Shown here in pieces: positions 1-64,000 of a DNA stretch of 64,000 nucleotides (within the stretch, counting starts at the first letter, position 1; each line of letters starts with the position of its first letter). Below the pieces are notes generated by a model. It saw only the letters and a list, made by a program, of their open reading frames with translations, did no database searches and was not told the DNA's origin. Position numbers and translations under genes: made by a program. The stretch is from Methylococcus mesophilus (GTDB taxonomy: Bacteria; Pseudomonadota; Gammaproteobacteria; Methylococcales; Methylococcaceae): assembly GCF_026247885.1 (NCBI RefSeq), contig NZ_CP110921.1, forward strand, positions 620,001-684,000, read 5' to 3'.

Positions 1-1
1 G

Positions 2-331
2 CTACCTCCCCTCCTGGGCGAACGCCGCACCCGCCGCACCCAGGCGACGGAACAACCGTACGAATCCGGCATCGTCGCGGTGGGCAGCTCCCAGCTCCGT
101 TTCTCCGTCCGCTTCTACCTCATCGCGATCTTCTTCGTCATCTTCGACCTCGAAGCCGTCTTCATCTTCGCCTGGGCCATCGCCTTCCGCGAAAGCGGCT
201 GGCCCGGCTACATCGAAATCCTGATCTTCATCGGCGTCCTGGCCGCCACGCTGGTTTATCTGTGGCGGATCGGCGCCCTCGACTGGCGCACGCCCCGCCA
301 GCGCATCGTCGAAGCCAAAATCCACCTGTAG
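2..331 (+). CDS. nuoA: NADH-quinone oxidoreductase subunit A (5' truncated by window edge)
   Basis: Small membrane subunit of complex I that helps link the peripheral arm to the membrane arm. The frame is open to the left edge, so the N-terminus and first helix are missing. The family-specific stretch PYESGI is followed by [19 protein letters not shown], then two further hydrophobic segments. The stop codon TAG forms part of the Shine-Dalgarno (TAGGAG) of nuoB, so the two genes are cotranscribed. Identification rests on the conserved NuoA motifs and the following nuoB-N order. Confidence 0.95.
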
Positions 332-339
332 GAGCCCCC

Positions 340-981
340 ATGCGCTGGAGCCTGACACGAGCGGACCAGACCCCGGCCCCCCAGCCGGGCCGGCAGACCT
401 ACGAGGAAGCCCTGCGGCGCAACATCCTGTTCGCCCAGTTGGACGACTTGGTGCGCTGGGGCCGCAAGAATTCGATCTGGCCGTTCAACTTCGGCCTCTC
501 CTGCTGCTACGTCGAAATGGCGACCGCGTTCACCAGCCGCTTTGACATCGCCCGTTTCGGCTCGGAAGTCATCCGCGCCAGCCCCCGCCAGGCCGATCTG
601 ATGGTGATTTCCGGCACGGTGTTCCGCAAGATGGCGCCGGTGGTCAAACACCTCTACGACCAATTGCTCGAACCCAAGTGGATCATTTCCATGGGCTCCT
701 GCGCCAACTCGGGAGGGATGTACGACATCTACAGCGTGGTCCAGGGCGTGGACAAGTTCCTGCCGGTGGACGTCTACGTGCCGGGCTGCCCGCCGCGGCC
801 GGAAGCATTGCTGGAAGGGCTGATAATGCTGCAGGAATCGGTGGGGAAGGAGGAACGGCCTCTGAGCTGGGTGATCGGCCCCCAAGGCATCGAAAAAGCC
901 CCCGCCCCCAGCCGGCGCGACCTCAAACAGGCCGAGCGCAATCGGGCCTCCGAACTGCACGATCCGTTCAGCCTGGATTGA
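340..981 (+). CDS. nuoB: NADH-quinone oxidoreductase subunit B
   Basis: Peripheral-arm subunit that carries iron-sulfur cluster N2, the last electron donor to quinone. The sequence shows the tandem cysteines in GLSCCYVEM, a further Cys in [11 protein letters not shown] and another in [11 protein letters not shown], which together are the N2 ligands. Length is 213 residues, slightly longer than usual because of a charged C-terminal tail ([13 protein letters not shown]). The ATG at 340 is preceded by a TAGGAG ribosome site overlapping the nuoA stop; the same frame continues upstream but has no family homology. Confidence 0.97.
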
Positions 982-999
982 ACGAGAGGGAATCCGGAC

Positions 1000-2763
1000 A
1001 TGGTAGCCTCGATGACGGAACATGCTGGAACCATCGTCCCGGACCTGTGCCGCCGCTTCGGCAGCGAGACCTTTATCCCGCAAATCACCGCCGACGGCAT
1101 CCCCACTCTGTGGATCAATCCCGGCGATCTCGTTGCCGCCGTCGGCTACCTGCGCCGGGAGATCGACCGCCCCTACGCCCTGCTGTTCGATCTGACCGCC
1201 GTCGACGAACGGACCCGGAAGCATCGGGACGGCCTGCCCGCCAGCGCCTTTACCATCGTCTACCATCTGATTTCCCTGGAGCGCAACGCCGACATCCGGC
1301 TGAAAGTCGCCCTCCCGGAATCCGATCCGTCACTCCCCAGCATCGCTGCGGTCTGCCCCGCCGCCGACTGGTACGAGCGGGAAGTCTGGGACATGTTCGG
1401 CATACGTTTCCACGGGCATCCGAACCTGCGCCGCATCATCATGCCGCCGACCTGGCAGGGCCATCCCTTGCGCAAGGACCACCCCGCCCGCGCCACCGAG
1501 ATGGAACCGTTCAGCCTGCCGGACGATGTGCAACAGCAGGAGCAGGAGGCCCTGCGCTTCGTGCCCGAGGAATGGGGCATGCAGCGCCGGAGCGAGGACA
1601 CCGATTTCCTGTTCCTGAACTTAGGGCCCAACCATCCCAGCGTGCACGGCGTGTTTCGGGTCGCCCTCCAGCTCGACGGCGAGGAGATCGTCGACGCCGT
1701 ACCCGACATCGGCTACCACCACCGCGGCGCGGAGAAGATGGGGGAACGCCAGTCCTGGCACAGCTACATCCCCTACACCGACCGGGTCGACTACCTCGGC
1801 GGTTCGATGAACAACCTGCCTTACGTCATGGCGGTGGAGAAGCTGGCCGGGATCGAAGTGCCGGAGCGCGCCCGGGTCATCCGGGTCATGATCTCCGAGT
1901 TCTACCGGATCGCCAGCCACCTCCTGTTCTATGGCACCTTCGCCCAGGACGTGGGACAGATGTCGCCGATCTTCTACATGTTCATCGACCGCGAGAAGGT
2001 GTTCGAGATTATCGAATCCTTCACCGGCGCCCGGATGCATTCCAGCTTCTTCCGCATCGGCGGCGTCGCCATGGACCTGCCGGAAGGCTGGGACAGGCTG
2101 ATCCGCGAGTTCATCGCCTACTTCCCCAAGCGCCTGGCCCAGTACGACAAGGCGGTGATGGCCAACAAGCTGATCCAGCGCCGCACTCGCGGCATCGGTG
2201 CTTACACCACGGCGGAGGCCATCGACTGGAGCGTGACCGGCGCGGGGCTCAGGGCCACGGGCCTGGCCTGGGACTACCGCAAGGCCCGGCCCTATTCGGG
2301 CTATGAGAACTTCGAATTCGAGATTCCGACCGGCGCGAACGGCGACTGCTACGACCGCTGCGCGGTGCGGGTGGCAGAGATGCGGCAGAGCCTCCGGATC
2401 ATCGAGCAGTGCGTGAACCAGATGCCGTCCGGCCCCTACAAGGCCGAGCACCCGCTCACCACGCCGCCGCCCAAGGAACGCACGATGCACGACATCGAGA
2501 CGCTGATCCAGCATTTCCTCAGCGTATCCTGGGGCCCGGTGATCCCGCCCGGCGAAGCCTGCATGACCATCGAGGCGACCAAGGGCCTGAACGGCTATTA
2601 CCTGACCTCGGACGGCGGCACCATGTCCTACCGCACCCGCATCCGCACCCCGTCCTTTCCCCACCTGCAGATGATCCCGCTGATGAGTCGCGGCATGATG
2701 GTCGCCGACCTGATCGCCATCCTCGCCAGCATCGATTTCGTGATGGCCGACGTGGACCGCTGA
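1000..2763 (+). CDS. nuoC: NADH-quinone oxidoreductase fused subunit C/D
   Basis: A single 587-residue protein with the NuoC (30-kDa) domain in about the first 190 residues (signature region [21 protein letters not shown]) and the NuoD (49-kDa) domain after it ([23 protein letters not shown]). NuoD forms the quinone pocket next to cluster N2. The C/D fusion is the arrangement seen in enterics and many other gammaproteobacteria. A GAGAGGGAA ribosome site precedes the ATG; a second ATG four codons in is a weaker alternative. It is followed by a 12-base gap to nuoE. Confidence 0.97.
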
Positions 2764-2775
2764 AGGAGCCGGAGC

Positions 2776-3249
2776 ATGATCCTCACACCCGACGAAATCC
2801 AAGCCATCCGCCAGGAAGCCGGTCACTTCCCCTACCCTTCCGCGGCCGCGATCGAGGCACTCAACATCGCCCAGCGAGGGCATGACTGGATTTCGGACGA
2901 ACTGCTGAGGGAGGTCGCCGAAGTGCTGGGCATATCGCCGGCGGACCTGGACAGCGTCGCCACCTTCTACAACCTGATCTACCGCCGTCCGGTGGGAAAG
3001 CGCGTCATCCACTACTGCAACAGCGTGAGCTGCTGGATGCTGGGCGCCGAAGACAACCGCCGCCATTTGAGTGAAAGGCTCGGCATCGGGCTGGGGGAAA
3101 CCACCGGCGACGGCGAATACACCCTGCTGCCCATCGTCTGCCTGGGCGCCTGCGACAAGGCGCCGGTGCTCATGATCGGCGACGAGACCCACTTCAACGT
3201 CGATCCGGCCAAGCTGGACGACATTCTCGGCGAAACCGGAGCGCCCTGA
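2776..3249 (+). CDS. nuoE: NADH-quinone oxidoreductase subunit E
   Basis: Thioredoxin-fold [2Fe-2S] subunit (cluster N1a) of the NADH-oxidising module. The 157 residues contain the cysteines in HYCNSVSCWM and in CLGACDKAPVLMI, the usual ligand pattern, after the helical N-terminal region (VATFYNLIYRRPVGK). The start has AAGGAG nearby. The stop TGA shares its last base with the ATG of nuoF, suggesting translational coupling. Confidence 0.96.
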   Translation: MILTPDEIQAIRQEAGHFPYPSAAAIEALNIAQRGHDWISDELLREVAEVLGISPADLDSVATFYNLIYRRPVGKRVIHYCNSVSCWMLGAEDNRRHLSERLGIGLGETTGDGEYTLLPIVCLGACDKAPVLMIGDETHFNVDPAKLDDILGETGAP

Positions 3250-4532
3250 TGGACAAGCCGCTCACCCGCAACATCAAGCCCGATGGCTCCGCCGCCAGCC
3301 TGGCCGAATACCGGGCCGGCGGCGGCTACGAAGGATTGAAAAAAGCCCTCGCCGAACTCGCGCCGTTGGAAGTGCAACAGCAGGTCAAGGATTCGGGGCT
3401 GCGCGGCCGGGGCGGCGCCGGCTTCCCGACGGGAATGAAATGGAGTTTCGTGCCGATGGGCGAGGACGCGCCAAAAACCAAATACCTGGTGGTCAATGGC
3501 GACGAAATGGAACCGGGCGCGTTCAAGGACCGGCTGCTGCTGGAAGGCGATCCGCACCAACTGATCGAAGGCGTCGCCATCGCTTCCTACGCCATCCAGG
3601 CCAACATCGCCTATATCTTCCTCCGCGGCGAATACCGGCTCGCGGCGGACCGGCTGCGGCGGGCGATCGCCGAGGCCGAAGAGTACAAGCTGCTCGGCGC
3701 GAACATTCTCGGCTCGGGTTTCAGCCTGGACCTGCGCCTGCACACCAGCGCCGGGCGCTACATCTGCGGCGAGGAAACCGCCCTGCTCAACTCGCTGGAA
3801 GGCAAACGCGCCAATCCCCGCGCCAAGCCGCCGTTCCCGCAAGTGTCCGGCCTGTTCGGCAAGCCCACCATCGTCAACAACGTCGAGACCTTGTGCAACC
3901 TGCCGCACATCCTCCGCAACGGGGTGGAGTGGTACAAAGGACTCAGCCGGACCGGCGAGCCGGGCACCAAGATCTACGGCGTCAGCGGCCGGGTCAAGCG
4001 CCCCGGCGCCTGGGAGCTGCCCATGGGCACGACGGCGCGCGAGATCATCGAGGAACACGCCGGCGGCATGCGCGACGGCTACCGTTTGAAGGGCTACATG
4101 CCGGGCGGCGCGTCCACCGACTTCCTGCTGCCCGAACACCTGGACATCCCCATGGACTACGGCTCGATCGGCAAGGCCGGCAGCCGGCTCGGCACCGGCA
4201 CGATGATCCTGCTGGACGACCGGACCTGCCCGGTAAGGATGGTGCTCAATCTCGAACAGTTCTTCGCCCAGGAATCCTGCGGCTGGTGCACGCCCTGCCG
4301 GGATGGCCTGCCCTGGACCGTCAGCCTGCTCGAAAGGCTGATCGAAGGGCGCGGCCGACTGGAGGACCTCCACACCCTGGAACGCTTGTGCGGACTGCTC
4401 GGCCCCGGCAATACCTTCTGCGCCCTCGCGCCCGGCGCGGTGGAACCGCTGCAGAGCGCCCTCAAATACTTCCGCGCCGATTTCGAGCGCTATCTCCAGC
4501 CGCAAAGCACCCGCGGAGGCGTGTATGCCTGA
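3249..4532 (+). CDS. nuoF: NADH-quinone oxidoreductase subunit F
   Basis: NADH-binding subunit with FMN and the [4Fe-4S] cluster N3. The glycine-rich segment LRGRGGAGFPTGMKW binds NADH and FMN, and ESCGWCTPCRDG gives three of the N3 cysteines, with the fourth in NTFCALAP. Length of 427 residues is normal. It begins on the last base of the nuoE stop codon and its end overlaps the nuoG start by 8 bases. Confidence 0.97.
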   Translation: MDKPLTRNIKPDGSAASLAEYRAGGGYEGLKKALAELAPLEVQQQVKDSGLRGRGGAGFPTGMKWSFVPMGEDAPKTKYLVVNGDEMEPGAFKDRLLLEGDPHQLIEGVAIASYAIQANIAYIFLRGEYRLAADRLRRAIAEAEEYKLLGANILGSGFSLDLRLHTSAGRYICGEETALLNSLEGKRANPRAKPPFPQVSGLFGKPTIVNNVETLCNLPHILRNGVEWYKGLSRTGEPGTKIYGVSGRVKRPGAWELPMGTTAREIIEEHAGGMRDGYRLKGYMPGGASTDFLLPEHLDIPMDYGSIGKAGSRLGTGTMILLDDRTCPVRMVLNLEQFFAQESCGWCTPCRDGLPWTVSLLERLIEGRGRLEDLHTLERLCGLLGPGNTFCALAPGAVEPLQSALKYFRADFERYLQPQSTRGGVYA

Positions 4533-7266
4533 CAAAATCGTAGGGAACGATTTTGGACCGCCGAAGGCGGGTCCGGAGGACGGACCCCAGGGAAGGAGTC
4601 CGCACATCGAAATCGACGGCAAGCGCTATCCGGTCAAGGCGGGGGACAACCTGCTGCAGGCGATCCTCTCGCTCGGTCTGGATCTGCCCTATTTCTGCTG
4701 GCATCCGGCCATGGGCTCGGTGGGCGCCTGCCGCCAGTGCGGCGTGATCCAGTTCAAGGATGCGGACGACACTCAAGGCCGGCTGGTGATGGCCTGCATG
4801 ACGCCCGTGACCGAAGGCATGCGGATATCTCTGCAAGGCGAAAACGCCAGGAATTTCCGCGCCGGCATCCTGGAACTCTTGATGACCAACCACCCGCACG
4901 ACTGCCCGGTGTGCGAAGAAGGCGGCGAATGCCATCTGCAGGACATGACCGTGATGACCGGCCATACCTTCCGCCAGTACCGCGGCCTCAAGCGCACCCA
5001 CCGCAACCAGGACCTGGGGCCGTTCATCAACCACGAGATGAACCGCTGCATCGCCTGCTACCGCTGCGTCCGCTATTACCAGGACTATTGCGGCGGCGAC
5101 GACCTGCAGGTGTTCGCCTCGCACAACCACGTCTATTTCGGCCGCCATGAGGACGGCGTACTGGAGAACGAATTCAGCGGCAATCTGGTCGAGGTCTGCC
5201 CCACCGGGGTGTTCACCGACAAGACCTTCAGCCGGCATTACAGCCGCAAATGGGATCTGCAGACCGCGCCTTCGATCTGCGTCCACTGCGGAATCGGCTG
5301 CAACACCAGCCCCGGTGAGCGCTACGGCAGCCTGCGGCGGATCGTCAACCGCTATCACGGCGAGGTCAACGGCTATTTCCTCTGCGACCGCGGCCGCTTC
5401 GGCTACGGCTTCGTCAACGGCCCGGCGCGCCTCCATCAGGCCCGCTCGGCCGAGGAAGGTCCGCTGGACCTGAACATCGCCGCCGGCCGGTTCGCCGCCG
5501 CGATCCGGGACGCGCGAGGGATCATCGGCATCGGATCGCCCCGCGCCAGCCTCGAGGCCAATTTCGCACTGCGGGAACTGGTCGGCGCGGAGCGTTTCCA
5601 TGCCGGCATCGGCGACACCGAACACGGCTGCCTTCGAACCCTCCTCGGCATCGTCCGGGATTTCCCGGTGCACCTCGTGTCCCTGCGCGAAGCCGAACGG
5701 GCCGATGCGGTGCTGGTGCTGGGCGAAGACCTGACCCAGACCGCGCCGCGGCTGGCGCTGGCGCTACGCCAGGCGGTGCGCAGCCGGGCCCATGCCATCG
5801 CCGAGGGTCTGGGCATCCCGCATTGGCAGGACGCCGCCGTGCGTGAGGCGGCCCAGGCCGAAAAAAGCCCGCTGTTCGTCGCCAGTCCGGGGCCGACCCG
5901 GCTGGACGAGGTCGCTACGCGGACCTGCCGCGCCGGCCCCGACGCCATCGCCCGGCTGGGCTTCGCCGTCGCGCACAACATCTGCTCCGAGGCGCCGGCC
6001 GTTGCGGGCCTGACGCCCGAACATGAGGCGCTGGCTGCGGAAATCGCCGACGCGCTGGCAGGCGCCGAACGGCCCCTGATCGTATCCGGCACCGGCTGTC
6101 TGAGCGAGGAGGTGCTCCGGGCGGCGGGCCAGATCGCCGCTGCGCTGGCGGCGAAACGTCAGGGCCGACCCACGGGTGTGCATTTCGCCGTGCCGGAATG
6201 CAACAGCCTGGGGCTGGCGATGATGGAGGCGCAAGCTCTGGCGCACGCCTTCCAGACCATCGAGTCCGGAGTAGCCGACACGCTGCTCATCCTGGAAAAC
6301 GATCTCTACCGGCGGGCGGACCGGACCGCGGTCGACGCCCTGCTCGAGCGGGCCAGACAAGTGATCGTGATCGACCATACCCTGCACGAAACCGCCGAGC
6401 GCGCCGATCTTGCGCTGCCCGCCGCAAGCTTCGCCGAGACCGAAGGGACACTGGTCAGCAGCGAAGGCCGCGCCCAGCGTTTCTTCTCTGCAATGCCCCC
6501 CATCGGTGACAGCCGCGACGCCTGGCGCTGGCTCGGGCCCTGGACCCGCATCGACGATCTCAGCCGGGCGCTGGCCGAATCGCTGCCGGTGTTCCGGGAA
6601 ATTACCGGTTGCGCGCCCGGAGCGGCCTTCCGCATCGCGGGCCAGAAGATTCCGCGCCAGCCGCACCGCTACAGCGGACGCACCGCGATGCTGGCCGACG
6701 TCCGCATCCATGAACCGAAGCAGCCCGAGGACGCGGACTCGGCGCTGGCCTTCTCCATGGAAGGCGCCGCGCAGGACCATCCGCCGGCCTTGAATCCCTT
6801 CGTCTGGGCGCCGGGCTGGAATTCGAACCAGTCGGTCGGCAAGTTCCAGGACGAAGCCGGCGGTCATCTGCGCGGCGGCGATCCCGGCATCCGCCTGATT
6901 GGCGACGGCGGAACCGGCCCGCAGTGGTTCGTACCGCCCGAGGCCGGCGCCGCTCCCTCGGACGCCCTGCGGCTGGTACCGCTGCACCGCATCTTCGGCA
7001 GCGACGAGACCAGCATGCACTCGCCCGCGGTGGCGGAACGGGCACCGCATCCCTATGTGGCCCTCAACCCCGCGGACGCGATCCGCCTCGGTCTCGCCGA
7101 AGGCGAAGAAGTCGAACTTGCTACGGACGTCTGGCTGCCGGTGAAGCTCCTCCCCGGCCTCGCGGCCGGCATCGCCGGCGTGCCGGCCGGTCTGCGCGAC
7201 CTGCCTTTCCTGGAAACCGCGTCGCGGCCATGGACGCCGAACAAGCCCGGAGAAGTTACGCCATGA
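4525..7266 (+). CDS. nuoG: NADH-quinone oxidoreductase subunit G
   Basis: Large iron-sulfur subunit (913 residues). Ferredoxin-like N-domain with cysteines in [19 protein letters not shown], then the HxxxCxxCxxxxxC segment ([18 protein letters not shown]), two further Cys clusters around [15 protein letters not shown], and a molybdopterin-oxidoreductase-like C-terminal half. The CVHCGIGC motif suggests the extra N7-type cluster. The ATG at 4525 has a GGAGG site and overlaps nuoF. Compared with the family, about 26 extra residues precede the ferredoxin domain and are encoded by palindromic DNA at 4534-4574. Confidence 0.95.
4534..4574. repeat. Two adjacent inverted repeats inside the nuoG start region
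   Basis: AAAATCGT (4534-4541) pairs perfectly with ACGATTTT (4547-4554) across 5 bases, and directly next to it GGACCGCC pairs almost perfectly with GGCGGGTCC across GAA (4555-4574). Both lie in the coding sequence of a poorly conserved N-terminal extension of NuoG. Either an inserted short palindromic element read in frame, or an RNA structure near the ribosome site. Confidence 0.55.
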
Positions 7267-8213
7267 CCGTCGGATCGCCCTATGTCGTCGTCGGCATCCT
7301 GCTCTCGGTCGTGGTCGTCGCGGCCTGGCTGATCTGGGTGGAGCGCCGCCTGATCGGAATCTGGCAGGACCGGCTCGGGCCCAACCGGGTGGGCCCGCTG
7401 GGGCTGGGGCAGGTGGTGGCGGACATGGTCAAGATCTTCTTCAAGGAGGACTGGATTCCGCCTTTCGCCGACAAGCCGGTGTTCGTCATCGCGCCGGCCG
7501 TCGTCATGGTGACCATGCTGCTCGGCTTCGTCGTCGTGCCGTTCGCACCGGGCGTGGGCGTCATCGACTTCAACTTCGGCCTGCTGTATTTCTTCGCGCT
7601 GTCTTCCCTGGCGGTCTACAGCCAAGTGCTGGCGGGCTATGCCTCGAACAACAAATACTCGCTGCTGGGGAGCCTGCGCGCCGCCGCCCAGAGCATCAGC
7701 TACGAGGTGTTCATGGGCCTGGCCGCGATGGGCGTGGTGATGCTGTCCGGCAGCTTCAACCTGCGGGAGATCGTCGAGGCGCAGAAGGATTGCTGGTACG
7801 TGCTGCCACAGTTTGCAGGCTTCCTCGCATTTCTGGTGGCAACGGTGGCGGAATGCCATCGCGCGCCCTTCGACCTGCCGGAAGCCGAGCAGGAGATCAC
7901 CGGCGGCTTCCACACCGAATACTCCGGCATGAAGTTCGGCATGTTCTTCGTCGGCGAATACTTAGGCATCACCCTGAATTCGGCCATCCTGGTGACGCTT
8001 TTCTTCGGCGGCTGGCTGGGGCCGGGCTTCCTGCCGCCTCTGGCCTGGTTCGTCCTCAAGACCCTGGTCTTCATCCTGTTCTTCGTCCTGCTGCGGGCGG
8101 CGCTGGCCCGGCCGCGCTACGACCAGCTCATGAGCTTCGGCTGGAAGGTGATGCTGCCGCTGACCCTGGTCAATATCGTCGTCACCGGGGCCGTCGGCCT
8201 GTCGGCGCCATGA
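7263..8213 (+). CDS. nuoH: NADH-quinone oxidoreductase subunit H
   Basis: Membrane subunit (316 residues) that forms the heel of the membrane arm and part of the quinone entry channel. Conserved segments visible are [21 protein letters not shown] near the N-terminus, the loop with [12 protein letters not shown], and [29 protein letters not shown]. The ATG at 7263 overlaps the nuoG stop by four bases (ATGA). Multiple hydrophobic segments are present throughout. Confidence 0.97.
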
Positions 8214-8226
8214 GGGAGGAAGCGAG

Positions 8227-8742
8227 ATGATCAGCCAGTTGCGCACCCTGTGGATCGTGCTCAAGCACACCTTCACCCGGGCGGACACGGTCCAGTACCC
8301 CGAACAGCGGCCGAAGCTGTTTCCGCGCTACCGCGGCCGCATCGTGCTCACCCGCGACCCCGACGGCGAGGAGCGCTGCGTCGCCTGCAACCTTTGCGCG
8401 GCGGTGTGTCCGGTGGACTGCATCGCGCTGCAGAAGGCCGAGGACGTTGACGGCCGCTGGTATCCGGAATTCTTCCGCATCAACTTTTCCCGCTGCATCC
8501 TCTGCGGCCTGTGCGAGGAAGCCTGCCCGACCTACGCGATCCAGCTCACCCCCGATTTCGAGTTATGCGAATACGACCGCCGCAACCTGGTGTACGAAAA
8601 GGAGCACCTTTTGATCCAGGGCACCGGCAAGTATCCGGGCTATGGTTTCTACCGGGTAGCGGGCAAGGCCATCGCCGGCAAGGACAAGGGGGAGGCGGAA
8701 AACGAAGCACACCCGATCGACGTCCGAAGCCTCTTGCCCTGA
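8227..8742 (+). CDS. nuoI: NADH-quinone oxidoreductase subunit I
   Basis: Carries the two [4Fe-4S] clusters N6a and N6b that pass electrons toward N2. Both CxxCxxCxxxCP motifs are present: [15 protein letters not shown] and [14 protein letters not shown]. The N-terminal amphipathic helix (LWIVLKHTF) fits membrane contact. Length 171 residues. A strong GAGGGAGGAAGCGAG ribosome site lies just before the ATG, 13 bases after nuoH. Confidence 0.97.
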
Positions 8743-8764
8743 CCGTAACCCCACAGGCACCGAC

Positions 8765-9265
8765 ATGGAACTGACCCTCTTCTACCTCTCTGCCCTGGTC
8801 GCCGTCGCCGCCACCTTCATGGTGGTGATCCAGTGCAACACCGTGCATGCCCTGCTCTATCTCATCGTCTCGCTCCTCGCCTCGGGCTTCATCTTCTACC
8901 TGCTGGGGGCTTTTTTCGCGGCGGTGCTGGAAGTCATCATCTACGCCGGGGCGATCATCGTGCTGTTCGTGTTCGTGGTGATGATGCTCAATCTCGGCAG
9001 CAAGACCATCGAGCAGGAGAGACAATGGCTGTGTCCCGGCATCTGGCACGGACCCGCCGCGCTCTGCACCGTCCTGTTCGCGGAGCTGCTGATCACCCTG
9101 ACGCGTTCCGGCGCCCACGAGGCGGGCCGGATCGTCGAGTCCAAAGCGCTCGGCATCGCCCTGTTCGGCCCCTATCTGCTGGCGGTCGAAACGGCCTCCA
9201 TGCTGCTGCTGGCGGGTCTGGTCGGCGCCTATCACCTGGGCCGCCCTCTCAGGTCCGGGAGCTGA
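8765..9265 (+). CDS. nuoJ: NADH-quinone oxidoreductase subunit J
   Basis: Membrane-arm subunit of 166 residues with five predicted hydrophobic segments. The family signature is the sequence around [20 protein letters not shown], which contains the helix with a pi-bulge known to move during proton pumping. It sits between nuoI and nuoK in canonical order. Confidence 0.95.
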
Positions 9266-9269
9266 AGCG

Positions 9270-9578
9270 ATGGCGCCAATTCCCTTCGAACACGCGCTGC
9301 TCCTGGCCTCGGTTCTGTTCGTGCTGGGCCTCGTCGCCCTGCTCATCCGCCGCAACCTGATCGTGATGCTGATGTCGGTGGAGATCATGCTGAACGCGGC
9401 GGGGCTGGCCTTCATCGCCGCCGGGTCGCGCTGGGGCCAGCCCGACGGCCAGATCATGTTCCTGCTGATCCTGACCCTCGCCGCCGCCGAAGTCGGCGTC
9501 GGCCTGGGGCTGGTGCTTCAGATCTACCGGCGTTACAAGACGCTGGACGCGGATCGCCTGAGCGAAATGCAAGGCTAG
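9270..9578 (+). CDS. nuoK: NADH-quinone oxidoreductase subunit K
   Basis: Short three-helix membrane subunit (102 residues) homologous to MrpC. The two buried glutamates expected for proton transfer are visible, one in [14 protein letters not shown] and one in [13 protein letters not shown]. Four bases separate it from nuoJ and eight from nuoL. Confidence 0.96.
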
Positions 9579-9586
9579 GAGTCGTC

Positions 9587-11452
9587 ATGCTGAATCTGTT
9601 GTGGCTGGTTCCCTTCCTTCCTCTGGCGGGCTTCCTGATCCTCACCGGGAGCGAAGGCCGGCTGCCCAAGGCCTACGTTCCCTGGATCGGCGCCGGCTCG
9701 GTCGGATTGTCGGCGGCCCTGGCGGCAGCCCTGGCTTTCGAGCTTCTGGCCCTGGCTCCGGAGGCCCGGCTGTTCCGGCAGACGCTGTGGCACTGGATGG
9801 CGGCGGGCGACTTCGGCGTCGACTTCGCCTTCTACCTCGACGCCCTGTCGCTCAACATGCTGCTGGTGGTCACCGGGGTCGGTTTCCTGATCCACGTCTA
9901 TTCCGCCGGCTACATGGCAGACGACCCCGGCATGGCCCGCTTCTTCGCCTACATGAATTTGTTCGTGTTCGCCATGCTGATCCTGGTGCTGGCGGACAAC
10001 CTGCCGCTGCTGTACCTCGGCTGGGAAGGCGTGGGGCTATGCAGCTACCTGCTGATCGGATTCTGGTACGAGAAACCCGAGAACGGCTACGCGGCCCGCA
10101 AGGCTTTCGTCGTCACCCGCGTCGGGGACACCGCCATGGCGCTGGGCCTCTTCCTGCTGTTCGCCCAGCTCGGCACGCTGGACATCCAGGAGGCCATGGC
10201 CAGGGCGAGCGCTCAATGGCCGGCGGGCTCGACCCTGGCCACCGCAGCGGCCCTGCTGCTGCTCGGCGGCGCCGTCGGCAAGTCGGCCCAGTTGCCGCTG
10301 CAAGTCTGGCTGCCGGACGCCATGGCCGGGCCCACGCCGATCAGCGCCTTGATCCACGCCGCCACCATGGTCACGGCGGGCGTCTACCTCATCGCCCGCA
10401 CCCACGCCCTGTTCGCCCTCGCTCCCGAGGTACAGACCCTGGTCGCTGTCATCGGCGCGATCACCCTGCTGATGTCCGGCTTCAGCGCCCTGACCCAGAC
10501 CGACATCAAGCGCGTCCTGGCCTATTCCACCATTAGCCAGATCGGCTACATGTTCCTGGCGCTGGGCGTGGGCGCCTGGTCCGCGGCGATCTTCCACCTG
10601 ACCACCCATGCCTTCTTCAAGGCCCTGCTGTTCCTCGGCGCCGGCGCCGTCATCCTCTCGCTGCACCACGAACAGGACATCTTCAGAATGGGGGGCTTGC
10701 GGCGCAGCCTGCCGCTGGTGTTCTGGACCTTCGTCGTCGGCCTGGCGGCCCTGGTCGCCCTGCCTTTCACTTCGGGCTACTACAGCAAGCACGAGATCCT
10801 GCTCAACGCCCATGGCGCGGGCGCTGCCGGCCCCTGGCTATGGGCCGCGGGCACGGCGGGCGCGGTCCTCACCGGCCTCTACAGCACCCGGCTGCTCCTG
10901 GTCGCCTTTTTCGGCACGGAGCGGACGCCAGCCCGCCCGCACTATGACTCCAATATCGGCGTGCCGCTGGTCGTCCTCGCCATTCTTTCCCTGGCCGGGG
11001 GACTGGCGAAGCTGCCCCTGTTCCCGGCACTGCCTGAAACCGGCACCGAGCTCGCCCCGAGCGGAGCCGAGGGGGAAGCCGGCGGTTCGATCGGCCTCTT
11101 GACCACGGCGGCGCCCTTCCTCGGCGTCGCGATCGGCTACCTCGTCTACCGCGCCGGAACCGCTTCCGCCGAAGCCGTGCTGAAGCTCCCCGGAGGCGAG
11201 GCATTGCGCCGCCTGTGGTTCAGCGGCTGGGGCATGGACTGGCTGTACGACCGGCTGTTCGTCCTGCCTTTCGTCGCTCTCGCCAGGCTGAACAAGGGCG
11301 ATGCCGTCGACCGGCTGTATCAGGGAATCGTCGCCCTTACCCGCCTCGGCCACCGCCTGCTGGTGCCCACCCAGACCGGGCAGCTCCGGCGCTATGCCGC
11401 CGGTATGCTGTTCGGAGCCGCGCTGGTCCTGGCCGTGGGGGTATGGGCATGA
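9587..11452 (+). CDS. nuoL: NADH-quinone oxidoreductase subunit L
   Basis: Distal antiporter-like proton-pumping subunit, 621 residues. Conserved features include LGWEGVGLCSYLLIGFWYE with the key glutamate of the fifth helix, QLPLQVWLPDAMAGPTPISALIHAATMVTAGVY split between two core helices, and the discontinuous helix with STISQIGYMFLALG. The long C-terminal region is consistent with the lateral helix of NuoL. The TGA stop overlaps the preferred nuoM start (ATGA). Confidence 0.97.
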   Translation: MLNLLWLVPFLPLAGFLILTGSEGRLPKAYVPWIGAGSVGLSAALAAALAFELLALAPEARLFRQTLWHWMAAGDFGVDFAFYLDALSLNMLLVVTGVGFLIHVYSAGYMADDPGMARFFAYMNLFVFAMLILVLADNLPLLYLGWEGVGLCSYLLIGFWYEKPENGYAARKAFVVTRVGDTAMALGLFLLFAQLGTLDIQEAMARASAQWPAGSTLATAAALLLLGGAVGKSAQLPLQVWLPDAMAGPTPISALIHAATMVTAGVYLIARTHALFALAPEVQTLVAVIGAITLLMSGFSALTQTDIKRVLAYSTISQIGYMFLALGVGAWSAAIFHLTTHAFFKALLFLGAGAVILSLHHEQDIFRMGGLRRSLPLVFWTFVVGLAALVALPFTSGYYSKHEILLNAHGAGAAGPWLWAAGTAGAVLTGLYSTRLLLVAFFGTERTPARPHYDSNIGVPLVVLAILSLAGGLAKLPLFPALPETGTELAPSGAEGEAGGSIGLLTTAAPFLGVAIGYLVYRAGTASAEAVLKLPGGEALRRLWFSGWGMDWLYDRLFVLPFVALARLNKGDAVDRLYQGIVALTRLGHRLLVPTQTGQLRRYAAGMLFGAALVLAVGVWA

Positions 11453-12924
11453 TCCTGCTCTGGCTGATCCTGGTTCCCCTGATCGGCGGGCTGCTGTCGC
11501 TCCCGGCCGGGCGCTGGCGGGACGACGCTCCGCGCTGGCTGGCGCTGGCCGCCTTGGCCGTCGACGCCGCGCTGGTCCTGTCCCTGTTCGCGGACACCGG
11601 CGCCGCGCCCAAAACCGCCTGGCTGGCGCAGATCGACTGGGCCTGGATCCCGCGCTTCGGAATCCGCTTCCATCTGGCTCTGGACGGGCTCAGCCTGCTG
11701 CTCGTCGCCCTGACGGTATTTCTCGGCTTCGCCGCGGTGCTCTGCTCCTGGACCGAGATCCGCGAACGCCAGGGTTTCTTCCATTTCAACCTGCTGTGGA
11801 CGCTGGCGGGGGTCATCGGGGTGTTCCTCGCCCTGGACCTGTTCCTGTTCTTCTTCTTCTGGGAAGTCATGCTGATCCCGATGTATCTCCTGATCGGCAT
11901 CTGGGGCCACGAGAACCGGGCCTATGCGGCCATGAAGTTCTTCATCTTCACCCAGGTCAGCGGACTCTTGATGCTGATCGCGATCCTCGGTCTGGTGTTT
12001 CTGCACTACCAGACGACGCGGACCCTGAGCTTCGACTATTTCGAGCTGCTCGAGGCCGATCTTTATCCCGGCGCTGCCCGCTGGATCATGCTCGGCTTCT
12101 TCGTCGCCTTCACGGTCAAGCTGCCAGCCATTCCCTTCCACACCTGGCTGCCGGACGCCCATACCCAGGCGCCGACCGGCGGCAGCGTCCTCCTCGCCGG
12201 GGTGTTGCTGAAGACCGGCGCCTACGGCCTGCTGCGCTTCGTGATCCCGCTGTTTCCCGGTGCGGCGCAGGATTTTGCGCCTTTCGCCATGGCGCTGGGC
12301 GCGGTCAGCATCCTCTATGCCGCCAAGCTCGCCTTCGCCCAGACCGACCTCAAGCGCCTCATCGCCTACACCAGCGTCAGCCACATGGGCTTCGTGCTGC
12401 TCGGCGCCTTCGCCGGCAATGCGCAAGCACTGCAGGGCGCGGTGATGACCATGCTGGCCCACGGCGTCAGCGCGGCAGCGCTGTTCATGGTCGCCGGCGC
12501 CCTGCAGGAGCGGCTGCACACCCGCGACATGGACAAGATGGGAGGCTTGTGGGCACTGGCGCCCCGCATCGGAGCGATCACCCTGTTCTTCTCGGTCGCC
12601 GCGCTGGGCATGCCTGGGCTGGGCAATTTCGTCGGCGAATTTCTGGTGCTGCTGGGGAGCTTCCGCGTCGATGCCGCCATCACCGCGTTCGCCGCGCTCG
12701 GCCTCATCCTGGCGCCGGTCTATGCGCTGTACGTGATGCAGCGGGCGTTCCACGGGCCGGCTTCGCCCCGCGAAATCCGCGACTTCGGCCTGCGCGAAAT
12801 GGGGGTGATGCTGTTCCTGATCGCCGCGACGACCTGGATGGGGCTCCATCCCCAATCCATGCTGGCCTACACCGACGCCACGGTGAACGGACTGACCCGG
12901 ACCCTGGCCCAGCGAGGAACCTGA
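11449..12924 (+). CDS. nuoM: NADH-quinone oxidoreductase subunit M
   Basis: Second antiporter-like pump of the membrane arm. It shows FFFWEVMLIPMYLLIGIWG with the essential glutamate, PAIPFHTWLPDAHTQAP, and TDLKRLIAYTSVSHMGFVL. Two in-frame ATGs (11443 and 11449) are possible; 11449 is chosen because it overlaps the nuoL stop as at other junctions here. Length is about 491 residues, typical of the family. Confidence 0.96.
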   Translation: MILLWLILVPLIGGLLSLPAGRWRDDAPRWLALAALAVDAALVLSLFADTGAAPKTAWLAQIDWAWIPRFGIRFHLALDGLSLLLVALTVFLGFAAVLCSWTEIRERQGFFHFNLLWTLAGVIGVFLALDLFLFFFFWEVMLIPMYLLIGIWGHENRAYAAMKFFIFTQVSGLLMLIAILGLVFLHYQTTRTLSFDYFELLEADLYPGAARWIMLGFFVAFTVKLPAIPFHTWLPDAHTQAPTGGSVLLAGVLLKTGAYGLLRFVIPLFPGAAQDFAPFAMALGAVSILYAAKLAFAQTDLKRLIAYTSVSHMGFVLLGAFAGNAQALQGAVMTMLAHGVSAAALFMVAGALQERLHTRDMDKMGGLWALAPRIGAITLFFSVAALGMPGLGNFVGEFLVLLGSFRVDAAITAFAALGLILAPVYALYVMQRAFHGPASPREIRDFGLREMGVMLFLIAATTWMGLHPQSMLAYTDATVNGLTRTLAQRGT

Positions 12925-12925
12925 C

Positions 12926-14410
12926 GTGACCGCCGACGCATTCACCGCCCTGCTCCCCTTCATCGTTCTGTCGGCGGCCGCCGTCGCCGTGATGCTGGCC
13001 ATCGCGATCCGGCGGAGCTTCCGCCTCATTTTCTGGCTGACGGTCGGCGGGCTGCTGGCGAGCCTGTCCACCCTGCCCCACGCTTTGTCCGTCGCACCGC
13101 TCCGGGTCACGGACCTGCTGCTGGTCGACGCCTACGGCCTGTTCTTCCATGCGCTCTTGCTTCTCGCCGCGCTCGCCGTCGCCCTCCTGTGCCTGGCGTA
13201 TTTCCGCCGGCGCGAGAATGAGAACGAAGAAATCTTCGTGCTGCTCCTCACCTCGACCCTGGGGGCACTGCTGCTGGTGTCCAGCGCCCATCTCGCCATG
13301 TTCTTCCTCGGCCTGGAGGTGCTGACGATCTCCCTGTTCCCCATGATCGCCTACAGCGTCCGGGCCTCCCGCCCGCTGGAAGCGGGCATCAAATACCTGA
13401 TGCTGTCGGGACTCGCCTCCTCTTTCCTCATGTTCGGCATGGCACTGGTCTACGGCGACCTGGGCGTGCTCTCGTTCGAACAGATCGGCGCGAGCGGCGC
13501 GGAACTGGAGCAAAAGCCGCTCGCTCTCGCCGGCCTGTTCCTCATCCTGGCCGCGATCGGCTTCAAGCTGTCGCTGGTGCCGTTCCACCTGTGGACGCCG
13601 GACGTCTACCAGGGCGCGCCCGCGCCGGTCACCGCCTTCCTGGCGACCGTGTCGAAGGCGTCCGTGTTCGCCCTGCTGCTCAGGTTTTTCACCACCGTCC
13701 ATGCCGAGCGCTCGGAAACCTTTCTCTGCGTGCTCGGACTGCTGGCCGTCGTGTCCATCCTGGCCGGCAATCTCCTGGCGCTGCTGCAGGACAGCCTGAA
13801 ACGCCTGCTCGCCTACTCATCGATCGCCCACATGGGCTACCTGCTGGTGGGATTCGTCGCCGCGGGGCTGCTGCGGCGGGACCTGCAGGCGGAAACGATC
13901 GCCTTCTACCTCGCCGCCTACACGCTCACCAGCCTGGCGGCCTTCGGCGCCATTTCGGCCATTTCCGACGACGCCCGCGAATCCGACCGGCTCAGCGACT
14001 ACGCCGGCCTGTTCTGGCGCTCGCCTTGGCTCGCCGCGGTACTGACGCTCTCCCTGCTGTCTCTGGCGGGCATCCCGCTCACGGTCGGCTTCGTCGGCAA
14101 GTTCTACGTCTTCGCCGCCGGCGTGCAGGCGGAGACCTGGCCACTGGTGGCCACCGTCGTCGTCGGCAGCGGCATCGGCATCTACTATTACCTCCGGGTC
14201 GTGCTGGCCATGATCCAGCCGGCTGACGCCGGGCATCGGCTCGCACTGCATCCGGCGGCCCGAACCGCCTTGGCCGTCACGGCGCTGCTCGTCCTCGCGG
14301 CCGGATTGTTCCCTCAGCCGCTGATCGATGCAGCGGCGAACACGCCACATTCGCCCACCACCGCTGACAACCAGCACCGGGCCGCCGCTTTGCCGGCCGC
14401 CGGCCGCTAG
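12926..14410 (+). CDS. nuoN: NADH-quinone oxidoreductase subunit N
   Basis: Third antiporter-like pump and last gene of the operon, 494 residues. Seen are FFLGLEVLTISLFPMIAY, KLSLVPFHLWTPDVYQGAPAPVTA and SLKRLLAYSSIAHMGYLLVG, all typical of NuoN. The start is a GTG at 12926, one base after the nuoM stop. The C-terminal tail after the last helix is poorly conserved. No convincing terminator follows; the next gene starts 68 bases downstream on the same strand. Confidence 0.96.
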   Translation: MTADAFTALLPFIVLSAAAVAVMLAIAIRRSFRLIFWLTVGGLLASLSTLPHALSVAPLRVTDLLLVDAYGLFFHALLLLAALAVALLCLAYFRRRENENEEIFVLLLTSTLGALLLVSSAHLAMFFLGLEVLTISLFPMIAYSVRASRPLEAGIKYLMLSGLASSFLMFGMALVYGDLGVLSFEQIGASGAELEQKPLALAGLFLILAAIGFKLSLVPFHLWTPDVYQGAPAPVTAFLATVSKASVFALLLRFFTTVHAERSETFLCVLGLLAVVSILAGNLLALLQDSLKRLLAYSSIAHMGYLLVGFVAAGLLRRDLQAETIAFYLAAYTLTSLAAFGAISAISDDARESDRLSDYAGLFWRSPWLAAVLTLSLLSLAGIPLTVGFVGKFYVFAAGVQAETWPLVATVVVGSGIGIYYYLRVVLAMIQPADAGHRLALHPAARTALAVTALLVLAAGLFPQPLIDAAANTPHSPTTADNQHRAAALPAAGR

Positions 14411-14478
14411 CTGCGCACCCATCTTGCAACGATGTTCCGCCCGTCCCCGGCTCCATAACCGCCTTCACTCCCCCGACC

Positions 14479-15138
14479 ATGTCCGACTTTGAATTCAGCC
14501 GCCGCCCGATCAAAGCCCGCGACACGCGCTGGGCCGCTTCCATCGCGTCCTGGCTCGCCTACTCCGGCATACGTCCCAACCTCATCTCGGTTTTCAGCGC
14601 CGTCTTCGCCGCTGGGGCAGGCGGATGTCTGGCGGCGACGCCCTACTGCGAGGCGGCCGGGGCGGCGGTTCTTTTCGTGACGGCGGCGCTGTGCGTACAA
14701 CTGCGGCTGCTGTGCAATCTCTTCGACGGCATGGTCGCCATCGAAGGCGGGTTCAAGACGAAATCGGGCGAAATCTTCAATGAACTCCCGGACCGGTTTG
14801 CCGATGCCTTCATCCTGACCGGTCTGGGCTATGCAAGCTCGATGTGGCCCTACGGCCCGACCCTGGGCTGGCTGGCCACGGCCCTTGCGCTGGGCACCGC
14901 CTATGTGCGCGCACTCGGCGCGGCGGCGGGCGCCGGTCAATGTTTCCTCGGGCCGATGGCCAAACAGCATCGCATGGCGGTCGTCACCGCCGCATCGCTC
15001 GCAGCGGCCGCGGCGTGCTTCGCGGACTGGCAGGCGTGGGTGCTGATGGCCGCGCTCGTGATACTGGTCGCCGGCACCGCTGCTACTCTCCTGCGGCGCA
15101 CCCGTTGGGTCGTGCGGGCGCTGGAGGCCAAGCCGTGA
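14479..15138 (+). CDS. CDP-alcohol phosphatidyltransferase family protein with atypical motif
   Basis: Membrane protein of 219 residues in the CDP-alcohol phosphatidyltransferase superfamily, which joins a CDP-lipid to an alcohol. The signature DxxDGxxAR...GxxxDxxxD appears here as NLFDGMVAIEGGFK, then SGEIFNELPD: the first and third Asp are Asn and the Arg of AR is Ile. This departure may belong to a distinct subfamily rather than mark a dead enzyme. Its overlap with an acyltransferase and CdsA suggests phospholipid synthesis; the alcohol substrate is unknown. Confidence 0.8.
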   Translation: MSDFEFSRRPIKARDTRWAASIASWLAYSGIRPNLISVFSAVFAAGAGGCLAATPYCEAAGAAVLFVTAALCVQLRLLCNLFDGMVAIEGGFKTKSGEIFNELPDRFADAFILTGLGYASSMWPYGPTLGWLATALALGTAYVRALGAAAGAGQCFLGPMAKQHRMAVVTAASLAAAAACFADWQAWVLMAALVILVAGTAATLLRRTRWVVRALEAKP

Positions 15139-15746
15139 TCGCGAAGTCCTTCGTCATCCTGCTGGTGCGGCTGCTGACCGGCATCCGCGCCCACTGGCAG
15201 GGCACCGAGCCCGACGCCAGGCAGCGGGTCTATTTCGCCAACCACACCAGCAATCTCGATGCGGTCGTGATATGGGCGGCGCTGCCGGAGGCGCTGCGCA
15301 AGATCACCCGGCCCGTCGCCGCACACGACTACTGGTCGCGCGGCCTGGTGCGGCCCTATCTGGCGAAACGCGTTTTCAACGCCGTGCTGATCGAGCGCCG
15401 GAACGTGACGGTCAAGAACAATCCGCTCACACCCATGCTCGCCGCGCTGGATGCCGGCAGCTCGCTGATCATCTTTCCCGAAGGCGGGCGGATGGCCGGT
15501 GGAGAACCCGCGGAATTCAAGAGCGGCATCTACCATCTCGCCGCCCGCCGCCCGGAGGCCGAACTCATCCCTGTGTGGATCGACAACGTGAACCGCGTGC
15601 TTCCCAAAGGCGAAATCTTCCCGGTGCCGATGCTCGGCAGCATCACGATCGGCGCGCCGATCCGGCGGGAGGAAGACGAGACGAAGGAAGACTTTCTGCG
15701 GCGCACCCATGCGGCACTGTGCCGCCTCGGAGGATTTTCGCCATGA
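15135..15746 (+). CDS. PlsC-like lysophospholipid acyltransferase
   Basis: Protein of 203 residues with the glycerolipid acyltransferase motifs: NHTSNLD (the HX4D catalytic dyad), the R-containing block LIERRN, IFPEGGRM (third motif) and PVWIDN (fourth). It probably adds an acyl chain to lysophosphatidic acid or a related lipid at the inner membrane. The GTG start at 15135 overlaps the preceding stop (GTGA), and the next gene overlaps it in turn, so all three are likely translated together. Confidence 0.85.
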   Translation: MIAKSFVILLVRLLTGIRAHWQGTEPDARQRVYFANHTSNLDAVVIWAALPEALRKITRPVAAHDYWSRGLVRPYLAKRVFNAVLIERRNVTVKNNPLTPMLAALDAGSSLIIFPEGGRMAGGEPAEFKSGIYHLAARRPEAELIPVWIDNVNRVLPKGEIFPVPMLGSITIGAPIRREEDETKEDFLRRTHAALCRLGGFSP

Positions 15747-16684
15747 CGATGGACCGGCACATCCTCTGGCTGGCTGCGGGTATTCTCGGCGCGCTCGTCG
15801 TGGCCTCGGTCATCGGCGCAATCCTGGCTGCCCGAATCAAGACCGAGGCGGGACGCGCCACCGTCTCCAACCTCAATGCCCGAACCCGCGCCTGGTGGGT
15901 GATGGCGTTCATCTTCGGCGGTGCACTCGCCCTCGGACAGGTCGGCGCGGTGGTACTGTTCGGCCTGCTGTCCTTCCTCGGCCTGCGCGAATTCATCACC
16001 CTCACGCCGACCAAACGGGGCGACCATCGCGCCCTGTTCTGGATGTTTTTCGTGATCACGCCGGCGCAATACTGGCTCGTCGCCCGCGGATGGTACGGGA
16101 TGTTCGCCATCTTCATCCCGGTTTACGCCTTTCTGTTCCTGCCGGTGCGATCGGCGCTGGCGGGCGACTGCGAAAACTTCCTCGAACGCACCGCCAAAGC
16201 CCAGTGGGGCCTGATGGTCTGCGTATATTGCCTCAGCTACACGCCGGCGCTGCTCGCCCTGGAAATACCGGGTTTTGAGGGACGCAATGCCGAACTCGTG
16301 ATCTTCCTCATCCTGGTCGTCCAGATGAGCGACGTGCTGCAGTACGTCTGGGGCAAGACGGTCGGCCGCCACAAAGTCGCGCCCACCGTCAGCCCCGGCA
16401 AGACCTGGGAAGGCCTCATCGGGGGCGTACTGTCCGCATCGGCCCTCGCCGCCGGCTTGTGGTGGGCGACGCCGTTCACGCCCTGGCAGGCGGGCCTGAC
16501 CGGATTTGCGATCTGCATCGCTGGTTTCTGCGGCGGCCTCGTCATGTCGGCGATCAAACGCGACCGCGGCGTCAAGGACTACGGTGCCCTCATCGAGGGG
16601 CACGGCGGCGTGATGGACCGCGTCGATTCGCTGTGTTTCGCGGCTCCCCTGTTCTTCCACCTCGTTCGGTATTTTTGGACGTGA
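15743..16684 (+). CDS. cdsA: Phosphatidate cytidylyltransferase
   Basis: Integral membrane enzyme of 313 residues that makes CDP-diacylglycerol from phosphatidic acid and CTP. The C-terminal CdsA signature is clear: SPGKTWEGLIGG followed by KRDRGVKDYGALIEGHGGVMDRVDSL. About eight hydrophobic segments precede it. The ATG overlaps the stop of the acyltransferase. As the third gene of a set with a CDP-alcohol transferase, it can supply the CDP-lipid that enzyme uses. This may be a second cdsA copy in the genome. Confidence 0.92.
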   Translation: MTMDRHILWLAAGILGALVVASVIGAILAARIKTEAGRATVSNLNARTRAWWVMAFIFGGALALGQVGAVVLFGLLSFLGLREFITLTPTKRGDHRALFWMFFVITPAQYWLVARGWYGMFAIFIPVYAFLFLPVRSALAGDCENFLERTAKAQWGLMVCVYCLSYTPALLALEIPGFEGRNAELVIFLILVVQMSDVLQYVWGKTVGRHKVAPTVSPGKTWEGLIGGVLSASALAAGLWWATPFTPWQAGLTGFAICIAGFCGGLVMSAIKRDRGVKDYGALIEGHGGVMDRVDSLCFAAPLFFHLVRYFWT

Positions 16685-16725
16685 CACCGGCCCGAATTCT
16701 CCATCACCGCGTGAGCCCACAAAGC

Positions 16726-16743
16726 GGCGGCAAGCTTGCCGCC
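16726..16743. repeat. 18-base perfect palindrome (REP-like)
   Basis: GGCGGCAAGCTTGCCGCC is its own reverse complement and lies between cdsA and cas6. The core GGCAAGCTTGCC recurs at 34226-34237, and a half form appears upstream of the promoter-like elements at 19935 and 23132. No T-run follows, so it is read as a dispersed repeat rather than a terminator. Confidence 0.6.
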
Positions 16744-16809
16744 ACAAGGCGGCCCGCCGGGGTGGTGCTATGATCCGTTTCGACATCAACCAGCCGCACC
16801 CTTCGCCAA

Positions 16810-17769
16810 ATGATTTGGCCCGGTCTGCCCATTGCCCGCTATCGCTTCGAATTCTCCTCCGAGTTGCCGGTCCGGCTGCCCGAGTATCCCGGCTCCGCCT
16901 GGCGCGGCGCCCTCGGCCATGCGCTCAAGCGCGCGGTCTGCGTGGTCCGCGGCACCCCCTGCAAGGACTGCCTGCTCTACCGCGCCTGCGTCTACTCCTA
17001 CGTATTCGAGACACCGCCACCGGCGGCGGCCCTCAAGATGCGGAAATACAATGCCGCCCCGCATCCGTTCGTGCTCGACGTGCAGCCCAATCCCGAGCCC
17101 CAAGTCTTCCGGCTCGGCCTGACCCTGATCGGCCAGGCCGAACGCCAGTTGCCTTACCTCGTACACGCCCTGCAACAGGCAGGACGGCAGGGCATCGGCA
17201 AACGGGACAACCGGCTCGAACTCCAGGCCATCCAACAGACCGACGGCAACGGCGGCATCCACCCGATCTGGACCGCCGAACAGCCGCTCATTCCGCTGCC
17301 GGCCTCAATCCCCGTCATCCCGCCGCCGCCGGAACGCTGCCGGGTCCAACTGGAAACCCCCCTGCGCCTGCGCCGGGAAGAGCACCAGGTCGGCCCCAGG
17401 GATTTCGGCTTCGCCGACCTGTTCGGCACGCTGCTGCGGCGCCTCTCCATGCTCAGCTATTTCCACACCGACACCCCCCTGGAAACCGATTTCGCCGGTC
17501 TCATGGCCCAGGCCCGCAGCCTCGTCGTGAAAGAAGCCGAGCTGGCCTGGCACGACTGGACCCGCTATTCCTCCCGGCAAGACACCACCATGCAGATGGG
17601 CGGACTCACAGGCAGCTTCGTCCTCGACGGCACGGCCCTCGCCCCGTTCTGGCGTTACCTCTGGCTGGGCCAATGGACCCACGCCGGCAAGGCCACCAGC
17701 ATGGGCTTGGGCCGCTACCGGCTCCACACCGAACCCGCGGACGTACCGCAGCCCGCGGCGACGGCCTGA
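16810..17769 (+). CDS. cas6: CRISPR pre-crRNA processing endoribonuclease Cas6
   Basis: RAMP-fold RNase of 319 residues that cuts repeat RNA to give crRNAs. N-terminal SAWRGALGHALKRAVC leads into a cysteine cluster (CKDCLLYRACVYSYVFE) common in this Cas6 clade (PF10040 type). The glycine-rich RAMP loop lies near the C-terminus in GKATSMGLGRYRL. It is the only Cas6 in the window and should serve both arrays, whose repeats differ by two bases. Start chosen at ATG 16810, where homology begins; an overlapping longer frame has no support. Confidence 0.9.
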   Translation: MIWPGLPIARYRFEFSSELPVRLPEYPGSAWRGALGHALKRAVCVVRGTPCKDCLLYRACVYSYVFETPPPAAALKMRKYNAAPHPFVLDVQPNPEPQVFRLGLTLIGQAERQLPYLVHALQQAGRQGIGKRDNRLELQAIQQTDGNGGIHPIWTAEQPLIPLPASIPVIPPPPERCRVQLETPLRLRREEHQVGPRDFGFADLFGTLLRRLSMLSYFHTDTPLETDFAGLMAQARSLVVKEAELAWHDWTRYSSRQDTTMQMGGLTGSFVLDGTALAPFWRYLWLGQWTHAGKATSMGLGRYRLHTEPADVPQPAATA

Positions 17770-17809
17770 TTCCGCATATCTCCGCCTCCGTGCCCGACCT
17801 AAGCATCGT

Positions 17810-18940
17810 ATGGAAACGCCAGAACTCCCCTACCCCCGGCGCATTCTGCTTGCAGTGACCGGCCTCACGCCGCAAGTCGTCACTGAAACCCTCTATGCCC
17901 TTCGCCGTCGAGGGGATCAAGCCCTGCCGACCGAAATCCATCTCCTGTCCACCGCCGACGGCATCGAACGCGCCCGGCTCACCCTGCTCAGCGACGAGCC
18001 CGGCTGGTTCCACCGGCTGCGGCGGGATTACGCGCTGCCGGCCATGCGATTCGACGAATCCTGCCTGCACGTCCTCGAAGACGGCGCCGGGCGGGCGTTG
18101 ACCGACATCCGCACCGAAAGCGACAACATCGCCGCCGCCGACACCATCACCGACTGGATCCGCCACCTCACCGACGACGACGCCTCCCAGCTACACGTCT
18201 CGCTGGCCGGCGGACGCAAATCTATGGGATTCTACGCGGGCTACGCCCTTTCGCTGTATGGCCGGCCCCAGGACCAGCTCTCCCATGTGCTGGCGATGCC
18301 GCCGTATGAATCGTACCCGGACTTCTTCTACCCCACCCCGGCCAGCCGCATCATCTATACCACCGGCGCCGACAGCCGGCCGCTGGACACCAAGGCCGCC
18401 GCCGTCACCCTGGCCGACATACCCTTCGTCCGGCTGCGGCAAAACCTCCCCAAGACCCTGCTCAAAGGCCGCGCCCGCTTCTCGCACGTGGTGGACGCCG
18501 CTCAATCCTCGCTGACCCAGCCCAAATTGACGATTGATCTTGAACGCCGGAGTATCCAGGCCGGCGGCCTCAGCCTAACCCTCGCCCCGACTCAACTGGC
18601 CTTCCTCGCCTGGTTCGCCCGCCGCCGGCTGGCGCAAGCGCCGGCGCTGTGCTGCCCCTCGGACGGCGTTTCCGAACCCGACTACGCCGCCGCCTACCTC
18701 AGCAAATACATGAAAATCATCGGCGCCATGGGTGACGGCGACCGCACCCAAGAGCGGCTTCGGCACGGCATGGACAAAGCGTTCTTCGAGCAGACCAAAT
18801 CCAAACTGCACCGCCGCATCGACGACCTGCTCGGCCATGCCGCCGGCCCCTACCTGATCGGTCACGACGGCGGACGCCCCCGGCGCTTCGGCCTCACCCT
18901 CCCGCCGGAAGCCATCCGCTTCGGCCGCATCGAAGGCTGA
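17810..18940 (+). CDS. CARF-domain CRISPR protein, NE0113 (TIGR02584) family
   Basis: 376 residues. The N-terminal Rossmann-like CARF domain starts with RRILLAVTGLTPQVVTETLYAL and carries the ligand-site motif LHVSLAGGRKSMGF around residue 130. The C-terminal part (LTLAPTQLAFLAWFARRRL onward) looks like a winged-helix region. No HEPN RxxxxH motif or other effector domain is seen. The family is annotated as a type III accessory and named a ring nuclease in some databases, so it may degrade cyclic oligoadenylate or act as a signal-responsive regulator. It follows cas6 by 40 bases and precedes array 1. Confidence 0.85.
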   Translation: METPELPYPRRILLAVTGLTPQVVTETLYALRRRGDQALPTEIHLLSTADGIERARLTLLSDEPGWFHRLRRDYALPAMRFDESCLHVLEDGAGRALTDIRTESDNIAAADTITDWIRHLTDDDASQLHVSLAGGRKSMGFYAGYALSLYGRPQDQLSHVLAMPPYESYPDFFYPTPASRIIYTTGADSRPLDTKAAAVTLADIPFVRLRQNLPKTLLKGRARFSHVVDAAQSSLTQPKLTIDLERRSIQAGGLSLTLAPTQLAFLAWFARRRLAQAPALCCPSDGVSEPDYAAAYLSKYMKIIGAMGDGDRTQERLRHGMDKAFFEQTKSKLHRRIDDLLGHAAGPYLIGHDGGRPRRFGLTLPPEAIRFGRIEG

Positions 18941-19346
18941 AGCCGCCCCCCGCACACCGACCTCCACACCGGCCACCACGGCGCCAGACCTTCGAGCGCG
19001 ACATGTTCCTGAAATCACACCTTGATGAAGAAACCAATCTTCGCGGTCGCCGGCCCACACCTGTCCGCAGGCAGCACAGCTTGGCAACGGACAGAACGCT
19101 CCGAAGCCATGAATACCGGCTACAAGCTCGTTGGCGGCGCGCTCCGATGCCCAGTACCCCATCGCTCCGGTCACTTGCCCACCTACCGGCCGTGTTTTGC
19201 CTCCCCACGGAATCCCATGTCGCATACCGACCAAGTCGGCGAGTGAATTCCGCGGCTTGCTCACCACCGGCCTCGATGCTTAACTACGGCCTGGAACCTG
19301 CGCCGTCAAAATCCAGCGAGGCGCCGGTTCGCGCATGGCTGCCGAA
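18941..19346. other. Intergenic stretch upstream of CRISPR leader 1
   Basis: About 400 bases without a supported gene. Long minus-strand frames cross it but extend antisense into the NE0113 gene and match no family. The only feature is weak similarity near 19275 (GATGCTTAACTACG) to the region before leader 2 (36663, GATGGTTTACTACG), which may mark the outer edge of a duplicated leader. Confidence 0.4.
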
Positions 19347-19426
19347 AGTCAGCTTTTCGAGCGGCCGATTTTTCTTCAACCCCCTCTATAACAAAATGAT
19401 TTTTAAGGAGAAATATGACGAAGCAG
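19347..19426 (+). promoter_or_regulatory. CRISPR array 1 leader (conserved proximal part)
   Basis: The 80 bases before repeat 1 closely match those before array 2 (36721-36799): shared blocks AGTCAGCTTTT, GATTTTTCTTCAACCCCC, a short A/T-rich part, AAGGAGAAA and ATGACGAAGCA directly at the first repeat. Conservation between two otherwise separate arrays is what a leader with adaptation signals predicts, and fixes transcription as left to right. Confidence 0.8.
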
Positions 19427-19886
19427 GTAGTAATCGAGACCTGATGAAGAAGGGATTAAGACACGACAGGCGCGAACGTATTCGTCTATCCGTCCCAGGT
19501 AGTAATCGAGACCTGATGAAGAAGGGATTAAGACTCCACCAACTCGACGGACGCAAGAATCGCATTCGGTAGTAATCGAGACCTGATGAAGAAGGGATTA
19601 AGACTAGTCTCAAGTCAGTCTGTTAGTGTCGCTCTAGCGGTAGTAATCGAGACCTGATGAAGAAGGGATTAAGACAAGACTTCTTCATCAGTTGTGTTTA
19701 GCTTTTCAGGGTAGTAATCGAGACCTGATGAAGAAGGGATTAAGACTAGAGCAAGCGTATCAGCGTTCATAGTCTAGTCGGTAGTAATCGAGACCTGATG
19801 AAGAAGGGATTAAGACCGCCATTCGGAATCTGGCTGTTCAGCACAGCCGCGTAGTAATCGAGACCTGATGAAGAAGGGATTAAGAC
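19427..19886 (+). CRISPR. CRISPR array 1, 7 repeats and 6 spacers
   Basis: Seven identical 36-base repeats starting GTAGTAATCGAGACC and ending GGGATTAAGAC, at 19427, 19499, 19569, 19640, 19711, 19781 and 19851. Spacers are 34-36 bases. The repeat end ATTAAGAC suits the 8-base 5' handle of type III crRNAs, so the plus strand is the crRNA strand. No degenerate final repeat is seen, unlike array 2. The fourth spacer (19676-19710) contains 12 bases that are the exact reverse complement of part of the repeat. Confidence 0.98.
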
Positions 19887-19902
19887 CGCCGGGGTAGAAC
19901 CG

Positions 19903-20145
19903 GCACTCCCCGTCCGCTCCGCCCGCCATCACCCGGCAAGCTTGCGATATCTGACAAGGATCAGTCGCTTGCACTACACTTCGCGGCGCCGTGAATGCTC
20001 AGGCGCACCGCGGCGGATACGCCCCCCTCGATCAAAGGAGCACGGCATTGATCCTTCAGGAACGTCTCGACGCGTCGAGCCCGATGGCGCCGGCGGCTGT
20101 TCTTCGCTATCCAGGGAAAGTCGGCGGACGCGCCCGCCTCGGCGG
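19903..20145 (+). repeat. Direct repeat of the cas10 promoter and start region (partner 23095-23347)
   Basis: This segment matches 23095-23347 over about 240 bases with scattered mismatches and small gaps: CGGCAAGCTTGCGATA, the CTGACA/TACACT promoter-like pair, GCGGCGGATACG-type sequence, ATCAAAGGAGCA and the first codons of cas10. It shows that a copy of the cas10 upstream region and gene start once lay here. Confidence 0.85.
19951..19980 (+). promoter_or_regulatory. Promoter-like element upstream of nudix-cad1 (copy 1)
   Basis: CTGACA (19951-19956) and TACACT (19975-19980) with an 18-base spacer fit a sigma-70 promoter. The same arrangement is found upstream of cas10 (23148-23177) and, with TAGACT, downstream of array 2 (37461-37490). 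All share the GCAC just before the -10-like box. Assignment is by motif and repetition only. Confidence 0.5.
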
Positions 20146-20197
20146 AAAGGAAGGCTACGCGAATTTCCGCTCCGGTCTGGACACTTTGGAAAGTTAG
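20042..20197 (+). pseudogene. Fused remnant: cas10 start joined in frame to csm5 end
   Basis: The 52-codon open frame begins where cas10 would start (ATG has become ACG) and reads LILQERLDASSPMAPAAVL, matching LTLQERLDASSRMALAAFL of Cas10. After roughly codon 35 it switches to NFRSGLDTLES and stop, matching EFRSGLEALES and stop of Csm5. The HD dyad of Cas10 (LHDLGK) is lost (LRYPGK). A second cas10-csm5 block thus appears to have existed here and lost its interior, about 6.6 kb if like the present operon. A functional peptide is unlikely but not excluded, since a TTG start and the ribosome site AAAGGAG remain. Confidence 0.8.
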
Positions 20198-20222
20198 CCT
20201 CGGCTCCCCTCGTCACGTAATC

Positions 20223-20876
20223 ATGGAAAGCGAAGTTCTCGTCATCCCACAGCCCTATTGGTCGGCCCTGGAAACCGTGATGACGGATGATTCCGCACGG
20301 TCTCCTGCCAAAGCCGGCAAAGCCTCCCCGCCGGACGAGCAAGATCCGCACGCGGCCTGGTCCCGTGCCATGAAGCATTGGCCTGCCGAGACTGTCTGGC
20401 TGCGGCGGGCCGATGCCGAGGGCGACGAGGGCTACCTGCAGATCATTCCTTATGCCCTGCTGCGGGACGGCTCCGGCGCCCTTTGGTGTTACCGCCGCCG
20501 AGGGGGTGATGCACGGCTGCGGGAACGTTTCAGTTGCGGGGTCGGTGGGCATGTGGACCGGGAGGACGAAGATGCCACCCTGGCTGCCACCGTATGGAAC
20601 GCCCTGCTCAGGGAACTCGGCGAAGAGCTGAACTGGCAACCGCCGCCCGAGCCCCACCAACCCCTGGCCTGGATTTACGAAGGAGTTTCCCCCATCGGCA
20701 GAGTCCATGCAGGCCTGCTTTATCTGCTGGACTGGCGAGGCGCCGAGCCGCCCCGGTCGGTCGATCCTGCCTTGGCCGGCATGGGTTTCCTCCCGGCGGC
20801 GGAAATCATTGCCGAACCTCGTTTCGAATTGTGGAGCCGGCTTGCCGCCCGGCATGTTTCGGAGCGCGGCGAATGA
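20223..20876 (+). CDS. Nudix hydrolase (COG4112-like) in the CRISPR locus
   Basis: 217 residues. The start SEVLVIPQPYW resembles MutT-family proteins of the COG4112 type. The Nudix box is recognisable though spaced out: GVGGHVDREDED, then about a dozen residues, then LLRELGEELN, which supplies the metal-binding REUxEE part. Such enzymes cleave nucleoside diphosphate linkages. Its stop overlaps the start of the Cad1-like gene by four bases (ATGA), a strong sign of joint action. Possible substrates are inosine nucleotides produced by the deaminase, or cyclic or linear oligoadenylate; nothing in the sequence decides. Expression probably comes from the element at 19951-19980. Confidence 0.85.
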   Translation: MESEVLVIPQPYWSALETVMTDDSARSPAKAGKASPPDEQDPHAAWSRAMKHWPAETVWLRRADAEGDEGYLQIIPYALLRDGSGALWCYRRRGGDARLRERFSCGVGGHVDREDEDATLAATVWNALLRELGEELNWQPPPEPHQPLAWIYEGVSPIGRVHAGLLYLLDWRGAEPPRSVDPALAGMGFLPAAEIIAEPRFELWSRLAARHVSERGE

Positions 20877-23002
20877 CTCACATCCTGCTTTGCACCTTGG
20901 GCGCCTCCTGGGCCGTCATCCCCGAGGCATACGGCTTTCTCGCCCCCGACCGTCTGCCACTGTTGCAAAATCATCCGGCGAGCGAGGAACTCGCCGCGCT
21001 GCGCTCCCGCTACGGTTTGGCCGCACCCGACGAGATCTGGGTGTGCACGACGCAAGGCGACAGAACCCGCGAGAGCATCGATTCTCTGCTCGACTGGCAT
21101 CGCTGCCTGGATTTCCCGGTCGCACTGCGAATCTGGCAGGCACAAGGCACGGACCAGCTCGCCAGCCAGGCTGAATGCGACCACATGCGTGAACTGATCC
21201 TCCGCGCGGCGCTGCTCGCCCACGATCACGCCCGAGGCGGGCAAGTGCTGCTGTCGCTGGCCGGCGGGCGGAAGACCATGAGCGCCGATCTGCAGCGGGC
21301 CGCTTCGGTGTTCGGCTGCCAGGCCTTGCTGCATGTGATCGAAAACGAGATGCCGCCGGTATTGAAGAATCCCAAGCCGGAATTCCTGACCCGCCCGCTT
21401 CCCGCCACGGTCGACGCAGGCCGGAGCTGCGCCGGAACCATCCTGCCGCTGATCGCCACCGGGGCTTCGCCCCGCAGCGAGTTGTTGGACGTCGCCTTGG
21501 ATGAGCGTCCGCCGGTCTCCGCCGGCCGCTTTCCTTTGCCCCTGCCCGAGCCGGGGGCCGTTCTGGCTTGGGCCGCACCGCCAGCCTGTGCCTTGGCGCA
21601 GGAGTTGGGCGAACGCGACACCGCGGGGAGCCGCCTTCTCGGCAATTACCTGCAGCAACTGAGCCACGCCGAGCAGCACGAAAACTGGCGCAGCCTGTAC
21701 CGCCTGCCGCCTCGCACCATCGAAGCGCTCCGCGCCACGCCGCTTGCGCCCGATCACCGGGGCTGGCTGGAACGCCTGCCCAAGGCGGATCTGCACCGGC
21801 ATTTGGGGGGCTGTCTCGACCTCGCCGCCCAGCGGGACGTCGGCCAGGCGATCTGGCAGACGCTGACGGACACCGAACGCTCTGCGGCTTTGGCCCGTGT
21901 GGCGTCGCTGCTCCAAACCCCGGACTGGCCCGATGACTGGCCGAACCAGCTCCGCGCAGCGCCGCAGCCCCGGTCGCATTGCGCCGCAGCCCTCTTGGTG
22001 GAAGCCGACGACGATTGGCTCCACCGCAATCTGTACGGCGTCACCGAGCCGCGCATTGCCCTGCGCGAAAGGCATCCGCTGAAATTCGCCGCTTACGAAC
22101 GTCCCGGCGAGTTGTCCGGTTCCGCTCTGTTGGCGCACCCGGCAGCCATCGAGCCGTATGCCCGCGCGGTCGTCCGCCAGGCCCTCGATGAAGGGCTCTT
22201 GTATGTCGAGCTACGCGGCAGCCCCCAGAAATACGGCGATGGCCTCGCTTTTCTGCGGCAACTGCGCGAGGCCTTGCACAAGGCCCTGCCCTGTCCCGCC
22301 GACGGCCCGGTTCCGCGCTTTTCCTTCACCGTCATCGCCGACCGCCGCCAGCGCGACCGCATCGCCCAGGTGATCGAGCTCGCCGTGCAAGCCAAGGAGG
22401 CGATGCCGGATTTCGTGGCGGGGTTGGACCTGGCCGGCGACGAGGGCACCACCCGGCCGGAGGAGATCGCCAGCCCGTTCAAAAAAGCATTCGAGATTTG
22501 CCTCCCGATCACCATCCACGCCGGCGAAGGCGAATCGGCCGAATCGATCTGGCAGGCCGCCTATCATCTGCACGCGGACCGGATCGGCCACGGACTCAGC
22601 ATTGCCGAACATCCCCAATTGGCGGAGCGCTTCCGCGACCGCGGCATTTGCCTGGAGCTTTGCCCGACCTCGAATCGGGAAGTCGTCGGCTACCGCGATC
22701 CCGCCGTGGAATCGAGCCAGGGCTGCCCGGCTTACCCGGTGTTGGAGCTCTGGCAAAAAGGACTGCCGCTGACCTTGTGCACCGATAACCCCGGCATCAG
22801 CCGCACCCGCTTAAGCGATGAATACCTGGCGGCGGCGCGCATGAGCGGCGGCAAACTCTGTCTTTGGGATGCGCTGGCCATGATCCGGCAGGGATTCACC
22901 CACGGCTTTCTGCCGGCGCCTGACAAGGCGGAATTGCTCCGCGCCGCCGATGCCCAAATCTATCGGCGGGTGCTCGATGATTTTGCTGACATCCCGGCTT
23001 GA
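20873..23002 (+). CDS. cad1: CARF-adenosine deaminase fusion (Cad1-like type III effector)
   Basis: 709 residues. The N-terminal part is a CARF domain: ILLCTLGASWAVIPEA at the start and LLSLAGGRKTMSADL at about residues 124-138. A linker of about 150 residues leads to an adenosine/AMP deaminase domain: LPKADLHRHLGG with metal ligands H308 and H310, IHAGEG with H549 and catalytic E552, HADRIGHG, LELCPTSN and CTDNPGIS with D638. All metal and catalytic positions expected for the family are kept. Related Cad1 proteins bind cyclic oligoadenylate and deaminate ATP to ITP during phage infection. ATG 20873 overlaps the nudix stop. Confidence 0.9.
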   Translation: MTHILLCTLGASWAVIPEAYGFLAPDRLPLLQNHPASEELAALRSRYGLAAPDEIWVCTTQGDRTRESIDSLLDWHRCLDFPVALRIWQAQGTDQLASQAECDHMRELILRAALLAHDHARGGQVLLSLAGGRKTMSADLQRAASVFGCQALLHVIENEMPPVLKNPKPEFLTRPLPATVDAGRSCAGTILPLIATGASPRSELLDVALDERPPVSAGRFPLPLPEPGAVLAWAAPPACALAQELGERDTAGSRLLGNYLQQLSHAEQHENWRSLYRLPPRTIEALRATPLAPDHRGWLERLPKADLHRHLGGCLDLAAQRDVGQAIWQTLTDTERSAALARVASLLQTPDWPDDWPNQLRAAPQPRSHCAAALLVEADDDWLHRNLYGVTEPRIALRERHPLKFAAYERPGELSGSALLAHPAAIEPYARAVVRQALDEGLLYVELRGSPQKYGDGLAFLRQLREALHKALPCPADGPVPRFSFTVIADRRQRDRIAQVIELAVQAKEAMPDFVAGLDLAGDEGTTRPEEIASPFKKAFEICLPITIHAGEGESAESIWQAAYHLHADRIGHGLSIAEHPQLAERFRDRGICLELCPTSNREVVGYRDPAVESSQGCPAYPVLELWQKGLPLTLCTDNPGISRTRLSDEYLAAARMSGGKLCLWDALAMIRQGFTHGFLPAPDKAELLRAADAQIYRRVLDDFADIPA

Positions 23003-23147
23003 TATCGTTTTTCAACGGATAACTCATCGGATAGCTCGATGGCTTCGCTCGTTAGGTGTCCACGAGTTTTTAGTTTCGGGGCAGAGGCGAAACCAGCACT
23101 CCCTTCCCGTACCCCCGCCCCGTTCTCATCCGGCAAGCTTGCGATAC

Positions 23148-23177
23148 CTGACAGGGATCAGCCGCTTGCACTACACT
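23148..23177 (+). promoter_or_regulatory. Promoter-like element upstream of cas10 (copy 2)
   Basis: CTGACA (23148-23153), 18-base spacer, TACACT (23172-23177), 65 bases before the cas10 ATG. It is embedded in the direct repeat shared with 19903-20145, which suggests that the csm operon and nudix-cad1 answer to the same control. Confidence 0.5.
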
Positions 23178-23241
23178 TCCGGCCCTTGCTAACACCCAGG
23201 CGCACTGCGGCGGATACGGACCGCGCATCTATCAAAGGAGC

Positions 23242-26004
23242 ATGGCATTGACCCTTCAGGAACGGCTCGACGCTTCCAGCCGCATGGCGCTGGCGGCTTT
23301 TCTTCACGATCTGGGTAAGTTCGCCGAACGCGCCCGTATAGGCGAAGCCAATGAAAAACGCGCCGATGGGACCACACGCATCGCGCTGGAAAAACAACTC
23401 CACTGCCCCAGTTTCAACGGTCGACATACTCACATCCATGCGGCTTACACCTCGATCGGTTTCGATTTGCTGGAACAGCACCTGCCTAATCTGGTAGGGG
23501 AACACATGACGCCGTTCGCTCCCTGGCGCGATCGTGATGTCGACGACTCCATCATCAACGCCGCCGCTCGACATCATCGGCCAGGCACCTATCTGCAATG
23601 GATCGTAGCGACGGCGGATCGGCTCGCGTCCGGCTTCGAACGTGAAGAATTCGATGCCTACAATGCTGCGCCGGACGAGGAACAGCCAAAGCTCAATCAT
23701 TACACCAAGCGGCAGCTCACTCTGCTCGAAGGGATTCGCCTTCAACCCAAAGCTAATGCGGAATCGGCCCCCCAATATCGCTACCCTCTCAAGCCGCTGT
23801 CGCCGAAGTACTTGTTTCCGGTATTGGCCGAAAGCGCGGAGCAGGCCGACAGCAAGAAAGCCCAGGGCGAATATCTCGAGCTTTGGGACAGCTTCAGGGC
23901 GAATCTGGAAAAAATCCCGCAAAGCCACCGGACCGATTTGGCGCTGTGGCTGGACCATTTCGACTGCCTCTGGCAGACGTTCACTCACGCCATTCCTGCG
24001 GCCACCGCCGGGCAGGTCAAACCGGAAGTGTCGCTTTACGACCATTCCCGGACTACGGCGGCCTTGGCGGTAGCGCTATGGCGCTTCCATCAGGACCGGG
24101 GCGAGGACACTGACGCCATCCGGGAACAGTTGCGCGTGCAGTGGGACCGCCAACGTGCTGACAGCGGCGAGAGTCTCGAGGCTTGGGAGAGCGAGAAGTT
24201 CCTGCTGATCCAGGGCGATTTCTTCGGCATCCAGGATTTCATCTTCGCCAGCGGCGGCGAAACCCAGAAGCGGGCCGCCAAGCTGCTGCGAGGACGCTCC
24301 TTCTACGTCTCGCTGCTCACCGAGCTGGCAGCGCTACGGCTGCTGGAGAAGCTCGCCTTGCCGCCGACCAGCCAGGTCGTGAACGCGGCGGGCAAATTCC
24401 TGATCGTCGCGCCGAATACGGCAGAAGCCCGCGCTACGGTGGCAGAGGTTCAAGCGGAATTCGATGTTTGGTTCCTGCGCCACACTTACGGCCAATCCGG
24501 CATCGGGTTGGCCATGCTGGCGGCTCGATCGCGGGACTTCCAGGCCGGCAAACAAGATCAGGAAAGTCCGTTCCGAGCGCTCATGAAGCGTCTGTTCGAG
24601 CAACTGGATGAGGCCAAGCTCAGGCGCTTCGGGTTGTGCGGCGAGACCCCGGCCGACCCGCTGTTCCGGGATTTTCTCAACGCCTTCACCTCAAAAGGAG
24701 TTTGCGGCATCGATGGGCGTTCCCCGGCAACGGTCGAAGAAGACGGCATGCAGATCGGCGCCATGGCGGCGGACCAGATCAAGACCGGGCACCTGCTGGC
24801 AAACCGGCAGCGCGTGCTGATATCCGTCGAACGCCTGAACCACCGCGGCCTTAGCCTGCCGATCTTCGGCTTTCATGTGAGCTTTACCACCGGCGAGGAT
24901 GACAGCGGCCGATTCGGGCGCGAGGCGAAAACCGCCAATCTGCGCCGTTGCTGGGATTTTTCCCTCCCCGAATCGCCGGACGCGCCACTGTGGAAAGGTT
25001 ACTCCCGCCGCCACATCAATGCCTACGTGCCGCGCTTCGACGCCGTCAACGAGTGGGAAGCGGAACGCTACCGCGGTATAGAAAACCCGGCAACGTTCGA
25101 TCCCCACCCGAATGAAATCAAGACTTTGAACCATCTGGCGCGAGATGACCGGCAGGTCGACCCTAACGGAAACTGGTATGGGCAGGAAGCGCTCATGACG
25201 CTGAAGGGAGACGTGGACGATCTGGGACAAATATTCCAAAAAGGGCTCGAGCGACCGAGTTTCGCCAAGATGGCGGCACTTTCGCGGCAGATGAACGCCT
25301 TCTTCGCCATCTACCTGCCCTGGCTGTGCGAACACGGCGAGGACGGCGGCGTTAAGCGCTACCGCAACATCTACACCGTGTTCGCCGGCGGTGATGATTT
25401 TTTCCTGATCGGCCCTTGGCATTCGACCCTCAAACTGGCGCAGCGCATGAAGAGCGATTTCGCCAGCTACGTGGCCCATAACCCGGAAATCCACTTTTCC
25501 GCCGGGTTATCCATGACCAAACCAGGTCTGCCGATCCGCCAGTTGGCGGCGCTCGCCGAAGAGGGGCTGGAGGCGGCGAAGGCCTATCGTCCGGCCGACG
25601 CCCCGGACGCGGGTCCGGCAAAAAATGCCGTCACCTGCTTTGGCCAGCCGGTAAGCTGGAAAGACTTCGACGCCATTCTTACGCAGGAGACGGAGTTGGA
25701 ACGGCTCGCCGGTGAATTCGGATTGTCGACCGGCTATGTTTACGGTCTGCTTAATCTGACCGACATGGCGACGGCAGTGAGCCAGCATCCGGAAAACGCA
25801 CTCTGGCACGCCTATTTCGCCTACCGCACCCGGCGCATGCTGGAATCGCGCATCAAGGGCGGCGAGGACCGCGAACGCACCGAGCGGAAGCGCCGCACCT
25901 TGCAAGGCGAACTAGCCGCGGAGATCGCACACAAGGGCATCGAACAATTCGGGGCGGCCTACAAGATCGCCCTGTTTACCTATCTGTATCAGCAACGGGA
26001 TTGA
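23242..26004 (+). CDS. cas10: Type III-A CRISPR protein Cas10/Csm1
   Basis: Large subunit of the Csm complex, 920 residues, longer than the usual 750-850. The N-terminal HD nuclease motif is intact (AFLHDLGKF, H22-D23). The first Palm region contains TLKGDVDDLGQIF and the second the cyclase motif TVFAGGDDFFLIG with GGDD at 716-719, so both single-strand DNase and cyclic oligoadenylate synthesis look possible. An AAAGGAG ribosome site lies before the ATG. It heads the operon cas10-csm2-csm3-csm4-csm5, and a scar of a second copy of its 5' end lies at 20042. Confidence 0.97.
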   Translation: MALTLQERLDASSRMALAAFLHDLGKFAERARIGEANEKRADGTTRIALEKQLHCPSFNGRHTHIHAAYTSIGFDLLEQHLPNLVGEHMTPFAPWRDRDVDDSIINAAARHHRPGTYLQWIVATADRLASGFEREEFDAYNAAPDEEQPKLNHYTKRQLTLLEGIRLQPKANAESAPQYRYPLKPLSPKYLFPVLAESAEQADSKKAQGEYLELWDSFRANLEKIPQSHRTDLALWLDHFDCLWQTFTHAIPAATAGQVKPEVSLYDHSRTTAALAVALWRFHQDRGEDTDAIREQLRVQWDRQRADSGESLEAWESEKFLLIQGDFFGIQDFIFASGGETQKRAAKLLRGRSFYVSLLTELAALRLLEKLALPPTSQVVNAAGKFLIVAPNTAEARATVAEVQAEFDVWFLRHTYGQSGIGLAMLAARSRDFQAGKQDQESPFRALMKRLFEQLDEAKLRRFGLCGETPADPLFRDFLNAFTSKGVCGIDGRSPATVEEDGMQIGAMAADQIKTGHLLANRQRVLISVERLNHRGLSLPIFGFHVSFTTGEDDSGRFGREAKTANLRRCWDFSLPESPDAPLWKGYSRRHINAYVPRFDAVNEWEAERYRGIENPATFDPHPNEIKTLNHLARDDRQVDPNGNWYGQEALMTLKGDVDDLGQIFQKGLERPSFAKMAALSRQMNAFFAIYLPWLCEHGEDGGVKRYRNIYTVFAGGDDFFLIGPWHSTLKLAQRMKSDFASYVAHNPEIHFSAGLSMTKPGLPIRQLAALAEEGLEAAKAYRPADAPDAGPAKNAVTCFGQPVSWKDFDAILTQETELERLAGEFGLSTGYVYGLLNLTDMATAVSQHPENALWHAYFAYRTRRMLESRIKGGEDRERTERKRRTLQGELAAEIAHKGIEQFGAAYKIALFTYLYQQRD

Positions 26005-26014
26005 GGTGAGACAC

Positions 26015-26488
26015 ATGGCGGACAATCGCGGACAGCGGCATAACACGGGACAGGGCGGGCGCGCCCCGGAGTATCGGCCCCAGCCGCCGGTACTGGACAC
26101 CAGCACGGTGACGTTCGCGCCGATCAACGCCGAGCTGTTCTGCCAGACGGCAAAAAATATGGCGCAGGCCGTGGCCGACGCGGATCGGAACAGGAATAAA
26201 TCGACTCAGTTGCGCCGTTTCTACGACGAGCTGGTGTTGTGGGAAACCCGAGTGAGCCAAGCTCCCAAGGAACATCAAGCTGACAAGTTCAACGAGTGCC
26301 TGCCTTTCATCCGCATGATCAACGCCAAGGCGGCCTATGCCGAAGGCCGCAAGCTTGTCGACTCCACATTCGTCGGTCTGCTGCACCATACTCTGGCGCA
26401 AGTCACGGACGCCAAGGCACTCGGCACCTGCAAGCTGTTCTGGGAAGCCTTTATGGGCTTCTACAAGCAATTACGCGGTGACAACTGA
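26015..26488 (+). CDS. csm2: Type III-A CRISPR small subunit Csm2
   Basis: Helical small subunit, 157 residues, that lines the backbone along the crRNA-target duplex. The family pattern KSTQLRRFYDEL and FIRMINAKAAYAEGRK is clear. The first 40 residues are a polar, Pro/Gly-rich tail not typical of short Csm2 proteins. The ATG at 26015 is preferred over an in-frame GTG three codons upstream because GAGGTGA is well placed for it. It follows cas10 by 10 bases. Confidence 0.95.
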   Translation: MADNRGQRHNTGQGGRAPEYRPQPPVLDTSTVTFAPINAELFCQTAKNMAQAVADADRNRNKSTQLRRFYDELVLWETRVSQAPKEHQADKFNECLPFIRMINAKAAYAEGRKLVDSTFVGLLHHTLAQVTDAKALGTCKLFWEAFMGFYKQLRGDN

Positions 26489-26516
26489 ACCGCCCCCGAC
26501 GACAAGGACACCCTCC

Positions 26517-27242
26517 ATGAAACTCATCGCCATCCAGAAGCTCACCGGCACCCTCCAACTGGTCTCCGGCCTGCACATCGGTTCCGGCAACACCGAGATG
26601 CACATCGGCGGCACCGACAACCCGGTGATCAAGCATCCGCTGACTCAGCACCCCTACATCCCCGGCTCCAGCCTCAAGGGCAAGATCCGCAGTCTGCTCG
26701 AATGGGAGCTGGGCGTGGTAGGCATCACCGACAGAGATCCGCTGGGCTTCAAACACATCGGAAAGATGGAGCCTGCGCAGCGCGAGACCGCCAAGGACCT
26801 GCTGCGGCTGTTCGGCGGCGCGCCGGAGGGCGGCAATCACTACAGCGACCTGGTGAAGGAGATTGGCCCCACCCGCTTGGCGTTCTGGGACTGCGCTCTG
26901 GAGCCCGGCTGGATCGAGGAAATGAACGGCCGCAACCTGTTACTAACCGAGAACAAGTCGGAAAACATGATCGACCGCATCCGTGGCGTGGCCGAACATC
27001 CCCGCAACACCGAGCGGGTGCCGGCTGGGGCACGCTTCGAGTTCAGTCTGACCCTCCGGCGCCACGATACCGACGGTGACCTGCTGGCAGCCGTGTGGAA
27101 AGGCCTGAAACTGCTGGAACTGACCGGCCTGGGCGGGTCCGGCTCGCGCGGCTATGGCAAGCTGAAATTCACCCGGCTGGAACTGGACGGGGAAGACCGG
27201 CTGCCGCAACTGCGGGAAATCCGCTTCAATGCAGCTGCCTGA
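26517..27242 (+). CDS. csm3: Type III-A CRISPR RAMP Csm3
   Basis: Backbone RAMP protein (Cas7 family), 241 residues, which cuts target RNA every six bases. The Asp corresponding to the catalytic residue is D34 in MHIGGTDNPVIKHP. Other family segments are PYIPGSSLKGKIRSLLE and the glycine-rich GLGGSGSRGYGKLKF near the end. Together with intact Cas10 this predicts a complex able to cleave and then release target RNA, which ends signalling. Confidence 0.96.
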   Translation: MKLIAIQKLTGTLQLVSGLHIGSGNTEMHIGGTDNPVIKHPLTQHPYIPGSSLKGKIRSLLEWELGVVGITDRDPLGFKHIGKMEPAQRETAKDLLRLFGGAPEGGNHYSDLVKEIGPTRLAFWDCALEPGWIEEMNGRNLLLTENKSENMIDRIRGVAEHPRNTERVPAGARFEFSLTLRRHDTDGDLLAAVWKGLKLLELTGLGGSGSRGYGKLKFTRLELDGEDRLPQLREIRFNAAA

Positions 27243-27307
27243 AAATAGGGGGCGGTGATTGAAAGAGCGAATCTTCATGCGGCAGGCACCGAACTTCAGG
27301 AACTGAC

Positions 27308-28273
27308 ATGAACCTTTACCGGCTCACCCTGCGCCCACTCTCCGCCTTCGGTTCGGAACCCCTGGGCGACATGCTGTTCGGCCAGTTGTGCTGGGCTGCG
27401 CGCAACCGCTACAGTGAGGAACGGCTGGGTGAGTTGCTGACGGGCTATACCGCTAACCGACCCTTCGCCGTGATTTCCGACGCCCTGCCGGCCGGTCATC
27501 TGCCCCGTCCCGCCCTGCCCGGACATTGGTTTGAGACTATCGACAACGAAGACCGAAAGGCAGCGAAGAAGCGAGTCTGGATGCCTCTGGAGCTTGCCAC
27601 TGCCCCCGTCGCCGAATGGGTCCGACACTGCAAGGCTCCGGGGGATATCGCCGGCGCGATTCCCCGCGAGCATTCCCAGCCGCACAACACCATCCACCGC
27701 CAGACCGGCACCACCGGCGAAGGCCAGTTCGCTCCCTATGCCATGAGCCAGCTCTGGTACGGCCTGGATTCGGTGCTCGAGGTGTACGCCGGACTGGACG
27801 AATCACGCCTGAGCGCTGGCGAGCTAGAAGCTTTGTTCGGCGACATGGGGACGTTCGGTTTCGGCCGCGATGCCAGCATCGGTCTGGGCAAATTCCAGGT
27901 GCTGCGCATAGAGCCGTTCGCTTGGCCCGAGCCAGCCAGCACCGATGCCTGGCTGACGCTGGCCCCATGCGCGCCGCAGGGATTGGGCTTCGATGCCAGC
28001 CGCAGCTTCTATCGGATATTCACCCGCTTCGGCCGTCACGGCGATATCGGGGTGCATCAGGGCCATCCGTTCAAGACCCCTGTCCTGCTGGCTCAAACCG
28101 GCGCCGTGTTCGCCCCTATCCCGCGTGCGGGAGCTGAATCGACGGGAGGGGCATTCATCGGTCAGGGCTTGGGCGGTGGCAATACCTTGTCCCGCGCCAT
28201 ACCCGGCACCGTACACCAGGGCTATGCGCCCGTCATCGGCATCCAACTGCCGCAGAGGGAGGCGGCCGCATGA
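27308..28273 (+). CDS. csm4: Type III-A CRISPR RAMP Csm4
   Basis: Cas5-group RAMP, 321 residues, that caps the crRNA 5' handle and contacts Cas10. Csm4-typical features are the start LYRLTLRPLSAFGSEPLGDMLF split over the first 25 residues, HNTIHRQTGTTGEGQFAPY, and the glycine-rich DMGTFGFGRDASIGLGKF. It starts 65 bases after csm3, the widest gap in the operon, and its stop overlaps the csm5 start (ATGA). Confidence 0.94.
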   Translation: MNLYRLTLRPLSAFGSEPLGDMLFGQLCWAARNRYSEERLGELLTGYTANRPFAVISDALPAGHLPRPALPGHWFETIDNEDRKAAKKRVWMPLELATAPVAEWVRHCKAPGDIAGAIPREHSQPHNTIHRQTGTTGEGQFAPYAMSQLWYGLDSVLEVYAGLDESRLSAGELEALFGDMGTFGFGRDASIGLGKFQVLRIEPFAWPEPASTDAWLTLAPCAPQGLGFDASRSFYRIFTRFGRHGDIGVHQGHPFKTPVLLAQTGAVFAPIPRAGAESTGGAFIGQGLGGGNTLSRAIPGTVHQGYAPVIGIQLPQREAAA

Positions 28274-29967
28274 AGGCTTTCGCCAGTTATCGGCTACACA
28301 TCACCCCCCTTTCGCCCATTCACATCGGCACCGGTGAAAGCTTCCAGCCAACCAATTATGTCATCGAAGGCGGCATCCTCCATGAATTTGATAGCGGCGC
28401 GGTGACGGAGGCGCTGTCGGCCGGGGAGCGCAAGGAACTGCTGCGGATCGCCAGCGCAAAGCCGAACGAGGAGATGATCAAGGCGATGCAGGGCTTTTTT
28501 TACAACCGCAGGGAAGCACTGCTGCCTTGGGCAGTCCACCGGGTGCCGGTTCTGCCCCAAGTCGCTAGTCTTTATGCAAGCCGGGTGGGTCAAACCGCCA
28601 ATCAGGAAAGCTCTGGCGGACAAGTGTTGAACCGCCTGGAAATCGACCGCACCGCCTTCAATCCGATCAGCCGCCAACCGGTGCTGTTCGGATCTTCGCT
28701 GAAGGGCGCGATACGGACAGCTTTGCTGGATAAGGTGAATGGAGGAAACCGGGCACTGCCCGACGAACGCAAGGGCTTGCATGAGTTCCAGGGCCGTTTG
28801 CTGAGCTATCGCGATCCGGGCAGCCGGAGGCTCAAGTTGGAACGCGATCCGCTGCGTTTGGTACAACTGTCGGATTCGGCCTGGCGAGAGTCTTCCGGAC
28901 TCACAGCCACCTCGGTGCATCTGGCCGTGAACCGCAAGAAAACGCCGGTCAAGGACGAAAAAGGCCAGTTACGCAGAGCGATGGGCGAAAATCTGTACCA
29001 GATTCTGGAATGCGTATCGCCCTGGCGCTACCGGACATTTTCCGGGCAGCTCAATCTGCAACGGCTCGACGGTTTACCCCGGCAAGAGCAAATGCCCGCA
29101 CGGGAATTTCGCTATACGGTGGAAGCGTTGGCCACGGCCTGCAACCGCTTCTATCTCCCGGTGCTGGCCGGGGAAACCAAGGCTCTGAAAGAACGCGGCT
29201 TCGCCGATCACAAATGGTGCGAAGCCCTTCAGAAGACGCTGAAGCAGTCTCAAGACAGACTCAAGGCCGGTCAAACCTTCGTGCTGCGGGTGGGACGCCA
29301 TAGCGGCGCCGAGTCGATGACGGTTTCTGGCACCCGGAAGATCAAAATATTGAAAGGCAAGGGTCAACCAGCCGATGACGCCGATGCCGCCAAAACCCTC
29401 TGGCTCGCCGCCGAAACCAAGGACCAACAAACCGGCCTGCTGCCGTTCGGCTGGCTGCTGATGGAAATCGAACCCCTGGACGCACCCGAAACCGATTGGC
29501 CGGAACTGAAGGCCTTGTGCGAGGAACGCCTGGGCGGGGCGCGCGAGTTGGCGGAGCGCCTGCAGGCGCAGACCGTTCAGGCCGAAAAAACTCGCGCCGC
29601 CGTAGCGGCAAAGCACCGCGAGGAACAAGAACGTACCCGGCTGGCAGCCGAACAGCAGGCCCGAGCCGAGCAAGAACGGGCAGAGCGTGAGCAGCGGCTG
29701 CAAACGATGGGACCGGAACTGCGCGCCATCGAGGAGTTTCGCGTCTATTACGCCGACCAAAGGCAGAAAGGCCGCTACCAGCCCGGCAGTCAATTCGACG
29801 AAAAACGCCGCGCACTCCTCCAGGCAGCCCTTGGCTGGACCGAGCCGGCGACGCGCCGGGAAGCCGCCGCGCTGCTGCGTGAAACCATCAAGAACTGGAC
29901 CGATTGGCCATCGAAAAAGGAACGCAAGGCGGAATTCCGCTCCGGCCTGGAAGCGCTGGAAAGCTGA
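28270..29967 (+). CDS. csm5: Type III-A CRISPR RAMP Csm5 with long C-terminal extension
   Basis: RAMP subunit at the crRNA 3' end. The N-terminal part (YRLHITPLSPIHIGTGESF, LFGSSLKGAIRTALLD) is standard Csm5. The protein is 565 residues, well above the usual 350-400. From about residue 415 a charged heptad-like coiled coil (ERLQAQTVQAEKTRAAVAAK and repeats of AEQ/ERAE) leads to a compact tail ending FRSGLEALES. The tail also survives in the scar at 20042-20197, so the extension is an old part of this gene. Its role is unknown; in other type III systems host nucleases contact Csm5. Confidence 0.92.
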   Translation: MKAFASYRLHITPLSPIHIGTGESFQPTNYVIEGGILHEFDSGAVTEALSAGERKELLRIASAKPNEEMIKAMQGFFYNRREALLPWAVHRVPVLPQVASLYASRVGQTANQESSGGQVLNRLEIDRTAFNPISRQPVLFGSSLKGAIRTALLDKVNGGNRALPDERKGLHEFQGRLLSYRDPGSRRLKLERDPLRLVQLSDSAWRESSGLTATSVHLAVNRKKTPVKDEKGQLRRAMGENLYQILECVSPWRYRTFSGQLNLQRLDGLPRQEQMPAREFRYTVEALATACNRFYLPVLAGETKALKERGFADHKWCEALQKTLKQSQDRLKAGQTFVLRVGRHSGAESMTVSGTRKIKILKGKGQPADDADAAKTLWLAAETKDQQTGLLPFGWLLMEIEPLDAPETDWPELKALCEERLGGARELAERLQAQTVQAEKTRAAVAAKHREEQERTRLAAEQQARAEQERAEREQRLQTMGPELRAIEEFRVYYADQRQKGRYQPGSQFDEKRRALLQAALGWTEPATRREAAALLRETIKNWTDWPSKKERKAEFRSGLEALES

Positions 29968-30032
29968 TTTCCCGAATGGACGCCACAAAACCTGCCAAAG
30001 CGTGGCACTGAGCGTATGGAATCGAACCCATG

Positions 30033-30675
<643 letters not shown>

Positions 30676-31083
30676 TCAGCAGATGCCGCGCAAACGCGTG
30701 TACGCCTCGCGCGGTGCGATGACGGGCAGGCCCTCGATTTCGCCCAGCGCCAGCAGTGCCTTGTCACCGGTCACGAACCAATCGGCGCCGGCAGACAGGG
30801 CGGCCGCGATGATCCAGGCGTCGTCCGAGTCGGGAATGCCTGCCGCGGGTTGGCCGGCGGCAGGCACGACCACTGCGTATTGGCGGAAGAACAGCTCCGC
30901 GCGCGCCACGGTGTCGCCGTCCACCTTCAGCTTGTCGCGGGCAATCCTCCTGAACTCGCCGAATACCCGTTCGTCCAACAGGATGACCGCGTCCATCTCC
31001 ACCAGCGCCTCCAGCAGCTCCGCGCACAGTCCTGGCCGGAACCGTCCGCTCAACCAGACGTTGGTGTCGACAAATATCTTCAC
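30676..31083 (-). CDS. PIN-domain RNase toxin of a toxin-antitoxin pair
   Basis: 135 residues of the COG1569 type (putative toxin, PIN family). Acidic active-site positions are in the start MKIFVDTNVWLSG (D6) and in PDSDDAWIIAAALSAGADW and VTGDKALLAL. The start overlaps the stop of the ribbon-helix-helix gene upstream (31080-31295), as in many such pairs. The gene appears intact. It may stabilise the CRISPR island or be a passenger. Confidence 0.85.
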   Translation of the reverse strand: MKIFVDTNVWLSGRFRPGLCAELLEALVEMDAVILLDERVFGEFRRIARDKLKVDGDTVARAELFFRQYAVVVPAAGQPAAGIPDSDDAWIIAAALSAGADWFVTGDKALLALGEIEGLPVIAPREAYTRLRGIC

Positions 31084-31295
31084 GAGAAGTCGCGGAAGAA
31101 ATCCTCATCCGTCAGGTATCCGGCGCGATCAGCGTATGGCTTCAACAGCGCCCGTGTCTGCCGCAACTCTTCCAGCGCCGCCTCGCGGCGGAGCATCTCG
31201 CGCACCAGGTCGCTCTTGGTACGGTGCATTTGCGCCGCAAGCCGGTTCAGTTGCTGGTCAAGCTGGTCGTCGAGCCGAATGGTGAGTGTGGACAT
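31080..31295 (-). CDS. Ribbon-helix-helix antitoxin
   Basis: 71 residues beginning MSTLTIRLDDQLDQQLNRLA, the beta strand and helix of a CopG/Arc-type DNA-binding fold, followed by TKSDLVREMLRREAALEEL and a toxin-binding tail. The ATG at 31295 is chosen over a TTG five codons upstream. It overlaps the PIN toxin gene by four bases and lies 51 bases from the divergent cmr6-like gene, whose promoter region it may share. Confidence 0.85.
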   Translation of the reverse strand: MSTLTIRLDDQLDQQLNRLAAQMHRTKSDLVREMLRREAALEELRQTRALLKPYADRAGYLTDEDFFRDFS

Positions 31296-31346
31296 GCTGG
31301 AATCTCCCAAACAATGTAAGACAGCGTATCACAAAAGGATAACGCC

Positions 31347-32543
31347 ATGAGCATCGCCGCCGTACCCACCTATTTGGGCAACGACTTTCAGGACGCTTCG
31401 CCGGGAATGCGGTTTGGAATGTATTTAACGCTTTGGGAAGGTGCTGCTTGGTCAAAAACGAGAGACAAACCACTTGATGGGGTCAAGCGTCTTGGCGACA
31501 ACGATAAGAAGACCATGCAGGCGCTGATTGCCCGGCAAGAACGATGTTTTGACGCCGTTGCGTCGTCTGAAAGCACGCTCCGCCTCGAAGCCCAATCCAT
31601 CGCCCCCTTCACCACCGGCCTCGGCAACGAGCACCCGCTGGAAAACGGGTTCGCCTTTCTCAATCCCTACGGCCTGCCCTATCTTCCGGGCAGCGGGGTC
31701 AAGGGCGTGCTGCGGCAAGCGGCGCGGGAATTGGCTTCGGGCGAATGGGGAGAAACGCACGGCTGGGACGAAGAGCACCCTCACCCTAAATCCCTCTCCC
31801 AGGGGGAGAGGGACTTGGCAGAGAGGGAGTGCCTGTCCGTCGTCGACATCCTTTTCGGGTTGGAATCGAAAAACGGCGATACCGAGCACTTACGCGGCGC
31901 GCTGAGCTTCTGGGACGTCATCCCCCGAATCAAAGGCGACAGCCTCATGGTCGAAATCATGACCCCGCACCAGAAGCATTATTACCAGGATGGCCAATCC
32001 CCCCACGACTCCGGCCAGCCCACCCCCATCAGCTTCCTCACCGTGCCGCCCGGCTCCGGGTTCACCTTCCACGTTCAATGCGACCCCGCGCATCTCAAGC
32101 GTCTCTCACCGAAGCTTGCCATCGATGGCCAATGGCAAAAACTGATCGAAGCCGCGTTCGAGCACGCGTTCCAATGGCTCGGCTTCGGCGCCAAGACGGC
32201 GGTGGGATATGGGGCGATGCGCTCGGACAAACAGCGCCAAGCGCAGGAAGCCGCAGCCGCGGAACGTGCAGAACAACTGAAGGAAATCGCCAGAAAACAG
32301 GAGGAAGAGCGGCAAGCCGAGCAGGCTGTTCCATGGCCCGGTGCGCGCATCAAATTCAACCGGAACAACGGAACGCTCTCGGTCGAGAAGGACGGCAAGA
32401 GCGCCTCCGCCCTCGCGCCACAAGGAAAAGAATTGCTGGAAACCTTGCCATCGGAAATTCAAAAGAAGGTACTCGCCAATCAGTTCATCAAAGTCACAGC
32501 CTACGTGTGCGAAAAAACCCTGATACGGCTGGAGATGGCATGA
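31347..32543 (+). CDS. Orphan Cmr6-like RAMP protein with C-terminal extension
   Basis: 398 residues. The core matches Cmr6 of type III-B complexes: GLGNEHPLENGFAFLNPYG, LPYLPGSGVKGVLRQAARE, and the glycine-rich WLGFGAKTAVGYGAM near residue 285. No other cmr gene is nearby, and the locus encodes a complete Csm complex. About 20 residues (HPHPKSLSQGERDLAERE) are encoded by an inserted palindromic repeat. After a charged helix (QAQEAAAAERAEQLKEIARK) there is a 75-residue extra domain starting WPGARIKFNRNNGTLSV. An AAGGA ribosome site precedes ATG 31347. Role unknown: an added RAMP, or a leftover of a lost Cmr module. Confidence 0.8.
   Translation: MSIAAVPTYLGNDFQDASPGMRFGMYLTLWEGAAWSKTRDKPLDGVKRLGDNDKKTMQALIARQERCFDAVASSESTLRLEAQSIAPFTTGLGNEHPLENGFAFLNPYGLPYLPGSGVKGVLRQAARELASGEWGETHGWDEEHPHPKSLSQGERDLAERECLSVVDILFGLESKNGDTEHLRGALSFWDVIPRIKGDSLMVEIMTPHQKHYYQDGQSPHDSGQPTPISFLTVPPGSGFTFHVQCDPAHLKRLSPKLAIDGQWQKLIEAAFEHAFQWLGFGAKTAVGYGAMRSDKQRQAQEAAAAERAEQLKEIARKQEEERQAEQAVPWPGARIKFNRNNGTLSVEKDGKSASALAPQGKELLETLPSEIQKKVLANQFIKVTAYVCEKTLIRLEMA
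31791..31813. repeat. Palindromic repeat inserted in the cmr6-like coding sequence
   Basis: TCCCTCTCCC (31791-31800) and GGGAGAGGGA (31804-31813) form a perfect 10-base stem with a 3-base loop. The wider context (CCCTCACCCTAAATCCC before it) is a widespread dispersed-repeat sequence in proteobacteria. It is read in frame, adding a polar stretch to the protein. Confidence 0.7.
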
Positions 32544-32839
32544 CCACCTTCTTGGTCACCCGCCACTTAGGTGCACGAGTTTGGGCGGAACAGGAAGGCA
32601 TCCGCGTCGACCGGCTGGCCGACCATCTCGATCCGGCGGAAGTCGAGCCGGGCGATACGGTGCTCGGCACCCTGCCGGTCAACCTCGCCGCCGAGGTTTG
32701 CGCCCGCGGCGGCCGGTATCTGCACCTCAGTCTGGCCTTGCCAGGGGAATGGCGCGGGCGGGAACTTTCCGCCGACGATCTCCGCCGCTTCGGGGCGCGC
32801 CTGGAACAATTCGAGGTGCGGGCCATCCCGTCGGCTTGA
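32540..32839 (+). CDS. csx16: CRISPR-associated protein Csx16
   Basis: 99 residues matching the Csx16 (VVA1548, TIGR02620) family: TTFLVTRHLGARVWAEQEG, HLDPAEVEPGDTVLGTLPV and CARGGRYLHLSLALP. The family occurs only with type III systems and has been proposed to act on cyclic oligoadenylate as a ring nuclease. The start overlaps the stop of the cmr6-like gene (ATGA), so the two are coexpressed. Confidence 0.9.
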   Translation: MTTFLVTRHLGARVWAEQEGIRVDRLADHLDPAEVEPGDTVLGTLPVNLAAEVCARGGRYLHLSLALPGEWRGRELSADDLRRFGARLEQFEVRAIPSA

Positions 32840-32865
32840 CGGCCGTACGGTCCCGTCGGTCGTGA

Positions 32866-34146
<1,281 letters not shown>

Positions 34147-34194
34147 AACCGGCAGCCCCCTCGTCACCGCTCGGGGAACGGCAAGCAAAAGCCA

Positions 34195-34237
34195 CCGGCT
34201 GAGCGCAGTCGAAGCCGGCTCCCCCGGCAAGCTTGCC
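34195..34237. repeat. Dispersed repeat cluster between csx2-like gene and cas2
   Basis: CCGGCT (34195-34200) and AGCCGG (34213-34218) flank GAGCGCAGTCGA, a common genomic repeat form, followed by the palindrome GGCAAGCTTGCC (34226-34237) also found before cas6. These mark the boundary between the effector genes and the adaptation genes. Confidence 0.55.
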
Positions 34238-34276
34238 ACCCCACCCTCCCCGCCCTTCGCCCGGTAATGTTGCGTC

Positions 34277-34561
34277 ATGGCGAAACGCACCCTCTACCTC
34301 GGCGCTTACGACATCTCGAACGACAATCGGCTGCGGGCCGCGCTGAAAGTGCTGCGCAACTACAGCACCGGCGGCCAGAAATCGGTGTTCGAATGTTTTC
34401 TCAGCGCCAGTGAAAAACGCCAACTGCTGGAAGACATCGGCGGAGTGATCAACCCCGCCGAAGACCGCTTCTTCTTGATCCGGCTCGATCCGGCACCCAA
34501 GGTCGCCGTCCTCGGCATTGCCATCCCGCCGGCCGATCCCGAGTACTACTACGTCGGATGA
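34277..34561 (+). CDS. cas2: CRISPR adaptation protein Cas2 (first copy)
   Basis: 94 residues with ferredoxin-like fold features: LYLGAYDISNDNRLRAALKV, keeping the conserved Asp after the first strand, and GGQKSVFECFLSASEKRQL. The C-terminus ends PEYYYVG. Cas2 forms the central dimer of the Cas1-Cas2 integrase. It lies 8 bases before cas1 and differs strongly from the second Cas2 at 36317, so the two are not a recent duplication. Confidence 0.95.
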   Translation: MAKRTLYLGAYDISNDNRLRAALKVLRNYSTGGQKSVFECFLSASEKRQLLEDIGGVINPAEDRFFLIRLDPAPKVAVLGIAIPPADPEYYYVG

Positions 34562-34568
34562 CATTCCC

Positions 34569-35543
34569 ATGGGCACACTGTATCTGGACCGCAAAGACCT
34601 CGAACTCCGCCACGAAGGCAAGCATCTCTGTCTCTATGAAAACGGCGCCAAAAGCGGCACGGTACCGATCAACCTGATCGACCGGGTCGTGATTCGCGGC
34701 GCCACGACCCTGACCACCGGCGCCATCGGCGCCCTCACCGAAGAAGGCATCAGCCTGGTCCTGCTCAGCGGCCGCCATGGCAAGCACCTCGCCACCGTGC
34801 TGGGCCGCCCCCAAGGCGATGCCTGGCGCCGCATCGGCCAGTACCGCTGGTACCACGACGCCGATTACCGCGCCCGCTGGGCCCGTACGCTGGTGCTGCA
34901 CAAGCTGCGTGCGCAGCAGCGCATGCTCGCAGACGCCCTGCCGCTGCGGCCCGATTGCCGCAAGCCGCTCACCGATGCCTACAACCGCCTGGCCGAACTG
35001 CTCGGCAAAGTGCAGGCGCAGACCCTCGAAGCCGGCACCCTGCCCAGCCTGCGCGGACTGGAGGGGGCGGGCGCCGCCGCTCATTTCGGCGCCATGCAAA
35101 GCCTGTTTCCCCCGGCACTCGGATTCACCGGCCGCAACCGCCGGCCGCCACGCGATCCGGTCAACGCCGTGCTGTCGCTGGCCTACACCCTGCTCCACTT
35201 CGAAGCCGTCGCCGCCTGCCATGCCGGCGGGCTGGACCCCTACGTCGGCTTCTATCACGAACCCGCCTACAACCGGGAGTCGCTGGCCGCAGATCTGATC
35301 GAACCCCTGCGTGCCCACATTGACGGATGGGTCTGGCGGCTGTTCGCCGACCGTGTCCTGCGCGAAGACCACTTCACCCGTAACAGCGATGCCTGCCTGC
35401 TTGGCAAAGCCGGACGCGAACGCTTTTACAGCACCTTCGAAGTGCGTTGCCGCCCCCTGCGCCGCTTACTCCGGCGCTACGTCCACCGCATCGCCATGCG
35501 GCTCATCGAAGACCACGACGCCCAACGGAGTCCGGGCGCATGA
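34569..35543 (+). CDS. cas1: CRISPR integrase Cas1 (catalytic copy)
   Basis: 324 residues. The N-terminal beta domain (MGTLYLDRKDLELRHEG, GALTEEGISLVLLSGRHGK) is followed by the helical catalytic domain with LRGLEGAGAAAHF (catalytic Glu at 165), GFYHEPAYNRESLAADLIE (catalytic His and Asp) and an Arg-rich tail. Integrates new spacers with Cas2. ATG 34569 is used because homology begins there. The stop overlaps the start of the second Cas1-like gene by four bases. Confidence 0.95.
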   Translation: MGTLYLDRKDLELRHEGKHLCLYENGAKSGTVPINLIDRVVIRGATTLTTGAIGALTEEGISLVLLSGRHGKHLATVLGRPQGDAWRRIGQYRWYHDADYRARWARTLVLHKLRAQQRMLADALPLRPDCRKPLTDAYNRLAELLGKVQAQTLEAGTLPSLRGLEGAGAAAHFGAMQSLFPPALGFTGRNRRPPRDPVNAVLSLAYTLLHFEAVAACHAGGLDPYVGFYHEPAYNRESLAADLIEPLRAHIDGWVWRLFADRVLREDHFTRNSDACLLGKAGRERFYSTFEVRCRPLRRLLRRYVHRIAMRLIEDHDAQRSPGA

Positions 35544-36313
35544 AACCGCTTTACCTCTACGGTACCGGCATTCAAGTCACGGTGGACGGAACCGCACTGC
35601 GGATCAGCCAGCCCGAGCACGCCGCGCGCTGGTATCCCCTGGTTCGCCTGTCCAGGGTCGTCTCCACCCGCAGCGTGGAATGGAGCCTCCCGGCATTGTT
35701 GCTGTGCGTCGAAGCGGGGATCACCGTCACCTTTCTGGGCACGGACGGCACAGTCGCCATGCGCTGCCTCGGCGCCCGTCCGTCCGCGCACGACCGCTTC
35801 GCCCAGCGTCTCGCCGAATTCCTCCAGCATCCCGACCGCGACTCGCTGTATGCCGATTGGCTCAACAGCGTGGAACGCAGCGCCGTCCGCGCCCAGCTAC
35901 GTCGGGCAGGCCTCGACCCGGCTCCGGATCTGACCGCCACCGAACTGCGCCGGCTGTTCCTGCATTCCGCACGCGAAATGGGCGGCTATGCAGCGTACCG
36001 GGCCATCGGCGCTCACCTGCGCAATCTCCTCGACGCCTACGTCACTCAAACCCAGCATGACCTCGGCGTGGACCTCGGATTATGCGCCTCGCTCGGTTTC
36101 GACCCGGTAGCCGGCTGGGTCCGGCTGCTGCAGTGGGAATTCGAACTGCCCTGCGCCGCCTGGCTGGAATCACGGCTCCGGCGTAACCGTATCGCCGAGG
36201 CGCCGGAACCCGGTGAAATCCTGGCCTGGTTCGAACAACGGCGGGAACGGCTGGATTGGCTCAGTCACAGCATCACCCGCCGCATGCACCGCTGGCTGAT
36301 CGAAATGAATTGA
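35540..36313 (+). CDS. Second Cas1-like protein lacking the catalytic motifs
   Basis: 257 residues. The first 80 residues parallel the Cas1 beta domain (LYLYGTGIQVTVDGTAL, LSRVVSTRSVEWSLPALLL, EAGITVTFLGTDG). The rest is helical (RRLFLHSAREMGGYAAYRAI, LGFDPVAGWVRLLQWEFELP) and resembles the Cas1 order, but neither the GxEGxxA block nor the His-containing block before DLxE is present. It is thus probably a non-catalytic Cas1 paralogue, perhaps a structural partner for Cas1 or for the second Cas2. It is translationally coupled to cas1 (ATGA) and lies 3 bases before the second cas2. Not a truncation: reading frame and length look stable. Confidence 0.7.
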   Translation: MKPLYLYGTGIQVTVDGTALRISQPEHAARWYPLVRLSRVVSTRSVEWSLPALLLCVEAGITVTFLGTDGTVAMRCLGARPSAHDRFAQRLAEFLQHPDRDSLYADWLNSVERSAVRAQLRRAGLDPAPDLTATELRRLFLHSAREMGGYAAYRAIGAHLRNLLDAYVTQTQHDLGVDLGLCASLGFDPVAGWVRLLQWEFELPCAAWLESRLRRNRIAEAPEPGEILAWFEQRRERLDWLSHSITRRMHRWLIEMN

Positions 36314-36316
36314 ACC

Positions 36317-36634
36317 ATGGCCTTCAACGCCCCCCGTCTGCACATCATCAGCTACGACATCGCCGATCCGCGTCGGCTGACCCGACTGCACCGCTATCTC
36401 AGTGGCATTGGCATGCCGCTGCAATATTCCGTGTTCGTGGTCGAACTCTCGCCCCGCAAACTGGCTCGCGTGCTCGAAACCATCCAAGACATCATCGATC
36501 CGCGCCGGGACGACGTCCGCGCCTATCCCTTTCCTCTCAACGGCGAACGCATCCGCCTCGGCCGCCAGAGTTTTCCCGAAGGCGTTTTTCTTATCGACAG
36601 CGAATGCGACCTGCTTTCCCTGACCAAAATCTGA
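36317..36634 (+). CDS. cas2: CRISPR adaptation protein Cas2 (second copy)
   Basis: 105 residues: LHIISYDIADPRRLTRLHRYL retains the conserved Asp, and MPLQYSVFVVELSPRKLARV is typical of Cas2. It differs widely from the Cas2 at 34277, which belongs to another Cas2 subgroup. It follows the Cas1-like gene by 3 bases and precedes leader 2 by about 90 bases. Both cas2 genes appear intact, so the locus may build two kinds of Cas2 dimer or a mixed complex. Confidence 0.92.
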   Translation: MAFNAPRLHIISYDIADPRRLTRLHRYLSGIGMPLQYSVFVVELSPRKLARVLETIQDIIDPRRDDVRAYPFPLNGERIRLGRQSFPEGVFLIDSECDLLSLTKI

Positions 36635-36720
36635 ACCGCCCGCCTTGTCCGGAGCGCACACCGATGGTTTACTACGTGAGGGCCAAGAGCCTTGAAGACC
36701 GAGAAAGCCCAGCTCACAGG

Positions 36721-36799
36721 AGTCAGCTTTTGGAACCAGCGATTTTTCTTCAACCCCCGTTGCAAACCCATGATTGGAAAGGAGAAAAATGACGAAGCA
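36721..36799 (+). promoter_or_regulatory. CRISPR array 2 leader (conserved proximal part)
   Basis: Matches leader 1 in AGTCAGCTTTT, GATTTTTCTTCAACCCCC, AAAGGAGAAAAATGACGAAGCA, ending at repeat 1. The array 2 leader lacks one base next to the repeat compared with leader 1. It is directly downstream of the adaptation genes, the usual place for an active array. Confidence 0.8.
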
Positions 36800-37324
36800 G
36801 TAGTAACTGAGACCTGATGAAGAAGGGATTAAGACAGTCCGGCATCAGTGAGAGTTAGGCGATAGATGTGGTAGTAACTGAGACCTGATGAAGAAGGGAT
36901 TAAGACTAGCAGTGCTTGAAGTATTTGCGTTCATTGTAGTGTAGTAACTGAGACCTGATGAAGAAGGGATTAAGACCTCTTGCTCAGCGTATGCCTTGCG
37001 CTTCTGCTCGGTAGTAACTGAGACCTGATGAAGAAGGGATTAAGACGGACGGCGAACTCGGAATCCACCTTGATGCGGTAGTAACTGAGACCTGATGAAG
37101 AAGGGATTAAGACGTCACATTGTAAACCCGTGCCAGCTCACTCAATGCGTAGTAACTGAGACCTGATGAAGAAGGGATTAAGACATGCGCTGCTCCAGCG
37201 CCTCCAGGAAGGCCTTCGGTAGTAACTGAGACCTGATGAAGAAGGGATCAATACTCGAGGGCCCCTTCGAGTAGCACCGCCGCAATCGGTAGTAAATGAA
37301 AGCTGATGAAGAAAGGATTCAAAG
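36800..37324 (+). CRISPR. CRISPR array 2, 8 repeats and 7 spacers
   Basis: Repeats of 36 bases at 36800, 36871, 36941, 37011, 37078, 37149, 37219 and 37289. The first six are identical and begin GTAGTAACTGAGACC, differing from array 1 only by CT in place of TC. Repeat 7 ends GGGATCAATAC and repeat 8 is heavily changed (GTAGTAAATGAAAGC start), which marks the old, leader-distal end and confirms left-to-right orientation. Spacers are 31-35 bases. Confidence 0.98.
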
Positions 37325-37696
37325 TAACGGTCCACCGGCAAGGCAGGAATTTTCGAAGGACGGCCACTTACAGCCTAACTGCCGTCGGGCAAGAGCCATC
37401 TAACCGCACGCGTCGTTCGGCGGGCCGTCTGCGGCCGGCGGCGTTTCGGCAATCGGCCTGCTGACAGCAACCGGCCGATTGCACTAGACTTTGCGCCGCG
37501 ACCGGCGGTACGGCCGTATCGCGTGGGGTGTCGCTGCGTCGGGTTGGGCTCGGCGCCCCCCATCGATGGGCGCTTCGAGAGCTTCTACCGGAAGCGGCCT
37601 ACGCTTTACACTTCATGCGTCTCTCTTCACGAAGATCGGAAGCCGGACTTCGGCTACTCCCCTCGGCGTTTCGCTGAAAATTTGCCAGCCCGAACG
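37325..37696. other. Intergenic region after array 2 with promoter-like element
   Basis: No gene is supported here. At 37461-37490 lies CTGACA, 18 bases, TAGACT, the same arrangement and flanking GCAC as upstream of cas10 and nudix-cad1. It is 207 bases before the GGDEF gene and may serve it, or may be a trace of another copy of the cas10 upstream region. The inverted pair AATCGGCCTG/CAACCGGCCGATT also lies around it. Confidence 0.45.
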
Positions 37697-39115
37697 ATGC
37701 GTATCGAATTGCACAATGTCACCGTCGCCCTTGCCTACGCCGCGGCAGGGTTCGGCACCTCGGCGCTGCTCGCGGGATACAGCTTCTTCCCTTCGCCGTT
37801 CTGGCCGCCGGCCGGCATCGCCCTGGCGGCGGCGCTCTTGGGCGGCACCCGGCTGTGGCCCGGCATCTTCGCCGGCGCCTTCTTCGTCAATTGGGGACTG
37901 TTCGGCGAACCCTTTCTCCTGGCGGCGGCCACATCCCTGGTCAACGTCGCCACCCCGGTTCTCGGCGCGCTGCTCGTCCGCTGGACGACGCGCTCCAGAC
38001 AGCCTTTCTTCCGTCTGCGCCACGTGGTCTGCTTCGTCGTTTTCGGCGCGCTCGTACCGGCCTGCCTTGCGGCCTCTGCGGGGGTCGCCCTCGCGGTCGC
38101 CTCCGGGCTCGTTCCGCTGACCGGCGTAGACAGCGCCTGGTGGCGCTGGAACCTTTCCGAAGCGGGAGGCATTTTTCTTCTGGGACCGACGCTGATCCTC
38201 TGGTGCGGCAGGCGCCGCGGGCGCCCGCTGCCGGGCAAACCTTGGGAGGCAATCACGGTGGCGGTCTCGACGCTGGTCTTCGCCGCCGTCGTATTTCTGG
38301 GAATCCGTGCGCCGGTGCACCCGTTCGAAGGACTTCCCTACCTGCTGTTCGCTCCGGTTCTGTGGCTGACCGTGCGCAGTTCGCTGCATGCGGCCACCGC
38401 CCTGTTGTCGGCCGTGGCACTGGTCGCGATCGGCGGCACCCTGCTACGGCATGGGCCGTTCCATCTCTTGGGAAGCACTCAGCCCTTGCTGAACGTCGGC
38501 TTGCTGGTGGTAGCCCTGGGGACCTCCACGCTGGCCACGGGGGCCCTGGTCAGCGAACGCCGCACTGCCGAACAGAAACTGCTGCGGATGAACGAGACTC
38601 TCGAACGGCGGGTGGCGAAGCGCACCGAAGAACTGCATTACCGCGCCACCCGCGATGGCCTCACCGATGTATGCAACCGCGCCTATTTTTTCGAGCGGGG
38701 CCAGGCGATACTGGCCGAGGCGCGCGATTCCGGCCGTCCCCTGGCAGCCCTGGTCGTCGATGTCGACGATTTGAAAGTCATCAACGACAGCTACGGCCAT
38801 CACATGGGCGATGCCGCCATCACTCGGGTCGCTGAAGCCTGCCGTGCCGGACTGCGGGCGGGCGACCTGGTCGGGCGGATCGGCGGCGACGAATTCGCCG
38901 CGCTCCTGCCGGACACGGACGAGGCCGGCGCCCGCCGGGTTACCGCCCGGATCGTCCGAACGCTTCGATCGGTTTCGGCTTCCGGGCCCGGCGTCGGAGC
39001 CAGCATCGGCGTAGCGATGCGCGAAGCATCCGATACCGGACTGGACACCTTGCTGCGCCGGGCCGATGCCGCCATGTATGCGGAGAAGCAAGGCCGTTCC
39101 GGCGCGGAGCCGTAG
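37697..39115 (+). CDS. MASE1-GGDEF diguanylate cyclase
   Basis: 472 residues. The N-terminal 290 residues are a multi-pass MASE1 sensor (YSFFPSPFWPPAGIALAAALL, WRWNLSEAGGIFLLGP). A short coiled coil (LLRMNETLERRVAKRTEEL) connects to the GGDEF domain with active-site RIGGDEFAALLP and an inhibitory RxxD site five residues before it (RAGD). It should make cyclic di-GMP with product inhibition. ATG 37697 is chosen because the frame upstream is unlike any domain. A PilZ gene follows two bases later. Confidence 0.9.
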   Translation: MRIELHNVTVALAYAAAGFGTSALLAGYSFFPSPFWPPAGIALAAALLGGTRLWPGIFAGAFFVNWGLFGEPFLLAAATSLVNVATPVLGALLVRWTTRSRQPFFRLRHVVCFVVFGALVPACLAASAGVALAVASGLVPLTGVDSAWWRWNLSEAGGIFLLGPTLILWCGRRRGRPLPGKPWEAITVAVSTLVFAAVVFLGIRAPVHPFEGLPYLLFAPVLWLTVRSSLHAATALLSAVALVAIGGTLLRHGPFHLLGSTQPLLNVGLLVVALGTSTLATGALVSERRTAEQKLLRMNETLERRVAKRTEELHYRATRDGLTDVCNRAYFFERGQAILAEARDSGRPLAALVVDVDDLKVINDSYGHHMGDAAITRVAEACRAGLRAGDLVGRIGGDEFAALLPDTDEAGARRVTARIVRTLRSVSASGPGVGASIGVAMREASDTGLDTLLRRADAAMYAEKQGRSGAEP

Positions 39116-39117
39116 CG

Positions 39118-39459
39118 ATGACCGAGGCCCGCGTCCATGCCGCCCGCCGCGAGCTCCGCTTGGCCTGCCGGGTCGAGTTTTCCGGCAGCTCGGCAATCAG
39201 CGGCACCACTCGGGACCTGTCCCCCGTCGATGTCTCGCTGCAAAGCGCGGCCCTGCTGACACCGGTTCCGCGCCGCCCCAAGCCGGGAGACCGGGGCGTA
39301 CTCACCCTCACCGTCCGCGGTCCCGGTCTGACCAACGCCTTGCTGAAAATCCCCTGCCGGGTGGCTTTCATCAACGGCAATATTCTCAACGTGCAGATCA
39401 TGACGGCGGGCCTGGACACCCACCAGCAGGAAACCTTCGATCTCTTGTTCAAGCACTGA
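39118..39459 (+). CDS. PilZ-domain protein
   Basis: 113 residues consisting of one PilZ-like domain. The RRELRLACRVEF stretch is a possible cyclic di-GMP-binding arginine motif, while the second motif is altered (TRDLSPVDVSLQ in place of D/NxSxxG). It starts two bases after the cyclase gene and so probably acts as its local receptor or has become a protein-interaction domain. It is convergent with the isomerase gene, ending one base from it. Confidence 0.8.
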   Translation: MTEARVHAARRELRLACRVEFSGSSAISGTTRDLSPVDVSLQSAALLTPVPRRPKPGDRGVLTLTVRGPGLTNALLKIPCRVAFINGNILNVQIMTAGLDTHQQETFDLLFKH

Positions 39460-39460
39460 G

Positions 39461-41812
39461 CTAGCGGTTTTCGAGGCGATTGAAATCGAACAGCGACGCT
39501 TCCACCCGGTCGGCCTTGCCAAAGGCTTCGTGCAAGGCATCGGCGTGCGCCCAGAAGCCCGGATCCGTGCGCCGGACGGCAAAGCGGGCGGCGAGTGCTG
39601 CGTAACCCTGCTCCGACCGGAGGCGGCTGACCAGATCGACGAACGCCGCCAGCCGGTTGCTCCTAAGCCGGTAGAAGGCATTGGGATAGGCGCCGATGAA
39701 GCCGGGTGTGACCAGCAGGGTGTCCTCGTCGGGCAGCCGCCGGTTTGCCTCGGAAAACAGCTCGGATATGTTGCTGTGGGCGCTGTTGCGGATCAGGGTG
39801 TAATGGCGGTCGACGCCGTCCACGCCTTGGACCGTCAGGAAACTCGATTCGGGAAGAAAGAACAGCACCCTCCCCCGCAAGCCGGCGAGTTTTTTCAAGA
39901 GGTCGGCGTTGGGGTCGTCCCGGGGGTTTTCGGCCAGGTCGTAGCGATGATCCAACACCGGCGCGAGATGCGCTTTCCAGAGTCCGAACAGTTCCGGCAA
40001 GGGATCGCCGGTCCGGTATTCCACGCCCGTGCGCTGGGTGAAATAGGCCTTGCTGCCATTGAGATAGGACTTCACTTCGCCTCCTGCCCCGCGATACCAG
40101 AGGTCGCGCACGGCGTTGCGGTCTCCCCCCGGCAGCAGGCCGAGGAAGTTCAGCTCTCCCTCCATCCGCAGAAAATCCATATACAGGCGGGCCTCTAACT
40201 GGTGCGCGGTGTTGCCGTAGACGTCGAAGCCGGCGACCAGGAGGTAGTGGATGCGCTCCAGCAAGGTGTAGCCCATGATGAGGGCGGTCTGCGGCCGGTC
40301 GCCCAGCAGTCCCTTGACCACGCTGGCACTGTCGAAATGACGGAACACGGTGAGCGCGGCGTTCGCGTTGGTCCCGTCGCCGTCCCACAGCATCGACAGG
40401 CTCGGGCTGCTGCTGCCGGTGAATCGCCGGTTCGTCAGTTCCGATTTGCGTTTCAAATATTCGGTCTGACCCTGCGAATAAGACAGCCATTTGGTGAGAA
40501 GCGCATTACTCTGCTGTTCCGTCGGAAGGCTGACCTCCTTCAGTACGTCGGCCAGAAACGCCGAGGTTTCGTTGAACGTCGGGTTATCGGGATGCATGAA
40601 CCCGATCCAGAAGTGGTCGGTGATCACGTTGAGGGCCACCTGGCCCCGGCACACCGGCCCTTTGATGAAACTCATGACGGTGAACTGCGCCTCGTCCAAT
40701 AACAGCCGGTAACGGGAACGTACCGGAATCTGCTCGAAGGCGATGAACGGATTCGCCGAGACCTTCGGATCGTAGGACGGCAGCGCCTTCACCGCATACG
40801 TCTCGTCCAGAAACCACGCCTTGATGCGCGCCATGCGTGCCGTGTCGAGGGCATAAGGCATGTGGGTCTTGGACACCAGGGCCGGGCGATGCGGGCGGAG
40901 GCGGTAGTAAACCCGCGCCACGCCCGGATCGTCGTAGGGGCGACGGGTCGCGATGAGATCGATGGGCCGACCCGGCGGCGTGCGGGAGCGGACGAGCTCG
41001 AAGTAGTCGCCAGGCGGAAGCTCGTCGAAATGGAGATGGGCGAGGAACCAGTGTTCGTACAGATAGCGGCTCATCAAGCGCGTCTTGGCATCGGCGCCGT
41101 TGAGGAATGCCTCCCAGCGGGCAATCTGATCGCGCTGCGCCCCGGTCAGGGCGGGCTCCGGGGCGGCGGGAGCGCCTGCTTCCAGCCACGCCGTGACCGT
41201 GCGGTTTTCCCGCTCGGGGAGCGGCGGAAGTCCGTAAGGCATGCCCCATTCGGGGTGCTCCGATTCGAAGCGGCCGATCTCTTCGATGGCCGGGCACTGC
41301 TGGCTGCGGTCCAGGGAAAAATCGTAGCGATCCTGGGGCAGTGAGCCGAATCGGGGGAAATCGAACCGGCGCTTGAGGGCCAGCAGGCGCGCCATCACGC
41401 CTGCTTCACGATTGGGCTTGGCGCCGGGGTTGCGCTCGTTGAGCACGGGTTGGAATCCCTTGTTTCGCCATTCGGCATTGCTGGCGGCATCCTGGAACAA
41501 ACGGGTGGGCTGGGCTGCCAGCAGGCGGGCGGCATCGTAGACCCGCTCGCCGTTGGCGCCGCGCGTCACCCCGTCGTAACTTCCCAACTGCAGTTGGCAG
41601 GGCGCATCGTAGCAGGCATGGCAAACCACGCAGCGGCTGTCCAGGATGGGTTTGACGTCGCGCCGGTACTCGATGGGCAGTGCCGCGATGCTCCGGGACT
41701 GGTCGAAACGGCCGGGGTCGGGCGCGCCGTAGCGCTGGTCCAACTGGTATCGGCCATAGGCGGCGCAGCCGGCGATGAGGGCGGCGAGGAAAAGCGCGAC
41801 AAGGGTACGCAT
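39461..41812 (-). CDS. cti: Fatty acid cis/trans isomerase
   Basis: 783 residues. Signal peptide with lipobox-like LIAGC, then the haem-binding motif in SRCVVCHACYDAPCQLQLGSY, here CxxCH. Further family segments are LFQDAASNAEWRNKGFQPVL and VCRGQVALNVITDHFWIGF. The enzyme is periplasmic and turns cis-unsaturated membrane fatty acids into trans forms under solvent or heat stress. It is transcribed alone on the minus strand, divergent from the DUF3313 lipoprotein gene across 197 bases. Confidence 0.93.
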   Translation of the reverse strand: MRTLVALFLAALIAGCAAYGRYQLDQRYGAPDPGRFDQSRSIAALPIEYRRDVKPILDSRCVVCHACYDAPCQLQLGSYDGVTRGANGERVYDAARLLAAQPTRLFQDAASNAEWRNKGFQPVLNERNPGAKPNREAGVMARLLALKRRFDFPRFGSLPQDRYDFSLDRSQQCPAIEEIGRFESEHPEWGMPYGLPPLPERENRTVTAWLEAGAPAAPEPALTGAQRDQIARWEAFLNGADAKTRLMSRYLYEHWFLAHLHFDELPPGDYFELVRSRTPPGRPIDLIATRRPYDDPGVARVYYRLRPHRPALVSKTHMPYALDTARMARIKAWFLDETYAVKALPSYDPKVSANPFIAFEQIPVRSRYRLLLDEAQFTVMSFIKGPVCRGQVALNVITDHFWIGFMHPDNPTFNETSAFLADVLKEVSLPTEQQSNALLTKWLSYSQGQTEYLKRKSELTNRRFTGSSSPSLSMLWDGDGTNANAALTVFRHFDSASVVKGLLGDRPQTALIMGYTLLERIHYLLVAGFDVYGNTAHQLEARLYMDFLRMEGELNFLGLLPGGDRNAVRDLWYRGAGGEVKSYLNGSKAYFTQRTGVEYRTGDPLPELFGLWKAHLAPVLDHRYDLAENPRDDPNADLLKKLAGLRGRVLFFLPESSFLTVQGVDGVDRHYTLIRNSAHSNISELFSEANRRLPDEDTLLVTPGFIGAYPNAFYRLRSNRLAAFVDLVSRLRSEQGYAALAARFAVRRTDPGFWAHADALHEAFGKADRVEASLFDFNRLENR

Positions 41813-42009
41813 TCAGAAATCTCCGGAAGCAACGCTCGGTATTTTCGCCCGGCAGCGGCGTCATCAAGGGTACATCGGGCCTAAGGTAGCAAACACGCCG
41901 CCACGGAGCTAACGCCGATCTTGGTTTCCCCTGGGCGATCAACTATCCTCCAGCCGGAGTTGTCTCGCCCGCCTTCCTGTCCATCGAGCCGAAACCGGAT
42001 ATCAATCGC

Positions 42010-42783
42010 ATGCGCCATAAATTACGCAACACCTTCGTCCTGGCCCTCACTGCCGCCACCGCCGGCTGTTCGAGTCTCCAGTCGGCCTCCGGTACAGCCA
42101 AGACGGCGGCGGTCGAACCGGCACCGGATGCCGGCTTCATCGCCCAACCCGGTCGCCAGACCAAACGCGCGGACCTGCCGTTCCAGAAAGTCTGGATCAA
42201 GCCCGGATTCGACAAGAGCGGCTACCGGGAGCTGGTGGTCGCACCGATTAACACCCAGTACATGATGGAAATGGACTGGCTGCACAACCTGAGTTCGGCG
42301 GCATGGGTCAGCGACGTCAAATCCGACATCGCGGAACTGGGCCAATACTTCCACGACCAGGTCGTGAAAGCGTTCAAAGAGGATCCCAAGCATCGTTTCA
42401 AGATCATCGAGCGCGCTGGCCAGCACAAGGACCCGGCGCTGCGCCTGGAACTGGCGTTGATCGAAATCGACCCCTCCATGCCGGTGCTGCACGCCCTGAG
42501 CTGGGCCGGGCCGATCGGCACCGGCAGCGCGGCGGGCGCCGTCAACCAGCGCCGGGCCGCCTTCGAAGGCCGGCTGCGCGACCTGCAGACCGGCGAGGTG
42601 GTCGCGACTTTCGCCGACCGCGACATGGCGGACGTCGGCCCGCTCGACCTGACCCGCCTGACCTGGTACGGCCCCGCCAAGGGCATCATGGACCGCTGGG
42701 CGGCACAATTCGTCCAGATCGCCAACCGCAATCCCGGCGAGGTAGTCACCGATCCTACGGCCTTCACCCTGCGGCCTTTCTGA
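42010..42783 (+). CDS. DUF3313-family lipoprotein
   Basis: 257 residues. Signal peptide MRHKLRNTFVLALTAATAGC with a lipobox ending TAGC. The mature protein contains YRELVVAPINTQYM and LELALIEIDPSMP, typical of DUF3313 outer-membrane-associated lipoproteins of unknown function. It lies 19 bases before the patatin lipoprotein gene and is probably coexpressed with it. Confidence 0.8.
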   Translation: MRHKLRNTFVLALTAATAGCSSLQSASGTAKTAAVEPAPDAGFIAQPGRQTKRADLPFQKVWIKPGFDKSGYRELVVAPINTQYMMEMDWLHNLSSAAWVSDVKSDIAELGQYFHDQVVKAFKEDPKHRFKIIERAGQHKDPALRLELALIEIDPSMPVLHALSWAGPIGTGSAAGAVNQRRAAFEGRLRDLQTGEVVATFADRDMADVGPLDLTRLTWYGPAKGIMDRWAAQFVQIANRNPGEVVTDPTAFTLRPF

Positions 42784-42802
42784 AATCCGCGGCCGGCAGC
42801 GG

Positions 42803-44140
42803 ATGGACCACGAAATCGCTCGCACCTCCTCGGAAGCACGGGCCGCAACCCCTATCGCCGCCTTCCGCACACCTGCCGACCGCCGGCCTAAGCGCGTCCT
42901 GCTCGCGGGCTTGCTGCTCACGGCAGCAGGCTGCGGCGGGCTGAAGCCGCACTCGCCGCCGCCGGCCGGAGTCGAATCCGAGGTTCGGATTCCCGGCATG
43001 CCCGGGGTAAGAGCATGGGGCGACGAATTCAGCCCGGCCTTTCAGCGGGATATCGTGGACTCCATCCGCCAGGAAGAACGCAGCGGCCTGTTCCGACAAA
43101 ACGGGACCGTGGACTTCCTCGCGATTTCGGGTGGAGGCGGCGACGGCGCTTTCGGTGCGGGGCTGTTGTGTGGCTGGAGCGCCGCGGGCAACCGGCCCAA
43201 CTTCAAGATGGTGACCGGAGTCAGCACCGGCGCCTTGACCGCGCCCTTCGCGTTTCTGGGGCCGGCCTACGACGATAAGCTGAGAAAGGTGTACACCACG
43301 GTCTCCTCGCAGGACATCTTCCACCTGAAATCCTTGTTCGGGATGCTCCAGACCGACGCCCTGAGCCTCAGCGACCCACTCGCCAAGCTCACGGCCGAAT
43401 ACGTCGACGACAAGATGCTGGCGGACATCGCCGCCGAGCATGCCAAAGGCCGCCGCCTTTTCATCGGCACCACGGCGCTCGATGCCCAGCGTCCCGTAGT
43501 CTGGAACATGGGCGCAATCGCGAAGTCGGGCCATCCGGACGCGCTCAAGCTGTTCCGGCAGGTCATGATCGCCTCCGCCGCGGTGCCGGTCGTGTTTCCA
43601 CCGGTCTATATCCCGGTCGAGGCCGGCGGGAAGCATTACGACGAGATGCATGTCGACGGCGGCGTCGCCCACCAGGTATTTCTCTATGGGCCGGTGCTGA
43701 GGCCCCTCGCCGCGGTCAAGCGCCTGGGATTTTCGGCCCCGCGCCGGCAAGGTCGGGTGTTCGTGCTGCGGAACAGCCAGATCAAACCGGCATGGCAGCC
43801 GGTGAAGCCACTGATCCGCTCCATTGCCCCTCGAACCGTTTCGTCCCTGATCAAGGCTCAGGGAGTCGGCGACATCTACCGCATTTTCACGACTGCCCAG
43901 CGCGATAGCGCCGATTTCAACCTTGCCTACATTCCGGACCAGTTGGACACGACCCGGTCGGACGAATTCGACAACCGGGTGATGAACGTGCTGTTCGAAA
44001 CCGGTTACCAACTTGCACGGCACGGTTATCGCTGGCAGAAAGCACCGCCCGGCTTCACCCGCGACGCAACCGATGACAGCACCGCATCTGCGCCGGTCAG
44101 GGAAAAACTGGACGGCGGCGGGCCGATCGTAGCGCCTTGA
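42803..44140 (+). CDS. Patatin-like phospholipase lipoprotein
   Basis: 445 residues. A long charged N-terminus leads to a hydrophobic segment and lipobox (LLLTAAGC). The patatin domain has the oxyanion loop SGGGGDGAFGAG, the nucleophile in GVSTGAL and the catalytic Asp in HVDGGVAHQ, so the Ser-Asp dyad is intact. It should hydrolyse acyl esters of phospholipids in the periplasm. Neighbouring lipid-related genes suggest membrane remodelling. Confidence 0.88.
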   Translation: MDHEIARTSSEARAATPIAAFRTPADRRPKRVLLAGLLLTAAGCGGLKPHSPPPAGVESEVRIPGMPGVRAWGDEFSPAFQRDIVDSIRQEERSGLFRQNGTVDFLAISGGGGDGAFGAGLLCGWSAAGNRPNFKMVTGVSTGALTAPFAFLGPAYDDKLRKVYTTVSSQDIFHLKSLFGMLQTDALSLSDPLAKLTAEYVDDKMLADIAAEHAKGRRLFIGTTALDAQRPVVWNMGAIAKSGHPDALKLFRQVMIASAAVPVVFPPVYIPVEAGGKHYDEMHVDGGVAHQVFLYGPVLRPLAAVKRLGFSAPRRQGRVFVLRNSQIKPAWQPVKPLIRSIAPRTVSSLIKAQGVGDIYRIFTTAQRDSADFNLAYIPDQLDTTRSDEFDNRVMNVLFETGYQLARHGYRWQKAPPGFTRDATDDSTASAPVREKLDGGGPIVAP

Positions 44141-44239
44141 TGGCGATGACCATTGAACTGCACCGGGCTGGCAACGGAGAATGTGGCCCGCGGTGGCACT
44201 CTCCGTTTCCATGCTGCAGGTTCCTGCGAGGATAAGCCT

Positions 44240-46132
44240 ATGCCCCAACGCAATTCCATCCGTCCCGCACTTCGAGCGCTGCCCCCGCTTCTGTTGGTCA
44301 GCTTGGCGCACATCGCCGCTGTTTCCGGAACGGCGCTGGCTGCCCCCGGACTCGCTGCGGGTCCGGGCGCAACGCCCAGCTCAGGTTCGACGCCTCCCGA
44401 AGCCACCCGGCCTCCTGCCGACGCGGGCCATCCGCTCACCGAAATCGAGTCGCTGGTTGCCCCTGTCGCGCTTTATCCCGACCCGCTTCTCGCCGAAATG
44501 CTGGTGGCATCCACCTACCCGCTGGAAGTGGTCCAGGCGTCGCGCTGGCTGGGTTCCCACCCCGAGCCCTCCGCCGTAAAAGACAAGGATTGGGATGCCA
44601 GTATCCAGCGCCTGATCGAGCTACCCTCGATCATCAAGATGATGAACGATCACCTCGAATGGACAACCCAACTCGGTGATGCCTTTCTCGCCAAGCCGGC
44701 GGAATTGATGGACGCGATTCAATCCTTGCGGCAACGCGCCAGGGAATCCGGCTTCTTGAAAGACAGCGCCGAACAGAAAGTCACGACCAAGACCGTGCCA
44801 TCCGCCGCTGGAACCGAGGTGCAGGCCCCCGAAGGCCAGCCTCAGGCAACACCGGCAACTCAAAGAAAAGAGGTGATCGGGATCGAACCGGCCAAACCCG
44901 ATACCGTTTACGTGCCGCAATACAACCCCGAACAGGTCTATTCCGCGCCCCTGGCATCGCCCCCCTATGCTTATCCCGCTGCCGCGCCGGCTGGCGGCTA
45001 CGCCTATTACCCCGCACCGACGCCGGCGTCCACGACCTCCGGCACCGACCCGTGGATGACATTCGGTGCAGGCGCGCTGATCGGTGGACTGCTGACCTGG
45101 GGCATCATGGAATGGGCGGATGACGACGACTGGCATGGTTACTACGGCGGTTACTACCCGCCCGTCAGCCATTACTACGGCAACGCCGTATGCAGAAGCG
45201 GAAGCTGCTGGTACGGCGGCGGTTCCGGCGGCGTCGCCGTCGACCGGGGAGACGTCAACCGCAACCGGAATATCAATATTTCGGGCAACGAGATCAATAT
45301 CGACCGGGATGGGACCTTCCGCCAGGACCGGCTGAAGGATCTGCGTCAGCGCACGGACTGGACGCCCGACCCCCGCCACCGGCGGGGCCAGCCGTACCCG
45401 GAACCCGTCAAGCAACGGCTCGGCCAAACCGCACAACCCGGATTGGCCGGAGACCGCCGGGGCGTGCCCGACGCCCTTCCGGCCGACAGACGAGGGTTCG
45501 GCAAGCCCGGAGAGTGGGAGGGACCGCCCGGGCAAGGCGGCGAGCGCAGACCGTCGAGCGCCGAAATTCGCAGCCGGCTGGCACAAGGGCCAGACGCCTC
45601 GGTCGAATCCGCCGGAGCGCTGGCACAGAACCGAGGAAACGCCGAAATGCAATCCCGTTCTAAGCGGGGAAGCGGCTCCAGTTCCCTGGAAGGCGTCAGG
45701 ACGGCCGGCTCGGAGACCCGGATCGAGAGCCGGCGCGGCGCGCAAAGCCGCCGGACCGAGTCCCTGGCCGGATTTCAGCAGCGCCTGCCGGAGCCATCCG
45801 GGGAACGGCTGGGTGGGCAGTCCAGGTCGGAGCAGCGCCAGCGTCTGCAGGCCCCGGACAAGCCGCAATCGGCCGAACGGCGCATTGCCGCACCGCAACC
45901 TGGGCAAGCGCTTGGCGGAGGGCGCAACCCCGCGCGGCAGGGCAACGCCGCCCGGATGGGAGAATCCAACAAGCCGAATGCCTTCGAAGGCATGGGCGAA
46001 ACCAGGCGAACTCAGAATTTCAGCCAGCGCGGAGCGGCCAGCCGGGCCAATATGGGCGCGGCAAACCGGCAAAACCGGGGCGGAGGAGGGGAAAGGGCCG
46101 GACTTCGCGGCGGCGGAGGTCGGCGCCGATGA
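44240..46132 (+). CDS. DUF3300-family exported protein
   Basis: 630 residues. Signal peptide (LRALPPLLLVSLAHIAAVSG), then the DUF3300 domain: VAPVALYPDPLLAEMLVAST, DWDASIQRLIELPSIIKMM and KPDTVYVPQYNPEQVYS. A glycine/tyrosine-rich segment (GYYGGYYPPVSHYYG) is followed by a long low-complexity, Arg/Gln/Gly-rich tail. Function unknown. ATG 44240 is used as it starts the signal peptide. The next gene is DUF2950, a frequent partner. Confidence 0.88.
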   Translation: MPQRNSIRPALRALPPLLLVSLAHIAAVSGTALAAPGLAAGPGATPSSGSTPPEATRPPADAGHPLTEIESLVAPVALYPDPLLAEMLVASTYPLEVVQASRWLGSHPEPSAVKDKDWDASIQRLIELPSIIKMMNDHLEWTTQLGDAFLAKPAELMDAIQSLRQRARESGFLKDSAEQKVTTKTVPSAAGTEVQAPEGQPQATPATQRKEVIGIEPAKPDTVYVPQYNPEQVYSAPLASPPYAYPAAAPAGGYAYYPAPTPASTTSGTDPWMTFGAGALIGGLLTWGIMEWADDDDWHGYYGGYYPPVSHYYGNAVCRSGSCWYGGGSGGVAVDRGDVNRNRNINISGNEINIDRDGTFRQDRLKDLRQRTDWTPDPRHRRGQPYPEPVKQRLGQTAQPGLAGDRRGVPDALPADRRGFGKPGEWEGPPGQGGERRPSSAEIRSRLAQGPDASVESAGALAQNRGNAEMQSRSKRGSGSSSLEGVRTAGSETRIESRRGAQSRRTESLAGFQQRLPEPSGERLGGQSRSEQRQRLQAPDKPQSAERRIAAPQPGQALGGGRNPARQGNAARMGESNKPNAFEGMGETRRTQNFSQRGAASRANMGAANRQNRGGGGERAGLRGGGGRRR

Positions 46133-46254
46133 CGCCGGTATCCAACATTCAGATCAAACGTCGCGTCCGCGCCGGAACTCCGTACGGACATCCCGCGCAA
46201 GGCTCATCCGCATTCGTCAATCCCCTTCTGGCATCCAAGATCGAGGTTCCCGTC

Positions 46255-47229
46255 ATGCATCCTGCGTTTCGAATGTTCCTTCTCACGGTATTCGCGCTGG
46301 CTCCTTTGTCCTGCTTTGCTTCGCCGGCCAGTTCTGCTCCACCGGCCGGCGTCTCCAGACGGCCGGAGAGCGATGCCCGACGCTTCCCTTCGCCGGAAGA
46401 AGCCGTTAAAGCCCTGGTCGATGCGGCCCGTGGGGGAGATCAAAAACGGTTTGCCGATCTGTTCGGCAGCCGCTATGCGGAGCTTCTGTCTTCGGGAGAC
46501 GCGATCCAGGACAAGAACGACCGGGACGCGTTCGTGGCGAAAGCACAAGAACGGACCGCCATAAAAAACATCGACGATCACCGCGCCATTCTGCAGGTAG
46601 GCGCCGCAGACTGGCCATTCCCGATCCCGCTCACCAAACAAGGAGAAAGCTGGCAGTTCGACGCCGAACAGGGCCAGGAAGAAATCATCAACCGACGGGT
46701 GGGCCGCAACGAACTCAGCACCCTGGGGGTGATCAACGCTTATGTGGAGGCCCAATTCGAGTACGCTGGCGCGGACAGGGATGGCGACGGGGTAGCCGAA
46801 TATGCGCAAAAGCTCGGCAGCACGCCGGGCTCGTTCGACGGCCTCTATTGGGCCCCGGAACCGGGTCAACTGCAAAGCCCTCTGGGTCCCTTGGTTGCCG
46901 AAGCGAGGGCCGCCGGCTACCAAGCTAAAGGCACGGCGGATAAATCGTGGCCCTACCACGGCTATTATTACCGGATCCTGACCCGGCAGGGCAGCGATGC
47001 GCCCGGTGGGAAATACGATTATGTGATAAACGGCAACATGATCGCCGGCTTCGGTTTGGTGGCCTTTCCCGCATACTACGGTTCGTCCGGAGTCATGACG
47101 TTCATCGTCAATCATCAAGGCAAGATCTACCAGCGGGATCTGGGGCCGGAGACGGCCAAACTGGCGAACACCTTGAAGGAGTACAACCCGGGAGCCGGGT
47201 GGGAACTGGTCACGAATGGCGGGAAGTGA
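46255..47229 (+). CDS. DUF2950-family exported protein
   Basis: 324 residues with a Sec signal peptide (FRMFLLTVFALAPLSCFA). Family features are FPSPEEAVKALVDAARGGD, WQFDAEQGQEEIINRRVGRNE and the C-terminal GYYYRILTRQGSDAPGG with AFPAYYGSSGVMTF. Function unknown; genes of this family are often next to DUF3300 genes, as here. ATG 46255 is preferred because the upstream frame lacks a signal peptide. Confidence 0.9.
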   Translation: MHPAFRMFLLTVFALAPLSCFASPASSAPPAGVSRRPESDARRFPSPEEAVKALVDAARGGDQKRFADLFGSRYAELLSSGDAIQDKNDRDAFVAKAQERTAIKNIDDHRAILQVGAADWPFPIPLTKQGESWQFDAEQGQEEIINRRVGRNELSTLGVINAYVEAQFEYAGADRDGDGVAEYAQKLGSTPGSFDGLYWAPEPGQLQSPLGPLVAEARAAGYQAKGTADKSWPYHGYYYRILTRQGSDAPGGKYDYVINGNMIAGFGLVAFPAYYGSSGVMTFIVNHQGKIYQRDLGPETAKLANTLKEYNPGAGWELVTNGGK

Positions 47230-47310
47230 ATTGAGCAGTATCCCAACCCTGCGCTGGCGTCCTTGCGACAGCAAAAATGCGGAGGCTCAGCGGCTCGTCG
47301 AGGAATCCCT

Positions 47311-50300
47311 ATGAACACCCGGAATCCGCGCTCCATCAAGGAAACCAGCTTTCTCCAAAGTCCTTCGGGTTTGAAACTCGAGGTAAATTCCAACGGCTCG
47401 ATCCGGCGCATGGATCACCGGGATGTTCTCCTCAATCTTTTCCCCGGCTCAGAGATCGAGGGAGGACCGGCCAATCTTTATCTGCGCCGCCTCGCGAAGC
47501 CTGCCCTGAGCGTAGCCGAAGGGCCGGCCGAGGCCGTGCCGCTGCTCGGACCGCGCAGTCCCGGCCACTTCCGGTGCGACGGGCGAGCGCTGTCGGTCGT
47601 GGGGGAATGGGCGGGCATCCGGTTCCGCGTTTTCCTGGTGCTGGCCGAAGCCGCGCCCGCCTGGTTCTGGCACGTGGCCCTGGAGAACGTCGGCGGGAGC
47701 GCCGAGACGGTGGAACTGATCTATGCCCAGGATCTCGGGCTGGCGCACTACGGCGCGGTGCGGCTCAACGAATACTACGTCAGCCAATACCTGGACCATA
47801 CACCGCTCCCTCACCGCTCACAGGGTACGGTCCTGGCCTCCCGCCAGAACCTGGCGATGGGCGGCCGTTTTCCCTGGGTCGCCATCGGCTCGCTGAACCG
47901 GGCCCGGAGTTTCGCCACCGATGCACTGCAATTTTACGGTCTGGAGAGCCGCGCCGGCCACCCGCCACGGGGGCTGATGGCAGGCCTCCCCGGCTCGCGC
48001 CGCCAGCACGAACACGCCATGGCCGTGATCCAGGACGCCCCGCTGACACTGGCACCGGGCGAGGCATCGGCGGTGGGTTTCTTCGGCTGGTTCGAACCGG
48101 ATCACCCGGAGGCGACCTCCAACGCCGATCTGGCCTTCGTCGACCGCGCCCTGAGCCTGCCGGAAGCGGCGCCTCCCGCGGCATGGCAGGATCCATCCGA
48201 AGGTTTCGCGCCGTCAGCCAATCTCTTCAGCGCCGCGCCGCTCCTCGAAACCCTCGATCTCGGCGATGCCGAGATCGCCGGGCTGTCCGGCGGCACCCGG
48301 CGGGAGCCGGAATTGGAGCATGGCCACCTGCTGTCCTTCTTCACCGGCGACCGCAGCCACGTCGTGCTCAGGGCCAAGGAACTCGAGGTGCTGCGTCCCC
48401 ACGGCCACATCCTCCGCACCGGCAGCGGCCTGGTGCCCGACGAGGCCGGCCTGACCTCTACCGTCTGGATGGCCGGCGTGTTTCATTCGATGGTGACCCA
48501 GGGCCATGTGAGCATCAACCGCTTCCTGTCCACCACCCACAGTTACCTGAGCCTGTTCCGGGCGCACGGCCAACGGCTTTTCGTCGAGCTCGAAGGCCGC
48601 TGGCGGCTGCTGGACGTGCCTTCCGCCTTCGAGATGCAGCCGGAGGGCTGCCGCTGGATCTACAAGCACGCCGGCGGAATGCTGCAGGTGCGCAGTGAGG
48701 CCACTACCGGGAGTCATGAACTCTCGGTAACCCTGGACGTGCTGGACGGACCGCCCGTCCGCTGCCTGCTCTGCAACCATGTCGCCCTCAACGGCGACGA
48801 CGGCGCCGAGGCCGTGCCTGCGCAGTTCGTCCGAGACGGGGCGGGGGTGTTCGTTCGCCCGGTACCCGAATCCGACGTTGGCCGCCGCTTCCCGGACGGC
48901 GGCTTCCGCATCGATCCGCTGCCCGGTACCCCGCTGGAGACCGTTGGCGGAGACGAACTGCTCTACGCCGATGGCCAGTCCCGGGGAGAACCCTTCCTGT
49001 GCCTCGTCACGGTCCCGGTCTCGTCGGCCGGCTTCCGCATCACCGGCGGTCTGGTGCCGGCAACCCCGGCCGCAGCCGACGCCGGCCAGTATTGGCGCGA
49101 AATGACTGCGGCCTTGCGGGTCCATCCACCGACCGGCAGTGCGCTGGGGGGAGACATCGAGCGCCTGCAGGAGGCCCTGCCCTGGTTCGCCCATAACGCC
49201 CTGATCCACTACCTCAGTCCGCGCGGGCTGGAGCAGTATTCGGGCGGCGGCTGGGGTGTCCGCGACGTCTGCCAGGGGCCGGTGGAAATGTTGCTGGCCC
49301 TGGGCCGGTTCGAACCGGTCCGCGACCTGCTGTGCCGGGTGTTCAGGAACCAGAATCCGGACGGCGACTGGCCACAATGGTTCATGTTCTTCGAGCGGGA
49401 ACGCAACATCCGCCCCGGCGACTCGCACGGCGACATCGTTTTCTGGCCGGTCCTGGCCCTCGCCCAGTACCTGTTGGCTTCCGGGGACGGCGCGCTGTTG
49501 GATGAGGTTCTGCCCTTCTTCCATCCGGAGGGCGACGACAAGGCCGAACTGGCGACGCTCTGGGGACACGTGGAGCGCGCGCTGCGGGTCGTGGCCGCGC
49601 GGACCATTCCCGGCACCCGGCTGGCCGCCTATGGCCACGGCGACTGGAACGACTCCCTGCAACCGGTGGATCCGGCCATGCGCGAAAGGCTGTGCAGCGC
49701 CTGGACGGTGACCTTGCATTACCAGACCCTGACCACGCTGGCCGAAGCGCTGCGCCGCTTGCAGCACGACGGTCAGGCGGCGGCCTTCGAGGCCGCGGCG
49801 GAGGGAGTGCGGGAAGACTTCCAACGTCTGCTGATCGCCGACGGCGTCCTCGCCGGCTACGCCCATTTCGGGGAGGAGGGCGAAATCGGCTATCTCGTGC
49901 ATCCGCGCGACCGGGCCACCGGGCTTTCCTACAGCCTGCTGCCGATGATCCACGCCATCAGTAACGGACTGCTGACGCCCGCGCTGGCGGCGCGGCACCT
50001 CCAACTCATCGAGGATCACCTGCTCGGCCCCGACGGCGCGCGGCTCTTCGACCGGCCGATGTCCTACCGCGGCGGACCGCAGAAATACTTCCAGCGGGCC
50101 GAGAGCAGCAGTTTCTTCGGCCGCGAAATCGGCCTGATGTACACCCACGCCCATCTCCGCTATGCGGAGGCGCTGGCCTGCTACGGCGATGCGGAAGGCT
50201 TTTTCGCGGCGCTTTGCAAGGCCAACCCCATCGGCCTCCGCACCCTGGTGCCCGCGGCCACCCTGCGCCAATCCAACTGCTATTACTCAAGCTCCGATGC

Positions 50301-50718
50301 CGCCTTCGCCGACCGCTACCAGGCTTACGCCGAGTACGACCGGGCTCGAAACGGGGAAATCGCCCTCGACGGCGGCTGGCGGGTGTATTCGAGCGGCGCG
50401 GGCATCGGCATGGGCCTGATCTTGCGCGGCTTGCTGGGATTGCGGGCGGAAAGCTCGAAGCTGGTAATCGACCCGGTAATTCCGAAAGCATTGGACGGCC
50501 TCCGGGTCGAATTGGATCTTGCCGGATGCGAGTTCGAAGTCGTTTACTCCGTTCGGAATTCAGGCTCCGGCCCCCTGTCGCTCAGCCTGAACGGTTCCGA
50601 TCTGCCGTTCAGCCGGACGACCAATCCGTACCGGACCGGCGGCGCCGAAGTCTCCCTGGATACACTGCGGACGAAACTGATGGAAGGCCGGAACCGGCTG
50701 ACCGTGACGCTGGGCTGA
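47311..50718 (+). CDS. GH94-like glycoside phosphorylase
   Basis: 1135 residues. The N-terminal half is a beta-sandwich typical of family 94 (cellobiose phosphorylase-like) enzymes; the catalytic helical domain has QYSGGGWGVRDVCQGPVE, NPDGDWPQWF, and the general-acid motif YGHGDWNDSLQ (Asp 778 and 781), then YSSSDAAFADRYQA. Such enzymes use phosphate to split beta-linked disaccharides and release sugar-1-phosphate. The sugar cannot be told from sequence. A GAGG site precedes ATG 47311. About residue 65 an in-frame dispersed repeat adds a few residues. No signal peptide is seen. Confidence 0.8.
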   Translation: MNTRNPRSIKETSFLQSPSGLKLEVNSNGSIRRMDHRDVLLNLFPGSEIEGGPANLYLRRLAKPALSVAEGPAEAVPLLGPRSPGHFRCDGRALSVVGEWAGIRFRVFLVLAEAAPAWFWHVALENVGGSAETVELIYAQDLGLAHYGAVRLNEYYVSQYLDHTPLPHRSQGTVLASRQNLAMGGRFPWVAIGSLNRARSFATDALQFYGLESRAGHPPRGLMAGLPGSRRQHEHAMAVIQDAPLTLAPGEASAVGFFGWFEPDHPEATSNADLAFVDRALSLPEAAPPAAWQDPSEGFAPSANLFSAAPLLETLDLGDAEIAGLSGGTRREPELEHGHLLSFFTGDRSHVVLRAKELEVLRPHGHILRTGSGLVPDEAGLTSTVWMAGVFHSMVTQGHVSINRFLSTTHSYLSLFRAHGQRLFVELEGRWRLLDVPSAFEMQPEGCRWIYKHAGGMLQVRSEATTGSHELSVTLDVLDGPPVRCLLCNHVALNGDDGAEAVPAQFVRDGAGVFVRPVPESDVGRRFPDGGFRIDPLPGTPLETVGGDELLYADGQSRGEPFLCLVTVPVSSAGFRITGGLVPATPAAADAGQYWREMTAALRVHPPTGSALGGDIERLQEALPWFAHNALIHYLSPRGLEQYSGGGWGVRDVCQGPVEMLLALGRFEPVRDLLCRVFRNQNPDGDWPQWFMFFERERNIRPGDSHGDIVFWPVLALAQYLLASGDGALLDEVLPFFHPEGDDKAELATLWGHVERALRVVAARTIPGTRLAAYGHGDWNDSLQPVDPAMRERLCSAWTVTLHYQTLTTLAEALRRLQHDGQAAAFEAAAEGVREDFQRLLIADGVLAGYAHFGEEGEIGYLVHPRDRATGLSYSLLPMIHAISNGLLTPALAARHLQLIEDHLLGPDGARLFDRPMSYRGGPQKYFQRAESSSFFGREIGLMYTHAHLRYAEALACYGDAEGFFAALCKANPIGLRTLVPAATLRQSNCYYSSSDAAFADRYQAYAEYDRARNGEIALDGGWRVYSSGAGIGMGLILRGLLGLRAESSKLVIDPVIPKALDGLRVELDLAGCEFEVVYSVRNSGSGPLSLSLNGSDLPFSRTTNPYRTGGAEVSLDTLRTKLMEGRNRLTVTLG
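47504..47523. repeat. In-frame dispersed repeat in the GH94-like gene
   Basis: The 20-base block CCCTGAGCGTAGCCGAAGGG is a common genomic repeat form and is read as ALSVAEG within the N-terminal domain of the phosphorylase. It lies in a region that is poorly conserved, consistent with tolerated insertion. Confidence 0.55.
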
Positions 50719-50752
50719 CTTGCCCGAACCGTTAGCTAAGGATGTGGCCGAA

Positions 50753-50940
50753 AATAACTTCCCTGAATGACCGAACGACATTTTCGTTCAGAGCGCCGTC
50801 ATGCCGGCAAGGATCGCCGGCATCCAGGCTACCTCGATGTTCCCAGGCGACTCCATCCCTGGAACCCGGGTTCCGGCACTCGCCAGAGCGCGTATGCGAA
50901 TCCATGCCGGAACGACGGCTGTTAATTTCGGGAAGTTATT
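50753..50940. repeat. MITE-like element with 11-base terminal inverted repeats
   Basis: AATAACTTCCC (50753-50763) and GGGAAGTTATT (50930-50940) are perfect inverted ends of a 188-base unit with no coding potential. The interior holds an imperfect palindrome built from CGTCATGCCGGC and GCCGGAACGACGG type sequence. No clear target-site duplication is visible. It separates the phosphorylase gene from the convergent ABC transporter gene. Confidence 0.6.
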
Positions 50941-50952
50941 CTTTGCCAAATC

Positions 50953-52704
50953 CTAAGGGGCGGCGAGCACTTTCCACTCCCAGGTGCCGCCGCCCTTGAG
51001 TTCCAGCACCGCATCGTAGCGCTCCGGCCGGTCTTCATCTTCCGCAAAAACCACATAGGCGATAGCGTGCCGGCTCAATTGATTCAAGACCATGTCGAGC
51101 TGATCAGCGCTCAGAGTTGCAGCGGGGCGATCCAATAGGGCGAAACGGGGACGGCTGATCAACAGCCGCGCAATCACCAACAGCTGCTGTTCCGCTAAAG
51201 GCAGGATATTGCTCCAGTCCTGCTCGGCTGCCAGTCCGCCGAAGCGGGTAGAGAGCGTCCCCAGCCCCAGGGCCGCCAGCGCTCTGCTAATCTGTTCCTC
51301 CATCACTGTCGGCGCCCCGAGTCCTGCAACAGAATCCGGCCGGGTCGCACCCATGAACACCGCTTCGAGCGGATGCGGCGGCAGGAGCAACTCTTGAAGC
51401 GAGCCGAAAGGTAGAAAAGGCCGTTCGGTCACGAACATCAATTGATCTAAAGCCGGACGCATCAATCCTCCCTCGCCCGCGTCCCACAGCCCCGCGGTCA
51501 CCCGGAGCAGCGCCGTCCTGGCGGATTCGTCCGGCGCCCTGACCAAGACTCTCTCGCCGCGTGAGAAAGCTACCGTCAGATTCTCGACCAGAATTCGTCC
51601 GCTGCGCGGAGAACGCAGCGTCAGCCCCAGATAGACAATCTGCTCCGCGCCTTCGGAAGCGAGGATCGGCGATTTTCTCTGCAGGACCTCTTGCGCCACC
51701 GCCTCGCTGAAGGAACTCAATCTGGCCAGCACGGCCGCGAAGGACGAGATCGACTGGAACTGCGTCACGATCAGCGAAAACGCGCCCAACAAGGCAGTGA
51801 ACGCTATGGCTGACTGGGTAATCACTCCGAACTCGACGTCGCCCCGGATGAACATGGGCGCGACGAACAAGGCGGGGATGATCTGGATCATCCAGTTGTA
51901 AAACGTCGCGAAAAAACCGACGTTCCGATTGACTCCGACGATAGCGCGGAAGTTTTCGGCCAACTCGGCCAAGCGCTGCTGCAACCGCCGCAGCAGCGGA
52001 ATTTCCCGCCGGGACAGTGCCACGGCGTCTGCATTCTCCTTGAGATAAATCAGCCCGGAGCGGAAATCGGCCTCCTTGTCCAACTGATCGAAGTTCAGCT
52101 TCACCAAAGGCCGGCCCAAGCTGACGGTGCAGTACGTGCCGAGCGCGGCATACAGCACGGCGACGATCATCAGCAAAGGGCTGATCGACCACAACACCCC
52201 GGAGAATGCCACGACCGTGAAGCTGCCGTTGATCAGCATCAGAGTGAAGGACAGCGTCGTGGTCGTAAAAGTCTTGATGTCGTCCGCGATACGCTGGTCG
52301 GGATTGCCGATCTCGCCGCTTTCCTCGAGATAGAAGTAAACCCGATGCGTCGCGTAGATATGAACCGACCGCTGGGCTAGAAAGGTCCGCCACAGCAGGG
52401 CCAGACTCTCTTCCATGTACCGGGAGACCACCGATACCACCGTCGCCACGGCGAACACGCCGATCCAAAGCCAGGCGTACTCAACGAACCCGGCGCGGTT
52501 ACGCTCCGCGATGGCCGTCATGAAATCGCGGCCGACATAGCTGTTGACCACATTGAGCCCGTTGATGCCGACGAGGAAGACGATCAGCAGCAGGAACAGG
52601 CCGAGCGCCTTGCCGCCGACCTCGGAGTGCAGCAGCACCCTCATATGCCGCTTGAACCGCTCCCAGGCCAAGCGATCTAGGGGAATCTGTTCGTCGTTCA
52701 TCAT
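50953..52704 (-). CDS. ABC transporter (SbmA/ABCD-type fusion) with degenerate ATPase domain
   Basis: 583 residues: a six-helix membrane domain of the ABC_membrane_2 type (RNRAGFVEYAWLWIGVF, YFYLEESGEIGNPDQRIADD, with NPDQRI family-typical), then an ATP-binding domain. That domain is decayed at its key sites: the Walker A position reads RAPDESARTALL instead of GxSGxGKSxLL, the signature reads LPLAEQQ instead of LSGGEQQ, and Walker B reads ALLDRPAATLS with Arg for the catalytic Glu. The frame is intact, so it may be a pseudo-ATPase or a non-transport relative. GGGAGG precedes the start. Confidence 0.8.
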   Translation of the reverse strand: MMNDEQIPLDRLAWERFKRHMRVLLHSEVGGKALGLFLLLIVFLVGINGLNVVNSYVGRDFMTAIAERNRAGFVEYAWLWIGVFAVATVVSVVSRYMEESLALLWRTFLAQRSVHIYATHRVYFYLEESGEIGNPDQRIADDIKTFTTTTLSFTLMLINGSFTVVAFSGVLWSISPLLMIVAVLYAALGTYCTVSLGRPLVKLNFDQLDKEADFRSGLIYLKENADAVALSRREIPLLRRLQQRLAELAENFRAIVGVNRNVGFFATFYNWMIQIIPALFVAPMFIRGDVEFGVITQSAIAFTALLGAFSLIVTQFQSISSFAAVLARLSSFSEAVAQEVLQRKSPILASEGAEQIVYLGLTLRSPRSGRILVENLTVAFSRGERVLVRAPDESARTALLRVTAGLWDAGEGGLMRPALDQLMFVTERPFLPFGSLQELLLPPHPLEAVFMGATRPDSVAGLGAPTVMEEQISRALAALGLGTLSTRFGGLAAEQDWSNILPLAEQQLLVIARLLISRPRFALLDRPAATLSADQLDMVLNQLSRHAIAYVVFAEDEDRPERYDAVLELKGGGTWEWKVLAAP

Positions 52705-52935
52705 GGCCTCCCTTCGGATGGAATTTCGGCGTCTGGATTCGATGTGAACCGGCCGGCAGGAACGCCATACGGAACTCCTGCGCGCGCGGACCGGGCCATA
52801 GGCGATACTGTGCCCTAGAAAACCGCCAGTCCTCTTGCCTTGTCACAATCGCTGGGCAAAATAGCCGGACCCGCTCCGGATTATCGCGGTTTCAAGCGCC
52901 CCTTACCAATGACTGTTCCGTCAAGGAGATCACCT
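52705..52935. other. Divergent intergenic region between the ABC gene and phosphoketolase
   Basis: 231 bases. The xfp frame extends upstream through part of it without homology. AAGGAG at 52924-52929 is the ribosome site of xfp. No promoter boxes can be assigned with confidence. Confidence 0.4.
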
Positions 52936-55371
52936 ATGGATACCTCCGCCTCTTACTCTGCCGCACTCGAACAACTCACTGCCTACGGACCGGCCCGGTC
53001 GACGGTAAGCGGCGCTCCGCTGACCCCGGAAGAAGCCCGGAAGATCCACGCCTTCTGGCGGGCCTGCAACTACCTGGCCTTGGGCATGATCTACCTGCGC
53101 GATAACCCGCTGCTGCGCGAGCCGCTCAAGCCCGAACACATCAAGAACCGCCTCCTCGGCCATTGGGGTTCCAGCCCTGGGCTCTCGTTCGCCTACACCC
53201 ATTTGAACCGGGCCATCCGCAAACACGACCTGAACATGATCTTCATGGCCGGCCCCGGCCACGGCGCCCCCGGCGTGCTCGGCCCGCTGTATCTGGAAGG
53301 CAGCTATACCGAAATCTATCCCGACAAGGACTTGAGCGAAGAAGGTTTGCTGAATTTCTTCAAACAATTCTCCTTTCCCGGCGGCATCGGCAGCCATTGC
53401 ACGCCGGAGACGCCGGGCTCGATCCACGAGGGCGGCGAATTGGGCTACGTGCTGTCGCACGCCTGCGGCGCGGCCTTCGACAACCCGGACCTGATCGTGG
53501 CCGCCGTGGTCGGCGACGGCGAAGCCGAAACCGGCCCGCTCGCCACCTCCTGGCACATCAACAAATTCCTCAACCCGATCCGCGACGGCGCGGTGCTGCC
53601 GATCCTCAACCTCAACGGCTACAAGATCAACAACCCCACCCTGCTGGCACGCATCAGCCATGACGAGCTGGAAAATCTGCTCAAGGGTTACGGCTACACG
53701 CCTTATTTCGTGGAGGGGTCGGAACCGGAAAGCATGCACCAGGCCATGGCCGCGACGGTGGACCGCTGCGTCGAGGACATCCGCGCCGCCCAGACCGAGG
53801 CCCGCGCCTCCGGCATCCCCCGGCGGCCGCGCTGGCCGATGATCGTGCTGCGCTCGCCCAAGGGCTGGACCGCGCCGCGCCAGATCGACGGGCGCAACGT
53901 CGAGGGCTTCTGGCGCGCCCACCAAGTACCGGTGGCCGACGTCACGAAGAACCCCGAGCACCTGAAGCTGCTGGAAAGCTGGATGCACAGCTACAAGCCG
54001 GAAGAACTGTTCGACTCCGAGGGCTGCCCCGTCGCCGAAATCCGGGAAATGGCGCCGGCCGGCTTCCGCCGCATGGGTCTCAATCCCCACGCCAATGGCG
54101 GCCATCTGAAACAGGCCCTGCGCATCCCGAACTTCCGTAACTACGGCATCGAAGTCGCCAAACCGGGCCAGATCGAGGCGCCGAACACCCAGCCGCTGGG
54201 CGTGTTCCTGCGCGACGTGATGAAGGAGAACATGCGCAACTTCCGGGTGTTCGGCCCGGACGAAAACACCTCGAACAAACTGGACGCCGTCTACGCCGCC
54301 GCCAAGAAATTCTGGATCGCCGAGTATTTCCCCGAAGACCAGGACGGCGGCGAACTGGCCACCGACGGGCGGGTCATGGAAATGCTCAGCGAGCATACCC
54401 TGGAAGGCATGCTGGAAGGCTACCTTCTGACCGGGCGCCACGGCTTCCTCTCGACCTACGAAGCCTTCGTCCACGTCATCGATTCGATGTTCAACCAGCA
54501 CGCCAAGTGGCTGTCCATCTGCAACCAGCTGTCCTGGCGCCAGGACGTGGCCTCGCTCAACCTGCTCATCACTTCGACGGTCTGGCGGCAGGACCACAAC
54601 GGCTTCACCCACCAGGACCCCGGTTTCCTGGACGTCGTCGTGAACAAGAGCGCGGACGTCACCCGCATCTACCTGCCGCCCGACGTCAACAGCCTGCTGT
54701 CGGTCGCGGACCACTGCCTGCGCAGCCAGAACTACATCAACGTGATCGTCTCCGACAAGCAGTTGCACCTCCAGTTCATGGACATGGACGCCGCGATCGC
54801 TCATTGCACCGAGGGCTTAGGCATCTGGGAATGGGCCAGCAACGACGAGGGTCAGGAGCCCGACGTGGTCATGGCCTGCGCCGGCGACATTCCGACACTG
54901 GAGGCGCTTGCCGCCACCGCCCTGCTGCGTGAGGAATTCCCGGAACTGAAGATCCGCTTCATCAACGTGGTGGACCTGTTCAAGCTGCAGCCCGAGTCCG
55001 AGCATCCGCACGGCCTCAGCGACAAGGATTTCGACAGCCTGTTCACCAAGGACAAGCCGGTCATCTTCAATTTCCACGGCTATCCCTGGCTGATCCACCG
55101 CCTCGCCTACCGGCGCACCAACCACGCCAACATGCACGTGCGCGGCTACAAGGAGAAAGGCAACATCAACACCCCGCTGGAACTGGCGATCAACAACCAG
55201 ATCGACCGCTTCAGCCTGGCCATCGACGTCATCGACCGGATTCCGGAAATCGCAGTCTCCGGCGCCCACGCCAAGGCCAGGTTCCGCAAGCAGCAGATCG
55301 CCTGCCGCCAGTACGCCTACGAACACGGCACCGACGTGCCGGAAGTCGCCGGCTGGCGCTGGCCGGGCTGA
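52936..55371 (+). CDS. xfp: Phosphoketolase (xylulose-5-phosphate/fructose-6-phosphate)
   Basis: 811 residues, the usual size. Thiamine diphosphate enzyme that splits xylulose-5-phosphate or fructose-6-phosphate with phosphate to acetyl phosphate. Family segments: [28 protein letters not shown], the cofactor motif [19 protein letters not shown], and KTNN-type loop [12 protein letters not shown] 52936 follows AAGGAG by 7 bases. With acetate kinase downstream it gives a route from sugar phosphates to acetate and ATP, reported in gammaproteobacterial methanotrophs. Confidence 0.96.
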
Positions 55372-55446
55372 CCGGCCGCGGGGAGGCCGGCGCGATCCCG
55401 CATGCCCCTCCTCTTTCCCCTTACCCACCGCACTCAAGGAATCCCC

Positions 55447-55746
55447 ATGACGGAAGTCTCCAAAGACGAGGGCATCGCGATCGCCCTGCTGACCGAGTTC
55501 ACCACGCACGGCTTGCCGCGGGCGCTGGACATCCAAGCGAAAGTCGAACGCAAGGAACCGCTCGGCGACCTGGACATCGGCTTTCTCCGGGAAGTCTTCG
55601 AAACCGCTCAGGCCATCAAGCCGCAGGTGGACCGCCAGCCGGAATACCAGGAGATTTACGCCCGCGCGGTCGAACTCTACAAGGAGATCATGGACAAGGC
55701 GATGGAGAACGAGCGGGAAAGGCTGGGCCCCGCTTCCCTGCCCTAA
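55447..55746 (+). CDS. Small hypothetical protein between xfp and ackA
   Basis: 99 residues, helical, charged, without signal or membrane segments. It begins TEVSKDEGIAIALLTEFTTHGLP and contains LGDLDIGFLREVFETAQ. ATG 55447 has AAGGA upstream. It is 8 bases from ackA. The family is not recognised; its fixed place between two enzymes linked by acetyl phosphate suggests a regulator or scaffold. Confidence 0.75.
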   Translation: MTEVSKDEGIAIALLTEFTTHGLPRALDIQAKVERKEPLGDLDIGFLREVFETAQAIKPQVDRQPEYQEIYARAVELYKEIMDKAMENERERLGPASLP

Positions 55747-55753
55747 AAACCCC

Positions 55754-56938
55754 ATGGACGCTCCCATCGCCGTCGTCAACGCCGGCTCCTCGACCGTCAA
55801 GTTCTCCCTCCTGAACGGCGAAAAGCGTCTGCTGGCCGCCCTGCTCGACCGGCTCGGGAGCAAATCCGCCCACGGCGCGTGCGCCAGCTTGCGCGATGCC
55901 GAGGGCAGCACGCTGTTTCAAGGGCCGATCCCGGCGGAAAATCACGAAGATGCGCTGGTCTGGCTGTTCGACTGGCTGGCCCGGAACAACGGAGGATTCA
56001 AGCCCGCCGCGGTCGGGCACCGGGTGGTCCACGGCGGCGACAGCCTGATCCGGCCGGAACCGGTGACCGATGAGGTCGTCGGGCGGATCGAGGCGCTGAT
56101 CCCGCTGGCGCCACTGCACCAGCCGCACAATCTGGCCCCCATCCGCCTGCTGGCGGCGAAATTTCCCGACTTGCCGCAGGTGGCCTGTTTCGACACCGCC
56201 TTCCACGCCACCCAATCCGCCGTGGAAAGGCGCTTCGCCCTGCCCGGGGAGTACGAGGCGGCCGGCATCCGCCGTTATGGTTTCCACGGACTGTCCTACG
56301 AATACATCGCCGCGCGCCTGCCGGAGATCGACCCCGCCGCGGCGGAAGGCCGCACCATCGTCTGCCATCTCGGCAACGGCGCCAGCCTGTGCGCCATGCG
56401 AGCGGGCCGCAGCGTCGCGACCACCATGTCGTTCACCGCCCTGGACGGCATCCCCATGGGCACCCGCTGCGGCGCCATCGACCCCGGCGTGCTGCTGCAC
56501 CTGATGACCCAGCCGGGCATGGATGCCGTCGCCCTCTCAGACCTCTTGTACAAGCGCTCGGGTCTGCTGGGACTGTCCGGCCTGAGCGGCGACATGCGCG
56601 ATCTCCTGGCCAGCGACAAGCCTGAAGCCGCCGAGGCCGTCGAATATTTCTGCTACCGCATCGCCCGCGAAATCGGCTCGCTGAGCGCCGCGCTGGGCGG
56701 GCTCGACGCATTGGTCTTCACCGCCGGCATCGGCGAACACGCCGCGCCCGTGCGCACCCGCATCTGCCAGCTTTCGGCCTGGCTGGGGGTCGCGATCGAT
56801 CCGGCCGCCGGCAGGATCCTGCACACGCCGGACAGCCGCGTCCATGTGCTGGTGGTCCCCACCAACGAGGAAGCCATGATCGCCCGCCACGTCCGGCAAA
56901 CCCTGGGCCTGGCGCAAGGTTCCCCCCAGTCCCTTTAA
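55754..56938 (+). CDS. ackA: Acetate kinase
   Basis: 394 residues. Transfers phosphate between acetyl phosphate and ADP. Motifs: AVVNAGSSTVKFSLL (phosphate 1), GHRVVHGG, FDTAFH, YGFHGLSYEYIA, CHLGNGASLCA, DGIPMGTRCGAIDPG and FTAGIGEHA. Directly downstream of xfp and the small unknown gene; the pathway makes ATP from phosphoketolase-derived acetyl phosphate. Confidence 0.96.
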   Translation: MDAPIAVVNAGSSTVKFSLLNGEKRLLAALLDRLGSKSAHGACASLRDAEGSTLFQGPIPAENHEDALVWLFDWLARNNGGFKPAAVGHRVVHGGDSLIRPEPVTDEVVGRIEALIPLAPLHQPHNLAPIRLLAAKFPDLPQVACFDTAFHATQSAVERRFALPGEYEAAGIRRYGFHGLSYEYIAARLPEIDPAAAEGRTIVCHLGNGASLCAMRAGRSVATTMSFTALDGIPMGTRCGAIDPGVLLHLMTQPGMDAVALSDLLYKRSGLLGLSGLSGDMRDLLASDKPEAAEAVEYFCYRIAREIGSLSAALGGLDALVFTAGIGEHAAPVRTRICQLSAWLGVAIDPAAGRILHTPDSRVHVLVVPTNEEAMIARHVRQTLGLAQGSPQSL

Positions 56939-56986
56939 GCCTTAACATTCGCCCCCCGAGATAGAGAAGCGAACAGGAAACCTCCC

Positions 56987-57526
56987 ATGAGCAACCCTCT
57001 CCAGGAACAATTGCGCAAAGCGGGCCTGGTCAACGACAAGCAATTGAAGAAAGCGCAAAAGGACCAGCGCAAAGAACGCCAGCGGGCCAGCGAAAACAAG
57101 GGAGCCGCCCCTGAGGCCGAGAAAGCCCGGCTCCAGGCCCAGGCCGAAAAAGCCGCGCGCGACCGCGAACTGAATCTGCAGAAGAAGGAGGCCGAGGAGC
57201 GCAAGGCGCTGGCCGCGCAGATTCGCCAGCTCGTCGAAGCCAACCGCCAGCCCGCCGAAGGAGAGGTCGCCTTCAACTTCGCCGACGGCGGCGCCGTCAA
57301 GCGCCTCTACGTCAACGAGGCCCTGCGCAAGCGCATCGCCCAAGGCCAGATCGCGATCGTCAAACTGGACGGCAAATACGAACTGGTGCCGGCGGAAGTC
57401 GCCGAACGCATCGCAGCGAGGGATGCCTCCTGCGTCGTGCTGAAAAACGCGCCGGAGCGCACCGGCGAGGAAACCAAGGACGATCCCTACGCCGCCTACC
57501 AGGTGCCGGACGACCTGATCTGGTAG
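56987..57526 (+). CDS. DUF2058-family protein (YaiL-like)
   Basis: 179 residues. Begins NPLQEQLRKAGLVNDKQLKK, the diagnostic start of DUF2058, followed by a highly charged coiled coil (KARLQAQAEKAARDRELNLQ) and a compact C-terminal domain with FNFADGGAVKRLYVNEAL and CVVLKN. Predicted cytoplasmic, possibly nucleic-acid or ribosome linked; function not established. An apparently separate unit from ackA, with a 48-base gap. Confidence 0.9.
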   Translation: MSNPLQEQLRKAGLVNDKQLKKAQKDQRKERQRASENKGAAPEAEKARLQAQAEKAARDRELNLQKKEAEERKALAAQIRQLVEANRQPAEGEVAFNFADGGAVKRLYVNEALRKRIAQGQIAIVKLDGKYELVPAEVAERIAARDASCVVLKNAPERTGEETKDDPYAAYQVPDDLIW

Positions 57527-57532
57527 TCCGCA

Positions 57533-57556
57533 CGGCCCATCGACGCCTATGGGCCG
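57533..57556. terminator. Hairpin between convergent DUF2058 and AraC genes
   Basis: CGGCCCAT (57533-57540) pairs with ATGGGCCG (57549-57556) across 8 bases. It lies just after the DUF2058 stop and overlaps the last codons of the convergent AraC gene. There is no strong T-run on either side, so termination is only likely. Confidence 0.45.
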
Positions 57557-58554
57557 GATTTCCCCCGCCTCAGGCTACCCGGACGGTAGCCGAACTTCTT
57601 CGTGAAGGCGTTGCTGAAATGGCTGACGTTGGAATAGCCCAGCCGGGCCGCCAGCACTTTTAACGGCGTGCCGCTGCATTGCAGCGCCGCGTGCGCGGCC
57701 TCCAACCGCTGGCCGGTAACGTAGGCATAGATCGACTGCCCGGATTCCTGCTTGAACAGCTCGTTCATCAGCCTTTCCGACAGCCCGTAGCGCTTGGCCA
57801 GTTCGTCCAGGCACGGCACCGCTCCCTCCAATTGGTCCAACTCCTCGCGCAGCCGCCTGACGGCTCGAATCTTGCGCGATTCCCCCTTGGTTTCGCCGGC
57901 CAGATGATCGGCCAGGGCCACGATGAAATCCAGCACCTTGGCCTGGGCGTGCAGTCTGCGCAGGTTCCCGGCCAAATGATCCGCGAAACAGGATTGCAGT
58001 ATTCCCGTGACGTGCTTCGGTACCGCGCGCACGCTGGCAGACGGAAGCTGAGTCAGACCCAAGGCATCGAACAAGCTCCCGACGATCGGCTCCCCGAGCG
58101 TACGCTGCAGTTTGGACGTCCTCATCCCTAAGGCCGTCACCTCCACCGTCACCGACGTATCCGCCCAGTGCTGATGATCGATACGGTCCATGTGCTGAAA
58201 GATGCACACGCCGGGATCGTGCGCCAGCTTGACATCCAACCGGCGGTCATGCAGCACCCCCCGCCCGCGCCGGGCCGTCTGCACGAACAGCACGGGCTCG
58301 GTCAGCTCGGTCACAACTTCCGACATCGGCTGCAGGTTCGCCTCCCCTGCCTCGAAATGATGCACGACCCGGCAAAGATGAATCCCGAACGCCAAGTCCA
58401 GCATTTCGATCCAGCCGTGCCCCTCGCCTTGCCGGAACGGCAACTCGGTTCTGACCAGTTCCTTCTGGTTCGCCTTGACCAGCACCGGTTCGGCGTCCGG
58501 GTCGCTGAGCCAGCGGATATTCATTTGAGTGGCAACGGCTTCCATGAGCGGCAT
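57547..58554 (-). CDS. AraC-family transcriptional regulator
   Basis: 335 residues. The C-terminal 100 residues hold two helix-turn-helix units: LDELAKRYGLSERLMNELFK and LKVLAARLGYSNVSHFSNAF ending in KKFGYRPGSLRR. The N-terminal domain is a ligand or co-factor sensing part of unknown specificity, resembling PchR-type regulators in overall plan. It is divergent from the MFS exporter gene and is a reasonable candidate for its regulator. Confidence 0.88.
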   Translation of the reverse strand: MPLMEAVATQMNIRWLSDPDAEPVLVKANQKELVRTELPFRQGEGHGWIEMLDLAFGIHLCRVVHHFEAGEANLQPMSEVVTELTEPVLFVQTARRGRGVLHDRRLDVKLAHDPGVCIFQHMDRIDHQHWADTSVTVEVTALGMRTSKLQRTLGEPIVGSLFDALGLTQLPSASVRAVPKHVTGILQSCFADHLAGNLRRLHAQAKVLDFIVALADHLAGETKGESRKIRAVRRLREELDQLEGAVPCLDELAKRYGLSERLMNELFKQESGQSIYAYVTGQRLEAAHAALQCSGTPLKVLAARLGYSNVSHFSNAFTKKFGYRPGSLRRGKSGP

Positions 58555-58860
58555 CGTGACTACGGGGCAGCGATTCTAACCGACGTCACTTTCCGCATAA
58601 ATGATTCCGTTTTTCGCATAACGGCAATTCATAGCTTCCCAAAAGCCGCGGTCTAAACTAGTGGATGCAGAGAACAATGCCGGTTCAAGTCTATGAATCA
58701 GAAATTGTGGCGAAATGCATGCCAGGGCTTTACTCCAGCATCCGGGCCGCGAATCATCGTGCGATCGCAACAAGGAGAGTTTACCGCTGCTGCCCTGGAC
58801 GGCAAAAAACCTGCGCGCGGTTCCCGAAAATATCCGGCTGAAAGTCCAAGTGGATCCGGC
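58555..58860. other. Divergent control region between araC-type gene and MFS gene
   Basis: 306 bases, more AT-rich than its surroundings near 58590-58640. The MFS frame is open back to 58693 but without homology. An AraC-type operator would be expected here; no clear direct repeats were found by eye. Confidence 0.4.
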
Positions 58861-60135
58861 ATGGCGACACCTCCTACCGGAACATCGCGCGTATCTCCCA
58901 CCCGAGTGGTCCTAATTCTGGGGCTGCTATGCGCCTTTCCGCCGCTGGCGACCGATATGTACCTGCCCGCGTTCCCGCAGATGGCCCAGGCTTTCGGGGT
59001 CGGGGGCGGCGCCATCGAGGCGACACTGTCGGTGTTCTTCATCGGGCTCGCCGTGGGCCAGGCGATCTACGGGCCGCTGATCGACCGCTACGGCCGCCGC
59101 AGCCCCTTGCTGATCGGCATCGCACTCTACGTGCTGAGTTCGTCCCTGTGCCTGGTGACGAGCCGGATCGAACCGTTCATAGGACTGCGTTTCCTGCAGG
59201 CCGTCGGCGGCTGCGCAGGCATGATCGTCGGCCGCGCCATCGTCAGCGATCTGTTCGATGAGCGCGAAAGCGCACGGGTGCTGTCGTTGATGTTGGTGGT
59301 GATGACCCTGGCGCCGATCCTGTCTCCGGTATTGGGTGGCCAGATCCTGGCCGTTTCATCATGGCAGGCGATTTTCGCCGTCATGCTGGCCTTCGGCCTG
59401 GCCGGCGCTCTGCTGGTCTGGTTCGGACTGCCGGAATCCCTGCCGGCCAGCCGCAGACGGAACGACGGTCTGGCCGGCATCGCGCAAGGCTACTGGAACC
59501 TGTTATGCACGCGCGGATTCATCGCGCCCACCCTGGTGGGCGGCCTGGCCCAGGCATGCATGTTCGCCTTCATCACCGGCTCGCCCTTAGTGTTCATCGG
59601 TCTGTACGGCGTCGGCGAACAAGCCTACGGCGGGCTGTTCGCCGCCATCGCCGCCGGCCTGATCCTCGCGGCCCAGGGCAACCGCATCGCCTTGAAACAC
59701 TGGAGTCCCGCCGCCCTGCTCGGCGCCGCGCTGGCGCTAAACGCCGTGTCCGGAGCGGTGCTGGTCGCCATCGCCGGCCACAACAGCCTGACCGCCCTGC
59801 TCGCTCCGCTCTGGTTTTCCATTGCCTCGCTCGGCTTCATCGGCGCAAATGCCACGACGATCGCCATGGCCGCAAGCGGGCCGTATCTCGGCAGTGCCTC
59901 GGCGCTAATCGGCGTCGTGCAATTCGGCTGCGCCTTCCTCGTCAGCAGCCTGGTCGCCGGTCATCAGAACGGCACGGCCTACCCCATGAGTCTCGCCATC
60001 GCAGGATCGGGACTAAGCGCCGGCCTGGTGTGGCTGGCGTTTTGGCCCGGCCGGCCAAAACCAGTGCCGGAAGCAATGCCTGCCGGGAAAAAACGACGGC
60101 AAAGACAGGACAAACCCAGACAAGCAGCCCTCTGA
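58861..60135 (+). CDS. Bcr/CflA-family MFS drug exporter
   Basis: 424 residues with twelve hydrophobic segments. The DHA1 Bcr/CflA signature appears in PPLATDMYLPAFPQMAQAFG at the N-terminus and in GPLIDRYGRRSPLLIG, with the following FLQAVGGCAGMIVGRAIVSD. The C-terminal tail is basic (AGKKRRQRQDKPRQ). ATG 58861 is chosen as the first near the conserved start. Likely exports a toxic compound; divergent AraC gene may control it. Confidence 0.9.
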   Translation: MATPPTGTSRVSPTRVVLILGLLCAFPPLATDMYLPAFPQMAQAFGVGGGAIEATLSVFFIGLAVGQAIYGPLIDRYGRRSPLLIGIALYVLSSSLCLVTSRIEPFIGLRFLQAVGGCAGMIVGRAIVSDLFDERESARVLSLMLVVMTLAPILSPVLGGQILAVSSWQAIFAVMLAFGLAGALLVWFGLPESLPASRRRNDGLAGIAQGYWNLLCTRGFIAPTLVGGLAQACMFAFITGSPLVFIGLYGVGEQAYGGLFAAIAAGLILAAQGNRIALKHWSPAALLGAALALNAVSGAVLVAIAGHNSLTALLAPLWFSIASLGFIGANATTIAMAASGPYLGSASALIGVVQFGCAFLVSSLVAGHQNGTAYPMSLAIAGSGLSAGLVWLAFWPGRPKPVPEAMPAGKKRRQRQDKPRQAAL

Positions 60136-60299
60136 AACGCGGCATCAGATAATAACTATCAAAACAATATAACGGGGGATAAATTAATAGAAGCTCCTGA
60201 CCCAAATCCGGCGATACAGTCATGAAAACAACAAGCTGGCGCAACCGCATTGCATTTTGAGAAACGGCGGATACCGAACATTTGAAATGGGGGAATCGG

Positions 60300-61841
60300 A
60301 TGAAAACCTTACTACCAGCTGCCCTGGGCAATCGCCTAGAAATCACTAGACGCCGCTTCATGGGGATCGGCGCGGCGCTTGCCGGTGGTGCCCTATCGGA
60401 ACGCGCATTTTCGGCTTCGGAGGCTCTTGCTTCTACAGCGGCACAGGCGGCACAGGCGCCACAAGCGCCCCCAAATGCTTGGAAGAAACTGAAGAGAAAT
60501 CTAAGCGGACAACTCGTCCGTCACGGACAATTTGGGTATACCCGCCTGTCAATGCCGAACAATGTCCGCTACCGTGGAATCAAACCCGCAGGTGTCGCGG
60601 TGTGCGCAACTGCGGAAGATGTCGCCACCTGCCTGAAATGGTGCCAGCAGGAAAACATGCCTTTGGCCATCCGTGGCGGCGGACATTTCTATGCCGGTTA
60701 TTCCTGTACCCGCGGACTCTTGATTAATCTCTCGTCGCTCAACGACGCAAGCTACGATGAAACCAGCGGACGCATCACTATCGGGGGAGGTACCCTCAAC
60801 GGTGCGGTTTATACCGCATTGGGAGGCATAGGCCGCTCTATTACGCATGGCCGGTGCACGACAGTTGGCGCGGGAGGCTATCTGCTGGGGGGCGGCATAG
60901 GTTTCGAAATGCGCGCCCACGGCATAGGCAGCGACAAACTCGTATCCACCGAGATCGTGACGGCAGACGGTTCGATACTGACGGCGAACGCATCGGATTA
61001 TTCAGATCTATTCTGGGCCTGCCGCGGTGGGGCCGGCGGCAATTTCGGAATCAATACCGCGTTCACCCTGGAAACCTTTCCGATCGATCGGATCACGGTA
61101 TTCGATCTGACCTGGATGGACGCATCCGACGAACTGATTACCGCCGTGATACGTGCTTTAGAGGCGGCGCCGCACGGACTGGGTTCCAAAGTTTATATGG
61201 AACCCTACACGAGCACGAAATTCGGCTCGCCACCGGAGATTCTATTGAGGATCTACGGTCAGTTCCACGGAACTGAAGCGGAGCTTACGGAGATCATCGC
61301 GCCTATGACGGCAAATACCAAGGCCGCTTCGGAAACGATCGAATCCCTACCTTACTGGGAAGGGCAATATTTCCTGGCCGAGGAGGGAACTCCCGCGTGC
61401 TATCAATCGCGCTCACGGTTCGTCAACGGCAGCCTGCCTGAAGCCTTTATTGAAGAAATCCGCCTGTGGATGAGCCGCTGGGAGAGTTCCCAGGGCGGTG
61501 CCTATCTATCCTTGTTTCAGACCGGCGGCGCCGTCAACGAGTATCCTTCCGACGCCAGTGCCTTCGTCCACCGAGACAGCCAGTGGCTGTTCGACCTGGG
61601 GATCGGCTGGGATCGAACCCAATCGCCGCAATCCAAGCACCGCGCCCACCGTTGGCAGAATGGATTCCATGCCGCGCTCACCCCTATTGCCGGTGGCGGC
61701 GCTTTCCAAAATTTCCCCGATCCGTCGTTGAAGGATTGGGAAGACGCCTATTACGGCAGCAACCTGTCCCGTCTAAGGAGGGTCAAGACGAAATACGATC
61801 CAAACGACTTATTCCGGTTCCCCCAATCGATACGACCCTGA
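60300..61841 (+). CDS. Tat-exported berberine-bridge-like FAD oxidase
   Basis: 513 residues. A twin-arginine signal (ITRRRFMGIGAALAGGAL) indicates export in folded form. The FAD domain carries both covalent-link residues of the BBE group: His129 in IRGGGHFYAGYS and Cys186 in HGRCTTVGAGGYLLGGG. The C-terminus ends with the BBE motif YYGSNLSRLRRVKTKYDPND, here given short of its FRFPQS end. Substrate unknown; sugars, phenols or alkaloid-like compounds are usual. A GGGGGA site precedes ATG 60300. Confidence 0.88.
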   Translation: MKTLLPAALGNRLEITRRRFMGIGAALAGGALSERAFSASEALASTAAQAAQAPQAPPNAWKKLKRNLSGQLVRHGQFGYTRLSMPNNVRYRGIKPAGVAVCATAEDVATCLKWCQQENMPLAIRGGGHFYAGYSCTRGLLINLSSLNDASYDETSGRITIGGGTLNGAVYTALGGIGRSITHGRCTTVGAGGYLLGGGIGFEMRAHGIGSDKLVSTEIVTADGSILTANASDYSDLFWACRGGAGGNFGINTAFTLETFPIDRITVFDLTWMDASDELITAVIRALEAAPHGLGSKVYMEPYTSTKFGSPPEILLRIYGQFHGTEAELTEIIAPMTANTKAASETIESLPYWEGQYFLAEEGTPACYQSRSRFVNGSLPEAFIEEIRLWMSRWESSQGGAYLSLFQTGGAVNEYPSDASAFVHRDSQWLFDLGIGWDRTQSPQSKHRAHRWQNGFHAALTPIAGGGAFQNFPDPSLKDWEDAYYGSNLSRLRRVKTKYDPNDLFRFPQSIRP

Positions 61842-62244
61842 TAGGAGCTCCGAATATTTGACCCCATAAACCTTACTGGCTAGCAGAATAAAAACGAGGT
61901 CATGCCGTGATCAAGGGAGCCATCTCATTACCGGCAGTCGCTATTTGCAGGTTCTCCCATGGCCGTCGCGATTGCCTGCTCGGGACTGGCGGCCAGCCTA
62001 ACGTGGCTCGGTTTCGGGTGGACACCGACCGAGCCTAAAGTCGAAACCCTGGACGGACGGCAAAAGCAGTGCCAAAAACCCAAGCAGCCGGCAACTGGCG
62101 GAAAGCCGAGGAGGCATCGCCTCAAGCACGTCACGGTCGTTTAACAAAACCGCTTAGCTTGCCCCGGCGCGCCGCAGACCGCGGCAGGGACAGGATGGCA
62201 GTTCTACAAAAATAATTCGATGCACGGAAACTAGGAGAGAAAAG
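61842..62244. other. Region between oxidase and multicopper oxidase genes
   Basis: About 400 bases without an intact gene. It contains the MFS-tail-like fragment at 61959-62144. Before it no coding similarity is seen; after it lies a short GC-rich stretch and an AT-rich part (TACAAAAATAATTCG) leading to the AGGAGAG ribosome site of the next gene. Confidence 0.5.
61959..62144 (+). pseudogene. Fragment resembling the C-terminus of an MFS exporter gene
   Basis: The 61-codon frame AVAIACSGLAASLTWLGFG followed by a basic Gln/Lys-rich tail matches the end of the nearby exporter (SLAIAGSGLSAGLVWLAFW and its basic tail). It lacks the other eleven helices. This points to a former duplicate of 58861-60135 of which only the last 150 bases remain. 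A free small protein is less likely. Confidence 0.55.
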
Positions 62245-64000
62245 ATGATGAAGTTAACGAAATACGTCGTATCCGGCCTTGCGGCGGCCAGCGCCGCCCT
62301 GGCCGACACGCCAACCGCAAGCCCGACGCCAGCTCCCAGTCTGGTCTTCCAGGATGCCACCGGGCTGGGCAGCGGCCAACCCCTGATCGAGATTCCGGTC
62401 ATCCGCAGCCGCAACGGACGCCTGCGCGCCTCGGTGGACATGGTCTCTGCGGGGGTCGAGATGAACCCGATCCGCTACGGCGACGTCGATCTCTACAGTT
62501 CCAATGCGCCGTACCCCAATCCCTCCCAGCCGGACGGAGAACAGCCGTTCACCATGGCCAACGCCTATCGGATCGATGCCTACGGCAAGCATTACCCCGC
62601 GATGTTTCCGGGGCCGATGCTGCAGCTCAAGGTCGGCGAAGCCCTGGAGCTGAGCCTGCGCAACTCGCTCGCCGGCAACATCGGCCATGCCTCGGATTCG
62701 CTGTTCCAGACCAACTTCCACGCCCACGGCTTCGAGGGCAGTCCGCTGTCGATGAGCGACAACGTCTACCAGTCGGTCAACGACCCCGGCACGGACGCCG
62801 CGCCGCAGCACATGTGGGCGCATCTGACCGTCCCCGGCAAGCAGTACCCCGGGCTGGACTGGTATCACGTCCATCTGCACGGCCAGACTACCTCTCAGGT
62901 CTACGGCGGCCTCGCCGGCCTGCTGATGCTCGGCGACGCCCTCGATGCCTGGCCGCGCTATAAAGCCGACGGCGCCCAGCCGCTTAAACAACTTTTTCTC
63001 ACCCTGACTGAAATCAACATCCAGAAGGTCGATACCACAGGGAAAGTTTACACGCCTGCAGGCGTCAATCGTCTGCTGGAATACGGCCCGGATACACCAG
63101 GCACGGGCAATGCCAGTCCGATAATGAACTGGCAGAAGCGGGTCAACGGCCAGCTCAATCCGACCATCCGCATCCGGCCTGGTGAAACCCAGGTCTGGAA
63201 TCTCGCAGCTGCCGGATCGACCGGAACATTCAGCTTGGCGGTGACGGACGCCAATCTACAGAATCCCTGGAACGCCACTGTACTGATGCTGGACGGCAAC
63301 GGCTACAACGTGAAGCCATTGAAATTGGCGTTATCAGCGGACCCGGAGCGCATGCAAGACAGCGACTCGAACACGCTATTGATGGCCGGTAACCGCTTGA
63401 CCCTGGCCCTCACCGCCCCCACAAGCCCCGGCACCTATTATCTGACCGACGGGCGGGATGGCACCGGCAACGTGAAAAACGATAACTACTACGTGCTGGC
63501 GACCATAGAAGTGAGCGGCCGGCCGGTGATCTCGCCGCCCCCGGTGTTTCCGCCCCGCGGCACCGATTACACCCTGTTCGATACCCCCGCCGACGTGAAA
63601 CGTCGCTTCGAGTTTGCACTAAAGCCCGATCAGAGCCCCAAAGTCTATCTAATCAATGGTCAACCCTTCGGCGAGGCAGATATGCCGCAGCTCCAGGTCG
63701 GCACGGTCGAGGAATGGACGCTGGTCAATGTCACCAGCGTCAACAAGGACGGGACGAGAAACGTGGCCGATCATCCCTTCCACATCCACCAAGGCAATTT
63801 CGTCGTCACAGCCATAAACGGCCAGCCCATCGACCCGAGAACCCAATCGACGACCAACTCTCTCAATTACGTTTCGGAGCGGGATACGATCAATATTCCC
63901 CCTGGACAAAACCTGACCATCAAGTTCAAGGTATCGGACAACCCCGGCAAATACGTATTCCACTGTCACATCCTCCGACACGAGGACAGTGGCATGATGT
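62245..64000 (+). CDS. Multicopper oxidase (3' end beyond window)
   Basis: 585 residues visible, no stop before the window end. Signal peptide (YVVSGLAAASAALAD) then cupredoxin domains with all four copper motifs: NFHAHGFEG (H159, H161), WYHVHLHGQ (H208, H210), HPFHIHQGNF, and FHCHILRHEDSGMM with type 1 Cys574, His575 or His579 and Met584. So an active periplasmic laccase-like oxidase is expected, perhaps for copper, manganese or phenols. AGGAGAG precedes two adjacent ATGs; 62245 is used. Confidence 0.9.
   Translation, partial: MMKLTKYVVSGLAAASAALADTPTASPTPAPSLVFQDATGLGSGQPLIEIPVIRSRNGRLRASVDMVSAGVEMNPIRYGDVDLYSSNAPYPNPSQPDGEQPFTMANAYRIDAYGKHYPAMFPGPMLQLKVGEALELSLRNSLAGNIGHASDSLFQTNFHAHGFEGSPLSMSDNVYQSVNDPGTDAAPQHMWAHLTVPGKQYPGLDWYHVHLHGQTTSQVYGGLAGLLMLGDALDAWPRYKADGAQPLKQLFLTLTEINIQKVDTTGKVYTPAGVNRLLEYGPDTPGTGNASPIMNWQKRVNGQLNPTIRIRPGETQVWNLAAAGSTGTFSLAVTDANLQNPWNATVLMLDGNGYNVKPLKLALSADPERMQDSDSNTLLMAGNRLTLALTAPTSPGTYYLTDGRDGTGNVKNDNYYVLATIEVSGRPVISPPPVFPPRGTDYTLFDTPADVKRRFEFALKPDQSPKVYLINGQPFGEADMPQLQVGTVEEWTLVNVTSVNKDGTRNVADHPFHIHQGNFVVTAINGQPIDPRTQSTTNSLNYVSERDTINIPPGQNLTIKFKVSDNPGKYVFHCHILRHEDSGMM

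Follow-up and report, generated by a model that had tools for sequence, protein, structure and literature searches.

A probable deletion scar of a csm operon next to a CRISPR array in Methylococcus mesophilus

Cad1, in which a CARF domain is joined to an adenosine deaminase, is described in PMC11645235. Membership of the Cad1 type would entail deamination of ATP upon activation by cyclic oligoadenylate. The stretch of DNA analysed here (64,000 nucleotides of Methylococcus mesophilus, contig NZ_CP110921.1; hereafter the window) encodes a protein that can be assigned to this type from its Pfam domains (Cas_NE0113 at 51–159, A_deaminase at 416–691), with a csm operon beside it. Comparison of the operon with NCBIfam models shows that it is of type III-A, with Cas10/Csm1 (698 bits), Csm2, Csm3 and Csm4 above the cut-offs and Csm5 below. 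In the relatives that were read, a NUDIX gene and the deaminase gene follow the csm operon, whereas in the window the pair stands in front of it. Behind CRISPR array 1, and directly before the pair, lies a short sequence that is very probably the deletion scar of another csm operon (Table 1).

Table 1. Features of the CRISPR–cas locus in the window.
Feature	Position	Strand	Remark
cas6	16810–17769		Pfam Cas6, 66 bits
CRISPR array 1, 7 repeats of 36 nt	19427–19886	+	directly upstream of scar
palindrome GGCAAGCTTGCG of scar	19935–19946	+	same motif before cas6 and cas2 of the locus
promoter-like CTGACA-18-TACACT of scar	19951–19980	+	hexamers as before cas10
Shine-Dalgarno AAAGGAG of scar	20034–20040	+	−7.9 kcal/mol
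decayed cas10 5' end, from TTG	20048–20145	+	two compensating 1-nt indels, HD motif lost
csm5 3' end with stop (FRSGLDTLES-stop)	20146–20197	+	homology to csm5; stop as in G005 csm5
NUDIX gene	20223–20876	+	weak Pfam match, 21.8 bits (cut-off 21.1)
NE0113/CARF-type domain fused to adenosine deaminase (Cad1-like)	20873–23002	+	Pfam
palindrome and promoter-like site of intact operon	23132–23177	+	motif and promoter scan
intact cas10	23248–26004	+	ORF listed from ATG 23242; TTG 23248 likely start
csm2	26006–26488	+	NCBIfam, above cut-off
csm3	26517–27242	+	NCBIfam, above cut-off
csm4	27308–28273	+	NCBIfam, above cut-off
csm5	28270–29967	+	NCBIfam csm5, 30.2 bits (under cut-off 38.3); also by operon place
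cmr5 3' end remnant (14 protein letters)	30608–30649	+	between phd-like and PIN genes
cmr6, sole complete cmr gene in window	31347–32543	+	398 aa (464 in G005)
cas2-cas1-cas1-like-cas2, before array 2	34277–36634		order kept in relatives

A sequence-only reading of the window had proposed that the start of cas10 is joined here in frame to the end of csm5, next to a copy of the cas10 promoter. Both homologies were confirmed by alignment, shuffles and genome search. In an alignment within the window, 19898–20144 was about 80% identical (78–81%) to the cas10 promoter and start at about 23100–23344, and a repeat search returned matches of 19906–20021 with 23103–23218 (78%), of 20028–20144 with 23228–23344 (81%), and of 20146–20193 with the csm5 end at 29916–29963 (79%). 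The scar reads LILQERLDASSPMAPAAVLRYPGKVGGRARLGGKEGYANFRSGLDTLES, the corresponding cas10 start LTLQERLDASSRMALAAFLHDLGKFAERARIGE and the csm5 end KERKAEFRSGLEALES. As for the promoter copy, the homology to cas10 reaches upstream across the entire promoter, ending 5–12 nt from the last repeat of array 1. The cas10 part gave a local alignment score of 246 (maximum of 500 shuffles, 33). The csm5 part scored 46 (shuffle maximum, 35), far better than chance, with an equally good score in 0 of 2000 shuffles. An ungapped scan of the whole window on both strands placed the 52-nt tail of the scar, after itself, best at the csm5 end (39/52; runner-up, 28). Searching the 4.34-Mb genome with 19887–20222 (E ≤ 0.001; 40 of 53 first-look candidates scored) returned, besides itself, only the cas10 start and the csm5 end. 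No Rfam family matched the window at the gathering threshold.

The fused frame had been read as 52 codons from 20042. The fusion stands and the start does not, as 20042 is ACG, not ATG. The frame runs instead from TTG at 20048 for 49 codons and a stop (20048–20197). This TTG, six bases past 20042/ATG and corresponding to 23248 in cas10, is present in the scar, the present copy, G005 (a genome of the same genus) and G003. The Shine-Dalgarno of cas10 lies one base before the ATG and seven before the TTG, and G003 cas10 has the TTG without the ATG. For these two reasons, cas10 probably starts at TTG 23248 rather than at the listed ATG 23242. The stop codon and the tail of the scar frame, FRSGLDTLES, end the csm5-derived part, the stop matching that of G005 csm5. 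The best break point between cas10 and csm5 lies after 20144, 20145 or 20146, with at most two shared bases in this register, so that no deletion mechanism can be deduced. The missing interior was expected to amount to about 6.6 kb; the present copy puts it at about 6.57 kb, and G005 at 6.69 kb (6691 bp).

Of 258 aligned columns, 207 are identical between scar and present copy. The cas10-derived part contains two compensating 1-nt indels, which put a few codons out of frame, and the HD motif of Cas10 reads RY. Base changes in the csm5-derived 3' part affect codon positions 1 and 3 alike, and nonsynonymous and synonymous changes are mixed in the protein part. Judged informally and from few sites, coding constraint has been lost. 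Because of the RY motif, the indels and the spread of changes over codon positions, the protein part looks dead, a decayed gene from which no Cas protein would be made. In decay simulations, an open frame with its start and end stop was kept by chance in 5–13% of runs with the two indels, and in 16–41% without them. Selection on the open frame, tested by this simulation, was not significant, and the survival of the frame is weak evidence of use.

Comparison with G005 suggests which copy is the original. The order there is cas6, NE0113/CARF, small genes, the decayed remains of a leader and of a single repeat (7 mismatches) where the window has array 1, cas10-csm2-csm3-csm4-csm5, NUDIX, deaminase, cmr1-6, cas1/cas2 and a long array. 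On both sides of the scar, the window contains the same genes in the same order. G005 differs in having the csm operon intact in the slot, array 1 reduced to the one decayed repeat, and extra small genes between CARF and cas10 (lipoprotein-like to the eye; Pfam gave one weak BamE match in three). Among its cmr genes, cmr2, cmr4 and cmr5 exceed the NCBIfam cut-offs, cmr3 falls just under, and cmr1, without a family match, was named by place. Window positions 20026–20142 match the G005 cas10 start, and 20146–20254 align without interruption from its csm5 end across the gap into the NUDIX start. The flanks of the scar are thus those of the G005 csm operon, indicating that the scar sits in the ancestral csm slot. 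The intact window operon matches the same G005 operon again (76–78% DNA identity), and stands behind the deaminase gene and before a phd-like antitoxin gene. In G005 and in G002, the nearest relative, the phd-like gene stands between cmr3 and cmr4, and the intact operon therefore fills the place of cmr1-3. By this comparison, the ancestral position, flanked by the NE0113/CARF gene with array 1 on one side and by the NUDIX-deaminase pair on the other, is occupied by the scar, and it is the intact operon that has moved. The G005 order thus supports the earlier proposal that this was the site of a second csm operon, of which only the two ends escaped deletion.

Gene order in further relatives is consistent with this assignment. 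Wherever the order was legible, in 19 of 19 relatives, the csm genes precede the deaminase gene on its strand. These comprise, the window's own genome aside, five genomes of the family (G005, G041, G042, G051, G019) and 14 of 17 order-level loci, which were read to no more than about 10 kb past Cad1, a limit beyond which a csm copy would be missed. Three of the 17 (G156, G102, G212) have no csm gene in the stretch. Left out of the count were G166, G195, G120 and G191, which have near full-length Cad1 matches, and G043, with csm and Cad1 on different contigs.

We infer that the second copy came first and the deletion after, and that the second copy arose by duplication, for which an event inside the lineage is the likely setting. 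Trees grouped the window with G005, leaving G003 outside, for csm5 (support 100/98), CARF (97/93), cas6 (83/81), cas10 (83/80) and csm3 (80/68); the csm4 tree did not resolve the three. Upstream, scar and present copy are 0.79–0.94 identical by segment, and G003 and G005 are only motif-like there. Most trees thus give the operon and its neighbors the same history, and scar and working copy seem more alike than either is to G005, which suggests duplication inside the genus. Identity at 4-fold sites between window and G005 was 210/371 (0.57) for cas10, 82/120 (0.68) for csm3, 78/140 (0.56) for csm4, 160/231 (0.69) for csm5, 228/332 (0.69) for Cad1 and 131/187 (0.70) for CARF; for CARF, Cad1, cas1 and cas2 together the range was 0.66–0.73. 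The NUDIX gene (69% amino acid identity; 36/83 4-fold sites, 0.43) is more diverged from G005 than its neighbors. Although the scar-to-copy identity covers regulatory as well as coding positions and can be set beside the 4-fold values only loosely, it suggests that scar and present copy diverged after the separation from G005. Among the first 20 codons, four sites join scar and present copy and one joins scar and G005; in the last 17 codons (the 51-nt 3' tail), no site joins scar and present copy and three join scar and G005. Identity to G002 at 4-fold sites is uneven (CARF, 167/208; TM1812-type gene, 179/202; first cas2, 44/49; two cas1-like genes, 123/177 and 59/114). The locus is therefore a mosaic, and the csm duplication may date back to the divergence from G002. 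Of the cas1-like genes of the window, the second matches Cas1 models weakly.

The disagreement between the 5' and 3' site patterns leaves room for another source of the downstream operon, namely recombination from an unsampled close relative, by which it replaced cmr1-3 before the resident operon was deleted to give the same scar. Module exchange is seen at the same slot, where the cas10/csm3 set of G002, elsewhere the closest relative, is no more than 32–44% identical; in its 3' tail the scar resembles G005 more than the present copy; and the 4-fold identities of cas10 and csm4 to G005 fall below those of CARF, Cad1, cas1 and cas2. The values for csm3 and csm5 are not lowered, however, and that of NUDIX is lower still. 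Since the csm5, CARF, cas6, cas10 and csm3 trees all pair the window with G005, two of them strongly, and the upstream similarity of scar and copy is reduced to motifs in G003 and G005, we regard such an import as less likely and prefer duplication. A duplication of a larger block was also considered, but a search behind the present csm5 for traces of NUDIX or of a Cad1-cmr1 junction gave nothing that scored above shuffles. An origin of 23003–23100 elsewhere in the genome was sought as well; the search gave no more than a 24-nt match (E 0.008) and a 25-nt match (E 0.69).

The earlier reading took the scar as a trace of a past duplication or replacement of a type III complex. This is supported, and the scar may do more than record the past. 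Its promoter-like hexamers at 19951–19980 (+) are identical to those before cas10 (23148–23177), its Shine-Dalgarno is intact and equal in energy to that of cas10, and its TTG start is unchanged relative to the working operon. A sigma-70 promoter scan of 18900–23400 on both strands passed only two sites, those of the scar and of cas10; as this consensus scan gave no leader promoter for array 1, it is not exhaustive. No terminator-like site was found between 19980 and 20223, and the intact promoter elements and ribosome-binding site are thus followed by none before NUDIX. The NUDIX gene begins 25 nt downstream of the stop codon that closes the scar frame and is without a Shine-Dalgarno of its own (anti-Shine-Dalgarno pairing of +0.6 kcal/mol, vs −6.2 in G005). 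We lean towards the view that the scar is a promoter and leader still serving the NUDIX-deaminase pair. The two genes would be transcribed from the scar, and ribosomes ending at 20197 could help NUDIX to start.

The same scar could also be inert, merely decaying while the pair is expressed from another start, for example by read-through from array 1, which lies upstream in the same direction and whose transcription could enter the scar. The lack of clear constraint on the protein part is in keeping with this, and so is the statistic for the promoter: the palindrome-promoter block is 44/48 identical, vs 207/258 overall, which is not significant (permutation p 0.14). Yet palindrome, hexamers, Shine-Dalgarno and start are all unchanged, and no other site in the scanned interval passes on either strand, and we consider an inert scar a serious but less probable reading. 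A working gene for a small protein, suggested by the open frame, its good Shine-Dalgarno and the 5–13% chance of survival with two indels, is very improbable. With the 49-aa frame as query, 38 family genomes, its own included, yielded at E ≤ 0.001 the frame itself and the cas10 starts of its own genome and of G005, all further matches having E ≥ 0.008, which does not indicate a conserved unrelated gene; moreover, codon positions 1 and 3 have changed alike in the 3' part, and the frame is shifted internally. The chance resemblance of an unrelated small gene was rejected by the shuffles, the genome search and the family search; although the csm5-like part spans only 48 nt, none of the 2000 shuffles did as well and the match runs unbroken into NUDIX in G005, which makes coincidence negligible. 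The use of the scar as a leader might, more broadly and only tentatively, exemplify a principle by which start-to-end scars are kept in frame as they serve the genes behind: here, csm promoter, palindrome and coupling leader would place the NUDIX-deaminase effector under private control. The effector would then be made apart from the complex that signals to it, yet under the same cas-locus regulator. If so, an in-frame scar of cmr4 start and cmr5 end in G051, of another genus, could be a second case.

The palindrome GGCAAGCTTGCG (19935–19946, +) is near-perfect and identical in the cas10 promoter (23132–23143). The motif GGCAAGCTTGC(C/G) occurs at six distinct places in the genome, four of them in the locus, at 16729 (before cas6), 19935 (scar), 23132 (before cas10) and 34226 (before cas2). 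The count is unremarkable (8 strand matches vs 5 for the reversed control). The clustering is notable: with scar and cas10 counted as one, 3 of 5 places fall in 0.4% of the genome, with a chance, computed post hoc, of about 7e-7. Exact copies precede cas6, cas10 and cas2 in G003, and cas6 and cas2 in G002; in G005, copies with one mismatch precede cas10, cmr1 and cas2 and lie at the start of the listed cas6 frame. Matches also occur inside genes (G002 at 11600 and 24709; the Cad1 genes of G041, G042 and G019), and the motif is therefore not confined to promoters. The palindrome is a candidate operator of a putative cas regulator, and, being common to cas promoters, offers a handle on one.

The locus bears further marks of loss. 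The last codons of cmr5 lie at 30606–30660 between the phd-like and PIN genes (tblastn E 7e-5 in a 1.4-kb search space), and the DNA match to G002 is contiguous from 30606. These remains of the lost cmr4-5 are, by homology, a second deletion scar, that of a type III-B module from which cmr6 alone is left. A stretch of 112 nt at 19018–19129, before array 1, derives from the start of the first small gene, which G002 and G005 have complete with two followers; the followers gave no match in the window. Lying between the CARF gene and array 1, this remnant is best read as a third scar, and the locus is one that has been pruned repeatedly. In G002 (C1:3524001-3562000), a long array 1 is followed in the same slot by the different cas10/csm3 set, and the deaminase gene has no match. 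Together these two observations suggest that parts of the locus move between genomes. In G051 (L043, G051:C113), 12886–13128 joins the start of cmr4 in frame to a later part of cmr5, with a stop before the cmr5 end, and the cmr6 behind it is split over two frames. Two labels were dropped, there being no Pfam match: that of a vapC-like frame at 30033–30302 (−) and that of a transposase behind array 1 in G002.

Homology, position and gene order are direct observations, and the following history would account for them. The ancestor would have carried CARF gene, array 1, promoter, cas10-csm2-csm3-csm4-csm5, NUDIX, deaminase and cmr1-6, essentially as G005 does. In the line of the window, a second promoter-cas10...csm5 copy would have replaced cmr1-3 downstream of the deaminase gene. 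This would have made the original copy redundant, and a deletion of about 6.6 kb in it would have followed, reaching from about codon 33 of cas10 into csm5 and sparing only the last 17 codons there. The remnant may still give a promoter, an operator-like palindrome, a ribosome-binding site and a 49-codon leader frame ending 25 nt before NUDIX. The NUDIX and deaminase genes, once directly behind csm5, would now be transcribed, and perhaps translationally coupled, from it.

In a literature search that included the available parts of PMC11645235, PMC12669027 and PMC12924245, we found no such csm scar and no such palindrome, which is no proof of absence from print. With the relatives at hand, the direction of a type III locus rearrangement can be fixed: the old slot was emptied and the working copy is the moved one. 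The locus also shows the shrinkage of a III-A/III-B tandem to one complex, and provides a testable case of an effector gene pair that may owe its own promoter to a deletion. Start-to-end deletion remnants of operons, in which the first codons of the first gene are joined to the last codons of the last, are ordinary pseudogenes. Unlike these, the scar of the window keeps its regulatory part and stands directly before two intact genes. It is a case of ordinary genome decay, unusually well documented, and a remnant of a known kind that is well placed; its proposed use as a control element for the effector pair is what could lift it above that kind.
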